Below, in pieces: positions 1 through 64,000 of a stretch of 64,000 nt of DNA; positions within the stretch are counted from its first letter, which is position 1, and the number at the start of each line of letters is the position of its first letter. The DNA lies in NCBI GenBank assembly GCA_963930775.1, contig OZ005697.1, positions 2,418,001 to 2,482,000 on the forward strand, written 5' to 3'. The DNA comes from Cliona cf. orientalis (Eukaryota; Porifera; Demospongiae; Clionaida; Clionaidae). A program made the position numbers and the translations under genes. The notes beneath the pieces are model-generated. The model was not told where the DNA came from, ran no database searches, and saw nothing but the letters and a program-made list of their open reading frames with translations.

Positions 1-132
1 CACGCCGTGCAATATAAACTTAACGTGACGTCACGTAAAATGGCCAATTATTGCATTCCAGCAGAACAACTCCGTGTATAGCAAGTCACCAGACCCTCTC
101 CCCCTGCGTAAGGGTCTGGCTCCGCGAGATTA
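1..132. mobile_element. Right end of a TIR DNA element, cut by window edge
   Basis: The stretch from the attattgcattcc motif through CACCAGACCCTCTCCCC to GCGAGATTA resembles, base for base in blocks, the right end of the element at 1091-1677 (same order: caattattgcattcc, acaact-cgt, accagacc, gcg, ggg-ctgg, cgagatta). It is therefore read as a second, diverged copy whose left part lies before the window. No coding capacity is evident. Confidence 0.5.
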
Positions 133-659
133 TCCCCCCCCCCCTCCCCGTGAATCCGGTAGTATACCTGTCTTTTCTCCCTCTTCAATGAGATTTTCCG
201 TTTTGGGAAAGAATTCCTCCAACCCACATAGGAGAGGGGAGCTGTGGAATCCTCTTGTAGTACTAATGTAAGGTGCGCTCCAATTAGAAAACATGCCACT
301 GGACGTCCTACTATAGTTGCATTCGGATTGTACTGCAACAGGTTGAGTCAGAAACCCCTGATGAAGTTGAAAGCTTCGTCTCCATGCCACTAGAGCACTC
401 CAAGAGCCGCGAAAAATACGTCTTCCCAGCATACTTCAGATCAAACATGGTACGTCCACGTGCTTGTGATGGGCGGGGCATAGCTAGCAAGGAGGCGTGA
501 CTACTCATAAATTAAATGTCGAGTCAGCATTATTTGCGTCACAAGATCAAGCAGGCAAGAAGCTGAAGACAAATTTCTTTTAATTATAGAAGGTGCACTC
601 ACCTTTTATCTTCCATCGGCATAATCAGGCTGGGCTTATGGTTGAGAAGATAAGCTGTC
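133..659. other. Upstream region of WASHC3
   Basis: About 0.5 kb without a convincing gene. It contains a C-rich tract at 133-150 and must hold the promoter and 5' UTR of the WASHC3-like gene that starts at 660. No TATA box or other element could be assigned with confidence. Confidence 0.4.
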
Positions 660-2168
660 ATGGATGAACACGGTCTTCCCATAGTGGGCGCTGGAGTTGA
701 CTACACAAAGGTAGATTTGACAACTTAGGATCATAGATGAATACTACTATTATGTAATATTTGGTTCTCAACATTTGGCACTGCAGTAGCTTGGTCCCAG
801 GCCCTTTCTCCTCCCCTTGTACCTTCATAGCCCATCCTGGGGACGAGGCTAGGTTTCAATGATGGGAACCGGGAGTGCCACACCCCCTTATGCAGTCATG
901 TGGTGTTGTTACACGTTGTACATGTATATCACCCTGGTTGAATGTACGTGCATACATATAGGTTCCAGCACTGGAGCATAGAAACACTCTGGTCTACCTC
1001 AACAAGTTCATCATCCACACAACACAATTCCTTAACAGATTCTCCACTGTCTGTGAAGAGGTACGTTGTACATGTATGTATATACATGTACTAGTCTCGT
1101 GGCCCAGCCCCCTTAAACTCACGTGAAAAAGGGGTCTGGTAACATTGTGTACAACGAGCTGTCCAAAGCTCAAGAATGTGGCGCGACCAATCAGATCGCT
1201 CCATTTGCAATCAAATCGCTATAATTATATACATGTATTCGCGAGTTATAAACATAATAATGCGTCTTTTTTCACTTGAGCTCGTGCTCCACCAGCACCG
1301 ATGATCTACTGATCTACTCGAGAAGTGTGTGCGGCAAAGACGACAAAACGATCCGAAGGACTGATGGCAAGCAAAATAGAACAGTTCTGGATGCAAAAAG
1401 CTGACTGTAGTTTCAAATTCGAACGAGAGACTGCTCGAACTCTGAAGATTTACTTCGAAAAGGTGAGTGATAGAGGCAACGAAACTATCGTAGAAACGAT
1501 AGCGATCGTAAAACAGGTCGTTTTGGCCAGTAAAAAGTATAGACTAGTTTTCGAATTACATGTAAAAACTCGAAACCGCAAGTACGCAATTATTGCATTC
1601 CGCTGTGACAACTCGTTGTACACAATGTTACCAGACCCCTTTTCGCGTGCGTTTAGGGGGCTGGGTTACGAGACTAATACATGTACATGACCTGAGCAAT
1701 AATTAGGGTACATGCTATTATGATGAATTATTATGCTATTGTGTGTCCCCTTTCACTTGCAGAGGCTAACAGATCTTTGTCGGAGAATACAGAGATTAGA
1801 CATTTCGCTGAACATTTTGGAAGCCAAGGTAACCAGAACTAGATAAGAATAACTACTTACATAAATTTTTACATTCTCTCTCTCTCTGCCTGTCTCTGTC
1901 TCTCGCTCCAGCTCTCATCCATCTCTGATCTTGATGGAGTAGCCCAGTCCACTCAGTATGAGCCACCTAATGCAGTAGCGTCAGCTGGTGCCTCGTCAGC
2001 AACGGGTTCCTCCAATAGGAACGCCCAACCAGCTTCTTCCGGAGCTCCGCCCCCTACATCCCAGGGTGCCCCACCCCCAGCAGCCTCCGGGGAACCTATT
2101 CCACCTCCACAGCCTGAGCCAGAGGCAGCACAGGCCAGTAAAGGTAAAGGTGGGCCTCTCTCTTCTCT

Positions 2169-2257
<89 letters not shown>

Positions 2258-2827
2258 CCCCCTCTCTCTCTCTCTGTCCTCTCATTTCTATATAATAAAT
2301 ATGATCTATTTTCAACTTCACATGTCACATACATTTTAGGTAGAAAAGCAAAGGATGATCCTCGCTATCAAAAGTTTTTCAAGATGAAACGACTGGTCAG
2401 TCTATATCATTGAGTATACTGAGAATGTTCTTTATGACGATGCTGTATTCCTGTAGGGAGTGAACCCCTTGCAGATTGCCATGGAGATGAAGAGGCACGG
2501 TCTCAACCCTGACATTATAGAGTAAGTGGCTTAGTCATCAAAAAGATTATTATTTGCCCTCACCATCGCATTTGGGTATAACAAAGCAGAACTCTTTCAA
2601 CTTAGAGAAGTGAGAGGAAGTTAGAAATTACACTGTCATGCTATATACCTCAATAATTCACTTTTTGTTCTTGTTTGATTTTTAGGGATGAAGATGCTGA
2701 GCTTGATGATGGTGAAGATGGAGGTGAAGGAGTGGATGCCTCCTATGGCCGTGGGGGAGGGGACTCCAGTGACACATCCTCGGAGTCCAGCGCTGACTCA
2801 GACAGTAGCTTTGGAGACTCAGACTGA
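660..2827 (+). CDS. WASHC3: WASH complex subunit 3 (CCDC53-like)
   Basis: Seven exons: 660-710, 962-1060, 1763-1828, 1912-2143, 2340-2395, 2457-2521, 2686-2827; they join in frame to 236 residues. The start MDEHGLPIVGAGVDYTKVPA and the next exon (LVYLNKFIIHTTQFLNRFS, then TVCEE) are the hallmark N-terminus of the CCDC53 family. A coiled-coil heptad stretch (RRIQRLDISLNILEAKLSSI) follows, then a Pro/Ala-rich linker, a DPRYQKFFKMKRLGVNP block that is the conserved C-terminal motif, and an acidic Ser/Asp tail. The family is a small core subunit of the pentameric WASH complex, which drives Arp2/3 actin nucleation on endosomes. The product is somewhat longer than the vertebrate one because of the Pro-rich linker. 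Intron 2 carries a transposon and intron 4 a long TC microsatellite. The start is the ATG that begins the family-conserved N-terminus. Confidence 0.92.
1091..1677. mobile_element. Non-autonomous TIR transposon in WASHC3 intron 2
   Basis: Long imperfect terminal inverted repeats of about 70 bp: the left end begins CTAGTCTCGTGGCCCAGCCC and the reverse complement of the right end begins TTAGTCTCGTAACCCAGCCC, both continuing to ...GGGGTCTGGTAACATTGTGTACAACGAG. Both sides are flanked by TACATGTA (1083-1090 and 1678-1685), a possible 8-bp target duplication, although this octamer is common in the window. The internal open frame at 1325-1690 (121 codons) runs into the right TIR and matches no transposase that I recognise. 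Confidence 0.7.
2170..2276. repeat. (TC)n microsatellite
   Basis: Almost pure TC dinucleotide tract interrupted by a short C run, inside WASHC3 intron 4. It produces spurious Ser/Leu and Arg/Glu open frames on both strands. Confidence 0.98.
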
Positions 2828-2972
2828 TGGATCAATGAACTGAGGAGCCAAACCATTAGTGTTGGTCTTAAACACACTGCATGCATGCACATTCAGGTGT
2901 ATTTGTGAGTATTCTGTAATTTGTTATTTTAATTATTGTGTTTATCATTGTTGGTGTTGTAAAAAGTATCAA

Positions 2973-2978
2973 AATAAA
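2973..2978 (+). terminator. Polyadenylation signal of WASHC3
   Basis: AATAAA inside an A-rich stretch about 145 bp after the WASHC3 stop codon. The facing C19orf44-like gene stops at 3024, so the two 3' UTRs abut or overlap. Confidence 0.6.
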
Positions 2979-3023
2979 AATAAAAATTGTGATGGTATAA
3001 AACTTCAATGTTGCGTTAATTTA

Positions 3024-4464
3024 TTATTGATGTTCTAATTGGACCAATTCCCTTGCTTCTTCCAAACTGAGCAGCTTAGGTCGATACCTTGCAATATACT
3101 GCATGTGAATATAGAAATTTAAAAAAAGATAATGAGATGCACTAGTTTTCGTTATTTTTGGGAGCAACGTTGGCTAATAATATGATCGCGGATATAAAGG
3201 CAAGCTACTATATTAATCCTGGAGGACGTTTATCTGGGATAGGTGCTTGCCCAGGTACACTATGGCACATGCAACAAGCATTAATTTTACAGTCTCAATG
3301 AAATGTTCACCTGTTTAGTTTCTTCCAGAGTGGTGTAGTGGTAGTTTGGTGTGATGCTACTGGAGACAGTGGCAGTCAGCTGTCTGGTCTGGGCCACCAG
3401 GCTCCTGGTGATGGAGACCTGTGTCCGTAGCATGTCCGTCAATGCCACCACACTCGGACTGTAGCCAGTCACAGCTGCAGGAGCAAAGCATGGACCATGC
3501 ACCTTTGTCATAATACGTAATACTAATGCAGCTGGCAATAATATTGACTCCTAGAATGCTCAACAATCATGGGGGTGTCAATAATTTAAATTCCCAGGGG
3601 CTTACAGACCCTAGTATAGGTCCTTACACAATAGCAAGGCTAATATCAACGCTAGATCAAAAGTTTTATCTAAAAAGTGCTTATACCTGAGCAGTTGCTG
3701 AAATGATTTGCCTTAGGACTATACATGTGTAGATTGAGATAAACCTTTGGAATTCAGACTCTTCCAAGTATGATTTTTTCCAGTTATTCATAATTATGAA
3801 TCTGATAATAAGTATTATAGTCTACATACCTTCTAGAGCATCAGGTGAGATAACGTGTGGCAGTATGGGTGATGGGTCCAGGTGCTCCTTGCCATAGTGG
3901 TGACCGATGGTGACACTAGGGTAGCCTGTGACTGCCGGCATGGAGCTGCTCGATGCATTGGCTAGGGGCTCAGTTTGAATACAGGCATCTCTATGAACAC
4001 TAGCTCCAGCTGTTGAAGTGGAAGTCTTAGATGGCATCTTTTGCTTCTCATTGGAAGTGCTGGGTGGACAATTTCTGGTACCAGATGTTAACGTCAACTG
4101 TTGCTGGCTCTCAGTCAGTTCTGCATTGTGAACAATATAATCTTCATACTACAGGTTTCCCATGCTCTCAGTGTACATCTACATATTACATGTACATGCA
4201 CTTTTAGTAAGCTAACTTGTGTCCCAGGCTAATGTATCCCTACCCGATCATATACCTCGCCTTGTACCTACATGTACATGTACATGTACAGTGTAGGCTT
4301 TAGGGATAGTACACCTTGATTTTAAGTCATGTATACGTACATGTACATTGTAGTTACCCTAGCCTACCTGACTTGTCTATCTGTTCAGCTTCACTGAAGC
4401 TAGAGTAACTGAGCCTGAGCTCCGAGTGTCCTGTATCAACATCACTGGATCTCTCCCCTCTCCT

Positions 4465-4501
<37 letters not shown>

Positions 4502-6039
4502 GCATTGTCACTGACTCCACTTGCTACGGTCTCTGTCAGCTCTCTGACACCACTACCAATCGCTGAGTCTTCTCTAACAGAATCATTGATTTCAGTCACA
4601 ACACTCTCCACTTTACTAACTGACTCAGACTCAAATTCATCACTGCTATAGTCGACTTTATGTTGAATATCTTCTGCTGCCGTGCTTGCGGCGCTGAATT
4701 TGAAAGAAGACAGTCTGGGTATTGGTTGAGCTGGAAATTGCGCTTGTTTCGTTGAAATAGACGAATTGATAGTTAAGTTGTTTTCACCTTTAGGATGACT
4801 GGTTGTCACATCCTTATCACTAGATCTGAGAGGTCGAGGTGGGTCCTCCCAAGGCTCTTCTAACTCCCGCAGTGAATGAACGTTGTGTAAATTTTGCTCA
4901 AACGATGATTCCTCACTTTGATGATGGTGAAGTTGATTGATATCCGCCTCAAGTTGATCAATGGAGGATAATACATGCATATTTGGCTTGAAATCTAATG
5001 ATTCTGAAATTGATTGCTCCTCTGATATTGTGGCATGACTGTCACTAGGTGTAGCTCTACTAGCTCTCACTGTGCCCGCTTTAGCTCTATCTTGGGAACT
5101 CACTGCATCAACATCAATTTCATTGGTTGAAATCAAATCGGTAGCCTCTTTGACATCATGCAAATCATTTCTTTCTAAGCTTTGGTCTGAATCGCCGAAT
5201 TGGTTCCTAGTAGTAGTAGTATGCACTTGTCTTGGCTGCCCAGTTGCCATAGGAGTCTGAGTATGCGTAGTGCTACTCAGAGAGTCGAGACTATCAGTGA
5301 GGACCAAATCACTCACAGTTGGTGATGAACTATTTTCACCTAGAAACTTGACTGAAGACACATTACTAATCTTCCTCACCTTGTCACCCTTTGTTTGTTC
5401 ACCGTTAAGTGGTCCTGGAGAATTCTGGATTCTCGTTGGCAGTTTCTTTAAGAAAGCACTGCCATCAAGGCCACCAACGGGATCCTCTGTGTTATCACTA
5501 AATACACTATCATCATCGGATTGCACTTCGCGATCGCTCATCAACTCTAGATCTCCCGACTCTAGTAATTTATCCCAATCCAGCTCACTGCCTCGTGGGA
5601 GTACACTTGTACTCTGAACCCCACTCTTTCTTTTAGCAGTTGCCTTTGTCCCCACTGTGTGCAAACGGCCAGCCTTCTCCCCACTAAAAGACATCAGGTA
5701 TGATTCTAGATCATTATTTTTTGTATCTGTATCACCACTATCTAGAGAGAGACTTTCTTCATCAGCAGCCACGGTGTGTACCCTCCTCTCCTGTTTTCGC
5801 CTCTCTCTGGCTCGGGAGATTGCACTCTTCTGTGACTTTGGCTTTGAAATTGTCCTTGAGGATGTAAGGTAGCCATGTCCACTTACAACGGTCTTTGAAG
5901 CTTGACCGCCACTAGAGACTCTGGGTAGTTCAGCTCGGCCTTCCGATCTCACAGAGCTGGCGTGAGAGTACACGCTGAGCTGGGAGCTGTTCAAAGACGA
6001 CCCGAGAAGCGAGGTCGTCCGTGAGCTACGTTGAATCAT
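3024..6039 (-). CDS. C19orf44: C19orf44-like protein (DUF4614 C-terminal domain)
   Basis: Four exons read on the minus strand: 6039-4368, 4120-3830, 3474-3311, 3098-3024; they join in frame to 733 residues. The long first exon is low complexity (Ser-rich, basic RARERRKQERR, acidic patches, and a poly-Asp run encoded by a CAT/ATC repeat at about 4467-4500). The recognisable part is the C-terminus: a DACIQTEP motif, HVISPDALE, then AVTGYSPSVVALTDMLRTQV, YHYTTLEETKQ and a short last exon YIARYRPKLLSLEEA. This order of motifs matches the C-terminal domain of vertebrate C19orf44 (labelled DUF4614, from memory). No molecular function is established for the family. The gene is divergent from the SLC44 gene at 6247 and convergent with WASHC3. 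Confidence 0.82.
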
Positions 6040-6246
6040 CAGTTTTGAATCTCTCCCTCTTTACTCCCGGTTTACAGCTCACGGAAAACGAAAACGTTTC
6101 TCTGGCAACGGGCCAAGATTGTTTATTGGTGCGCTCTAATTAGAGTACGTGGTTGCCAAGGCGTGTCCGTCCTTGAATTTCACACCTCAGCAAGTCTGAG
6201 TGTTTTGTATATAGGTTCACCCAAGAAGAAGAAGAGAGCTCTCGAC
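6040..6246. promoter_or_regulatory. Bidirectional promoter with RFX X-box
   Basis: Only 207 bp separate the divergent start codons of the C19orf44-like and SLC44-like genes, so both promoters must overlap here. GTTTCTCTGGCAAC at 6096-6109 fits the RFX X-box consensus RYYNYY-N(1-3)-RRNRAC at every position. An inverted CCAAT (ATTGG) lies at 6125-6129, and another half site GTTGCC lies at about 6151-6157. Confidence 0.55.
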
Positions 6247-8675
6247 ATGGGTAGCGCACTGTGCGGCTGTCTCGGCGGAGACTGTCGCAGTGAGTCGAAG
6301 GACAAGACGGACGGTGGGAAAGGTAAACACACCAGAATAAAATTATTTGTTAGCAAGTCAAACCATAGATAATAAACTTTGTAGCTGCCACTCGTATACT
6401 AACGTGATAGGCTGAATTACAGTGTTGGGGGTTCTAATAGTCTACAACAAAAACACTGACTATAAATTAGCATGTGAATTTACATAAATTATAGTCCTTG
6501 TGCTTTGACATGTCAGATATAGGTGTGACAAATTAGTTTGAGAATTTCTATTAATTTCTTTACAGGCAAGCCTTTGGCCTATGATGCTGACTTCAGAGGT
6601 CCAATCCGTGGAAAAGCAAGGTAATCTTCAAAACCGTCTGTTTGCTTTTTTTAAATATGTATAGTAGTGTATTTATTAAAGTACCACATATTGGATGATG
6701 CTTAGAATAAACAACCAATAACACTAACTTCTCTTCTAGAGTAATGCTTAAGTGTTGAGTACACATAAGGGTATCACTAACATAATATTATTGTGTGTTG
6801 TATGTTTTCTTTATAAGTTTGCAATCCTGATAAATCTTTGCCATGCTAAAATTGTTTTCATAGCTGCTAAGATTAAACTGTACACAAGTGTGCGTTACAA
6901 CATACAGTACATGTAGCATTGATTTTTCCCTATTGCTCACATATACTAACACACACTCAAATAGATGTGTAAGTAGTATGTATTCCTGTATGACATCTAG
7001 AGTACTCAGTGCCTGCATTGTAATATTATTATGGCTGCTATAGATTAATTTGTGCATAGCTCTCTCACTGTGGTATAAAACCAATAGTGGGTAGTTTGTA
7101 GCATCGTGCCCAAGGCACTTTCAATTTATCTGACATTGAAATTTTAAGAATACTGGGAGTATCCTGGAAACCATGCTAGCATTTGTATGTCGTGTTTATG
7201 ATGATCTGTTCGTTAGCTAGCTAGGGTCTAAGTCAATTGATAGTAATTATAGGGTGTGATAAGTAATTTGGGAGGGTTGTGGAATGATAAGCTTATCCCA
7301 TAGCCTCTTTAGTTATGTTTGTCATACTTTAGCTGGATAATTCTGTGGGATGGTTAATTGTTTAATACCACTGAATCAATAAAACGGAAAAAAAACTAGC
7401 ATTCCATTAGATGAGGAAAAGAAAATAGCACCTAGTCGCTTGTTATATCAATATCAAATAGTTCTTTTTGCCTCATTAATTAAAGTGGTTATTGCATAGT
7501 CAAGGTACATGTATCAATGGTATGGATATCCATGGGCAAGCACCCTCAAGGCTCGGCTGAAAGCTAAAGCAAGGGAGTGAAGCTCTAGTGTTACCATGGC
7601 TCATCCAATACCACTTTTAGTTCTGGTCAGAGGGAGAGGCTCTTCTAGTGGCCTAGCACCTTCTAATCCACTTGTTTGTGTGGAATCAAGTTTCATGGCT
7701 GCTATGATTAGTAGGTGGGAAATTCAAGTTTTAGCTGCAGCGCATACTATGGCTACCACACTGCATACACAGCAATAGTGGACTATATTATGTGTATACT
7801 CCCTTTGATGGAAGCCAGAGCAATTTGATACTGACCTCATTTTGAATGACTTGTGTAATACACGATTGTATTGTGTAATACACGATTGTATTGTGTACTC
7901 ATTATTATGTGCGGTGTTTCCTTTCTGGTGTTCGTTTGTGTATGCTAATCATTTGGCAAAGCTTCCTACAAGGGAGGGTTAACTTTGATTCACGTGTGTA
8001 CATGATATTCAAAAGACTCCAACCCATTGCCGGTGGCTTTTTATTGATTAGTTGTCACTGCACAAGGTAGCCATCTCCTTCCTTGTTTACTAGTTTGAGA
8101 CTGGTTCTCAAAAGTTTCGTGATTCTCAGTGCCTCCATATACAATGCTAGTATTCTCCCCAAGCGAAACTCAAGGCATGATACCTAGAAGGGCATGGTGT
8201 AAGTTGTGCTTGTACCCACATTAAAGCTTTTGGGTTATCCCCCATTCCCACATCAAAGGGAATTCTGTACTGACGGCTTGTTGCCTTGGGAGAACACTGT
8301 AATGCATGTAGCTGGCAAATGATAGAGCACTCATGGGTGCTTACCCGGAGCATTTACTAGTAGTATAACAACATTATGCAACACGTACACTGCTGTACTA
8401 ATTATTCTCACTCATCACTTTAGGCGACCTAAGGACCTTCTCTGTCTACTCATCTTTATCGTGTTCATTATCTTCATGGCAGCCATTGCCATTTTTGGTG
8501 AGTGTTTGCATGTAGATGACATTGTTCGTGTTCAGTCATGTGCACTGTTGGTTATGCTTGTTATTAGCCTGGGTACGGGGGGAGCCCCGGAGGATTATCT
8601 ACCCAACTGACTCCAAAGGAAGACTATGTGGGGTTCATGCAGATGTGGCGTAAGTTGTGTGTATGTGTGACACAG

Positions 8676-8711
<36 letters not shown>

Positions 8712-8719
8712 GAGAGAGG

Positions 8720-8755
<36 letters not shown>

Positions 8756-11700
8756 GAGAGGGAGGGAGAGAGAGGGAGAGAGGGAGGGAGAGAAAGAGAG
8801 AAGCGAGAGAGAGAGAGGTAACACGCTAAGAATGTGTATGTTGTATCTCTACATAGGGACAGGCCCTTCCTGATGTTCTTTGACTTGACTAAATGTGTTC
8901 AGGTGGTGACAGCCAGAGAGCTCATATCTGGTGATGTCAGTGCTTCTACGCTCTTCACATGCCCTACCCCTCAGGTAAAGAAGTCAATTATAGCTGCAAT
9001 ATACGTGCACATACATGTATAATAATATAATATGTACATGTACGTATATACGTAATGCATCCCAATTTTAGGTCTGTGCATACAAATCTTGTAGGTCCTT
9101 ATAATTCTTTATTATGGACGTACATGTATGGAAATTATTTACTTTGCCTGGAATGTAATCTCATAGTGTATTGAGAGTACATATTATGCTTGCATATCTT
9201 CGTAATAAGCCATGCATAGAGCTTAGCCTCATATAACTACATGTACATGTAGGCCCCATTTCGCCCTTTCAGTATGTACTTGTATAATATGGCTCTGAAA
9301 GCTGGAAATATGTTTTTGTGTTGTCTACAGGTTTGTGTGTCTGAGTGTCCCACTTCAAATGAGTTTGGAGTTCGAAATAATCCAGTCTGTGTTGATAGTG
9401 TGAACACCTCTCGCTTTATGAACCTTGATGATATTACGGCAACTCCTGATATTATAGTGAGCTCTCTCTCTCACACACCTACACACTTGTTCTCACTCTC
9501 TCTCATTATTTTGCACCTTAATAATACTTTGCAGGCATTGCTTGAGCACATCAGTCAAGAGGAGTGTGCCCCATACTACATCACTAGTACTGCAGGTAAA
9601 TTAAGAGGGGCAACAGATTAACGTGGGTGAAAATTTTAATCAATCACTGATATTCCGGCGGGAGGGGGGGGGCAAAAATGTTTCAGGGGTTCTTCACCTC
9701 CCCTCCCCAAATGAAACTGTTCATATGTATCTAGCACATTGTTACACACTCATAATAACATGAACATCTCTTGCATTGCAGTTGCTCGTCGGTGTGTTCC
9801 CACGTTTGTGAATGTCCAGGAACAGTTTGAGGATGTTTTTAACTTCACCACCTCTGAGGGCATCCAAGACACAGCCTCTGCAAACGGCTTGGGAGACCTC
9901 TTCTTGAATCTCACTGTCTCTGACCTGGTGGATGGGACATTGTAAGTGCATGAAACACTAGCAATCATTATTGGTGCGTACATACATGTGTAGCAAATGG
10001 TTCTGGAAAGTCACTAAAGAGTGGTAGAGTGACTTTGCCTGTATACAGAGCACTCCGGCGTATCTTCATCCATAATTATACCAGTACATACATGGAATTA
10101 TTGTAGTATCATGGACTGTCTCAAAATAAAAATTTTAATATTTGCTGAGGGGTTAATATAGTGGCTCTGCCTAGATATATACCTGATCAGTACTGGGATT
10201 GTTTTCCCGTAGACTTTTAATGCATACATAATGATAATACATGTACATGTACACATGTCCTAACCACCCACCCATGTACATGTACACAGCACTCAGGCAC
10301 TGTTGGTGAACTCTCGTCAATTTCTGTTGGATGTCTATCAAGACTTTGTTGTTGTCTGGCCAGCATTGCTCATGTGAGTTGCGAATAAAATCTCCTCCAC
10401 CTCAGCATACGTGTATCTGGCCTCCCCCCCTGATTGAGTTGCCCCTCTTTAGTCTTAGTAATTGAATTTCCTTACCTTAAATATGGGATTGTCCCCTCTC
10501 CCCCCTCCCCTTGAATTTTGGTACTGGGGTTTGTACCGGTACCTCTTGAGTGAAGTTTAGAAATAGACACTGTACCACATTCATGTAACTTGGTACAGTG
10601 TTTCCCCCAGCATACCTGAATCAGGGTGGGCCACCCAGTTTGACTTTGGGCTAATTGGATAAACATCAAAGAAATGGGTGGAGTTTAAAGCCACAACTTA
10701 CTTAAAACCCTATGAGTATCATTAAGCACCCAGTTTGGATTCTATTCTGGGGGAATCCCTGTTGATAAATCATCCACAATGTGCTTTTTATTCCTGATTT
10801 GCAGTGGTGTTGTAATTGCCCTTGTCCTCTCGTTCACGTACATCTGCCTGATGAGGTGGTTGGCTGGTGTCATCATTGGCGTCGGTATTACTGCCTGCTT
10901 CGTTCTCATACTAGCCAGTGAGTTAGCTAGTATGATATTATTGTTCATTTAATATTGTTTAGCAGCCACACCTTAGCCTAATTCTCACAGCTCAGCTCCA
11001 TAACGAATATTGTTATCATGTGTCTGTCCCTGTTGCAAGGTTCATAATAATAACTAGAGCTCTATAGAGCACATACCCCACGTGCACATTGTGCAATCTA
11101 CATGTATAGGTCTGCTTTTGTTATTGCTTGATTGTATCCAGATTTAGACTAGGTATCTTAAATTCTGATTCGATGGGGCTTTGCATTCCAGTCCGCGGAT
11201 AGCCACAGCCCACCGTGTGCCACTAGCATTACTGACGACCTTTACCAGTCTATAATTATTCAATGTTATGCACATGAGCAGAAAGCACAAGGCCAGCATG
11301 CATAATGCATTGAGTGGGCACTGTCGATAGGCGTGGTTACGAAGGCTAACAAAAAGGCACTATTTGTGACGCTCGTGGACCATATCCCTCGATTCGAAGC
11401 ACACTGAAGCCCGTTTTTCGCCAAAGTCGACTGATTCATTGTGCTTACCAGTCGCTCAGGTGCCTAGACCTCGAGATATGGCGATTTTTCTGCTAACAAT
11501 AACTACTACAACGACAACGCCAACGACGACGCGACCGATTACTTTACCCCCTTGCGCATGTGCGCAGGGTAATAATATTAGACAAGGTTATTAGTGTATG
11601 CAGTATAGCCTTGACCCCCAGGGTACAAGTGGATACAGGGGCACTGGGGTGACTTCCCTTAATTGGTTATCACTTGGGTATGTTAAAGTGTGAATGTGTA

Positions 11701-14700
11701 GGGGCAATTATACTTTGGGCATGATTTCACACTTTATATAGCGTGTTCGGTACATGTGAATTTGTACTACAATTTGAAACTTATAATATTATTATATGCC
11801 TGTTTGCATTGGACTTTACTATCCCATGCAGTTACGGTGTTCTGCTACTACCAGTTCTACTGCTTCCAAGACGCCCAACAGCTGTTTAATAATCTCCAGA
11901 ATGCCATCAATAGCAACGTCAACGTCAGCCTGACCGAGTTTGTCAATACCACCCAGCTAGAGGGATTCTCAGCTCAGATATGTGCCGCTACTTCACCTCT
12001 CAGGGAGCTGATTGATTCCCAACTGCCCTGGTTTCAGTATCAGGAGTGGACATGGCTCGCTGCCGGTGAGAGAGACTGTATAAGAAGAGAGAGAGAGAGA
12101 GGAGAGAGTGAGAGAAAGGAGAGAGAGAGAGAGAGAAGTGTGTGAGAGAGAGGGAGGGAGAGAGAGAGAGAGAGAAAGGAGAGAGAGAGAGAGAGGTGTG
12201 TGAGAGAGAGGGAGGGAGAGAGAGAGAGAAAGGAGAGAGAGAGAGAGAGGTGTGTGAGAGAGAGGGAGGGAGAGAGAGAGAGAGAGGGAGGGAAGGGGGA
12301 GAGAGAGGTACAGTATTTACTAGCTTTCCTACCCTTCGTTGCAGGTATCATTGGTACACTCGTATTCCTCGTTCTGCTCATCATTCTCCTTGCTCTGATC
12401 AAAAAGATCCGGATTTCCATTGCTATCATCAAGGAGGCTAGCAAGTAAGCTCCTTCAAATTGTACACCTTCATTGTGTAATTCATACACTATTGCACACA
12501 CGTAAATACACACTCACTTCGTCAGAGCTGTAGGTGGTGTTCCAACATCTGTGTTCTATCCAGTCCTGACCTGGGTATTTCTCGTTACCCTATTCATCTA
12601 CTGGGGAGTTGTTGCACTGTATCCTTTAATATTAGCCACCAAGAATCACATAAGCACAGCATTTCTTAGTTGAGTCCATGTCAGCTTTGCTAAACGTTAT
12701 AATATCTGATCTAGAATAATATTATAATAATATATGTATAGGATAGAAATCCAGTCTATCTTTGCATTGAGTGTTAACATTGTATTGTACTCCTGGTGTT
12801 AATTTAAGCATACAGCAGGAAGCTCCCCTGCATACATCACCCGCTAGCGCTAGCGTTCTATTCTGAACGAGGTACATGTATGTATTTTGTATGTACACAA
12901 AAGGAAATTGTCTGAATATAATATTTTCACATGTCACTGATTGATATACCATTTGTTCTGTTATTGTTCTTTGACCTGAACCTCCTTCCCTCAGTTTCCT
13001 GGTGACAGCCTCCGAAGCAACCTATGCTGTTGTGATAAATGGCCCAGTATCGGAGGGTAAAAGAGATTTGACTGGTATGGGCGTAGGCCTCGATGGAATC
13101 ATTGTCACCAATGGCACTCCATGCGATAATGAAGTGAGTATACAAGTTACGTGCAATATTAGTTCAGCTATTATTATTATTGTGCTAGAGGAGTCTGTGT
13201 ATAGTGGGAAATTTTGCATAGTGCAAATTTGGCTATTTTGATTGGGTGATAATATATTTATAGAAGTAAAAAATTTCGATGTACATGTAGTGCCTTGTGC
13301 CTTAGCTATAGTACGTGTAATTAGTGCATGCTGTATATAGTGCTAATTAGCAAGTGGTTAGTGTACTCTGAAACCATGAATAATCTTTTGATCTGGGTGG
13401 AATGTCCACATGAGTTTTTGGTTTAGTGAAAGTCTCTGGTGTGCAGCATACCTTGGCAAGTAAAATTGTATGCAAGCTACATGTAGCTCATAGTATTGTT
13501 AGAAGCTGTTATTATTATTTTTTGTTATACAGTCATTCTCCAGCAGTGTGGTTGTACCTCATGAGGTTTTTCCTGATGAACTGAATGTCTCTATTCAATG
13601 CGTCTTTGACCAGTTCGTAACCACAAAGTAAGTTACCTTACGCATGAGTCAATACATTTTAATGTATTTCTTGTGATCCTGTATTTCATTTCATACCAGC
13701 ATGCCATATACATGTACATGTACATTGTACTGTATGAAATATTGAAAATTATATGCACACATAAAAAAGTGCATTAGATCTGCTTGATATACATATAGCG
13801 ATAAAATTCAATCTCCGATTTCTGTCCGCAGCTTCCTGCTGGGTATTCAGATCTACCATCTGTTTGGTCTGTTCTGGATTGGCAACTTCATCCTTGCCCT
13901 TGGTGAGGTCACTCTGGCTGGAGCCTTTGCCTCGTGGTACTGGGCCTTCAAGAAACCCAAGGATGTACCCACGTTTGCTCTAATCCAGGCCTTTGGAAGG
14001 GCCTTGCTGTAAGTATACTGGGTATTGTAATGTTTTTAGACTAAGTACCAAATGGCGCAGATATAATACCTCCCTCCCCCCCCCCTCTCTCTCTCTCCCC
14101 CCCTCTCACTCCCTCCCCCTCTCTCCCTCCCTCCCTCCCTCTCTCTCTCCCCCTGTCCTTCCCTCCCCTCTCTCTCCCTCCCTCCCTCCCTCCTTGCTCC
14201 TTTCTTTCTCTCTCTCACAGCTTCCATGCTGGTTCCATTGCGTTTGGTGCTCTGATAATTGCTCTTGTTCAGCTGGCTAGGGTTATTTTGGCGTACGTCC
14301 AGAAGAAGCTAAAGGGCAAGACTGGTAAAGTGGCCGAGGTACTGCTCTGCTTGCTTCAGTGCTGCCTCTGGTGCTTTGAGAAGATTCTACGCTACATCAA
14401 TCGGCAGGCATACATTGAGGTAAGTAGCAATAGATCACTCATCTCTATCCACAATAATAATATAATAATAATAGTATACCGTAAATCTGGAAATTTTCGT
14501 TGTAAAAATATTTTCGTAGTCGGTGGCGGCTACGAAAATTAATCTTACGAAAATTAGTATGCACTATTAACACTAATGCGGTAAGGGGTCGTTCCTACGA
14601 AAATATTTTTACATGAAAATTTATCATACGAAAGTTTCTGTACACGAAAATTTGCAGATCTATGGTAATACTGTGACGACGTTGGATATACTCTCATGTT

Positions 14701-15947
14701 CATTTGTGTTGTGTCTCTGCATCTGGTTACTAAAAATTTTTTGCATTTACAACCTCATGACAATGGCTTTATGTCATAATAATATTATTATGAACCACCG
14801 CTATAATATTACAACACTAGAGTATGATGTAAGTCATCGTAATCCTTTTCTGTTGATTAGATTGCTATATATGGCTATGACTTCTGCACTGGAGCTTGCA
14901 AGGCTGTGAAACTCCTTCTGAGGAATATCTTAGTGTGAGTAGTACTTATACTCTTTTGCTAGCTATATACAGCCGCATGCAAGAAGGTCATGCAGTTTTA
15001 TTTGTCTCTCCATTAGCACTGCTGTCAAGGATCGCATTGTGGCCTTCTTACTGTTCCTGGGGAAAGTGGCCATCACATGTGCTATGGGTAAGTCCCTGTA
15101 TTTATTAATCACAATGGTAGCATGTTGCTGCCTTGCCTACATACAGCATGTGAGTTTCTTTAGGACTCCAGGCTTATTTAGCTTGAGGTGGATGGCCCAC
15201 CTAGTGCTGCACTGCACTGATGAGGCTCGATTAGGCTAAAATAGCTGTCTGCAATTGTAAATTAATTTTAGAGACCTACTCTTTTATCTGTGTGCACAGG
15301 TGTCCTGGCCTATCTTGGTTTTGGTGGTTACCTTGGACTTGGTGAGACGCTCTGGAACCAGCCACTCAACTATTACCTCATCCCAGTCATCGTAAGTCTA
15401 AAAATTGTTATTCCAAGGAGATAAATCTGTCCCCTGACCCTGCAACCCTCAGTGTCTATTAATCATTTTTTTTCCCTCTCCAGTTTCTGATCATCATCAC
15501 CTTCTTCATTGCGTCTGGCTTCATGACCGTCTACCACATGGCTGTTGATACCATCTTCATTTGTGCATGTGAGTTAACACTTCTCTTAACATTGATCTCT
15601 CCATTCATTTGAAAAATTGAGGAGCATAACAAAGCTGTGGTAATATTATCATCAAAAATGCTTTTTGAAGGGTTGTAAAAATTCAATATGAAAGCATATC
15701 TTCCACTGTTGTATCCATAATAATGCTAGCATTGGTTGTAATGATCATCTTTGCTCTCATCATTAATTTTTGTTGCACTCCTGTCGTTGCAGTGGAAGAC
15801 CTCGAGCGTAACAACGGTCATGACAAGCCCTACTTCATGAGCAAGAAGCTGATGAAACTACTCAATGCGAAGAACGTCAAGACTGACGGGACAGACGGCA
15901 CCGATGGAGCAGTGCAGATGGAGTCACTCGAAACCGTCAATGCCTAA
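6247..15947 (+). CDS. SLC44A: Choline transporter-like protein (SLC44/CTL family)
   Basis: Twenty-two coding exons: 6247-6322, 6566-6620, 8424-8497, 8568-8649, 8857-8974, 9331-9456, 9535-9595, 9782-9941, 10290-10373, 10805-10917, 11832-12065, 12345-12444, 12526-12618, 12995-13133, 13533-13627, 13832-14008, 14221-14419, 14861-14934, 15017-15087, 15300-15391, 15484-15568, 15793-15947. All join in frame to 820 residues. Family signatures are clear: ADFRGPIRGKA then a first membrane span, GEPRRIIYPTDSKGRLCG, a large luminal loop, IALIKEAS-like ISIAIIKEASKAVG, the ALGEVTLAGAFASWYWAFKK core, RQAYIEIAIYGYDFCTGACK, and the C-terminal LEDLERNNGHDKPYFMS. CTL proteins are about ten-span membrane proteins that transport choline and/or ethanolamine at plasma or mitochondrial membranes. 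The N-terminus MGSALCGCLGG has Gly2 plus cysteines, so N-myristoylation and palmitoylation are plausible. The start is chosen there because the frame upstream shows no family similarity. Several introns carry GA/CT microsatellites. Confidence 0.93.
6621..8423. other. Large SLC44 intron 2
   Basis: About 1.8 kb intron with no supported gene. A 20-bp direct repeat (TGTGTAATACACGATTGTAT) occurs twice back to back at about 7853-7892. Short open frames inside are not supported by composition or similarity. Confidence 0.5.
8677..8816. repeat. (GA)n microsatellite
   Basis: Purine GA tract with GGGA interruptions inside SLC44 intron 4, ending about 40 bp before the exon-5 acceptor. The open frames here are repeat artefacts. 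Confidence 0.97.
10918..11831. other. SLC44 intron 10 with GC-richer repeat-like block
   Basis: 0.9 kb intron. The block at about 11150-11580 is richer in CG dinucleotides than its surroundings and ends in an ACAACGAC/AACGAC simple-repeat-like tail, which suggests a degraded insertion (SINE-like). No coding frame or terminal repeats could be shown. Confidence 0.3.
12086..12308. repeat. GA-rich minisatellite
   Basis: Higher-order repeat of roughly 55-60 bp in which GA dinucleotides are punctuated by GTGTGTGAGAGAGAGGGAGGG, present three times, in SLC44 intron 11. The period is visible from the repeated GTGTGTGAG blocks at about 12138, 12197 and 12250. Confidence 0.9.
14068..14220. repeat. Pyrimidine tract (CT)n ending at a splice acceptor
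   Basis: CT/CCCT-rich tract that runs straight into the CTCACAG acceptor of SLC44 exon 17 at 14221, so the microsatellite itself supplies the polypyrimidine tract. Confidence 0.92.
14477..14667. mobile_element. MITE-like element, TACCGTAAATCTG inverted repeats
   Basis: The left end TACCGTAAATCTGGAAATTT and the reverse complement of the right end TACCATAGATCTGCAAATTT form about 24-bp imperfect inverted repeats ending in TTCGT. The 191-bp interior is built of repeated TACGAAAAT and its complement. It lies in SLC44 intron 17. A TA target duplication is possible. No coding capacity. Confidence 0.75.
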
Positions 15948-17051
15948 CACAGATATTGTGTGAATTAAGTTAACCCTTACCTCCGTGACATTGTATATAA
16001 TTATAATATTATTATAAAAATTTTTTGATAATCATGGACTATAATCAGATTCTATGGTTAGATGATCATTCCTTTGTGCTCACCTATATATCATGGGCTT
16101 TTAAACTATTACTATTGTGCTCCATAATAATATAATTATTGTTATGACAGTGTGATGTATTATACCCCATATGTTAGTTTGTTTCCTTCACCACTTTCAC
16201 TCTAGCTATACTGCATTGTGCTATGTGATTATGTATCTCGGTATACAATATTATTATTAATAATTAAATTCATGTAGTACTAAAAAATAAACGATTATCA
16301 AGAGTGTGTAGTGTATAATAATGACATAATAATAATAATATTATTATTATTCATAGTCCATGACTACTTTCATCCTTGCATACCCCAGCTGCAGCTCTAC
16401 TCAGTAAATTTATTACAAAAACATTTGCAACTAGGTTGATAGGAGATGATCATAATAATAATAATTATAATAATTTTGTTTGCATAAGTTCACATCCTGG
16501 TTTGAATTGCTGCGGACGTACGTAATAAAGCATCATCAGGTCATGTGACCACCGCCATCTTGGGGTGTGTCTACGAGTAAATGTTACACGTAGCTAAATC
16601 TGGAGAGGTATACTAGCAATAATAACAGAAGTTCTTTAAAAACCACAAATATGGCCAAAAACCAGGCATTATACACTTTTGCAGAAACACTTAATTTGGA
16701 ACGTACATGCATGTGTAGCTGCTATTAGCCAGGTGTGACTCCCAGGCTGTGGGGGGAATAACCTGTAGCTATAAGTTGACAGTTTGATGTTCATAGCTAG
16801 TGCTGTGCATGCACAAAATAGGACTTTGTTGTACTGCATCACCCCATGACCATTATGTAGTAAGCAGGGAATTAGAGATATTTTCGGTTATAGTATGGAC
16901 ATTGTGCATCAAACAATAGCTACTTATCCTTAAAGGTGTGTACTATTTAATTTAGGGAGCTACTTTAATAGATATGTGTACAAGAGTATGCATGCATATA
17001 AAAAGCACGAGCATGGCATTATTAGCTATAATAATCAACTCTGGTCCAACC
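15948..17051. other. Intergenic region before the Delta-like pair
   Basis: 1.1 kb, very AT-rich, with TA/TAA simple repeats and an AATAAA at about 16284 that may serve the SLC44 transcript. The part from about 16839 to 16950 is conserved in front of the next paralog (about 19820-19955; shared words include GTAGTAAGCAGG, GGTTATAGT, GACATTGTGCATCA, GGTGTGTGTT-like), so it probably includes the duplicated promoter. Confidence 0.6.
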
Positions 17052-19120
17052 ATGGCAAGTGGAACAACTAAATTATGTCTTCTACTGTCGATATCGATAA
17101 GCATCATAAATCCTGTAAGCTAAAATTAATAATAATAATAATCAGGAGAGAGAAGAGTCTAAGGACAGTGAGGGAGGGGAGAGAGAGATTGAGTGAGTGA
17201 GAGAGAGACTGAATACTCAGAGAGAGAGAGAGAACTAGCTAGCCTGAAGGAAGAGAGAGAGAGAGAGAGAGAGAGAGATATCTATGACCAAAGATAACGT
17301 CATACATGTTGCTATTCCAAATTCCACAGATTTGTACCTACACCGTCATGGTACGCATCCACTCCTTCTCCAATCCATCCAATAGATGTTTCCACTGTCA
17401 GGTTGCAGTCAGTGCGTGCTGCGATAACTATAATTCAACTATTTGCACTGGCTCTGACAGGTGTGACTCCATGCTCACCTACTGTCTTCAGCCCTTTGGT
17501 TCAGATACTCCCTGTACTACTCGAGCTGACAGTGGGACTTCTTTTGATGACAGACCCATTAATTTCACTCAGTCTACTGTTCTAGGGTTACCAAATCCTC
17601 TGCCACTCAGTGGAACATCAGAGAGATGGGAGGTGAACACAATACATGATTGAAATACTGCAAATAAAGCAGGCCATCTGGCACCAGATCTTATAGCATT
17701 AATAAATTAACCTAGCAGTAGCTGCTAAATTTCTTTACTGATCAAAATCGCCAACTAGCTAGTATACATAACTGCAGTAATCAGTCTATACGTAACTGCA
17801 GTAATTAGTCCATCTAAGACTATACGCTCTGTGGTGAGGGACTTCGCAGCTAACGATTATACTACCATCAGTATCTTTCAATGTAAAGCAAGTCCCTGAC
17901 CTGCTAACTTTCACTGCATGTATGTGTGTGTAGCTATGCTATTCTACAATAATCTGTTTTTGAATACTGCAGGGTGCTACTCTACACATATTTGTAATAG
18001 ATGATGACTCAGAACTGATAAACCTTCCAAACGATATCGTAGACATATTTGTCATTACCATCAATAGCACAGAACCAGTGAATGTGGAACCCACAACACC
18101 AGTACTCTATCATGGGAGGCACAATTTAGCAGAAATGGAGCTTAGTATCTGGGTAGTATGTCCCCCAGATTTCACAGGAGCACACTGTGAAACTGCCATA
18201 GACAACTGCATCGATCATTTGAGCAACTGCAGTGGAAATGGACAGTGTATCAATGGAAATGAAATGTTCACATGCGACTGTTGGCCAGGCTATACTGGAA
18301 AGTATTGTGAAATAGACATAGACGAGTGCTTAACAATGAGTGGCAATAATTGCTCCAACAACGGCATGTGCATAGATGGTGTAAATTCTTTCACTTGTAT
18401 CTGTGAGAGTAGCTATACTGGCCTACAGTGCGAGACTGCTATAAATAAGTCAGGTACATTATTAATAAGTGTGCATGTATTTTGCCTAGCCTGCATGAAT
18501 TCTCGATTAACTTTCACCTATTAGTTAGTACACATATAATTCAAAAGGGCTTAATTGGCTTAAGAACACTGATCAATGTAGCTATGACCTCGTATCCATT
18601 ATGTTTAATATTGCATCCATAAGTTCATAATGATTCCTCATGTAGTTACATCATGGTTGAGGACAGTCACGATTGCTGGATCAATAATAGGAGGAATTTT
18701 CCTAGTATTGGTATGCCTGATAGCCATAGCTGCTGTCATACTCAATAAATATCAAAAAAGGAAAAGTAAGGCATATAAGTGTATACACATTATTTTCTGA
18801 ATAAATTAAATCAAGAACTATGTCAAATTAAAACCACAGGAACAAATAATTCGGACGAAGATGTGCTATTGGACTCACTGACAAATGAGCCAGGGACCCA
18901 GAATGCAGCTTACGGTTTAGTTGTGGACGGAGTAAGTACTTCAGAGATGAATGTGGCTTATGGTGTGGTCGATCCAGTTATGGAGAAGAATGAAGCTTAC
19001 GGTGCACCTATTGATGGTATACACAATAGTGTTATGAGGCCGAACATTGCTTACAATACTGGTGCAATTACGACTCGTGAAGACTCGGGTGGATATGTGG
19101 TTATATATACAAGGACCTGA
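17052..19120 (+). CDS. Delta-like MNNL-type domain + 2 EGF + membrane span receptor
   Basis: Five exons: 17052-17114 (signal peptide), 17330-17632, 17973-18453, 18646-18765, 18840-19120; in frame, 415 residues. The first extracellular part (IHSFSNPSNRCFHC, CDSMLTYCLQ, FDDRPINF, then GATLHIFVIDDDSELINLPN) has the layout of the Notch-ligand N-terminal domain: a beta-strand opening, FxNPxxR, C-xx-C clusters, and the late G-x-L-x-IxxxD strand. It runs directly into two EGF repeats (DNCIDH... and calcium-binding-type DIDECLT...). No DSL domain is present between them. A membrane span follows (VTIAGSIIGGIFLVLVCLIA). The cytoplasmic tail holds four N-x-A-Y motifs (NAAYG, NVAYG, NEAYG, NIAYN). It is the shorter paralog of the gene at 20028. 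A role as a Notch ligand is not shown. Confidence 0.75.
17135..17280. repeat. GA-rich low-complexity tract
   Basis: GAGA/GTGA-rich tract filling intron 1 of the Delta-like gene; a shorter, diverged version fills the matching intron of its paralog at about 20125-20245. Confidence 0.85.
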
Positions 19121-20027
19121 CAGTTCTAGCCAGATAGCTAGTGGAATGGACAAAAGTCACCACAGCAACTTATAACCAATTGAGATAATGAATAACATGT
19201 GTCTTCATGTATTGCATAATAATTATTACTATAATACTGAATTTCAATGAAAATAATGCTAGCGCTATCATGCACGAACAGAGCAGATAGCACTACAGTA
19301 CATTCCTCCATGCATACATACAAGCCACATAGGCTACAAAAAGGTCCCAATTAATGGTTCCTTTCCCCATAGCTGGTATATAGGCCTGGGCCAAATATTC
19401 GTGAATAATTTTTTGAATAATAGGCAACTTCTTGAAGAAGTTGAATAATGGGCTTTTCAACTGCTCAAGGAAGTAGTGTGCATACACAATGTGTGCTTAA
19501 AATAGAAAATTTTGTGTCATGTGACATGAGTCTGTGATCAAATGGAGAAAGCACTTGAGCAAACAGCTCAGATAACTAGTTGTCGATCCTTTAGGCTAAG
19601 CCTCAGAATTTATAATAAAGAGAACATTTTCATGTAATCCAGCACTTGTTGGCCAAAATGTATATGTGCATTCTGGTCCTATTCATGTTTTATTTGTATT
19701 TAAAGGAATATTTGGCCCAGGCCTAATAGCTTGTCACAAATTGTGACCAAGAAAAGGCCCTCACTCACTGGACCACAGCAAAGCAGCCTATTGCAGAGGG
19801 AATAAAAAAAATTCTACAGCATCACCTGATCATAACCATGATGTAGTAAGCAGGAAACATAAATTTAATCCAACATACAGATGTTTTTGGTTATAGTGCA
19901 GACATTGTGCATCAGAACAATGGTTGTATCCTTAAGGTGTGTGTTGTTTAATTATATATTATTCAAGTACACTCTTATAATATTATTATTATAAGCATGG
20001 CATAAATCAATCAACTCTGGTCCGACC
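19121..20027. other. Intergenic region between the Delta-like paralogs
   Basis: 0.9 kb. It contains a 345-bp MITE (19381-19725) followed by the duplicated upstream region of the second paralog (19820-19955). No other gene is supported. Confidence 0.6.
19381..19725. mobile_element. MITE with perfect 20-bp inverted repeats
   Basis: The left end TAGGCCTGGGCCAAATATTC (19381-19400) is the exact reverse complement of the right end at 19706-19725. The interior has no open frame of interest. ATA is present on both flanks, so the target duplication is TA or ATA. It lies between the two Delta-like paralogs. Confidence 0.85.
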
Positions 20028-22424
20028 ATGGCGAGTGAAACAACTAAAATATTATGTCTTCTACTGTTGATAGGCATCATAAATCCTGTAAGCTGAGTAA
20101 TTGTGTATTATACCTATGAATCTGGAGAGAGCTTAAGAGAGGAGAAATGTCTAAGGATAGGAAGGGAGGGGGGAGAGAAAGTGAGAGGGAGGAGGAGAGA
20201 GACAAGAGGGCGGGGGAGAGGGAGATTTAGAGAGAGAGAGAAGCAAACATTATTAATTTAGCTAGCTACTGCAAATTCCACAGGTTCGTATTCACGGTGA
20301 CTACACTGTCCTGGTACACAGCCACTCTTTCTCCAATCCATCCAACAGATGTTTCCAGTGTCGGCTTGGATGCTGCGATCAATTTACCCTAACTAATTGC
20401 GCTGGCTCTGACAGGTGTGACACCTTGTTCACCTACTGTCTTCAGCCTATTGGTTCAAATACTCTCTGTACTCCTCAAGAAGTTAGTGAGACCGCGTTTG
20501 ATGACAGACCTATTGATTTCACTCAGGAAATGGTTCTTGGGTTACCAAACCCTCTGCCTCTCACTGGAGTATCACAGAGATGGGAGGTATAGCTATACAG
20601 TGTCATAATAATATTATCGATCTGGCATACATTGAGGTTAGTGTACTGTTGGGAGGCAATAATACTTTCATGCATACAATAATACAGCTAGACTACAGCA
20701 ATTATTAATGTAGATAGACACTGGACTATGTATAGCTAGCTATAGCAGATTTATGCAGTGTCATTAGTGATAAGTGGAGGTCACTCACAAAATCAATGTA
20801 TTAATATAGCCAGTAGGTAGCAATAGCCTTAAATTCCGCATGTGTTCAAGATCAGTCTAATACTTTAACTATCCGGTATAATATATCATCAAAATACAAA
20901 GAATCAAGTTTCAAAAGCTATTGCACACTTTGCTCCCTTACTGCAGGGTGCCGTTCTATATATAGCAGTAATAGATGACGATTCGAACACTCCAATAAAC
21001 CTTCCGAACGATCTCATAGACGATTTCATGATTACCATCAACAGCACTCTCCCAGTCAACGAAGAAACAGAAATGATACTATACTGGGGGAGAAACAATC
21101 TCACACATATCGTACTAAGTTTCCAAGTAGAGTGTGCCCCAGATTTCACAGGAGATCGCTGTGAAACTGTCATAGACGACTGCATTGGTCCTTTGAGCAA
21201 TTGCAGCGGAAACGGAGAGTGTATCGATGGAATTGGAACATTCATATGTGACTGTTTGCCAGGCTATACTGGAGAATATTGCGAAACAGACATAGATGAG
21301 TGCTTAACAATGAGTGGCAATTGTTCCAACAATGGTGTGTGCATAGATGGTATCAATAACTTCACATGTGTATGCAATCCTGGATACACTGGAAGTCTAT
21401 GTGAGGAAGATATCGATGATTGCATTGATGTCGAATGTAACAGTGGAACGTGTCAGGATAAGTTGAACGATTTCAATTGCATTTGTAATCCCGGCTTCAA
21501 AGGACAATTGTGTGAAATAGACATCGATGAATGTATCATTCACAATGTCGATTGCTCTGGACAAGGAAGATGCATTGATGGTGCTAACAACTACACTTGT
21601 GAGTGTTTCAGTGGATACACTGGTTTGGAGTGCCAGACCAACATCAATGATTGTGTAGGAGTTAACTGCAGCGGTAATAGGGTCTGCTTGGACGGTGTCA
21701 ATACCTATGACTGTGTCTGCAGTGCTGAATACTTAGGAACTAACTGCAATTTACGTACGTAGCTAAGTAATCATTCTACTATAGTATAATGCTTTTTGAT
21801 AGCTATTTATATGTGAGACGCCGCATTCCAAGTGGTCTCGTGCATGACATGTAATACATGTACCTTGTTGGACTTTCATTGATATTATTCACGTTGTTTT
21901 TTGCAGACATATCACAGCTAAAGACTATCACAATTGCTGGACCAATAGGAGGATTCTTATTTCTGTTCCTCATCTTAGTATGTCTGATATCTGTATTCTC
22001 TGTCATATTCAGACACTTTCACCAAAAGAGGAAAAGTAAGGAATAAGCATTATACTTCAAGCCTTAAAATTTTACATATACAAATATAGGAAAGGAGATA
22101 TCGTCATGGCTTAGACAGAATAGTGCACAATATGAAGCATCCACCCCATTCCTTCAAAGAGGCATGGAAGACCGACCTCGACGAAAAGAATCGAACATCT
22201 ATGCATCGATCACTCACCACGGTATTAAAGCAGCACATCGCACGGCACATCCCGACGATGTGGAGATCCACTACTGGAATGAAGATAGTCGTTTCCCTCC
22301 AATTCAACCTTTGACTGAAAGTAGCTCTATCTCAGTATTAAAACGGAGTTCTGGTGATATTGAAGAGTCCATGTACCTGAATCCACTGTACAGTGGATCT
22401 GAGAAGGAATCTGTAAGTACATAG
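20028..22424 (+). CDS. Delta-like MNNL-type domain + 5 EGF + membrane span receptor
   Basis: Five exons: 20028-20087 (signal peptide), 20284-20586, 20947-21754, 21907-22035, 22090-22424; in frame, 544 residues. It has the same N-terminal domain as its tandem paralog (HSFSNPSNRCFQC, CDTLFTYCLQ, then GAVLYIAVIDDDS), followed by five EGF repeats, most with the calcium-binding consensus D-I-D-E/D-C. A membrane span (ITIAGPIGGFLFLFLILVCL) follows. The cytoplasmic tail is longer and unrelated to that of the paralog; it ends in YLNPLYSGSEKE, an NPxY motif suited to PTB-domain binding or clathrin-mediated uptake. No DSL domain is present. Exon borders and phases match the paralog, but the EGF number and the tail differ, so both ends have evolved by exon replacement or expansion. 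Its role in Notch signalling or adhesion is unknown. Confidence 0.76.
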
Positions 22425-22992
22425 GTCACTGCCAGCCTATGTATGGAAAGGTGGAATGAACTATATTCACAGATGTTTGATGAATTCAAAGTGATTATAG
22501 CTAACTATATATCAGTGTGTAGTCTAGAAATAGCTACAGATAATATTATAGCAAAAAAGTTCAATGTATTTATTTTGTGTGCACATGACATTGAGTATAT
22601 AGTTTATATGATGGAGTCAATAAGACTGTGCTGATTAAATTCATAGCTAGTATTTCTAAGTGCAGTACTTGTGGGAGGATGAATGCACTTTGCAGCTAGT
22701 TTATCATTACAGGAAATCAGTTAACAATCCATGAATAGATACAGTGTTCCAATATTCCGAGCACGTATATAGTCAATTCCTGTTAGCTTAACTTGTTATT
22801 TAATTCCTCTTAGTTCACGAGTTCCAGGTAGAGAGCTTCAGAGACTATAAATTGCTAACAATTTTCTGACTTTGCTATTCTGTTTGGCAGCAATATCTGA
22901 AACGTTCTACATCTTAGTAATCAGTTAGCTTGGATAGACCTCTAAGAATCTACCTCCCGGAGAGACATAGACAGTATTGGTACTAGTCGGTC
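22425..22992. other. Intergenic region before ASTE1
   Basis: 0.57 kb AT-rich spacer with no supported gene. It should contain the 3' UTR of the Delta-like gene and the promoter and 5' UTR of the intronless ASTE1-like gene. Confidence 0.5.
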
Positions 22993-24816
22993 ATGGGAGT
23001 CAAGGGATTTCTCCGTGTCATAGACGACAACCTATCCACTATCTGTGGTCCAATTGCAAGCATCCAAGGTCGACTGGTGATCGATGGAGTAAATCTGCTT
23101 CACTGCCTCTACCAAGAACACCACCTTGACTGGGCCAATGGTGGCTACTACGCCAAACTTCGTGAGATTGTACTGGAGTTCTTTGGCAACCTCCAAAGTG
23201 CTGGAGTAAGGCCAATAGTTGTCATGGATGGAGCAGGAATTGAGGGCTACGTAGATGATGTGGTCTATCGCAGGAATCGAACCATTGGAGACATCTCTGA
23301 AAACATCCGAAAGGCACACACTTCTCAAGGAAGGGAGGAAACAAGGCACTTCCTACCTGTCCTATCTCGGGACACATTCGTGCACGCAGTGAAAGAGGTG
23401 AGTGGAGTATCTCTGATATGTGCGGACGGCAAGGCTAACACGACAGTGGTCCGATTGGCTAATCATTACGGTTGTCCTGTGCTCGCTAATGATACCAATT
23501 ACTGTGTGTTTGACGTGCAGCATGGTGTCATCTTCCACAAGTACCTTACCCTTGGTCATGGTAAGTGCACGGCTTTCGTATTTGACCGAAATCGTTTCTT
23601 CCAGACTCACCTTAAGCTTAGTGACCTCAGCCTGGTTTTTGCAATGGTGGCAATTCTTGGAGATGGTGGAGACAAATCGGTACCAACTCTATACTCTAGC
23701 AAATCACCTCTACAACGCATGATTGACAACCAGCCTGGAGTGAAAGGAGGAAGAAATTGGCCTGCCAACGTTGCAGGATTCCTACAAAGGTTTGGAACAC
23801 TGGAACGCTTCAAACGTGAGATAACCACCTTTCGTGTTGATCCCAAAGTCAAAGCTCAGCTGAGCGAGAATTGCGTCAGAGCTGAGCGCTTGTACACTGT
23901 TTCTTCTACCATTAGCTGTGAAGCTCTTCAAGACACCACCACCATTAAGTGTTCCTATCCATGCGATGTCCCTTCACCACTCTTACGGCTGTTTCGAAAT
24001 GGAGATCTTCCCAGCTTCATGATGGACGCTGTAGCTGTGGGAAAGACCTGCCTATGTCAGCAGCCAGGAGATGTGAATCAAGCACCAGTATCTACCCTAG
24101 GTTGTCCAGTTCGTGTGGCTGCATATGGCTTTGCAAGCGGACTGATGAATCAGCGACAAAGTCCAAATATGGTCATTGAGTATTACCGAAATGCTTACAG
24201 TGCTCAAGGTCAGCTGACGTATACGGCACATCAGATTAACCCCACTTGTAACACACGAGAGCTAATGGTGACAAACATCGCTCAGCTTGACGAAATGACT
24301 AGGATTTCACTTGCTAAGCAAGCAATCTGTGACATACTTGGGCTTTGCTTAGAAGTGATTAGTGCCTTTGATAACGACGAAGAGAAGTCCTGGATGCTTG
24401 TTGTTGCCATCACCCACTTTTGGGCACAAAACCAACGGAGAAATCGTATGCTCCCAAACGCCGATCTGGTCATTAGAGCCTTGGTATACAGCTTCGTGAA
24501 ATGCTCCAGTCAAGTCCAAGACAAGAGCTCCAGCCGACGATCGCAGTCTCCCATCCCAGCCGACACATTCAGGGACCCCAAGTGGATCAAAGCCTACCAT
24601 GCTGCTCTCGAATGGCAGTGTCTATACGCCGATGTGGTTGGTCTCAATGCTATCCTAATGCAGCCGCTTGAAGTGCCATCTCCTGCGTGTCTCTATGACG
24701 GTCCTACTGTGCTACACTATGCCATTCGTGGGGGCATCGAGGGGAAAGTACAACAATTGACCCAAAGGGAGAGACAGCTTTATGAAAAGCTACTGGCAGC
24801 CATCACTACTGCTTGA
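22993..24816 (+). CDS. ASTE1: Asteroid homolog 1-like XPG/FEN1-fold protein, active site degenerate
   Basis: Single exon, 607 residues. The N-terminus MGVKGFLRVIDDN and LVIDGVNLLHCLY (Asp31) are the XPG N-domain start, and RPIVVMDG (Asp79) is the second acidic motif. The XPG-I part at about residues 128-174 aligns with the asteroid/FEN1 pattern, but the metal-binding EAD-type motif reads DGKANTT (145-151) and the DSDF-type motif reads NDTNY (166-170). The expected Glu/Asp and last Asp are thus replaced by Lys/Asn and Asn. The C-terminal half is the helical asteroid-specific region. Family members are XPG-like nucleases of poorly known role; this copy is probably not a competent nuclease (inference). 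The intronless structure suggests an old retrocopy or a naturally single-exon family. It is tail to tail with the beta-helix gene. Its 3' end is also found broken at 31077-31422. Confidence 0.85.
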   Translation: MGVKGFLRVIDDNLSTICGPIASIQGRLVIDGVNLLHCLYQEHHLDWANGGYYAKLREIVLEFFGNLQSAGVRPIVVMDGAGIEGYVDDVVYRRNRTIGDISENIRKAHTSQGREETRHFLPVLSRDTFVHAVKEVSGVSLICADGKANTTVVRLANHYGCPVLANDTNYCVFDVQHGVIFHKYLTLGHGKCTAFVFDRNRFFQTHLKLSDLSLVFAMVAILGDGGDKSVPTLYSSKSPLQRMIDNQPGVKGGRNWPANVAGFLQRFGTLERFKREITTFRVDPKVKAQLSENCVRAERLYTVSSTISCEALQDTTTIKCSYPCDVPSPLLRLFRNGDLPSFMMDAVAVGKTCLCQQPGDVNQAPVSTLGCPVRVAAYGFASGLMNQRQSPNMVIEYYRNAYSAQGQLTYTAHQINPTCNTRELMVTNIAQLDEMTRISLAKQAICDILGLCLEVISAFDNDEEKSWMLVVAITHFWAQNQRRNRMLPNADLVIRALVYSFVKCSSQVQDKSSSRRSQSPIPADTFRDPKWIKAYHAALEWQCLYADVVGLNAILMQPLEVPSPACLYDGPTVLHYAIRGGIEGKVQQLTQRERQLYEKLLAAITTA

Positions 24817-25124
24817 GAACAGTTAAAGCAGCACAAACTCATCGCTGAACTATAAAGTTATTAGATTCTCTGTTGAGTTACATTTGTATTATTACGTAGC
24901 TGTATAGCTGTAGCTGTATAGCTAGCTGCTGTATATTCTTAATATTTTTATAGCACCTCAGTATTATAGAAAACATGTAGTACAAGCTCTGTATTGTTAC
25001 CCATCACAAGTTTATACAAAAAATTATACAATGTTAACCACCGCTGCAGTGGATCACAAAAGCAACTAATTTAGGATGTATTGTTTCAGCTACTGCAATG
25101 ATGGCAGACTGAATGAAATTTATC
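24817..25124. other. Tail-to-tail spacer, ASTE1 / beta-helix gene
   Basis: 308 bp between two convergent stop codons. It contains TAGCTGTA/TAGC simple repeats and is conserved, with small deletions, in the duplicated copy (31423-31683). Confidence 0.6.
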
Positions 25125-28100
25125 TCAAAGTTGTTCTAATAAGGGCTCTCTTAAATCAGCAGTGTAATGGTCACTGACTTGTGACTCTGTCACATACTGA
25201 TCTCTCGTGCTTAAATTAAGTGTGCACGCTCCCATGTTCAAATTCTTGCATGTTTCTTGTTCTGTAGAGGCAGCACGAGACCTTGTCAGCCACACTTCTG
25301 TATTCGTAGGTTTGTAATGAACTCTGGCATTCTCTATGTTGGTAGCATGATCAACTTTCTTTCTACCCATCCACTGCAGAATACTTTCACTTGCTTTCTT
25401 ATAACTCTTTATCTCACAGAGGGTGTAGTGGATATGGTACAGTAGAGTGCACACAGTCATCACAAACGTTATGCTAACTGAGATACGAATTGCTACTATC
25501 TGACCATCTGGATTGTCTGCCGAGTTGAAGCTTACTAGACTGAACAGCATGAGATTGAAGTAGTATATAGTCTCTAAATAGTCCAATAAACGTCGCTTGT
25601 AGATTCCGTCCCCTAAATATGCCTTCAAAAGCAACAGAAATGCTACTAATATCGTTATCGCGAGAAGATTAGTGCGGGGATTGCCAGACGTATTCGCCAT
25701 GACTATGATATTTAGTAGTATACGAATAAAGAGTAGCAGTCCAGTCCAGTAGCGATATTTCGGCTTGTAAGGAGCGTGATAGGCTTCCATGAAAGAATGG
25801 AGCTTAGTGTTCCTAAGCCACCGAAACATAAACTTATTAGGAGCTCGAATCAGCCACTGCCAAGCAAACAGGAGAAAAGTGTAGACAAGACCGAGAATGA
25901 GAATAAACACTGCTATGAAAAAGAGAGGAATGTGCTTGCCTTTGAAGTACTTCACACTAGCATCGGGAAGCCACACCACTTGACGCGAGCCATTGGGACA
26001 CTTCAGGACTGCAAATCCAAGTATGTCTATTACTGCTTGAAGAAGCACTGTGTACATGAGCAAGATAATGGTTGCTAAAGTGGCCACTGGATTTCTTTTT
26101 CCAACTATCCGTGCACATCTTGAAGAGTACTTGCTTAAAAGTATGATGGCCACAACCAGAGACAAGGTATAGATGGGAAACGTGAAACAATGCCACATTT
26201 TGAGATACTGATCCACTCTGTAGGGAAGGCATCTATCTATGCCAATCCTAGTATTGATGAAGTATATGAACACAGTTAAGAAATTTGGATGCAGGGACGG
26301 AAAGAAGAGACTTCTACTCATAAGGATAATGTTTGCATAAAATATCAAGCCGTTGATAGTTCCTTGAACCACCGTTACATTAAGTATTAGAAAGAGTAGG
26401 ACCATCGCTATGCCACCTAAGCATCCAAATGCCATAACAGCAATGTAGATCCCAATGGAACTCTGTGATGTGCAGTTTAGACATTGAGGGGTGGCGATGG
26501 ATAACCACAAGCCTTCCCTGCATTGTCCACACAATAAACCTGCACGATTGTATGCACACTGATCCTGAGCATAAAAGTCACTTGAATTATTCAGGCTTAT
26601 GTTGACAGTCATTGGTGGTTTACAGAAATCATAAGGACAGCTGGGATGAACAAGATAACCACAATTGTTAACGAAGCCTATCCAGGAGTTTTTCCTCTTC
26701 AGAAATGTTGCATTCTCAGAATTACACGTTGAAACATAATTATTTATATCACTGTGACATACACAATCACATCTATACTTATGATCACGTTGATTATCTT
26801 CTTGAAAGCCGACTGGGCAGTTGCATTTCTTGAAGGACACTTCTACAGTCCTATTTGATAGCCCTGCGTCCATGCATGGACTGTCATCAACATACACAAC
26901 AAGAGTTACATTCGTAGTGGTATTGGGAGAGAAGACACTGAGATTCAAGGGTGAACATATGCCTTCTACAAATTGCAGTGGCTGTCCCTTATCTAAAGTA
27001 CTAGGACCAGTTTCTGGCACTAAATAGATGCTAATGGGCATCTTTTCAGTTATACTTCTGTTGACCTGATCAACCACAGTCACATTAACGTTAAATTTCT
27101 CTCCTCTCATGACGTTTACAGTATGCCACTCATGATGACAGTCTGGTTTGTTTTCTTTACAGAAACAAACACGAAGGCTTTCGGATGCCAAGCCATCAAA
27201 TTCATCAATCGTATCAGTTACATTCTGAAAATAGATGAGTGCATGATATGGTGTAATATTCAGGCTGCTGTGGAACGTCCTCTTATATATAGTAGCCATG
27301 GGGCTCACAGTACACCTATCTAGCAATCCACCATAAAGTATTGATTCATTGTTGTTTGCCGTATTATTAATGAAAGTTATATTGCTATTGAAGGTTCCAG
27401 TATCCTCGTCATCGTGCAGTATTTGAAAGAAGCATTCAGTGTGTACATCATAATCCACATAAGATTTACTGGCACACACACTTGGGTATGTGCTATCATT
27501 AACATATATTGCTCCACCCTTGAGTTTAGCGCTATTCCCGGTAAATAACATTTCATACTGAAAATGATTACTTTCAAGGCTATACATCTTCGAGTTTATT
27601 TCAAGATAGATGCCACCACCAATTTCAGCTGCATTATCACTTACAGTTAGTCGGCCAAAGCTGATTTTCGATGACTGTGTGAGCCAATCATCAGTGCCAT
27701 CCCGTAGCACTATCACAGATTCGACTGCACTAATTGCACCACCTGCATGTGATGCAGTATTGTTTGTGAAATTGCACTCAGCAAAACAGAACACACGAGA
27801 AGCATAGAAAAAGGCTCCACCGCCATTCATTTTAGCTTGATTTCCAGCCACAATTAAACTACCATAAAAGGTTATAAAGGTTTCTGAAATGTACATGGCA
27901 CCACCAGACTTATCGGAATGATTATCTAAAAATGATACAGTTCCACTTAAGACTGCTGTACTCTGAATAATGGTAAGAGTTCCTTGAGCTCGATAGTTCT
28001 CTGCTTGTGAAAAATTATCAAATTTCTGTCTGCAGTTCTCAAATAAAACTGTTCCATTGAAGTCTATGCCGCTGTTTCTTACTAAAAAAGATCCAGAATT

Positions 28101-29063
28101 GTTTGAATACTTAACTTCACCAATAATATTAGAAGATGTTTTCACAAGATAAATTATGCTAAGAGTCCCAACGTTTTCAGATATTGTAGTGTTTTCAATT
28201 GAAACACTGCTCTGTGAAGCACAAAACGTACACTCCCAAGCAGAATTATTTATAAATTCGCTATTAACAATGGATACTTGTGAGTCCTTGGTACTCACTA
28301 TTAGCCCTCCACTATTGTTTCTTACAATGCTACTCTCCAACTTGACATTGCTGTCTAACACCTTAATTAGGGCTGGATGGTCTTCATGCTCGGTAACGGT
28401 GCTATTACAGAAAGTGGTGGAAGTGATATTTATCTCACTTTTGTTTTCAACATGTATCATTTTACCACTTAGAGTGACAAACTTGCTATTCACAAGTACA
28501 AGAATCGTTTCAGAAATAACAATCATGGGATCACTGTATATAGAGTCATTGTTCACGGATGTAAAAGTACAGTTTTTAACAGTTGCATTGGTGCTACTGA
28601 AGTTAAGCATTGTTTGCCAGTCAGCTTCAAGGGGACTGGTAAAAATACAGTTGTCAATTGTAATGTTCAATGATTTGGCTCTGATCCTCTGGCAACCAAT
28701 AATATTCAGTCTCAAAGGAGTAGCACTGCCACAGTGCCAGGATCCTTCACCACTACTGTTGATGAGCTTGTATTTCTCAGCATCTTGTAGAGTAAAATTA
28801 TTTGAACAGGTTAATGTCAGTTTAGGTGCCGAATTATCAGTGCTAGCTATAGTCCACTGAACATTATCAGAATCAAAATCAGTATCGGATTCATCTACAT
28901 ACCGTTGTATGGTGAATCCAATTGAAGAGTTGCTGCATATATTGACGTTGCATGCCTTTACTACACAGAATATGAATGCCAAACCTTGCAAAATTCTATG
29001 TAGTTGACACATTACAGCCATAATCAGAAAACGTCGTTTCATTCTCCTGCAACTTGTGTACAC
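25125..29063 (-). CDS. Secreted-end beta-helix protein with C-terminal multi-span membrane domain (copy 1)
   Basis: Uninterrupted frame of 1312 codons. The start shared with the second copy is the ATG at 29021 (MAVMCQLHRILQGLAFIFC, a signal peptide); the 14 codons before it are probably not used. Residues about 70-560 carry Asn-rich parallel beta-helix turns with recurring G-G-A/G-A/I-x-Y/F motifs (SGGAMYISE, GGGAFFYASR, AGGAISAVES, GGGIYLEINS, KGGAIYVNDS) and many N-glycosylation sites, as in PbH1/pectin-lyase-like folds. A Cys-rich linker follows (CNCPVGFQ, CDCVCHSD, AGLLCGQCREGLWL). The last ~420 residues hold about nine or ten hydrophobic spans starting at SSIGIYIAVMAFGCLGG, then a short cytoplasmic tail. 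I do not recognise a named family. The layout resembles an adhesion-type receptor or a channel with a beta-helix ectodomain, but no known signature motif was seen. Confidence 0.85.
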   Translation of the reverse strand: MYTSCRRMKRRFLIMAVMCQLHRILQGLAFIFCVVKACNVNICSNSSIGFTIQRYVDESDTDFDSDNVQWTIASTDNSAPKLTLTCSNNFTLQDAEKYKLINSSGEGSWHCGSATPLRLNIIGCQRIRAKSLNITIDNCIFTSPLEADWQTMLNFSSTNATVKNCTFTSVNNDSIYSDPMIVISETILVLVNSKFVTLSGKMIHVENKSEINITSTTFCNSTVTEHEDHPALIKVLDSNVKLESSIVRNNSGGLIVSTKDSQVSIVNSEFINNSAWECTFCASQSSVSIENTTISENVGTLSIIYLVKTSSNIIGEVKYSNNSGSFLVRNSGIDFNGTVLFENCRQKFDNFSQAENYRAQGTLTIIQSTAVLSGTVSFLDNHSDKSGGAMYISETFITFYGSLIVAGNQAKMNGGGAFFYASRVFCFAECNFTNNTASHAGGAISAVESVIVLRDGTDDWLTQSSKISFGRLTVSDNAAEIGGGIYLEINSKMYSLESNHFQYEMLFTGNSAKLKGGAIYVNDSTYPSVCASKSYVDYDVHTECFFQILHDDEDTGTFNSNITFINNTANNNESILYGGLLDRCTVSPMATIYKRTFHSSLNITPYHALIYFQNVTDTIDEFDGLASESLRVCFCKENKPDCHHEWHTVNVMRGEKFNVNVTVVDQVNRSITEKMPISIYLVPETGPSTLDKGQPLQFVEGICSPLNLSVFSPNTTTNVTLVVYVDDSPCMDAGLSNRTVEVSFKKCNCPVGFQEDNQRDHKYRCDCVCHSDINNYVSTCNSENATFLKRKNSWIGFVNNCGYLVHPSCPYDFCKPPMTVNISLNNSSDFYAQDQCAYNRAGLLCGQCREGLWLSIATPQCLNCTSQSSIGIYIAVMAFGCLGGIAMVLLFLILNVTVVQGTINGLIFYANIILMSRSLFFPSLHPNFLTVFIYFINTRIGIDRCLPYRVDQYLKMWHCFTFPIYTLSLVVAIILLSKYSSRCARIVGKRNPVATLATIILLMYTVLLQAVIDILGFAVLKCPNGSRQVVWLPDASVKYFKGKHIPLFFIAVFILILGLVYTFLLFAWQWLIRAPNKFMFRWLRNTKLHSFMEAYHAPYKPKYRYWTGLLLFIRILLNIIVMANTSGNPRTNLLAITILVAFLLLLKAYLGDGIYKRRLLDYLETIYYFNLMLFSLVSFNSADNPDGQIVAIRISVSITFVMTVCTLLYHIHYTLCEIKSYKKASESILQWMGRKKVDHATNIENARVHYKPTNTEVWLTRSRAASTEQETCKNLNMGACTLNLSTRDQYVTESQVSDHYTADLREPLLEQL

Positions 29064-29455
29064 ATTAATGCCAGATTAGCTCTAAGACTTTGATGGTTCA
29101 ACAAGAACTTCATTTATGGTTGCTTTCCCAAATCCCAATAGGTGGTCCCATATGATATACATGAAGTGAAAGATCAACTTTACATCAGTAGTCATATGCG
29201 TTGCATGGCACATGCTTCAACAGTTGCATGCAGAAAAGGGGTAGCTATAAAGGGCTGGGGCCGGGGCGAGACAGGGATGAAGCTAATGTTTAATATACTT
29301 GCACAGCAGTGTTATTCAAGGTTCAATGGCTCATAGCAGCAACAATCCTAGTGTGTTGTATCGAACTCCATGCTGTGGTGTCGACATCAACTCAACTTCC
29401 CTCATTGGGTCATTAGATGTTTACGTGAAAGTAGGAAAATTGCCATGATTCTATC

Positions 29456-29798
29456 ATGGGAATATTTTATGTGACTTCTCCCTTGGGTTAAACATGGGGA
29501 GATTTTACGTGACTTCTGCCATGATCTAGCTACTCATGGGAGGATTTTACGTCAGATGTAAAGTATTCCCAGTGTTTACATTTGTTACTTTATATGGGAA
29601 GATTTTACGTAAAGTCAAAGTTCTTACGTAAAATCTTCCCATGTAATACTGACTTGCCAACGCGATAATCAGGGGGCGCTTTATGTGACCTCTGACCTCA
29701 CGTAAAATCTTTCCAGATATATACAATGTATAGGTATGTGGGCTGATAATACTGCAACAACACACTGCTCACTTTAATCTCACATAAAACCTTCCCAT
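29456..29798. repeat. Cluster of GGGAAGATTTTACGT motifs in both orientations
   Basis: Four forward copies near 29456, 29494, 29534 and 29593 (TGGGAAGATTTTACGT and variants) and three inverted copies near 29624, 29697 and 29779. The central pair forms a perfect 19-bp hairpin: 29594-29612 (ATGGGAAGATTTTACGTAA) against 29624-29642 with an 11-base loop. Confidence 0.88.
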
Positions 29799-31013
29799 AT
29801 ATATAGACAATGTATTGTGGGATGATATTAATGTCAGCAAAAGATATGCTGTAAGTGATCCATATGCATGGAGGCTGACCTTTGACCCCAACATTCCCTT
29901 GAGGAAGATATGCACACCCTAAACTCATTGGGCACATTAATATTAATTTCAAATTAGTAAACGCAACAAGGATATAACTTAAATAAATTTTCATGATTGC
30001 CGCACCTGAGTCAGAATTAATTTAGTTAATTGTCACGCGGTGTCAGAGGGAAAGGGGGATTTAGCTAGCTAGCTATATGAGCATTGTTCATTATATTATA
30101 TCATTTATGGTGACGAGTATGAGGTATGCCATGGGAGTGGTCTGTGAATAATTAAGGCTAGACCAGAGTTGATCTCGAAAACAATTGACAATGACACTCA
30201 TCTTTATTACGGAACTGCTTAATGTAGCTAGCTACATTTACTGTGCATGCACACTTAGCCCGCACACATCTACAACAGTGCTTTCTGATCAGCCCCACCC
30301 TCGTCAGAAACATTTAGAAATCTGATTGGTTTGTTGGTTTAAGCGGGCATGGGATTCTTCCAGTTAGCTACATTGTCTGAAGGTGTTTCAGGTTAGCTAG
30401 CTATGACTATTAGCAAGTTCAGTGTGTGAATGTTTGTCCTGCATGGTTGTAATCTGCTGGAGTTTGGCCACATGTTCTTTTCAGAACACACAAAAATAAT
30501 AGCTAGCTACTTTCCTTCCGATGAGGAGACTGTATTTATAAGTCTCAGTGTGGTGAATTAAGATTTGGAGCTTATGGATGATGATGATCATTAACCAACA
30601 TCCAAACATTGACTTTCAATTCACGATCAGTATAATAATAATATAATTAAGCTTTACACAATGTACTTATAGATATAGCTATTATGTGATTACAAAAGTT
30701 GATTAGTTGATTAATAGTATCCCATGATTATCCATGATAGACAATAACAAGTTGGATCACGTATAGCCATAGCTAGCTAGCATTATGTTATTCATGCTAC
30801 AACTGAGTCTGTACATGTATATACCTTAAGGCTACGATTATTTTTAGTGGATTATGGATATGGAAATGGAGCATTTAGCTAGCGGGTATTATAATTTTTA
30901 ATTTTGCAAAATTTAGTACCCACAAATAAAAGTGTTCTTAAAATAAAGTAGCTACATGTAGGTTAATTATTGGTCATCACTGCATACTATGACTACAAGC
31001 TTGATAGGTTATT

Positions 31014-31056
31014 AGCCTCATACCCCTCCCTTTTTTGAGCACCTGGGTATGAGGCT
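31014..31056. repeat. 12-bp inverted repeat at duplication breakpoint
   Basis: AGCCTCATACCC (31014-31025) and GGGTATGAGGCT (31045-31056) are exact reverse complements around a 19-base loop, about 20 bp before the left edge of the second duplicated block. Confidence 0.85.
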
Positions 31057-31076
31057 CTATAGATGGATTCATGGTG

Positions 31077-31422
31077 TACAGCTTTGTGAAATGCTCCAGT
31101 CAAGTCCAAGATGAGGGCTCCAGCCAACGGTCACAGTCTCCCATCCCAGCTGACACATTCAGGGACCCCAAGTGGATCAAAGCCTATACCATGCTGCTCT
31201 TGAATGGCAGTGTATATACGCCGATGCAGTTGGTCTCAATGCTATCCTAATGCAGCCACTTGATCATGAAGTATATACCATCTCCTGCATGTCTCTATGA
31301 CGGTCCTACTGTGCTATATACACTATGCCATTCGTGGGGGCATTGAGGGGAAAGTCCAACAATTGACCCAAAGGGGGAGACAGCTTTATGAAAAGCTACT
31401 GGCAGCCGTCACTACTGCTTGA
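31077..31422 (+). pseudogene. Broken 3' fragment of ASTE1
   Basis: Matches the last ~330 bases of the ASTE1 coding region (from TACAGCTT at about 24486 to the same TGA stop) but lacks everything upstream. It carries several small TA-type insertions relative to the parent (GCCTATACCATG for GCCTACCATG, CTATATACACTATG for CTACACTATG, and TTGATCATGAAGTATATACC for TTGAAGTGCC), which shift the frame. It is a passenger of the segmental duplication and is not translatable as the parent protein. Confidence 0.92.
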
Positions 31423-31683
31423 GAACAGTTAAAGCAGCACAAACTCATCGCTGAACTATAAAATTATTAGATTCTCTGTTGAGTTATTATTACGTAGCTG
31501 TAGCTAGCTGCTGTATTTTGTAGCACTTCAATATTATAGAAAACATGTAGTATAAGCTCTGTATTGTTACCCATCACAAGTTTATACAAAAACATTTAAC
31601 CACCGCAGTGGATCATAAAAACAACTAAGTTAGGATGTATTGTTTCAGCTACTGCAATGATGGCAGACAGAATGAAATTTATC

Positions 31684-34600
31684 TCAAAGTTGTTCTAATA
31701 GGGGCTCTCTTAAATCAGCAGTGTAATGGTCACTGACTTGTGACTCTGTCGCATACTGATCTCTCATGCTTAAATTAAGTGTGCATGCTCCCATGTTCGA
31801 ATTCTTGCACATTTCTTGTTCTGCAGAGGCAGCACGAGACCTTGTCAGCCACACTTCTGTATTCGTAGGTTTGAAATGAACTCTGGCATTCTCCCATATA
31901 TTGGTAGCATGGTCAACTTTCTTTCTACTCATCCACTGCAGAATACTTTCACTTGCTTTCTTATAATTCTTTATCTCACAGAGGGTGTAGTGGATATGGT
32001 ACAGTAGAGTGCACACAGTCATCACAAACGTTATGCTAACTGAGATACGAATTGCTACTATCTGACCATTTGGATTGTCTGCCGAGTTGAAGCTTACTAG
32101 ACTGAACACCATGAGATTAAAGTAGTATGTAGTCTCTAAATAATCCAATAAACGTCGCTTGTAGATTCCATCCCCTAAATACGCCTTCAAAAGGAACAGA
32201 AATGCTACTAATATCGCTATTGCGAGAAGATTAGTGCGGGGATTGCCAGACGTATTTGCCATGACTATGATATTTAGTAGTATACGAATAAAGAGTAGCA
32301 GTCCAGTCCAGTAGCGGTATTTTGGCTTGTAAGGAGCGTGATAGGCTTCCATGAAAGAATGGAGTTTAGTGTTCCTAAGCCACCGAAACATAAACTTATT
32401 AGGAGCTCGAATCAGCCACTGCCAAGCAAACAGGAGAAAAGTGTAGACAAGACCGATAATGAGAATAAACACTGCTACGAAAAAGAGAGGAATGTGCTTG
32501 CCTTTGAAGTATTTCACACTAGCATCGGAAAGCCACACCACTTGATGTGAGCCATTGGGGTACTTCAGGACTGCAAATGCAAGTATGTCTGTTACTGCTT
32601 GAAGAAGCACTGTGTATATAAGCAAGATAATGGTTGCTAATGTGGCCACTGGATTTCTTTTTCCAACTATCCGTGCACATCTTGAAGAGTACTTGCTTAA
32701 AAGTATGATGGCCACAACCAGAGACAAGGTATAGATGGGAAACGTGAAACAATGCCACACTTTGAGATATTCATCCACTCTGTAGGGAAGGCATCTATCT
32801 ATGCCAATCCTAGTATTGATGAAGTATATGAACACAGTTAAGAAATTTGGATGCAGGGATGGAAAGAAGAGACTTCTACTCATTAGGACAATGTTTGCAT
32901 AAAATATCAAGCCATTGATAGTTCCCTGAACCACTGTTACATTAAACATAAGAAAGAATAGAACCATAGCTATGCCACCTATGCATCCACATACCACAAC
33001 AGCAATGTAGGTCCCAACGGAACTCTGTGAAGTGCAGTTTAGACAATTAGGGGTGGCAGCGGATAACCACAAACCTTCCCTGCATTGTCCACACAATAAA
33101 CCTGCACGATTGTATGCACACTGATCCTGAGCATAAAAGTCACTTGAATTATTCAGGCTTATGTTGACAGTCATTGGTGGTTTACAGAAATCATAAGGAC
33201 AGCTGGGATGAACAAGATAACCACTATTGTTAACGAAGCCTATCCAGGAGTTTTTCTTCTTCAGAAATGTTGCATTTTCAGGATTACACATTGAAACATA
33301 ATCATTTATATCACTGTGACATACACAATCACATCTATACTTATGATCACGTTGATTATCTTCTTGAAAGCCGATTGGGCAGTTGCATTTCTTGAAGTAC
33401 ACTTCTACAGTCCTATTTGATAGTCCTGCGTCCATGCATGGACTATCATCAACATACACAACAAGAGTTACATTCGTTGTGGTATTGGGAGAGAAGACAC
33501 TGAGATTCAAGGGTGAACATATGCCTTCTACAAATTGCAGTTGCTGTCCCTTATCTAAAGTACTAGGACCAGTTTCTGGCACGAAATAGATGCTAATGGG
33601 CATCTTTTCAGTTATACTTTTATTGACCTGATCAACCACAGTCACATTAATGTTAAATTCCTCTCCTCTCATGACGTTTACAGTAGGCCACTCATGGTGA
33701 CAGTCTGGTTTATTTTCTTTGCAAAAACAAACGCGAAGGCTTTCGGATGCGAAGCTATCAAAGTCATCAATCGTATCAGTTACATTCTGAAAATAGGTGA
33801 GTGCATGACATGGTGTAATATTCTGGCTGCTGTGGAATATCCTGTTATATATAGTAGCCATGGGGCTCACAGTACACCTATCTAGCAACCCACCATAAAG
33901 TATTGATTCATTGTTGTTTGCAGTATTACCATTGAAACTTATGCTACTGTTGAAGATTCCAATATCTTCATCATCATGCAGTATTTGAAAGAAGCATTCA
34001 GTGTGTACATCATAATCTGCATAGGATTTGCTAGCACACACACTTGGGTATGTGCTATCATTAACATATATTGCTCCACCCTTGAGTTCAGCATTATTCC
34101 CAGCAAATAAGATTTCATAATGAAAATGATTACTTTCAAGACCATAGATCTTTGAGTTTATTTCAAGGTAGATGCCACCACCAATGTGAGCTGCATTATC
34201 AATCACGTGCAGTAGGCCAGAGCTTTTTGATTGTGGCCAATCACTGCCATCCCGCAGCATTATCAAAGAATCGACTGCACTAATAGCACCACCTGCATGT
34301 GATGCAGTATTGTTTGTGAAGTTGCACTCAGCAGAACAGAACACACGAGAAGCGTAGAAAAAGGCTCCACCGCCACTTTTATCAGCTCGATTCCCAACTA
34401 CAATCAAATCCCCATCCACGATCATTATTGATTCAGAAATGTACATGGCACCACCAGATTTATCAGAATGATTATCGAAAAACTTTGTAATTCCATACAA
34501 AATTAGAGTGCTTCGAATTGCAGTAAGAGTTCCTTGAGCTCGATAATTCTCAATCTGTGAAATATTGTCAAATATTAAATTTTGCTCACAATATTCAAAT

Positions 34601-35577
34601 GAATTGTTATTTTCAAAGATTATTTCACTGCTTCTTACTAAAAATGATCCATTATTATTTGAATACTTAACTCCACCAGCAACATGAGAAACTGTTTTCA
34701 CAAGGTAAATTACACTGAAGTTCCCAACGTTTTCCGATATCGTAGTATTTTCAATTGATATGTTGCTCTGTGAAGCACAAAACGTACACTCCCAAGCAAA
34801 ATTGTTTAAAAATACGCTATTAATAATGGATACGTGTGAGTCTTTGGTACTCACTATTAGCCCTCCACTATTGTTTTTTACAATGCTACTCTCCAACTTG
34901 ATGTTGCTGCCTAACACCTTAATCAGGGCTGGATGGTCACCATGCTTAGTGACGGTGCTATCACAGAAAGTGGTGCAAGTGATATTTATCTCACTTTTGT
35001 TTTCAACATGTATCATTTTACCACTTAGAGTGACAAACTTGCTATTCACAAGTACAAGAATCGTTTCAGAAATAACAATCATGGGATCACTGTAGTTAGA
35101 ATCACTGTTCACAGATGCAAAAGTACAGTTTTTAACTGTTGCATTGGTGCTACTGAAATTAAGCATTGTTTGCCAGTCAGCTTCAAGGGGTCTGATAAAA
35201 ACACAGTTGTCAATTGTAATGTTCAACGACTTGGCCTTGACCCTCTGGCAACCAATAATGTTCAGTCTCAAAGGCGTAGCACTGCCACAGTGCCAGGATC
35301 CTTCACCACTACTGTTGATGAGCTTGTGTTTCTCAGCATCTTGTAGAGTAAAATTATTTGAACAGATTAATGTCAGTTTAGGTGCCGAATTATCAGTGCT
35401 AGCTATAGTCCACTGAACATTATCAGAATCAAAATCAGTATCGGATTCATCTACATACCGTTGTATGGTGAATCCAATTGAAGAGTTGCTGCATATATTG
35501 ACATTGCATGCCTTTACTACACAGAATATGAATGCCAAACCTTGTAAAATTCTATGCAGTTGACACATTAGAGCCAT
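31684..35577 (-). CDS. Beta-helix ectodomain, multi-span membrane protein (copy 2)
   Basis: Uninterrupted 1297-codon frame, near-identical to the protein at 25125-29063 through signal peptide, Cys-rich linker, membrane region and tail. The start is MALMCQLHRILQGLAFIF; a stop codon lies in frame just upstream, confirming this start and indicating the matching internal ATG for copy 1. Differences concentrate in the beta-helix part: copy 1 has FRVRN-like turns rewritten here (for example GSFLVRSSEIIFENNNSFEY in place of GSFLVRNSGIDFNGTVLFEN) and small indels such as SDWPQSKSSG against DDWLTQSSKISFG, whereas the membrane spans are almost unchanged. This suggests that the exposed helix region is evolving faster than the membrane core. 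The frame stays open after duplication, so the copy is probably functional. Product function unknown. Confidence 0.87.
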   Translation of the reverse strand: MALMCQLHRILQGLAFIFCVVKACNVNICSNSSIGFTIQRYVDESDTDFDSDNVQWTIASTDNSAPKLTLICSNNFTLQDAEKHKLINSSGEGSWHCGSATPLRLNIIGCQRVKAKSLNITIDNCVFIRPLEADWQTMLNFSSTNATVKNCTFASVNSDSNYSDPMIVISETILVLVNSKFVTLSGKMIHVENKSEINITCTTFCDSTVTKHGDHPALIKVLGSNIKLESSIVKNNSGGLIVSTKDSHVSIINSVFLNNFAWECTFCASQSNISIENTTISENVGNFSVIYLVKTVSHVAGGVKYSNNNGSFLVRSSEIIFENNNSFEYCEQNLIFDNISQIENYRAQGTLTAIRSTLILYGITKFFDNHSDKSGGAMYISESIMIVDGDLIVVGNRADKSGGGAFFYASRVFCSAECNFTNNTASHAGGAISAVDSLIMLRDGSDWPQSKSSGLLHVIDNAAHIGGGIYLEINSKIYGLESNHFHYEILFAGNNAELKGGAIYVNDSTYPSVCASKSYADYDVHTECFFQILHDDEDIGIFNSSISFNGNTANNNESILYGGLLDRCTVSPMATIYNRIFHSSQNITPCHALTYFQNVTDTIDDFDSFASESLRVCFCKENKPDCHHEWPTVNVMRGEEFNINVTVVDQVNKSITEKMPISIYFVPETGPSTLDKGQQLQFVEGICSPLNLSVFSPNTTTNVTLVVYVDDSPCMDAGLSNRTVEVYFKKCNCPIGFQEDNQRDHKYRCDCVCHSDINDYVSMCNPENATFLKKKNSWIGFVNNSGYLVHPSCPYDFCKPPMTVNISLNNSSDFYAQDQCAYNRAGLLCGQCREGLWLSAATPNCLNCTSQSSVGTYIAVVVCGCIGGIAMVLFFLMFNVTVVQGTINGLIFYANIVLMSRSLFFPSLHPNFLTVFIYFINTRIGIDRCLPYRVDEYLKVWHCFTFPIYTLSLVVAIILLSKYSSRCARIVGKRNPVATLATIILLIYTVLLQAVTDILAFAVLKYPNGSHQVVWLSDASVKYFKGKHIPLFFVAVFILIIGLVYTFLLFAWQWLIRAPNKFMFRWLRNTKLHSFMEAYHAPYKPKYRYWTGLLLFIRILLNIIVMANTSGNPRTNLLAIAILVAFLFLLKAYLGDGIYKRRLLDYLETTYYFNLMVFSLVSFNSADNPNGQIVAIRISVSITFVMTVCTLLYHIHYTLCEIKNYKKASESILQWMSRKKVDHATNIWENARVHFKPTNTEVWLTRSRAASAEQEMCKNSNMGACTLNLSMRDQYATESQVSDHYTADLREPLLEQL

Positions 35578-36038
35578 GATCAGAAAACGTCAACTTGTGT
35601 ACACATTAATGACAGGTTAGCTCTAAGATTTCAACAAGAACTTTGTTTTTCTATGGTTGCTTTCCCAAATGTTAATCTCAATAGATGGTCCCATACGATA
35701 TACATGAAGTGAAAGATCAACTTTACATCAATAGTCATATTTGCAGTATGTTAAGTGTACTATACCAAGTGCGTGCATTTTATTACAAACACTGTCAGTG
35801 ATTATTCATAACAATTATTGTGAATGCTTCATTTGAGCTACAAAAAATACCATAGCCATAATATTACACTTGGTCTAGCTACCAACATGTTTGTACTATG
35901 ACTGTACTGGTGCAACAACAATAATAATATCATTCCCAAAACTTACTGAACACGAATAGCTTGTAACGACACAAATGCGATCCCGACCCGTTCGCGATAC
36001 GCCGGTACGTACGCCGCCGCGATTGCTGGACGATATGG

Positions 36039-36245
36039 ATGGGAGGGGCTGGGAGGTCAGGGGATGGGTTGCGAATGGTTAGCAGGGTTAGTGTGGGAGG
36101 GGCTGGGAGGTCTGGGGATGGCTTGCGAATGGTTAGCAGGGTTAGTCTGTAGGATTTGCGTATACGTGGACTGGAGGGGCTGGGAGGTCTGGGGCTGGGT
36201 TGTGAATGGTTAGCAGGGTTAGTGTTGGAGGGGCTGGGTTGTGTA
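36039..36245. repeat. ~54-bp G-rich minisatellite
   Basis: Four imperfect units starting near 36039, 36093, 36170 and 36226, each beginning GGAGGGGCTGGGAGGTCTGG and most continuing GGTTGCGAATGGTTAGCAGG. The third unit is preceded by a 20-bp insertion and the last is truncated. Confidence 0.88.
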
Positions 36246-36295
36246 GGGTTTGTCTATAAAATAGTTGAAATAACGGCTGCCAGCAGCAACAACGG

Positions 36296-36377
36296 TGGTG
36301 GCCGAGCGGTTGGGCTCTTATGTATGGGACGGAATAGAGCAGGTTCAAATCTTGCCATACACTTTGATTTTTTTTTT
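36296..36377 (+). ncRNA. tRNA-like block with A box, B box and T terminator
   Basis: GTGGCCGAGCGGTTGGGC looks like a class II (Leu/Ser) D-arm with its internal A box. GCAGGTTCAAATCTTGC forms a proper T-arm and B box, and a run of T follows at 36367-36377. The acceptor ends do not pair and no anticodon stem can be drawn, so this is a degraded tRNA or the head of a tRNA-derived SINE rather than a working tRNA gene. Confidence 0.4.
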
Positions 36378-36482
36378 CCCTGTCGAATTTTTCAAGTGTT
36401 GATAGATCGCATTAATTTTGCATTAGATCGCATTTGCATCATAACATAGCTACTGTCGTTGCAAAACAGCACAAGCTTACCT

Positions 36483-36512
<30 letters not shown>
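36483..36512. repeat. Poly-G tract of 30
   Basis: Thirty uninterrupted G on the + strand, between the tRNA-like block and the LRR gene. It is prone to quadruplex formation and to length error in sequencing or assembly. Confidence 0.95.
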
Positions 36513-36513
<1 letters not shown>

Positions 36514-36843
36514 GTGGGTGTTTGCCTGCATGGGACACTATAATGGTACAATAATTTTACATGACGTGTGAGTGGAACAGTCAAAACAGGCTTACTTGTA
36601 CGTACAAAAATGATAGATCTTGGCATTTCATGCACTTCACTATATAATTATGATAGTAGTGTAGTGAAAATGCATTACAATATACTCTACAATCAATTTT
36701 AACGCACATATCACCAGTGTAGAAGTTGTAATTCTAGATCTATACATCCATGGTTACCATAATGATACACTGGGTCGAGCAAACGCTGTAGCTGCGCTGA
36801 ACCACCAACTAAAAGATATCTACTACGGATAGATGTACATATG

Positions 36844-38814
36844 CTAACATACAAATTGTTGAGTAATATTTGCCAGGGGTAATGATCCTAGTTCCAAGTT
36901 ATTACCAGAAAGAACGAGCTCCTGCAGTTTCTTGCCAGAACACACGTGCTTCCAAGTATCTAGGATGACAGTTACGTGATGCAGAGACAATTCATTAGAA
37001 CTCAAGTCGAGAGCTAAAGTAGAAACATGAGGCAGAGAGAGTATGGCAACACAAAGCTGGTGAAATAGTCTTTCAGATTGCTTTCCAAGGTCGAGCTGAA
37101 CTAGCTTCAAAACATGCAGCTCCTTGAGTTGGGAAATTTCATGGGGTAAATTTGGTAAAAGCCCACCTGGACCAATGTCAACATGCTCTATTTCCACATG
37201 ATTAAGGTTTGGACTTTGCAAAAGTAAGGAAACTATGTCTTGTGGGTGAAAATGACACATAATGATATCCTTTAAAATCAGTGTTTTGAGATGGGAAATC
37301 TTATTCATGTGAAGAAGATCTGCAGCTCTCTCTAGAGATTTTGACTGAGATATTGATGTCAAGCTTATAAGTGCTAATGATTCCAACTTTAGCAAAGGAT
37401 AGCTGAAGATGAGCGTCTCTTCTGAGGGTGTTAGCTCCATGTTACTCAAATGTAATGATTTACAAATCAGTGCATCACTGAAATCCAGCATCACATCAGG
37501 TATTGTATCGTCTTGAGGTTCTTGTACAATAGTGACAGACTCCAGCTTAAGGGTTTGATGGCTGGGAGAGGGTACTGTGAAAAACGCGTGTAGAATATCT
37601 TGTAAGGTAGAGTATATGATAGAATTGGATTTAAGTTCCAGCATCTGAAATTGTGGTTGTTTAAAGAGAGAGATTAGTACATGAAACAGCTGAACAAACT
37701 CCTTCTTTCGATAATACCCTGGATGTTCAGCATCTTGCCAGCACAAGCTTCGTGGCCATCTCTTAAACTGTACTACCTCAAGGCTCGTCTGGGTCTTTAT
37801 AGCAGAAGTTAGTTGCGGAGCTGAATCATAGGACATCTCATCACTTACTTTCCATGTATCCATGGAAATGTATATCCCCTTCAGATACTTGTATGGAATA
37901 TTGTTATGCAGATTTTCATCTTTAATCGTGGACCAGTGATATTTGTTTCCACAGATATCACCCACTGTACTAATGATCAATTCTGCATGCAAGGGTGGGC
38001 ATTTGTCGTCAATGTACACTGACTCTAGCTTTGGGCTGCTGCTACATAGGATGGTTTCCATCACATGGCTACATATGTTATCTTTACGACATGAAAACGT
38101 GTCCCCTAAGTATTCACAGTTATTGTCCGCATTCCAACGCTCGATCACCTTGTCATGTGAGGAAAACACTATCACTTGTGTATCACTTAGAAATTCTCGG
38201 AGAATTTTTCGTGATTCTTCTGAAAAAGCCCTCATAAAATAAAAAGGAGAACAAAAAAAGAGGCTACTAGATATGTATATTACTTTTGGCTTAAAGTGGC
38301 ATTCCTCCATCAGAAGGGAGGCAATATTCCATATGGCATCATTGGCACCACATTCTTCGAAATATGTGTACTGTAACTCTTCGTATCGGTTGGGGATAAA
38401 ATTCAAGTAGCTGAAGTGGTAGCTTAAAAGCATGTTTGCAATGAAATCCATGGACTGAGATCTAAAATGATGGTCAGCTTCAAATGGATTGAGAAGGACT
38501 ACAGTGACGACGGTTAGATAATACACTTTCCAACTACCCTCCGAATGGAAAATGCTCGTCTCAAAAGGGTAGTCAACACCATCAGGTACAATAAGCCTTT
38601 GAGTACACAATTTTTCCCACACAGTATTCATATCAATACCTCTCACCACACTTGAACCTTCAAGCTTGATAATGTCGAGGACTGGCAGCCAAAGGAGTAG
38701 CATGCTCCTCTGGGTGGGTGGTAGCTGGGCAGTGATGGCATCTGGAGAGAACCTCTCAAGTTCATCTGCTATTTTCATGAAGCACAAGGTCTGCAGTGCA
38801 AGTGGTGTTCGCAT
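36844..38814 (-). CDS. Leucine-rich-repeat protein, sponge-type family
   Basis: Open frame of 656 codons from the ATG at 38814. An upstream ATG in the same frame (38919) lies inside a transposable element (38886-39068), so its extra 35 residues are judged spurious; a separate 5' exon remains possible. The N-terminus has FSPDAITAQLPPTQRSMLLL then WLPVLDIIKLEGSSV and a GIDMNTVWEKL block, a recurring start I associate from memory with large uncharacterised LRR families of sponges, somewhat F-box-like in position. The C-terminal half has spaced leucine repeats (LESLALISL, LKTLILKDI, LNHVEIEHVDI, LHVLKLVQLDL, VSTLALDLSSNEL, LQELVLSGNNL). No signal peptide or membrane span is apparent, so a cytosolic recognition or scaffold role is likely but unproven. 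Confidence 0.7.
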   Translation of the reverse strand: MRTPLALQTLCFMKIADELERFSPDAITAQLPPTQRSMLLLWLPVLDIIKLEGSSVVRGIDMNTVWEKLCTQRLIVPDGVDYPFETSIFHSEGSWKVYYLTVVTVVLLNPFEADHHFRSQSMDFIANMLLSYHFSYLNFIPNRYEELQYTYFEECGANDAIWNIASLLMEECHFKPKVIYISSSLFFCSPFYFMRAFSEESRKILREFLSDTQVIVFSSHDKVIERWNADNNCEYLGDTFSCRKDNICSHVMETILCSSSPKLESVYIDDKCPPLHAELIISTVGDICGNKYHWSTIKDENLHNNIPYKYLKGIYISMDTWKVSDEMSYDSAPQLTSAIKTQTSLEVVQFKRWPRSLCWQDAEHPGYYRKKEFVQLFHVLISLFKQPQFQMLELKSNSIIYSTLQDILHAFFTVPSPSHQTLKLESVTIVQEPQDDTIPDVMLDFSDALICKSLHLSNMELTPSEETLIFSYPLLKLESLALISLTSISQSKSLERAADLLHMNKISHLKTLILKDIIMCHFHPQDIVSLLLQSPNLNHVEIEHVDIGPGGLLPNLPHEISQLKELHVLKLVQLDLGKQSERLFHQLCVAILSLPHVSTLALDLSSNELSLHHVTVILDTWKHVCSGKKLQELVLSGNNLELGSLPLANITQQFVC

Positions 38815-38885
38815 CTTGTAGAAAATGGTGTACCTGTTGATAGTGTTTTGATAGTATAATGTCATGTATGAGCATGCAGTGGGCC

Positions 38886-39068
38886 TACCGTAGTGTCCTG
38901 GGTAAGCGCCCATGGGCACTTGTAAGCAAAATTGCGACTTTGGCCTGCATGCGTGCTTACCCAGGATATAACTTCCATGCTTGTATAGAAACTGCTACAT
39001 TCACCCCTTGAAATGAGGTACATGGGTGCTTACCCAAAAGTGGGTGCTTGTCCGGGAACACTACGGTA
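38886..39068. mobile_element. MITE with TACCGTAGTGT inverted repeats
   Basis: Left end TACCGTAGTGTCCTGGGTAA; the reverse complement of the right end reads TACCGTAGTGTTCCCGGACA. The interior is rich in GGGTAAGC/GCTTACCC, which itself is inverted-repeated. It supplies a false upstream start for the LRR frame on the minus strand. Confidence 0.75.
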
Positions 39069-39980
39069 TATTCATTACGGTGGGATAAATCTAGCTACAT
39101 GCACACGGATATTTGTGTAAATTTTTTGTCATTTGCAAGGCTGATGATTAGCCCAACATCTCGTGCATTAAATACTGATAGAAGTCCGTATGTACGTGTA
39201 TTTATAAGGCTTGTGTAGCGAATCAGACACATTAATAATTATGTTCTGAATATGAACCGAGACAAACTGTTATGTTGCTTTGTATTGTATTGAGTTGTGT
39301 GACCCTCATTGTCTGGCAGGCAGCCCTTATAGAATTATTCATGCAATATTATTTAAGCTCAGTGTGATTCGTTATCACTTGATCTATGATCAAGTTGACC
39401 TTGATGCCACACTTGAGTATATAATATTACTGCACAAAAATAGCATAATAGCAGCTAGTGGAAAGGAGGCATGTACAGAGAAGGTATACTAGAAGCCAAG
39501 AAAGAAAGGATGTACAACTAATATTATTACGAGCAGGAAATCTATTCCACAGTATCATAGGCGTAGGAAACATTGTGAAGGTGGAGATGCTAATTGTGTA
39601 TATAATGATTGAGTGGCAGGTTCTTTCACAACATAATAACTATGTACGTGTATACTATATTATTATTGCATTCCTGCATTTTACACGAGGCTTTATGCCA
39701 GGTTGATGTCTGGAGATACTATTGATTGGGGCATTATAACAAAATCTTGCTGCGGCAAGATTTTGAGGAAAATTAATAATGGCATACCGGTATCACACAA
39801 AATTCATCCCCCACCCCGCCCCCCTCCCCTCCCCTCCCCATATACCTGTTTTAAAAGCCCCTGTATTATTTTAATTATACCTGTTGTCGATGATTTTCTA
39901 GATAGATAAAGTTATACGATAGATGATTGATCCTTAGTCAGTTACAAGTCAACACACGACGATGGCCTATATGGACGATC

Positions 39981-40323
39981 AGGGGCGTAGCAAGGATTTT
40001 TAGGTAAGGGTGTGCTGGAGTACGCGCGCAAAATTTTAAGCCACACCCACTTATTAACCGTCAAGGTCGAAGTTCAAACAAGTTGTCAAAGAGAACGCTG
40101 TCTGAATGTAGCTAGCGAGCTAGCTCAAGGTTTTCGGCCAGATCTTGGGATAAGATAAGTTTCTAACTGTCTTCTAAGCTGTTTTTTTGTAGTAGATGAT
40201 AGTTTAAAGTAGCCAAGGGGGTGCTGGATGAGGCTATTCTATGGACTATGTGAACTAGGTATGACTAGGCCAAGAGCAGAGGGGGATGCTCGAGCCCCCT
40301 GAGCACCCCCCTGCCTACGCCAC
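39981..40323. mobile_element. hAT-like non-autonomous element, copy 1
   Basis: Starts AGGGGCGTAGCAAGGATTTT and ends ...CCTGCCTACGCCAC, giving inverted ends of the widespread [CA]GNGGCGTAGC type. It matches the element at 62377-62718 along its length in the opposite orientation (shared words include AAAATTTTAAGCC-like, GTTCAAA, TAGCGAGCTAGCTCAAG, TTTCGGCCA, AGTAGATGA, GATGCTCGAGCCCCCTGAGC). No target duplication is clear. Confidence 0.82.
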
Positions 40324-40459
40324 TGCGTCGATGGAGATCCCGCGTGACCTTTTAAGTAGATTACCAAAGTTCATGTGACACCGTGGACTGTTATTAACGA
40401 GCCCCACCCCTTCTCACCTTTACTTACACTGTGCAATTTTTGAAATCTCTGTTCAGAAA

Positions 40460-41558
40460 ATGGCTGCTCTGACCGTTGTGTTTCTCGTTCTCTGTGCCCT
40501 CTGCGGCTGCACTTTGGGAGAATACAGCGATCTGAAGGCTTGCAAATACACTGATGACAACGGGAAGACCTATGACCTCAGTCCTCTGTCTAAAGGGTAA
40601 GAATCACATGTAGCTACTGGGATAGTTTCACCTCCTTTTCTGTGAGGGTTAGAGTAATAAAGCTGCATACCTCAAGTTCATTAGCTAACCACCAGTAAAG
40701 CTGTATTAAAGTTATCCTTATTTAGAGCTTACACAAGTGTTTTGCATGTGATGTCACTGCATGTGGATAGCTAAATCCACAGTCTACAGATAGCTCAATG
40801 ACATGTACTACTAGCTATGCTTGAATAATTTGCTCTGAATGGTATATTGAGCTTATCAGTCAGCGACTGCTCATAATTACCGGTATTATAATTTATCCCA
40901 TTATTCCAGTATTCCATTATTATCTCTTTGTGCAGGGGTGCAGGATATGTCATCAATGTGACAGCCTACAGTACTGCGGATAACATCATCTCAACGACAG
41001 ACTATGCAGACCCGGCTAATTTCATTGTCCAGTTTGACATCTGTGCCAACATCACCAAGCCAGTGAATGCAGCCTGCAACGTCACAGCTCCTGCTTATAT
41101 GGTAGGCTGTAACTCTCATGATTTATACAGTAGGTCACTCTATGTTTCTTATGATTGTCCATAATGGGAACAACATTATTGAATTTTACCCTCAGTGAGC
41201 AGCATACTTATTGCTATAATATTATTTTTCTAACAGTATGATCCTTCTCAAAAGAGCTGTGTTGCCCTCGGAAAGCTTTATGTGGCCACCTTTGAACCAA
41301 ACCCGTTCAAGGATGGTAAGTAAACTGTGATTGTAGCTACCTCGATCATCAAGCAGACTGGAAGTTATTCTCGTCACAATTAATGCAGGAGTACACTTGA
41401 ACTACTACTTTGGTGACGCTGTATCTCACATCATGCGCTACAAGTGCAAGATCTACTTTGTCTGTGACCAGGCGAATGAGATTGTTGGTCCAGATTTTGA
41501 GCATCTGAAGGACAATTATGATGCACACATCCATATTAAGACCAAGCATGCCTGCTAG
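40460..41558 (+). CDS. Small secreted single MRH-domain protein
   Basis: Four exons: 40460-40596, 40936-41101, 41237-41315, 41389-41558; in frame, 183 residues. A signal peptide (MAALTVVFLVLCALCGCTLG) is followed by one domain with the mannose-6-phosphate receptor homology layout: C-x-Y-x-D-D-N-G-KTYDLSPLSKG, then GYVINVTA, FDICANIT, CNVTAPAYM, SCVALGKL, and late GVHLNYYFGD plus YKCKIYFVCD. MRH domains bind phosphorylated or high-mannose glycans in the secretory and lysosomal pathway, or occur as pseudo-receptors. The protein ends right after the domain with no membrane span and no ER-retention signal, so it is predicted to be a soluble secreted or lysosomal lectin. It is convergent with the tandem-DED gene. 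Confidence 0.78.
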
Positions 41559-41874
41559 GTTCAATGTTGCTGAGTGATTTACTATTAATATAATTTGAAA
41601 GTTGAGTTTGGGTTGAGAGTTCAGGTATTATTGATCTTGGTCGGTATCGCTTTGCATCAACATCAATGGAAACGCAATAATACGTAATTATTAGTCATAA
41701 TACCGGGGGTACGGTACCTGGGATAATAATGACAAACTTCTTGAAAGATATAAAAAATCAATTGGCAAAGTATCAGGTATTTAAAATATCATAATACTCT
41801 AAGTTAACAGGGCTTGATTACATATTAGCAGTATTGTGTTTGAAGTGTATAGCAGTTACCGTCCATACTTTACT
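41559..41874. other. Tail-to-tail spacer, MRH / DED genes
   Basis: 316 bp between convergent stop codons; AT-rich, no gene seen. Confidence 0.5.
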
Positions 41875-43692
41875 CTAAGGAGCATGTTCATCATCGGTTA
41901 GGGCAGTTATGAGCGAAGAGCAGAGTCGATTTTCTGCCAGAGCTTTATCTCGGACAACTTTGACTTGTCTTCTCATTGCAGCTGCAGTCAGCTTCCACAA
42001 GTTAGTAGAAAGCAATGAGAAGTCACAACTCATAAAGCTTATGTCATAAGTGTGACTTTGATTTAGTGTAGACATCGCCAGTAGTTTCATTATAAACGTA
42101 TTGAATGTGAGCCAAGATAGGGTCATGCCATCATAGTATTTCTCAGACTGTACACCATGGCACTGTGGTGTTGACTGGTCATTATGATAATGGATTCCAA
42201 CACTCTGTAGCAGTGGAGTTAACTTTTCCATGGTATCGTTTCCGATTATTACTGATATGTGTGGATACATTCTCAAAATGTTGTCCTTATTTTGCTGAAC
42301 GATAGTTAAAAGGAGATCCTTATGCTTACCAAGATCAAGGGCAATGCTATAGCTAGAGAGATCGCAGCCCAAGTCAGATGTCGATGTGAATAAGCACACT
42401 AATGTTGCTAGCCACTGACTTGCTAAGACCTCATACAGACAGCAGTAGTGCAAGCTGCGAAGAGACCCAATGTTGCCAAGAATTATTTTTACTTCCTGTT
42501 TAAGCTGGGCACAGTTACAGACCTCCTGACACAAATCAAGAATGTATTGGCAAGCGTGAGCACCAGGTGATCCAAATGGGGTCCTCTGAAGCTCAATGTT
42601 TCGTTTTAACTCCCTCCTGGCTTCTGGATTCCAATCAATATTATCCATCAGAGAATCGAATGAGTGATAAAATTCATGGCATTTTGAAACCACTCCATTG
42701 TATGATACCGATTGTATATCGTTGCTAGATTCAAGGAGCCTTACCTGCATTGAATAGCATTTATTTAGGTGGCTAATTTTCAGTAAAGATGATCTCAGAA
42801 GTGAATCAAAACCGGTGCTATTTTGCGATTCAGTCGGTAAAGATATGAGGAGATTTTTTGCCAATGGTACAACGTTTGAATGATTGAAGAGCTTAGCAAT
42901 TTCCCTCATAATAGGCACCATTAATTGCGCTCTGAACTCTTCGTTCACCTCAAGCTTTGCCAACATGTGCATGTGTAAATCATACGATTGGCGCTTAGAG
43001 TGAAGCATCATGCCAATTTTCATATTGAGCTGCTGCTGTGAGGTTGAGAGAGACGGTGTGGTGAATGCTAGGGGGACTGTGATACATGTGACCAGTTGAC
43101 TCAGATCTATCCTTCCGATAGCTTTGAGACAAGGAATCAAGTTATTGATCATGCTTCGGGATAAGATACCCCCTTTCCTCTCAAAGCACTCAGCAAGCTC
43201 TAATGATGTCACTCGGTCATTGTGAAGAGGGAGATTCATAAGAAAGGCAAGCTTCTTCATATCTTTGGAACTCAGCTGGTCACAAAGATGCATCACAAAC
43301 ACCCTCGGAGCCGAGTTTGGAGGGCAGAACTTTAGTGACTGAAGATCTTGTGGGACCAACAGAGATGCCGATGGGCTGTCAACAAAACCCAGAAAGGTTT
43401 TCCTTTGAAGATTTGGTACCGGTTGACCAAAGTATACTTCCACTTGATCTGGTAGCAACATTGCCAGGTCATTCCTGCCGACTAGTTCCAGTTTCTCTCT
43501 CAGGTAGTCATAGTTGGTGGGTCGCAGTTGATCCCTTTGCTTAAGTTCACGCAGGAGATCAGCAGCATTTGTGATTTTATTAGCAACTGCTGGAGGCAGA
43601 ATGTCTCCACAGGAGAATACAAGGCTCTCAATATCATCCCTAGAGAGCTTCTGGGACAAGGTGGTTAAGAGAGAACAGTATTTGTTAGCCAT
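41875..43692 (-). CDS. Tandem death-effector-domain protein without caspase domain
   Basis: Single frame; the start is taken at the ATG at 43692 (MANKYCSLLTTLSQKLS), since the 21 codons upstream are hydrophobic noise before the first domain. It encodes 605 residues. Residues about 4-80 form one DED (YCSLLTTLSQKLSRDDIESL ... LREKLELVGRNDLAMLL) and about 129-202 a second (VFVMHLCDQLSSKDMKKLAF ... LKAIGRIDLSQLV). Each ends with the RxDL motif typical of DEDs (RNDL at 73-76, RIDL at 194-197). The remaining ~400 residues are helical, Leu- and His-containing, with no caspase catalytic His/Cys context and no NACHT P-loop. Tandem DEDs occur in caspase-8/10, FLIP and viral relatives; this architecture is FLIP-like in front and novel behind. 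A role in death-receptor-type adaptor assembly is inferred from the domains only. Confidence 0.75.
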   Translation of the reverse strand: MANKYCSLLTTLSQKLSRDDIESLVFSCGDILPPAVANKITNAADLLRELKQRDQLRPTNYDYLREKLELVGRNDLAMLLPDQVEVYFGQPVPNLQRKTFLGFVDSPSASLLVPQDLQSLKFCPPNSAPRVFVMHLCDQLSSKDMKKLAFLMNLPLHNDRVTSLELAECFERKGGILSRSMINNLIPCLKAIGRIDLSQLVTCITVPLAFTTPSLSTSQQQLNMKIGMMLHSKRQSYDLHMHMLAKLEVNEEFRAQLMVPIMREIAKLFNHSNVVPLAKNLLISLPTESQNSTGFDSLLRSSLLKISHLNKCYSMQVRLLESSNDIQSVSYNGVVSKCHEFYHSFDSLMDNIDWNPEARRELKRNIELQRTPFGSPGAHACQYILDLCQEVCNCAQLKQEVKIILGNIGSLRSLHYCCLYEVLASQWLATLVCLFTSTSDLGCDLSSYSIALDLGKHKDLLLTIVQQNKDNILRMYPHISVIIGNDTMEKLTPLLQSVGIHYHNDQSTPQCHGVQSEKYYDGMTLSWLTFNTFIMKLLAMSTLNQSHTYDISFMSCDFSLLSTNLWKLTAAAMRRQVKVVRDKALAENRLCSSLITALTDDEHAP

Positions 43693-44811
43693 AATAATTA
43701 ATAGCAAGCTAAGTAGTGGGTCAGCTAATGAAAACTTGAGTTTCAAATAGAGCACTTCGGCTACTAAGTACCAGCTTGTATTTCTGTGTTAAGGTGATAG
43801 TATGTTGCCATTTATAGTATTATAGCTACACCGGGTAAGACAAAACAGGAAGAGTGTCCATGACATTGTCATATATGTCCAGGGTGGGTAGCTATAATAC
43901 TATTATAGTATAATATCCGTATTCTTTATCGGAAAGATGATGTCCAAGGTACGTATGCATTCACTGCTACACTATGCAAAAGTGATCCATCTAACTCTCA
44001 TAAAAATTAGTCATAGTGGGCCACTTTCTTCAAAGTAATAGTTGTGGGTGTGAAACGTCTATTAAGTTATGATACGTTAGTCATTGGCTGCAATATCGAC
44101 ATCCATATCATGATTGTATTTCCACTTCCTCCAAATTATGGGGATCACTACTCTGCTTGTATGAAGTTCAATGGTGCATGTTGCAATGCCATGCATACTA
44201 CAGTTGCAGTGTACATCTTTCGCTTCCGAATCGCCACTTCTAGTACACACAGCTATAGCTAGATTTATGAAGCAAGAACCTCTCAATCAGAATTATCATG
44301 CATGCCTTAAGATGTAATTATAGTGTGATTAGTGGCCTTGAGGAGGATGGTATAGCTAGCTAATAATTAATAAAATAGATGTTAGTTATATCTATAGATA
44401 CTACTACTAATTATTAGTGTCCCAATTATTACTAATGTTCACCATTCCAATAATATTATAATAATTATTATTATGCATACTCTATTTGTATATGCTAGCT
44501 AACTACCTGGCAGTTTAAGTCGACAAAGGCTCCATGTGGACTGCCATAAAGAAATAATGTTGTGCAACAGAGAATCACTTTCATCATCTGTAGCAGCTTC
44601 ATTAGATTCTTTGAACTTCACTCATGATTCCACAGATTGGCATATCACATAGACTTGCACCTGCCCTGCCCACACAGTATTTTGATGTTGCTAGTGTATT
44701 AAGAATTGGTAGTGGTGTTTTCTAAATAGTGTATGCTAGATATTTGTAAGGTAGATCCAGTCCTTATAGTTGCACATATAGTGAATAATAATAATTATTA
44801 TTACTTTGACG
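43693..44811. other. Divergent intergenic region, DED gene / Reeler gene
   Basis: 1.1 kb of AT-rich DNA that must hold both promoters. Long AATAATTATTATT palindromic stretches occur around 44440-44475 and 44788-44803. No gene supported. Confidence 0.5.
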
Positions 44812-46625
44812 ATGGAGTTGATGCTACTTTTAGTTTTACTGATAGGCATCAATCTTACTGGAAGGCAAGGAGTGGAGGGTAATGCAAGGGGAGCGCCTGA
44901 AGAAGCTTGTGTTGATTTGCAACCAAATCAAACTGCTCATGGATCCCCACAGGAAACTACAGTGCCCTATGGCGTTAATATGTCACAATTTCACAATAAT
45001 TCCATAACTGGATATGTATACACTCCAGGGAGAGATTACGTCTGTAAGTTCAACGGTATATAGCTAGTTGCTAGCTAAAAGTTAATGCTACTGCATGAAC
45101 TCATAATAATTTTGTGATATTGTATGATAGTGACATTTTCAAGCAATGCTGAGGGGCAGCAGCAAGAGTTATTCCGAGGGCTGCTGATTCAGTCGAGGTT
45201 GGTGGCAGATGACACATCTCCTGTTGGAGTGTTTAGGTTGTTAGAAAGAAGAGGAAATGCCAGGCGCAGCTTTTGCTCTCCTAGGAATGTAAGTTCCCTG
45301 TTTTTGTCTATGAAAGTGGTGTGGTTGCTTCCATCCATGAGAACTGATTTTTGATAGAAATTATTACAGTAACTGCTTTCCACAGGTCATTGTATTGTGT
45401 CATGCTTTGCCTCAACAATGTTTTCTTAAAATTTATTAAACTTTACAGATTGCAATCACTCATAGGAATGAAAATTCCAAATCCTCCATTTCATTTCGAT
45501 GGACTGCACCGCCACTGGGCACTGGACCAATCAGATTCAGGTATTTTTTTGTGTACATTGGATTATGCAGTAATGGAGACTACTTTGTGGCCTGGGTGTC
45601 ATAGATTTGCAGTTGTTCAAGAAAAATATATACATTGGGCAAATCAACAATCTGAAATCATCCAAGAGTTAGGTAAAATTAATGCATGACATTGAATAAC
45701 TAATCGTATTCACAAGACTTGGTTTATAGTGCTCTGATCATGAATGGTTTAGTATGTAACAATAGCATTAGTACTTGTAATAATTATTCTGTCACAGGAA
45801 ACATGGAAACCTTTACCTCTACTCAGGAACCAATGGCAAGTAGCACAGTTACTCCTACTCCTACTAGTCCTACCACCACAGAGTCTACCACTGCGTCTAC
45901 TACTATTACTACTACCGATTCAGAAGTCAGTATTATACTCCCAGCAAGTACTTCCGAAGCATTGGACCAGGTTACTCCTACGGTAGAAAGTACTGAGACT
46001 ATGCTTGACAGCACAGTAGCAACTTCTACTCCTGAGTCCACCGCAATGGGAGGTACAACAGCCACTAGTACTAATAGTATGCCTGAGGGAACCGCAATCA
46101 TTTCGACTCTTTCAGAGTCAACAACACTGGGAGGTACAACAGCCACTAACGCCAATGTTGAAGCCACCACTAATGGCATGACTGAGAGAATGGAAACAAC
46201 TTCTACTCCTTCAGAGTCATCCACAGTTGGAGTTGGTACAACTACTAGTACTGATGATGAAGCCACAACAATGGAGGTCTCAAGTGCAATGGTTCCTGAG
46301 ACGACAGCTGATAGTGTAAGCCAAATTTCTACTCATCAAACTGTCACTAATGTGAGGATCCTATTTAGGTTCAAACTCAAGGTCAAACTCCAGGCTCTGT
46401 AGCTCCCAATTCAGTGACCATGGCACTAGCTGCGCGTGCTGATGACACTCCCACGCAACATAGCAGGGCCAATACATGTGCTCATTCAGGTATAATAATA
46501 TTATTATTATTATTAACTCATTTTAAAGTTGACAATCATGCGAGCCAACCTCTACTGCAGGTGTTGGGATGTTGATGCTCATCTTTGCAATAATATTATT
46601 TCTGACTGTTGCAGATTTTAACTGA
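44812..46625 (+). CDS. Reeler-domain, mucin-stalk surface protein
   Basis: Seven exons: 44812-45043, 45131-45288, 45449-45540, 45605-45672, 45798-46315, 46369-46489, 46561-46625; in frame, 417 residues. A signal peptide (MELMLLLVLLIGINLTG) precedes a Reeler domain: ACVDLQPNQTAHGSPQ, PY, GYVYTPGRDYVLTF, LFRGLLIQSR, SFCSPRNIAITH, ISFRWTAPPLGTGPIRFRF, YIHWANQQSEIIQE. Exon 5 encodes a Thr/Ser-rich mucin-like stalk of about 170 residues with TTTSTTAT-type repeats (TSTPESTAMGGTTATSTN and similar). The last exon is a hydrophobic end GMLMLIFAIILFLTVADFN with only three residues after it, so GPI anchoring or tail anchoring is likely. Reeler domains occur in insect immune defence proteins, spondins and ferric reductases. 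The next gene is the somatomedin-B receptor on the same strand. Confidence 0.78.
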
Positions 46626-47200
46626 ATACTGTAGCTATAGCTACCTGCAATCTGATCTTAAAATTAATTTGTATTGTGCTTCAAAATTAGTCTAAGCTTA
46701 GCATGTTAATATGAAGTCAATAGGAAAGAAAAATTTAATGACAGCTAGCTCCCATAATTACTTTTTAATAAGAAAAATGCCCACACAAAAAGACCACCTT
46801 GATAATTGGAGTGAGTCCCACAGACTTCTATGACACGATTCTGTAGCAATAGTCTTATGGGAATGAATATCTGTATACAACCTTACATGTTTGTTTAAAC
46901 AATATGCTCATATGACCTGCAAAACAAGCAGTGTATGGTAAATTTTACTAACCTAAAACACTAAACATGCCGTGTTTGTGCTAATAGAACGCAAGCAAAA
47001 AACGATTAAATTTTTTAATTTTCGCGCGATTTCCTGGTAAAGGTCGTCATACACTAATATTTTACATGTACATTAAGATACATTATTAGAACGCGAATTT
47101 TCTTGCGCTAATAATTACGTTTTATAACACGGTACTCGATCTCACTATAATATTATTCTGAGATTGCAAGGCCTGATGCTACAGAATTAAGGTGATAGCT
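46626..47200. other. Intergenic, Reeler / somatomedin-B genes
   Basis: 0.57 kb AT-rich spacer. GAACGCAAGCAAAAAACG at about 46987 and the inverted TCTTGCGCTAATAATTACG at about 47101 suggest an old short inverted-repeat element, but the match is weak. No gene supported. Confidence 0.4.
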
Positions 47201-48150
47201 ATGAAGATTCTTCAAGCAATGTTGATTACAATTTACTGCTGCAGGCACACACAAGGTACATAACAATGCATGCATGCTTAATAATAATTATTATTGAGCT
47301 CTGATTCATAATAATGATCCGTGTAGGTCAGGGATCATGTGTAGCTGCAGGCTACTTTGACTGTTGTCGTGATTTTATTGATGCCCCTAATGGCACTATC
47401 TTTTCATCTCTTACTTGTCAAGACCCGGTAGAGGGTGGTAGCTGCTTCTGCGATTTTGCATGCCATAGGTTCTTGGATTGCTGTGAAGATATCGATCGCA
47501 TTTGTCCAAGTAAAGTTATAATAGCTATTAATCCCCGTGCATATGGTCTATGATACATGCATAATAATAGATTCAACATGCGCAAGTGCTGGCTATTCAA
47601 GCTGCTGCACAAATAGAAGCTGTAAAACTAGTGGAGGATGCTACTGTGATTTTCATTGTCACTCTGTGGGTGACTGCTGCCCGGATATTTCAGAGACATG
47701 TCCCACCTGGTAAATAATACCTTGCCATTAGACTATAGCAAGGATATCTTTTGTTAATTTTCTATTATTATCAGGAATGAATCTGATCACAATGATCTTG
47801 AAACACAACTTACTTCAAGGCCACAGTTAGTAGCTATAACAATGATTACTGGTAATGAGATTAAGAAGCTAAGTCATCCAGGAATGGTTGGTACCAGAGA
47901 ACTGACATCGTGGATTCTGGTGGCTGTATTATTGAGTATGTTGATCACTGTTATCACTGTGATGGCTATCAAGACAATTTACACGAGGAAAAAGACTGCC
48001 AGCAGGGATATCGATCAACCTGACATTTCTCAAGATTGTAAGATGGAGGGAAACCCATGTTATGAAACTGTTGCACTCCGACAAACCACCGCAAGTGTGC
48101 ATCAAGCACATGTTCATGACTATCAGGAAATACGACAGCCAATTAGCTAG
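47201..48150 (+). CDS. Double somatomedin-B receptor with MEGNPCYE tail
   Basis: Four exons: 47201-47255, 47327-47509, 47571-47709, 47775-48150; in frame, 250 residues. After a signal peptide come two Cys-rich modules with the somatomedin-B layout: SCVAAGYFDCCRD ... CFCDFACHRFLDCCEDI and TCASAGYSSCCTNRSC ... GCYCDFHCHSVGDCCPDI, one per exon. A membrane span (WILVAVLLSMLITVITVMA) is followed by a basic stop-transfer and a tail with CKMEGNPCYETVALRQTT and HDYQEIRQP. The NPCY is an NPxY motif. The tail block matches the tail of the receptor family at 56.7-64 kb (MEGNPCYEATAVKQTT), while the ectodomains are unrelated. SMB modules usually mediate protein-protein contacts outside the cell. The ligand is unknown. 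Confidence 0.8.
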
Positions 48151-50987
48151 TGATGTACAGAGCCATAATGACAGCTAGCTATATAGCAGCTCTTATTATC
48201 ATTGCATGACATTGTATTATACGTAATAATAATATTATTATTATTATGCAGAATTACCTGCATGCTCAAATTTTACCTCTTGGTAAAATATGTACAACAA
48301 TAATTATTACGAGTTTGCTGACTTGGCATATTAAATTTTGGGACATTTGCACTCTAGGAATAAGGAATCAACCTAATTACGTCCAGAGTCCCAATTCGCA
48401 AAAAAGAATTCGGCCTCGCGATGAGGTAATTATGATGAAATTACGATGAAATGATGATGAAACCTATGATGAAACCTATGATGAAACCTATGATGTAATT
48501 GCTGTGAAACTGTTTCAAAATGTTTAGCGCGCATGAAAGGTTGTTGGGACCCAGAATTCGAACCTAACGTAGAAGAGATCGTGGACTATCCGATGATATC
48601 CTTATGGCGTTTCTCTCAGTTCGCTTTCTCTAGCGAGCTCGCTTTCAGGGCAGGGGGATTTCCCTATTCAGTCGAGCACATGGCAGGTGAAGGTCAACCG
48701 GCTCAAGCCGCGCGCCCCAATATTGTACGCGTATACGGAGCATGCGCAGTTTGTCGATGTGTCCTAGTTCGAATTTATGGCGGCGTATTCGTGAGGGACT
48801 CTGGACGTAGTCTCTAAATTGTTCATTACGTCCAGAGTCCCAATTAGAAACAAAGAATTCGGCTCTCGCTATGATGAAATTATGATGAAATGATGATGAA
48901 ACCTATGATGAAACTTATGATGTAATTCCTGTGAAACTGTTTCAAAATGTTTAGCGCGCATGAAAGGTTGTTGGGACCCAGAATTCGAACCTAGCGTAGA
49001 AGACATCGTGGACTATCGATGAGATATGGCGATTTTCTCGGTTCGCTTTCTTTGGCGAGCTCGCACTCGGGGGGGATTTCCCTATTCAGTCGAACACGTG
49101 GCAGGTGAAGGTCAACCGGCTCAAGCCGCGCGCCCCGATATTGTACGCGTATACGGAGCATGCGCAGTTTGTCGATGTGTCCTAGTTCGAATTTGTGGCG
49201 GCGTATATATTCATGAGGGACTCTGGACGTAGTCTCCAAGTTGTTCATTACGTCCAGAGTCCCAATTAGAAACTAAGAATTCGGCTCTCGCTATGATGAA
49301 ATTATGATGAAATGATGATGAAATCTATGATGAAATTTATGATGAAACCTATGATGTAATTGCTGTGAAACTGTTTCAAAAAGTTTAGCTCACATGACAG
49401 GGTGTTGGGACCCAGAATTCAAACCTAGCGTAGAAGACATCGTGGACTATCGATGAGATATGGCGATTTTCTCGGTTCGCTTTCTTTGGCGAGCTCGCAC
49501 TCGGGGGGATTTCCCTATTCAGTCGAGCACATGGCAGGTGAAGGTCAACCGGCTCAAGCCGCGCGCCCCAATATTGTACGCGTGTACGGAGCATGCGCAG
49601 TTTGTCGATGTGTCCCAGTTCGAATTTATGGCGGCGTATCCATGAGGGACTCTGGACGTAGTCTCTGAGTTGTTCATTACGTCCAGAGTCCCAATTAGAA
49701 ACAAAGAATTCGGCTCTCGCTATGATGAAATTATGATGAAATGATGATGAAATGATGATGAAACCTATGATGAAACTTATGATGTAATTCCTGTGAAACT
49801 ATTTCAAAATGTTTAGCGCGCATGAAAGGTTGTTGGGACCCAGAATTCGAACCTAGCGTAGAAGACATCGTGGACTATCGATGAGATATGGCGATTTTCT
49901 CGGTTCGCTTTCTTTGGCGAGCTCGCACTCGGGGGGATTTCCCTATTCAATCGAGCACGTGGCAGGTGAAGGTCAACCGGCTCAAGCCGCGCGCCCCAAT
50001 ATTGTACGCGTATACGGAGCATGCGCAGTTTGTCGATGTGTCCTGGTTCGAATTTATGGCGGCGTATTCATGAAGGACTCTGGACGTAGTCTCTAAGTTG
50101 TTCATTATCTCCCCAGTAGCAATTTACTTTTCTGTGGTTATGAGGTAATTATAGTGTAATTATGATGAAACCTATGGTGTAATCTATGAGGTAATTATGA
50201 GAAAATTCAGGGCCTCGCTGGAGCCTTTCTGAGACTTGAAAATCAGTAAATATGTAGAGTATCTTACGCGTGTATCCAGCGAATAGATTACAAGCTGAGC
50301 GCTAGTTTCTCTGAGAAGTACTGTTGGTTGAACTTCACGTGTTTTCTTGGCTTACGTAATGCCATGGATAAATAAAGCTAGCCTTGCGCTATATATAGCA
50401 CATGTAGCACGCATCACTGCCACAAGGGGCTGGCCCGCGCGCGACTGCAGCAGTGTGACCAACCTGAACTTCGGAAGGAATACTGTGTTGTCGAGTTCGT
50501 CTCTGTGATTGAAGCATCGAAACTTGTCGCTATCAAGGTTGAGAGTCGATCTTAGACGCCAACTCCATGATTTCTGGGGCCAGCATCGATCGATGTGTAC
50601 GCATTCTATTGACGACCTTTTACCACATGCACCATTACACTGTGCAGCTACTGGGGAGATGGTCAAGGGTTCATTACTATTAAATTTAGTATTACTGTGC
50701 CTCTAATAATTAAATTATCCTCTCAATTATAGACAATCTTTATAATAATAATTATTATGTAGACAACAGAGAACAAGAGTACACATGACATTGTGTAATG
50801 AGCTCCCATACTATTATTATTAATTTAAAAAATTACACACATAAAATGAACACAAAGTTATCACAATTAACATTAATAATCACAATAATAATAATAATGT
50901 ATTTTACTACACTGTGGATGAATAGTAATAGCACAAAGCGCCTATAAAAAGCTGTGATACATTAATCAATAATAACATCTGTTACTA
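48151..50987. other. Gene-free region dominated by a tandem array
   Basis: 2.8 kb between the SMB gene and the 3' end of the DENND1 gene. The array at 48378-50088 fills most of it. The flanks are AT-rich, with ATGATGAAACCT-type short repeats and a GC-richer block at about 50400-50600 that has no supported gene. The many Arg/Gly/Ser open frames are repeat copies of one another on both strands. Confidence 0.7.
48378..50088. repeat. Four tandem ~410-430-bp units bounded by inverted repeats
   Basis: Units 48378-48809, 48827-49231, 49249-49660 and 49678-50088. Each begins TACGTCCAGAGTCCCAATT and ends in the exact reverse complement GGGACTCTGGACGTA (one base changed at the last end), with a short ~17-bp spacer GTCTCTAAGTTGTTCAT between units. 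Each unit has an AT-rich ATGATGAAA-repeat half and a GC-rich half with GGTCAACCGGCTCAAGCCGC. No conserved reading frame is under obvious selection. Confidence 0.93.
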
Positions 50988-53900
50988 TCACGATACAGGG
51001 GATGACTCTTTACTGTTTATATAAGCTTTCAGTCCACCATCCCCAAGAATATCACCAAACGGATCAAACGCTCCCAGACTAGGCAGTCTCTGTAGCATAG
51101 GATCACTGACTCTCCTATCCTCCATTCCAGCACCGGTACCGGAACCGGAACCAGACGCATAAAGAGCCTGAAGCTTATTCCGGTTCTGCTCCAACTGTTG
51201 TTGCGTTGAAGCCTGTGGTATGGACATTTTCCCAGAATAGGGCTCTGGCTTCTGAGGGGGAAGTCTCTTGGCCCCTGCTTGAAGTGCCACATTATTGGAA
51301 TACACCACCGGGCCTTGCTCGGAAGGCACAAACTTTGGCCACTTTCGTTCGCATTTTGGCGATCGGGGCCCAGAGGGTCGTGTGCCGAGATTACTAAGGG
51401 GAATTCCTCTATAATCCAACGTAATGAAAGGATTGTGTGGATTGAAAGTGTTGTGCTGTTGTTGGTAGCCACCAAAATTGTGGTTCTGAATACCATAGTT
51501 CAGAGGGAGGTTGGGTGCACTCACCGAGATATGCATCGGGTTAGTCACTCCTCCAGCAGTCACACTGATTTGCGGAGGATTTCTTGCTTGACTGGTAGTC
51601 AAGTTGGTGGTAGCCATGGCGGCTGACGAGGTTGGAATTAAGGGTTCGGGGAAGACTTCACCATCTTCCTGTGTCTCCTGTTGCTCCTCGTCCTCTTCGA
51701 TAATCTTGAAAATGTCTCTACTTGTACTTGTGAGTGTTCTTGCTGCCAGCGATTCCTCAACATTGGCCTTTTCTGACAAAGTCTGAGCAACTGATGAACT
51801 AAACGAGTCATCGAACGGAGACCGAGGTCTTGAATCGAGATCCGATTCGAAAGGATTGAGCGAATTTGAGCTTTGGCTTGCTTCACCGAAGAGTGCTGAC
51901 CTAGGAGGTGGGACAGGAGGTCTGTTGCTAGGTGATGTCATGTCGATTTTGTCGTTGTCATCATCAAATTTCTCCCACGCCTGGGTTGGATTGCTGTCTG
52001 TGTTGACTCCACTGCTGCTGGTCGTGGAGACAGTGGAGTCTGACTCATGACCCTCGTCGATGGACTTGCGCTCATCATCACCTACGCACAAACAACAAAA
52101 TAAACACATGCCTAGTACAAATACATGTACATGATTGCATGCATGTACATCGATATATACACATACAAACGTGTATATCTGCTAGTTTGGATTAAATTTT
52201 TAACTAGCAGACCTTATGCTTAAATTATAGAAACACATGGATCTATATAGTGTGTGTCATGCTACACATACACTCCGACCGATATCACTCTAGAATCGAT
52301 CTAGTGATTTTTTTCTAGTTCATATGTACATGTATGTACGCAGCACTGATACTTACCAGTTATATCAATGAGGTTTCCAATGGCCACTTCTCCCGAAGTA
52401 TTCTCCCCTGAGGCTATGCTGGCCTCGGTGGAGGCTTTACTGTCCAGGCTAGCACGCTCTGAACGATCCAACGACGTCTGATCAGCACTGGTTACCGACC
52501 TGTGGAGGGAGGGAGAGGGAGAGAGAGAGGGAGAGAGAGAGGGAGAGAGAAAGGGAGAGAGGGAGAAGGAGAGAGAGGGAGAGAGAGGTAGAGGGGAGGG
52601 AGGGAGGGAGAAATAGAGATCGTCAAAGGTAGGTGTGCTTTAAATGGAACGTTTGTAGACATACTTTGGTGTTTCAGGAGGAGTGAAGCTGAGCAGCATG
52701 CCCACAGGTACCTCAGGTAGTGAGCTAGTAGTCTGGAGTCTGAGGCTCTGCGCTAGCTTCCTCTTTCCCTCCAGATGTCGATTGTAAGGAATAACAGGAG
52801 GAGGAGGCCGAGAGGGCTACAGGAACAATTATTGATGTAATAATTATTACGACATATACATGTGCATACACATACATGTACATGTATACAAGGTGAGTGC
52901 ATGCAAAACTATAGGTACATGTATAGCAGGGACTTCAGTTGGACAAGTACATTGTAATAAATTAAGTACAATAATATTATGCATGTAGCAGGCTCATGGA
53001 ATTTTGGGGGATGGTGGGCTGTAGCTGGCTATCATCCCCAAACTATGGCTTACTCATTCTCATTAGAAGCCATAATACCGTACGTAGGTTTTGTGCTGAC
53101 CTTTCCTCCTGTCTTGATTAGCACCCCCGGTGGAGGCGTGGAACTGTGGCTGTGGCTGTAGCTGTAGTGCTGTCCATGGAGCAGACCCTCACTGGATGAC
53201 TTGAGCATGCCGGGCAGGGAGAGAGACTTCTTCTCAGTGTCATAGCCACCAACCACCCTAGGGTAGTCATACTTCTGGTCCTGCTGCTGTGACGAAGATG
53301 CACGTTACATGTAACTTAATAGCAGCTACATGTACATGTGCTATTAGAGTATCGGGTACATGTACATGTATGTATACTGCAATATCACGTACATTTACAT
53401 GTACTATATAATAGTGCAAGACTGGGGATTAACTTTTTATCTCACCATCATTCCGTGAATTCTTTTTGCTCCTTTTTTCATACTCCTCCAACTCTTGTCC
53501 ACAATCTTGGCCTGCAATGATCATCCAAGACACATTCATACGTGTACATGTACATGCGCACCATTATACCCCAGCTATTGCAGAAAATTAATATTGAGTG
53601 GAGTAAAATAATGATTAATTTTGTCAGTGCAATCAAGGTTGCCATATCTTGTGTAATCACTATCGCAAGGCAAAAGTTCATGGGGCAAAAATTTCTGGCC
53701 AACCAGTATTAGTAGAGTGTTAAAAAAAATCTACATGTGTTATATACAGCACTGAACATGAGTACAGAATAATATATGTCCCTACCTTCTTCAATTTATC
53801 ACCAAAGTTCTCAAACTTGTCCCCTAGTTTCTTTCCACTCTCCTGGAATGAGCAGCAAGCGAGGATTAAGACATGAGTACAACATAATATTACAATGTAC

Positions 53901-56396
53901 ACTGATTTCTGCACTTACTTTTGTGCTGCTGAAGAACTTGTCAAAAGCTGCTTTGATCTGCTCTGTACCTTTCAGTTCTGTACATAAATAATTTTGGCAC
54001 CATAAATAGTATGTATGAACGGAGCAACACATAATTATTTAGTACATTGAGAGAAGCTAATTTTCTCATTCATAATATTCCCTAGTTTCCTGGAATATGC
54101 ACATGCATATTGCCTTACTGCTATAGCAACCTCTTATACACATTACACTTTAACCAAGGCCTACACCATAAACCTAGAGTATCCCAGTGCGAAACATCCC
54201 ATTATCCGAACACTTCATGACTGATGTACCTTCTTCATACTGTAGGACTTCATTATCAAAGAGGTCCTTATCCGGCATTCTGTTCTTCAGCTTCTCTATC
54301 CTTCCATTGATGAACTGCCTGAAGTGCTGGAAGTGCAGCAGCTGCCCGAGGAACTCCTCCAGGTGAGGCCGCGACTTGAGGAACTGCTCTTCGTCGAATA
54401 CCACCTGGTTTTGCTTCATCTTCAGGGCACTGCGGTAGCCACCGATCATAGCCACCTGGGCCAGGAGGAAGGCCCTGCACAAATGACAACATAATTATTA
54501 GGCATTGTTAATAATTATTGCTATAATATAAAATTAATGGTGATCAAATATAACTCTGTCCACAAGTGAAAATGAAGGGAAAAAACACTCTATATGTGTA
54601 CACATGTATGAGTATCTAACAAGCAAAGTAAATGCTGGGAAACAGGTACATTATATATTGTACGTGTTTAATCTCCGTAAACATTTGTTAATATGGATTT
54701 TTCCTATTTACACATGTATGAGTATCTACAAGCAAAATAAATGCTGGGAAACAGGTACATGTATACAATCTCATTTTGTGGTTTACATGTACAAGTGTAA
54801 TCTCAGTGAGCAATCACTACATCTATGAAGTATTATTTCCCAAGTGTGCCCCTGTGTCCCCATACATAGAAAGGATTATTGCCCTAATTGTGTCCCCAGT
54901 ATTAATATTGACTTCTACCTTGTGACAGTGTCGCCGTAGGCTGATGACTGTTTCTTGAGTACATGCTTGAGTGTTGAGACAACGTCGGGAGGCATGGAGA
55001 GGAGGTCATCAACATGGGGGGACTCTATCGTACTCTCATCAACGTCAAGAATCACCACATCATCCATTGGCATGCGGCGAACAAGCTGTAGGGGGCATAC
55101 ATTGGGAAAATTGGCAGACTGTACATGTATACTGTGTATACTGTGTATACTATACTCCTTATTGTTTTCCATAATTATACAAGTGGCTAGTAGCTAGTCT
55201 ACTAGATCCTCTGTTAGACGCTGTGGACAACTAAATGTTTGGTGTGCAACTTACTAACGTTTCAACTACATGTAGATGCTCTGTCAGCAAAAATATCAGG
55301 CACTTGCACACTGTATAGCTCTAGCTAATATAGGTGGATGCTGTCACATTCATTTCATATGTATACATGTATAGCACTCTTTGTCAACTTACGTCCATGT
55401 AAGAGGAGTGGATTCCCATCAGGAATGGCATCGGAGCTCTGCAGAGAATGAAAACAGTATGAACCCACAAGTCCAAAGCAAAACAAAGCACAAGAATAAT
55501 ATTATTGTTCCTAGTTGATTCACCCAGTAATCAATCCCCCTCACCTTTGTGTACATGAGGGCATGGATGTAGGCTTGGAAATTGTAATATTATGGAAACA
55601 GGTAACACAAGCAAGTTATGTCACCATATGGCAAAATCAGTGTATTGATGCTTTGAACACACAAAACTTTTAAATACCCACCAACAACAGCTGGCCAGGA
55701 ATGTATCAATAGTGGTACACACACACAAAATATTCAATATCATACGCGCAATAGTCCAAGAGGTGGGGTGGAGTGATGGGAATGAAGATGTGTTGCCTAG
55801 AGAAGGGAGGAAGAGGGAGAGAGGGAGAGAGAGGAGGAGGAGGAGGAGGAGGAGAAAATAATTTCATCACCAACAGTGATAATCTATAAAACTTACCAAT
55901 GTAATGGGTAAAGCAGAATCACAGCACCATGGACGGTACAAGACAACTGGAAAACGAATCATATACATGTATAAACAGCTCTATGAGTTAGTAACATATT
56001 CAACTCACCAAGCTAAGGTTACTGGAAGTAATAATGATTCTTCTCTCAAATACCATACTATGAGATAGACAATACAATCACATATTTGAGCGCTTGAATT
56101 ACACACATTGCCACTCTTTAGTATTGCTTACTTTGCAAAGAGGTGCATGATGACATTGTAATGGAGGTTGGTGTAGAATTGGGTTAGATTGCCCTGTGGA
56201 ATAAAAAAAAAAACACACAACAAATCACAAGTGCAATCTTAAACATGGTAATATTGCAATAGACACACACTTTAATCCCAGTGAACATTAATAACATGTG
56301 CATAATATGTAGTGCATAACAGACTACAATCATTTTACTCACATCAGTTGGTATTTCCTTGAGTTTCTTTGGGTTGGGTAGAGGGAAGGTGTAGAC
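50988..56396 (-). CDS. DENND1: DENN domain-containing protein 1 (connecdenn), 5' exons absent from view
   Basis: Fifteen exons read on the minus strand: 56396-56343, 56193-56132, 56057-56009, 55946-55897, 55796-55746, 55438-55393, 55085-54919, 54474-54230, 53977-53919, 53842-53786, 53511-53446, 53286-53101, 52816-52665, 52499-52357, 52081-50988. They join in frame to 826 residues ending in KAYINSKESSPVS. The visible part begins mid-DENN domain (YTFPLPNPKKLKEIPTD), continues with MVFERRIIITSSNLSLLSC, LLYPLHWQHIFIPITPPHLL, APMPFLMGIHSSYMD and MPMDDVVILDVDES, then the dDENN part (AFLLAQVAMIGGYRSALK, LLHFQHFRQFINGRIEKL). The long last exon is a Pro/Ser-rich tail with NPF, DPF and FESDL motifs for clathrin-adaptor binding. 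Connecdenns are Rab35 exchange factors on clathrin-coated endocytic membranes. The first visible exon is preceded by a splice acceptor, so about 150 N-terminal residues (uDENN) must lie further upstream or be lost. Confidence 0.9.
52500..52612. repeat. GA-rich tract at a splice acceptor
   Basis: GGGAGAGA-rich on the + strand; on the gene's minus strand it forms the CT-rich tract directly in front of the acceptor of the exon 52499-52357. Confidence 0.9.
55795..55857. repeat. GA/GGA low-complexity tract
   Basis: Purine-rich tract of GGGAGAGA and GGAGGA repeats in the DENND1 intron between the exons 55946-55897 and 55796-55746; again the minus-strand pyrimidine tract before an acceptor. Confidence 0.85.
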
Positions 56397-56721
56397 CTGG
56401 AGGGGGAGGGGGAGGGGCACAGTCACTGATTAGTGCTGTCGAAGCAGTATATAGAGGTGGGCATGCTAGTACCACAGCATGTGGTGACTAACAGTTTGCG
56501 TGTGTGTACGGGCACAAATACATGTATGCACGATGCTCATGGACACACTGTACACTAGGCCATGTATAGCATCAAAGGCTAATAACAGGATAAAAACAGC
56601 TACATATAATGCATGCCAAAATAAACAGCGTGATAGGATTTGAGCAAACTAAAAGTGTTTACTCAAAGTAACTGTGCTACTCCAAGTATATGTAGTTGTC
56701 CTTCAGTTGGGCTAGCCAACG
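56397..56721. other. Spacer between DENND1 exon and receptor array
   Basis: 325 bp with no convincing DENND1 exon on the minus strand. It contains the acceptor tract of the first visible DENND1 exon and presumably the promoter of the first array gene. Confidence 0.5.
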
Positions 56722-58016
56722 ATGAAGATACTGATTTTTATCATAATAGTTATCACTGAACTAAGCTGGACTAGAAAAGGTACATTCATACATACTGTGG
56801 CAAAGTGTATGTTATCTAGTGCAAGTCTAATAACTCTGCTACTCCACAGTATCCTCCAGTTCATGTCAGGTGTACCCATCAGAGTATGCCTATCGTGATG
56901 ACTCTGTCACCAGAGCTGAGAGTCCTAACGCCACCTGTAGGAGGTATCCAGTCGTTCCTGCTTCCCAGGAACGCTACATTCACTGTGATGGCATACAACT
57001 TAAACTGACGGATGATAACCTTGGACAAGAGCAATACCAGACCAGTGACTACTATATTATATGGCCTGCTGGTCATGATGAGCAGCTGCTATTTATATTC
57101 CCCATAAGAGTCTCCTTGACTACCATCACACTGCACTACTACAGTGACAGTGTCCGAGGCCTTCCCAGACTGAGATTCTATGCTGTACCAGATGACTTTA
57201 ATGTCTGGGATGCACCAACTGCAGGCACTCCATATGTAGGTATTGATTCAGTCCCATCAGATAGAGAGCCAGCAGGTAACAGGAATGTCAGTATCAGTGT
57301 TATTTTCAACACAAAGAAAGTGCTGATGTATAAGTATTCCAGCACTACAGTGCTTGCAGTGAGTGAAGTATTCTTCACTAGAGCTAGTAAGAGATGTACA
57401 TAAACATAGCTGTTCCTAGTCTTGAGACTAGCTATACTCCACTGCAGCCACCACCCCATTGCTATGTGGCCCCACTACTGATCCAGAGATAAGCAAAGAA
57501 ACTACCGTGATAAAATGTATGTTATAGATATTCAAAGATAATTTCATAGCATAGTTAAAATTACTAACCCTTGTTGATAATAGATTCACTTGGCACTACA
57601 CTCAAACAAATATCATCAAGTAAGTAATGACGTACGGTTGCTAATCACTATTTATCTAATTGTATAACACAGATCCAATGAGTGAAGACTCAGTCACTGA
57701 AGCAACAACTTTAGTAGCGAATGAAATGCCAATAAATGATTTAAAAGCCATAAGTACATGTACGTGTGACTCATCAGTATCTCTCAGAGAAATACTAGCG
57801 TGGGTTCTGGTGGTGATACTGGGAGTCCTGTTCACAGGGTTACTCAGTGTTGTACTGCTGTGGATGTTTAAGAAGAGACAGGCCAGAGATACAAGTACTG
57901 ATAACACTACTCCAAAGTATGAAATGGAGGGCAACCCTTGCTATGAAGCCACTGCAATCAAACAGACCACTGACACACACCTCTATGAAGCAGTCAGAGG
58001 GGGAGGGGCCAAGTGA
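56722..58016 (+). CDS. Array receptor 1: discoidin-like ectodomain, NPxY tail
   Basis: Exons 56722-56779, 56850-57386 and 57673-58016 join in frame to 312 residues; all junctions are phase 1. A candidate stalk exon near 57448 (TTPLLCGPTT) would break the phase with the donor I can see, so it is left out. Signal peptide MKILIFIIIVITELSWTR. The ectodomain starts CQVYPSEYAYRDDSV, has a variable loop RRYPVVPASQERYIHCDG, then a beta-rich core (LLFIFPIRVSLTTITLHYYS, LPRLRFYAVPDDFNVWDA, FNTKKVLMYKYSS, AVSEVFF). The final VSEVxFF strand resembles the closing strand of galactose-binding/discoidin folds, but I do not recognise a named domain. A membrane span (ILAWVLVVILGVLFTGLLSV) and a tail with YEMEGNPCYEATAIKQTT and LYEAVRGGGAK follow. 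It is the first of five tandem copies. Confidence 0.78.
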
Positions 58017-58314
58017 ACATACATAATGACATAGAAACAGTAACTGGTATAATATGTACACACAGTTACATCAACCAGTAGCTTACACTAAGTATTATTG
58101 ACTGCTTGCATACATAAATGATAGCAGAGCAGTATTTTGATTGTGAGTGAGGTTGACACAACTATGGGGTAGATAAATAGATATTCATTAATTTGTTGTT
58201 CTGTATGCAATTATACCCAGAGTAAACAATAACAATGAAAGTGCACACACTTAAATGCACGCATCAGCTAAATATTCCATAAAATTGAAACCTTAAACTA
58301 TAGTAAGATTGACT
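58017..58314. promoter_or_regulatory. Upstream region of array receptor 2
   Basis: Contains GAGGTTGACACA (about 58149) and CCCAGAGTAAACAATAACAATG (about 58217), which recur at nearly the same distance before receptors 3 and 4. These may be promoter elements or simply unmutated duplicated DNA. Confidence 0.45.
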
Positions 58315-59592
58315 ATGACACTGCAGTTCTGTCTAGCATTCATTACAGTACTGTTAACTCTTCTCACCTGGACTAGGAAAAGTACGTATGTTATAATATT
58401 ATGCTTTCTATTAAATTAAGTGCAACAATCCACTACTCCACAGCATCCTCCAGTTCATGTCAGGTGTACCCATCAGAGTATGCCTATCGTGATGACTCTG
58501 TTGCCAGAGCTGAGAGTGCCAGTGCCAACTGTAGCAGCTATCCACCTCGAGAAGACTACATCCACTGTGATGGAACACAACTTAAACTGGCTGATTCCAA
58601 TATTGGACAAGAGCCGTACAGGAGCAGTGATTATTATCAGTGGAGTGCTGGGAGTGCTGGGAAATTGTTGTTCATATTCCCCACAAACATCTCCTTGACT
58701 ACCATCACACTGCACTACTACAGTGACAGTGTCCGAGGCCGTCCCAGACTGAGATTCTATGCTGTACCAGATGACTTTGATATCTGGGATGCACTAACTT
58801 CAGATCCTACATATGTAGGTATTGGTTCAGTCCCAGCAGGTGGAGAGTCAGCAGGTCGCAGGAGTGTCCACATCGGTGTCAATTTCAACACTAGCAAAGT
58901 ACTAATGTACAAGTTTAGTAGTCGTTTCCGGTTAGCAGTGAGTGAAGTGGAGTTCTTCAAATTATGTGCGAGTACAAGTACAAGTAAGTATCTGTATACT
59001 GATTGTTGTATTCTGCCTTCCTATAATGATTTGAGACTGCTGAATATGTACAGTGGATGAAATCACTACAATGACAACAATGGCAAAAACATCTTCCAAA
59101 CGAGATACAAGTGAGTTAATTCACTGCACGTCTGTCTGAAACTGAATAATTATTGTACTGGTCACTATAATAGCAGATTGTACCAGTGTAATAACAGAAA
59201 CCGGTAAGTAAATAACCTCACTTAAGAGCTAAGTAGTTATCTTTTAATCTACTTCCACACATGCAGCTACATTGTCCACTCAAGAGAACACTACCAAAGA
59301 AACAACAGAGGAATGGCAAATTACACAAATAAAGTCAAGCACTAAACTATCAGTGTCTCCCAGTGAAGTTGTAGCGTGGGTTCTGGTGGTGATACTGGCA
59401 GTCCTGTTCACAGGGCTACTCAGTGTTGTACTGCTGTGGATGTTTAAGAAGAGACAGGCCAGAGATACAAGTACTGACAACACTACTCCAAAGTATGAAA
59501 TGGAGGGCAACCCTTGCTATGAAGCCACTGCAGTCAAACAGACCACTGACACACACCTCTATGAAGAAGTCAGAGGGGGAGGGGCCAAGTGA
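58315..59592 (+). CDS. Array receptor 2: discoidin-like ectodomain, two stalk exons, NPxY tail
   Basis: Exons 58315-58381, 58444-58983, 59054-59110, 59177-59203 and 59267-59592 join in frame to 338 residues; every internal junction is phase 1. Exons 3 and 4 (57 and 27 bp) encode a short Thr-rich stalk (MDEITTMTTMAKTSSKRD, NCTSVITETG). The ectodomain is homologous to receptor 1, with loop SSYPPREDYIHCDG, the shortest of the set. The membrane span and tail (EVVAWVLVVILAVLFTGLLS, YEMEGNPCYEATAVKQTT, LYEEVRGGGAK) are nearly identical to the other members. It is probably a type I plasma-membrane receptor. No enzymatic motif was seen. Confidence 0.82.
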
Positions 59593-59983
59593 AGAAAGAT
59601 AGAGATATAAACCTTACCGTATGCAAGAACAATTCAAGATAACATTTAGACTAAGTGCATTCACAGCATAGTTTTTGTACAGCACATACATGAATAGAAT
59701 AATGATGCAAGATAAATAACTACACCATCATACATACATTAACTAGTTAGTGATAGCAGTATACTATCACCAATGTGTCATCAATTAATTTTTAAAATAG
59801 CTATGCAGTGTTTTGACAGTAAGGGAGGTTGACACAGGCAGGCTCTCTACACAGTGATGAGTTGTTATTCTTTATTTATCCAGAGTAAACAATAGCAATG
59901 GTAGAGGAACATACTTGGTTATGCTTAAGCTAAGTACTAGTACAGCACACAAATAAACAGTTTGTGGTGAGGCATAAACGATC
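59593..59983. promoter_or_regulatory. Upstream region of array receptor 3
   Basis: Contains GAGGTTGACACAGG (about 59825) and CCAGAGTAAACAATAGCAATG (about 59879), the same blocks as before receptors 2 and 4, about 159 and 105 bp before the ATG. Otherwise AT-rich spacer. Confidence 0.45.
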
Positions 59984-61307
59984 ATGAAGCCGTGGTTCTG
60001 TCCAGCACTAAATTTTGCTATAGTATTCTACACTTTGATCAGTTGGAGTACAATAAGTATGTTAACTGCACAACTTCTATATATCAGTAATTAAATTAGC
60101 CTTAAGCCCCACTACTCCACAGCATCCTCCAGTTCATGTCGGGTGTACCCATCAGAGTATGCCTATCGTGATGACTCTGTCACCAGAGCTGAGAGTGCCA
60201 GTGCCAACTGTAGGAGGTATCCACCCGATCATCTTCAAGCAGGTGGGCATCAAGAAGATTATATCCATTGTGATGGAACACAACTCAAACTGACTGATTT
60301 CAACCTTGGACAAAAGCAGTACACCAGTAGCGACTATTATGTGTGGACTACTGGGAGTGCTGATCAACTGCTGTTCATATTCCCCACAAGAGTCTCCTTG
60401 ACTACCATCACACTGCACTACTATGGTGACAGTGTCCGAGGCCTTCCCAGACTGAGATTCTATGCTGTACCAGATGACTTTGATGTCTGGAATGCACTAG
60501 CTACAAGCACCCCACGTGTAGATGTTTTTTCAGTCCCATCAGGTGGAGAGCCAGCTGGTCGCAGGAGTGTCAGCATCAATGTCAACTTCAACACAAAGAA
60601 GGTACTGATGTACAAATTTAGTAGCAGTTTCTCATTTGCAGTGAGTGAAGCGGTGTTCTTCAATTGTTTTGTAAGTACAAGTACAAGTAAGTATCTGTAC
60701 GCTGTTTGCCCTTCCTATATGACTTAAGACTGTTGAATATGTACAGCGGCTGGGATCACTATCACGACAACTATGGCAGATACTCCTTCTATAGGAGAAT
60801 ATTATGTCAACAGTGAGTCAATTCCACTAAATACTATACATATACTTTATGCATGACGGCATATTGTACCTGCATGGTCCAGCAAAACAACCAGTCACAA
60901 TAATAGCATTAATTTTACTAAGTAAAATTATGCCATTTTAGGCTCAGCTCTCTTGTAATGCACTTCCACATATACATGTAGCTACATTGTCAATTCAAAA
61001 GAACACCACCAAAGGAACAACCGAGGAGCGACAATTCACACAAATAAAATCAAACATTAGACTATCAGTGTCTCCCAGTGAAGTTGTAGCGTGGGTTCTG
61101 GTGGTGATACTGGCAGTCCTGTTCACAGGGCTACTCAGTGTTGTACTGCTGTGGATGTTTAAGAAGAGACAGGCCAGAGATACAAGTACTGACAGCACTA
61201 CTCCAAAGTATGAAATGGAGGGCAACCCTTGCTATGAAGCCACTGCAGTCAAACAGACCACTGACACACACCTCTATGAAGCAGTCAGAGGGGGAGGGGC
61301 TAAGTGA
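59984..61307 (+). CDS. Array receptor 3: discoidin-like ectodomain, one stalk exon, NPxY tail
   Basis: Exons 59984-60056, 60123-60686, 60747-60812 and 60982-61307 join in frame to 342 residues; all junctions phase 1. One stalk exon (AGITITTTMADTPSIGEYY). The variable loop is RRYPPDHLQAGGHQEDYIHC, longer than in receptors 1 and 2. The signal peptide MKPWFCPALNFAIVFYTLIS is unlike the others. The core, membrane span and tail (MEGNPCYEATAVKQTT, HLYEAVRGGGAK) match the array consensus almost letter for letter, including at the DNA level. It lacks the 27-33-bp stalk micro-exon present in receptors 2 and 4. Confidence 0.82.
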
Positions 61308-61644
61308 ACATACACAATGACATAATATTATAGAAACATGCAGCGACTGATATAATATGTACACAGTTACATCAATTAGTAGCTTATACTAGGATTAGCC
61401 TTTATGTAATAATTTATTGACTACTTGCATACTTGTATGAAAGCAGGGCAGTGTTTTGACTGCGAGGGAGGTTGACACAGCCATGCATGTGGTGCTGGGA
61501 CAAACAGATAATTTGTTGTTCTGCATGCAATTACCCAGAGTAAACGATAACTATGAAAGTGCACATGCACGCTTTTTAATGCATGTATCAGCTAAGTATT
61601 CTGCAAATTGGGGAGAAAAAAATAATCTATGTTAAAGGTTGGCT
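61308..61644. promoter_or_regulatory. Upstream region of array receptor 4
   Basis: Contains GAGGTTGACACA (about 61468) and CCCAGAGTAAACGATAACTATG (about 61533), the shared blocks of the array, about 177 and 111 bp before the ATG. Confidence 0.45.
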
Positions 61645-63328
61645 ATGACACTGCGGTTCTGTCTAGCATTCATTGCAGTACTCTTCACTTTTTTCAGTTG
61701 GGCTAGGAAAAGTATGTCATAATTTTTAGTTGTTAGATTGAGCAAATTAAAGTGAAACAATCCACTGCTCCCCAGTATCCTCCAGTCCATGTCAGGTGTG
61801 CCCATCAGAGTATGCCTATCATGATAGCTCAGTCTACAGAACTGAGAGTTACAGTGCCGACTGTAGGAGCTATCCATATGGTAACCATCCAGGAGGTGTG
61901 CACCCAAATGACTACATCCATTGTGATGGCAAGCAACTCAAACTGACTGATTCCAATATTGGACAAGAGCAGTACAGGAGCAGTGACTATTATGTGTGGC
62001 CTGCTGGTAGTGATGGACGACTGCTGTTCATATTCCCCACAAGAGTCTCCTCGACTAATATCACACTGCACTACTACAGTGACAGTGTCCGAGGCCGTCC
62101 CAGACTGAGATTCTATGATGTACCAGATGACTTTGATATCTGGGATGCACTAACTTCAGGTAATCCATATGTAGGTGTTGCTTTAGTTCCACCAGGTGGA
62201 GAGCCAGCAGGTCACAGGAGTGTCAGCATCATTATCAATACCAACTTCAACACAAAGAAAGTGCTGCTATACAAATTTAGTAGCAGTTTCCTGTTTGCAG
62301 TGAGTGAAGTGTAGAATTCATTGAAATAATATGTGCAAGTACAAGTAAGTATCTGTACGCTGATTGCTGTATTCTAGTGGCGTAGCCAGGGGGCTCAGGG
62401 GGCTCGAGCATGCACCCCCTTCTGCTCTTGGACTAGTTGACATGATCCATAGAACAGCCTCATCCCAGCACCTCCTTAGCTACTCCAAACCGTCATCTAC
62501 TACAAAATATAGCTTAGAAAAGAGTTAGACACTTATCTTATTCAAACATTTGGCCGAAAATCTTGAGCCAGCTCGCTAGCTATGTTCAGAATGCGTTCTC
62601 TGTGACAATTTGAACTTCGACCTTACCAGTTAATTAGTGGGCATGGCCTAAAATTTTGCACACGCGCTTTGCGCGCATAGTCCAGCACCCCCTTACCTAA
62701 ATTCCTGGCTACGCCCCTGTATTCTACCTTCCTATCTTATTATGACTTGAGACTATTGAACTTGTATAGCGGCTGGGATCACTACCACAACAACAATGGT
62801 AGATACACCTTCCAAAAGAGATACAAGTAAGTTAATTCCACTACACACGTCTGTCTGAAATTGAATAATATTTATGTTACTGGTCACCATAACAGCAGAT
62901 CATACAAGCATAACAACACCAATAGCATTTGGTAAATAAACAACCTCACTTAAGAGCTAAGTAGTTATCCTTCAATCTACTTCCACACAGCTACATTGTC
63001 CACCAAAGAGAACACCACCGAAGAAACAACAGAGGAGCGACAAATTACACAAATAAAGTCAAACACTAAACTATCAGTGTCTCCCAGTGAAGTTGTAGCG
63101 TGGGTTCTGGTGGTGATACTGGGGGTCCTGTTCACAGGGCTACTCAGTGTTGTACTGCTGCGGATGTTTAAGAAGAGACAGGCCAGAGATACAAGTACTG
63201 ACAACACTACTCCAAAGTATGAAATGGAGGGCAACCCTTGCTATGAGCTACTGCAGTCAAACAGACCACTGACACACACCAGTCAGAGGGGGAGGAGCCA
63301 AGTGGAAAGAAACAGACCAAAAGCATGA
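61645..63328 (+). pseudogene. Array receptor 4: nonsense and frameshift, transposon in intron
   Basis: Exon-equivalents 61645-61711, 61776-62344, 62770-62826, 62899-62931 and 62991-63328. The ectodomain reads normally (ISSSPCQVCPSEYAYHDSSV, variable loop RSYPYGNHPGGVHPNDYIHC) until its last strand, where the GTGGAG of relatives is GTGTAG, a stop at 62312-62314; the remaining bases to the donor are also out of frame. In the tail exon a one-base loss after CCTTGCTATGA replaces the normal NPCYEATAVKQ reading with a frameshifted end (YELLQSNRPLTHT). A hAT-like element (62377-62718) sits in the following intron. It may still yield a soluble truncated ectodomain of about 200 residues; as a membrane receptor it is broken. 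Confidence 0.82.
62377..62718. mobile_element. hAT-like non-autonomous element, copy 2, with 8-bp target duplication
   Basis: Begins GTGGCGTAGCCAGGGGGCTC and ends CTGGCTACGCCCCT. It is flanked on both sides by GTATTCTA (62369-62376 and 62719-62726), an 8-bp target duplication typical of hAT elements. It is homologous in inverse orientation to 39981-40323 and inserted in an intron of array receptor 4. Confidence 0.9.
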
Positions 63329-63577
63329 TGTGTGCTTAATCCTACATTCAATTTACTTAACATTTACATTAACTATATAGTTTATTAAAGATAACTAGCT
63401 AGTACATACATCGTTGCATATTTAGCAATAGCTAATAGTTATATTTCCCTTTGTGTAACAAATGTACTCTATGATAGTTGTAGTGTTTCGTAGATGTGAG
63501 AGGAAACCATGCATGCACTATACAAACTGAATCATATTCTTGCATGAGCTGTTCAAAGTAAAATGTGAAGAATAGAT
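63329..63577. other. Spacer before array receptor 5
   Basis: 249 bp AT-rich spacer. The GAGGTTGACACA and CCAGAGTAAAC blocks seen before receptors 2-4 are not present here. Confidence 0.4.
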
Positions 63578-64000
63578 ATGAAGATGCTGTTGTATTCAGT
63601 AATTTCAGTAGCATTCTTTATGATGCTCATTTGGAATAGAACAGGTACCCATATTATTTTATACTATAGCACTGTATTATTATACCGCAATATTAAACTC
63701 CACAGTATCCTCCAGTTCATGTCAGGTGTACCCATCAGAGTATGCCTATAGAAATGACTCTGTTGTGAGAATCGAGAGTGCCAGTGCCAACTGTAGGAGC
63801 TATCCAGCTGGTCGTGAGGCACCGCCAGGAGTGCACACAGACCACTATACACATTGTGATGGAAATCAAGCTAAGCTGAATGACTCTGACATTGGACAAG
63901 AGCAGTATCATCCTTCTGATTACTATGTGTGGAATGACGAAAGAGATTGGCAGCTGCTGTTCATATTCCCCACAAGAGTCTCCTTGACTACCATCACACT
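63578..64000 (+). CDS. Array receptor 5 (partial, cut by window end)
   Basis: Exon 1 63578-63644 (signal peptide MKMLLYSVISVAFFMMLI) and exon 2 from 63706, open to the window edge. The phase-1 junction and the start VSSSSCQVYPSEYAYRNDSV are as in the other members. The variable loop RSYPAGREAPPGVHTDHYTH is the most divergent, with YTHCDGNQ in place of YIHCDGTQ, and the following part (NDERDWQLLFIFPTRVSLTT) also differs. It shows that the array continues beyond 64 kb. Confidence 0.85.

Follow-up and report, generated by a model that had tools for sequence, protein, structure and literature searches.

Among described systems, the receptors that come close to the family presented here include the paired receptors of mammals, among them those of the KIR/LILR type. 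In the mammalian pair CD300A/CD300C, gene conversion is reported to keep the ectodomains alike on opposed tails (PMC12447643). In Hydractinia, 40 Alr and Alr-like genes, some of them possible pseudogenes, are reported from two clusters on one chromosome (PMC11876637), and ITAM/ITIM motifs are reported for the Alr family (PMC12065747). The tails of Botryllus FcoR are described as carrying YxxI/L/V core motifs, with an ITIM or hemITAM in members, in a recent review for which allorecognition in invertebrates is still a mystery as to its mechanisms, and which counts sponges among the models (PMC12065747).

It is likely that the receptor family found on chromosome 9 of Cliona cf. orientalis is a repertoire of single-pass receptors for recognition that is diversified in the germline and has the organisation of paired immune receptors. 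An intact gene would encode a signal peptide, an ectodomain that is probably beta-rich and ~175 residues long, a Thr-rich stalk, a membrane span and a tail with tyrosine motifs. As reported for CD300A/CD300C (PMC12447643), a common ectodomain is combined with tails that would signal differently; the likeness is one of genes, and no ITAM-adaptor type tail was seen in the sponge family. In contrast to CD300A/CD300C, the sponge ectodomain has no Ig or other Pfam match, the family counts ~49 copies in three clusters, and its stretch of low dS includes neither V1 nor the C-terminal strands. With Hydractinia Alr it has in common a receptor family on one chromosome with possible pseudogenes included (PMC11876637), but Alr has been characterised as a set of unusual IgSF genes, whereas the sponge family is without an Ig match, and the role in fusion and rejection is established for Alr and a candidate role in the sponge family. 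Botryllus FcoR resembles it in the tyrosine-motif tails (PMC12065747), but FcoR ectodomains are described as Ig and sushi, each expressed with a neighbouring fester gene, whereas in the sponge one ectodomain pool is predicted to serve two signalling tails. Aggregation factors and SRCR expansions are likewise described as expanded recognition families in sponges; unlike the SRCR expansions, the ectodomain here has no SRCR or other Pfam match. If this is confirmed, an early-branching animal also arrived at the organisation known from mammals, paired receptors with gene conversion in the ectodomain, and did so with an ectodomain unrecognised by any library.

The starting point was an array of five genes at the edge of the window (the whole stretch of 64,000 nucleotides that was analysed), spanning window position 56722 to ~64903 on the plus strand, with the fifth gene running beyond the window edge. 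As the original prediction had it, the copies are tandem and on the same strand: the ectodomain exon is repeated five times, starting at 56850, 58444, 60123, 61776 and 63706. The conserved blocks start 1594, 1679, 1653 and 1930 bases apart, and thus the quoted spacing of 1.3-1.9 kb becomes 1.6-1.9 kb. Exon models in the window were read from the sequence. Copy 1 (56722..58017) is open and has GT-AG boundaries and phase 1 joins, with exon 1 at 56722-56779, the ectodomain at 56850-57386 and the exon for membrane span and tail (TM+tail) at 57673-58017, and does not require a separate stalk exon. Copy 2 (58315..59593), also open, has these exons at 58315-58381, 58444-58983 and 59267-59593 and two small Thr-rich stalk exons placed by eye; the open copy 3 (59984..61308) has them at 59984-60056, 60123-60686 and 60982-61308, with a stalk exon at ~60747-60812, again placed by eye. 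Copy 4 (61645..63305) is the one broken member among the five, in agreement with the expectation of broken members: its ectodomain exon has a length of 569 nt, which is not divisible by 3, and runs out of frame to a stop after VSEV, its tail has a frame shift after NPCYE, and an insertion of ~340 bases lies in the intron 3' of the ectodomain exon. Copy 5 (63578..64000, on to ~64903) is open, with exon 1 at 63578-63644, the ectodomain at 63706-64257 and a divergent TM+tail exon at 64518-64903. The predicted domain plan was recovered, with a hydrophobic signal-peptide-like leader in exon 1, then a Thr-rich stalk, a single membrane span and, in the tail, MEGNPCYE; the last of these is present also in the copy 5 tail, found past base 64000 in the next 10 kb. 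Copy 5 is the last member of the array; a lone further copy lies at 2.5407 Mb, and the interval between is without another tblastn match. Contamination or a bacterial origin is ruled out by the introns and the location within the chromosome.

In the whole genome, tblastn located the ectodomain exon at ~49 loci in three clusters, all on chromosome 9, a count that like the divergence values below comes from one haploid assembly; the alternate haplotype assembly of the species is GCA_963930685.1 (PMC12639293). As E values go down to 1e-121 and 57 of the 58 tblastn pieces are on this one chromosome, chance is excluded; the single piece elsewhere, a C2 fragment, is weak (E 7e-5). The loci comprise 33 full-length copies (32 open ones and copy 4), 13 broken or partial ones and 3 present as matches only. 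An open exon does not equal an intact gene, since the open ectodomain exons at 1455220 and 1493649 in cluster I are without an intact tail and have a short interrupted TM frame downstream. No relatives outside the genome were confirmed in pattern-prefiltered scans of prokaryote genomes (22 pattern matches) and viral contigs (111), and no description of such a receptor family was found among open-licence PMC titles and abstract starts. The three clusters are a mapped candidate for sponge recognition.

The tails fall into two classes. Clusters I and III have short tails with NPCYE and YxxPhi, and cluster II has unrelated tails that are 158-312 residues long and carry 5-8 YxxPhi motifs. A short tail was found downstream of 12 of the 14 cluster I copies and of all five array copies, and a long tail downstream of all but one of the 13 copies in cluster II, the exception having related split frames. 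In clusters I and II and the array no ectodomain is followed by a tail of the opposite class, so class tracks cluster wherever a tail was found, and tails are alike within a cluster. Outside the window the exon joins are inferred from position, and with these predicted joins homologous ectodomains would sit on different tails in linked genes, as in paired receptors. Each of the 13 long tails has 5-8 cytoplasmic YxxPhi motifs, and the ITIM consensus occurs in the cytoplasmic part of seven of them and in none of the 29 short tails; no clear case of a cytoplasmic ITAM marking an activating class was seen. The tail had been put forward as near-constant and as the homogenised part of the genes. Near-constancy holds for copies 2-4 of the array (93-96% DNA identity) and fails for copy 1 (81-83% to the others) and copy 5 (63-68%), and it is the ectodomain core that is homogenised across all clusters.

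Two patches vary within the ectodomain. All five predicted loop strings were located by alignment between C-(R/S)-x-Y-P and Y-(I/T)-H-C-D-G on the plus strand, and they constitute V1: VVPASQER in copy 1 (56951..56974), PRED in copy 2 (58545..58556), PDHLQAGGHQED in copy 3 (60224..60259), YGNHPGGVHPND in copy 4 (61877..61912) and AGREAPPGVHTDH in copy 5 (63807..63845). The loop is flanked by two invariant cysteines that probably form a disulphide, and loop types recur across clusters and with both tail classes. The codon bootstrap over 32 copies gave a dN/dS of 0.31 for the V1 region (residues 32-70) with a near-saturated dS of 1.21, and 2.06 (P<1/2000) for V2, residues 120-145 (60494..60571 in copy 3). 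An excess of dN over dS at V1 itself is thus not supported, and V2 is the only patch for which diversifying selection is shown. A dS of 1.31 was observed also in the C-terminal segment (residues 146-175) under strong amino-acid constraint, and so high dS alone is no marker of recognition loops. It is likely that the V1 loop and the V2 patch form the candidate ligand-contact surface, which we offer as a structural hypothesis; the ligands may be self/non-self tissue, microbes or algal symbionts.

The ectodomain had been called discoidin-like and at the same time without a named domain, and only the latter was borne out. In Pfam searches with three window ectodomains and then 16 of the 33 full-length members, the matches were to two chance families (E 0.09 and 1.2), with no match to the PF00754 (F5/8 type C) profile. 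A PF00754 scan of the genome returned no match at E<=1e-6, with nine candidates scored, although exon splitting may hide such domains. The family alignment against factor VIII C2 gave an hhalign probability of 0.05, a weak test with a single-sequence template. The ectodomain resembles F5/8 type C (discoidin) domains in length, in the N-terminal cysteine and mostly in one just after the last strand, according to what we take to be the cysteine pattern of those domains, but differs in being without a Pfam match or a match to the factor VIII C2 profile. Searches of the PDB by phmmer and profile gave nothing usable, the best match, to MHC class I with an E of 0.5, being regarded as a chance one. 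The AlphaFold2 models, made for window sequences only, had pLDDT values of 38.5 and 31.9, too low for a claim on the fold, and the first had no Foldseek match at E<=0.001; the 50 of 1266 non-significant matches that were looked at include DDR1, Eph, CBM and APC10 jelly rolls, which is a hint only. Carbohydrate-binding jelly rolls are frequent among them, and although this alone is not evidence, it is in line with a lectin-like or pattern-binding repertoire for bacteria or for the algal symbionts of Cliona cf. orientalis. We regard such microbe or symbiont recognition as possible but tentative: the many copies, the broken members and the patch with dN>dS suit it. A congener of this sponge is the subject of PMC4144087.

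Rather doubtful is that these are allorecognition receptors proper, the clusters being the sponge histocompatibility complex in which V1 and V2 read self versus non-self at grafts. The architecture parallels the Alr clusters as reported for Hydractinia (PMC11876637), the FcoR tails with YxxI/L/V motifs as reported for Botryllus are a further parallel (PMC12065747), and the specific, repeatable recognition reported for sponge grafts is taken there as implying a polymorphic genetic system (PMC5450542). However, pathogen sensors would be expected just as much to form a large clustered family, and the ectodomain is without an Ig match: by sequence, none of 16 members matched an Ig profile, unlike a neighbouring Ig exon, which was detected, and none matched SRCR. 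That sponge histocompatibility has its receptor side in the three clusters, as an undescribed ectodomain family whose variants gene conversion exchanges between short NPxY and long multi-tyrosine tails, giving an Ig-independent paired repertoire, is more unlikely still.

The preferred reading, a recognition repertoire organised like paired receptors, draws on the homogenised core, consensus residues 84-119 (60386..60493 in copy 3, plus strand). Here dS was 0.10 in the codon bootstrap over 32 copies, giving a more than tenfold range of dS along the exon, and the dip was equal in pairs between clusters I and II. Core third positions are nearly fixed in 33 copies, with fourfold-site diversity of 0.07 vs 0.42 (P 4e-7), and long antisense frames lie opposite the core in several copies. 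Codon bias was ruled out, as Thr codons that lie near each other in the core are fixed differently, as ACT, ACC and ACA. The segment 60382-60500 (119 bases, overlapping the copy 3 core) had 40 matches including itself, at 89-100% identity and all on chromosome 9. Identity to the copy 3 core averaged 93.4% in nine broken copies and 93.9% in 28 full-length ones. Interlocus gene conversion is suggested by the low core dS, which holds for pairs from different clusters and for broken copies alike; the PHI statistic was under all 500 permutations, and exact runs of up to 130 nt are common to different clusters. The dS profile, PHI and the broken copies together indicate an ectodomain likeness kept by gene conversion, the second feature of paired receptors. 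Nearest neighbours were independent of cluster in the N segment (P 0.08), V1 (P 0.17) and core (P 0.27), whereas the C-terminal segment keeps cluster structure (22 of 33 same-cluster, P 0.0015), and the exon as a whole does so to a lesser degree (19 of 33, P 0.016).

Conversion would thus keep the ectodomain framework common to all clusters and may shuffle loop variants between short-tail and long-tail receptors. With a common framework and shuffled loops, similar ligands could set off phosphotyrosine signalling of two kinds, one by NPxY/YxxPhi and the other by multiple YxxPhi with ITIM-like motifs and PPxP. The pattern of a recognition-receptor cluster, as originally proposed, stands in its tandem order, broken members, variable loop and homogenised framework and is strengthened by the ~49 loci, two tail classes, conversion signature and dN>dS patch; the constant tail and dN>dS at the loop itself are not supported. 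Neutral birth-and-death, with ordinary tandem duplicates of an adhesion receptor that has no recognition role, is disfavoured and improbable: tandem arrays with broken copies are common and the likeness of tails within a cluster fits it, but duplication alone would leave dS uniform over the 530-base exon, a history that the observed profile rules out, and the ectodomain variants cross tail classes and have dN>dS at residues 120-145. Constraint on DNA or RNA (an overlapping element, antisense frame or recombination signal) in place of conversion would account for the near-fixed third positions and antisense frames but is very unlikely, as broken copies carry the same core, PHI is significant, some pairs have long exact runs, and the antisense frames could simply follow from the sense codons. 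In the array, introns were 43-65% identical in 16 of 20 comparisons and the ectodomain exons 79-85%.

The five-gene array in the window runs from 56722 to about 64903 with all copies on the same strand, copy 5 ending beyond the window in the next stretch read (L007). The original prediction recognised this array correctly but under-counted the family: tblastn and the DNA read together give about 49 loci in three clusters on chromosome 9, where the window also sits, a figure that omits weak single fragments and, like all tblastn counts here, is a lower bound. When the genome (216.79 Mb, 149 contigs; the genome note lists 217.17 Mb and 307 scaffolds, PMC12639293) was searched with the ectodomain of copy 3, 57 of the 58 matching pieces fell on chromosome 9. 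Of the 33 full-length ectodomain exons in the DNA read, cluster I (1.43-1.50 Mb) has 14, cluster II (1.71-1.78 Mb) 13 and cluster III six, namely the five of the array, copy 4 counted, and a lone copy at 2.5407 Mb. Three further tblastn matches lie beyond this DNA; one of them is open and the other two contain a stop. Broken members had been noted and are indeed found, as copy 4 and 13 other broken or partial loci. One cluster I gene with ectodomain and tail (G000:C9:1471457-1472522, plus strand) runs against the orientation of all other full-length genes in that cluster. Downstream of the lone copy, and on its strand, lies an immunoglobulin-domain frame (G000:C9:2539844-2541201, stretch L014; PF00047, E 3e-6), and the two may form an ectodomain-Ig gene.

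As read from the DNA of the array genes, exon 1 with a hydrophobic leader is followed by the ectodomain exon (537-564 nt in the open copies 1, 2, 3 and 5), none to two small Thr-rich stalk exons and a last exon with the transmembrane (TM) segment and tail, and the exon joins are phase 1 wherever checked. Copy 4 is broken: its exon 2 (569 nt) is out of frame and runs into an early stop, and its tail frame is shifted. An insertion of about 340 bases in its intron (window 62377-62716) ends in imperfect inverted repeats (GTGGCGTAGCCAGG...), is flanked by TGTATTCTA on either side and has the appearance of a small non-autonomous DNA transposon. The ectodomain matched no Pfam family (16 members tested), had no significant match among PDB sequences and no relative in pattern-prefiltered scans of prokaryote genomes or viral contigs. 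Its terminal cysteines and the EVEFF near its end resemble the discoidin pattern. The suggested discoidin-like fold rests on this resemblance and on non-significant Foldseek matches from a poor structure model; the second model was worse than the first.

Two tail classes follow this ectodomain. A near-constant tail had been proposed, and this stands for copies 2-4 (tail exons 93-96% identical), but copy 1 reaches 81-83% and copy 5 63-68%, and the tail of cluster II is unrelated. On the same strand and within 1.6 kb downstream of each of the 33 ectodomains, a short-tail frame was found for 12 of 14 in cluster I and all five in the array, and a long-tail frame for 12 of 13 in cluster II (among these, a 135-residue frame is truncated where the stretch read ends); behind the 13th lie two frames that overlap each other and are related to the long tail. 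Two cluster I exons (1455220 and 1493649) are followed within this distance by a short interrupted TM frame but by no tail frame; the lone copy is followed by neither. The loose search pattern also matched 35 residues beside copy 5 by chance, but copy 5 has a short tail of its own; apart from this, a tail of the other class lay behind none of the 33. Short tails carry NPCYE and a second tyrosine 14-18 residues on, usually within H-x-Y-E-x-[VLI]. Each of 29 short-tail frames (profile E below 1e-20; the shifted tail of copy 4 and weaker matches omitted, ectodomain-less genes at 2.54-2.59 Mb and window 48 kb included) has one NPxY and one or two YxxPhi, and none has an ITIM. The 13 long-tail frames over 200 residues extend 158-312 residues past the TM and contain 5-8 YxxPhi motifs, frequently in the form [DE]-[LM]-Y-x-x-[VI]; PPxP occurs in 12 of them and the ITIM consensus in seven.

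Pairwise identity within the array is 79-85% for ectodomain exons, 47-74% for intron 1 and 43-81% for the segment, with any stalk exons, that separates exon 2 from the tail exon; of the 20 values for the last two, 16 are at or below 65%, and the 2-4 pair is the highest. Pooled over 32 copies (copy 4 omitted), dS/dN is 0.24/0.13 in residues 1-31, 1.21/0.37 in 32-70, 0.34/0.21 in 71-83, 0.10/0.07 in the core (84-119), 0.15/0.31 in 120-145 and 1.31/0.18 in 146-175. With windows of 15 codons and all 33 copies, dS drops to 0.04 in the core; pairs between clusters I and II give nearly the same profile, though their tails are unrelated. Fourfold-site diversity is 0.07 in residues 84-145 (38 codons) against 0.42 in 32-73 and 146-175 (16 codons; Mann-Whitney P 4e-7), and 0.17 in residues 1-31. 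Codon bias as the source of the low-dS core is ruled out, since each position keeps its own synonymous codon (ACT, ACC and ACA at Thr 89, 90 and 92). The PHI statistic (0.756) was lower than in all 500 permutations (0.795, SD 0.009), and core identity to copy 3 averaged 93.4% in nine broken copies versus 93.9% in 28 full-length ones, three of the 40 matches (copy 3 itself, 1748227 and 1751652) being left out. Frequent interlocus gene conversion across the core is the simplest account.

The loop V1, which follows C-R-x-Y-P and is enclosed by two cysteines that every one of the 33 copies has, varies in length as had been noted (4-13 residues among the copies of the window), but dN>dS was not found across the region, where dS is near saturation (32 copies). 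Grouping region 32-70 with a distance threshold of 0.30 yields three singletons and three multi-member types: the largest has 14 members, drawn from all three clusters, another has six from cluster II and five from I, and the last a single member from II and four from I. Nearest neighbours show no cluster structure in segments 1-31, 32-70 and 71-145 (P 0.08, 0.17 and 0.27), follow cluster in the C-terminal segment (22/33, P 0.0015) and do so weakly for the whole exon (19/33, P 0.016). In the patch V2 (residues 120-145) dN/dS is 2.06, with dN<=dS in 0 of 2000 codon bootstraps, and a tree-free count gave 117 nonsynonymous versus 25 synonymous changes (P <=4e-4, not corrected for the seven regions). 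The regions were picked with the profile already known, which makes these P values optimistic.

Allorecognition in particular seems unlikely. A cluster of recognition receptors in the broader sense is the best-supported reading of function, and we consider it rather probable. For the assembly, the genome note lists an alternate haplotype and RNA reads (PMC12639293). Among described systems, mammalian paired receptors come closest in their logic; in CD300A/C, ectodomain similarity is reported to be kept by gene conversion despite divergent signalling (PMC12447643). As in the sponge, a receptor family is clustered on one chromosome in Hydractinia, for which 40 Alr and Alr-like genes in two distinct clusters are described (PMC11876637), and the tails of Botryllus FcoR likewise carry tyrosine motifs, given as a YxxI/L/V core motif, ITIM or hemITAM (PMC12065747).

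Tail modules also occur apart from the ectodomain. In the window, a Ser/Thr-rich mucin-like frame precedes a TM exon that bears the NPCYE tail module (45704-48147), and at 2.54-2.59 Mb on chromosome 9 there are more minus-strand NPCYE-tail frames with Thr-rich stalks (L047-L051, L061, L063, L064, L067 and L071), with small Cys-rich frames close by and some copies that look recently duplicated or broken. Distant from the clusters, a 727-residue frame on another contig (G000:C14:922543-923124) has repeats resembling the tyrosine/proline tail of cluster II. Two EGF-repeat receptor-like stretches lie at window 17288-22421, and frames close downstream have tails with tyrosine motifs, NPLYS in one case. 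On the minus strand at 25128-29075, a 1316-residue open frame has Chlam_PMP/beta-helix repeats and then hydrophobic stretches; similar antisense-looking frames at 28153-28857 and 34709-35413 (plus strand) suggest a second, degraded copy of it.
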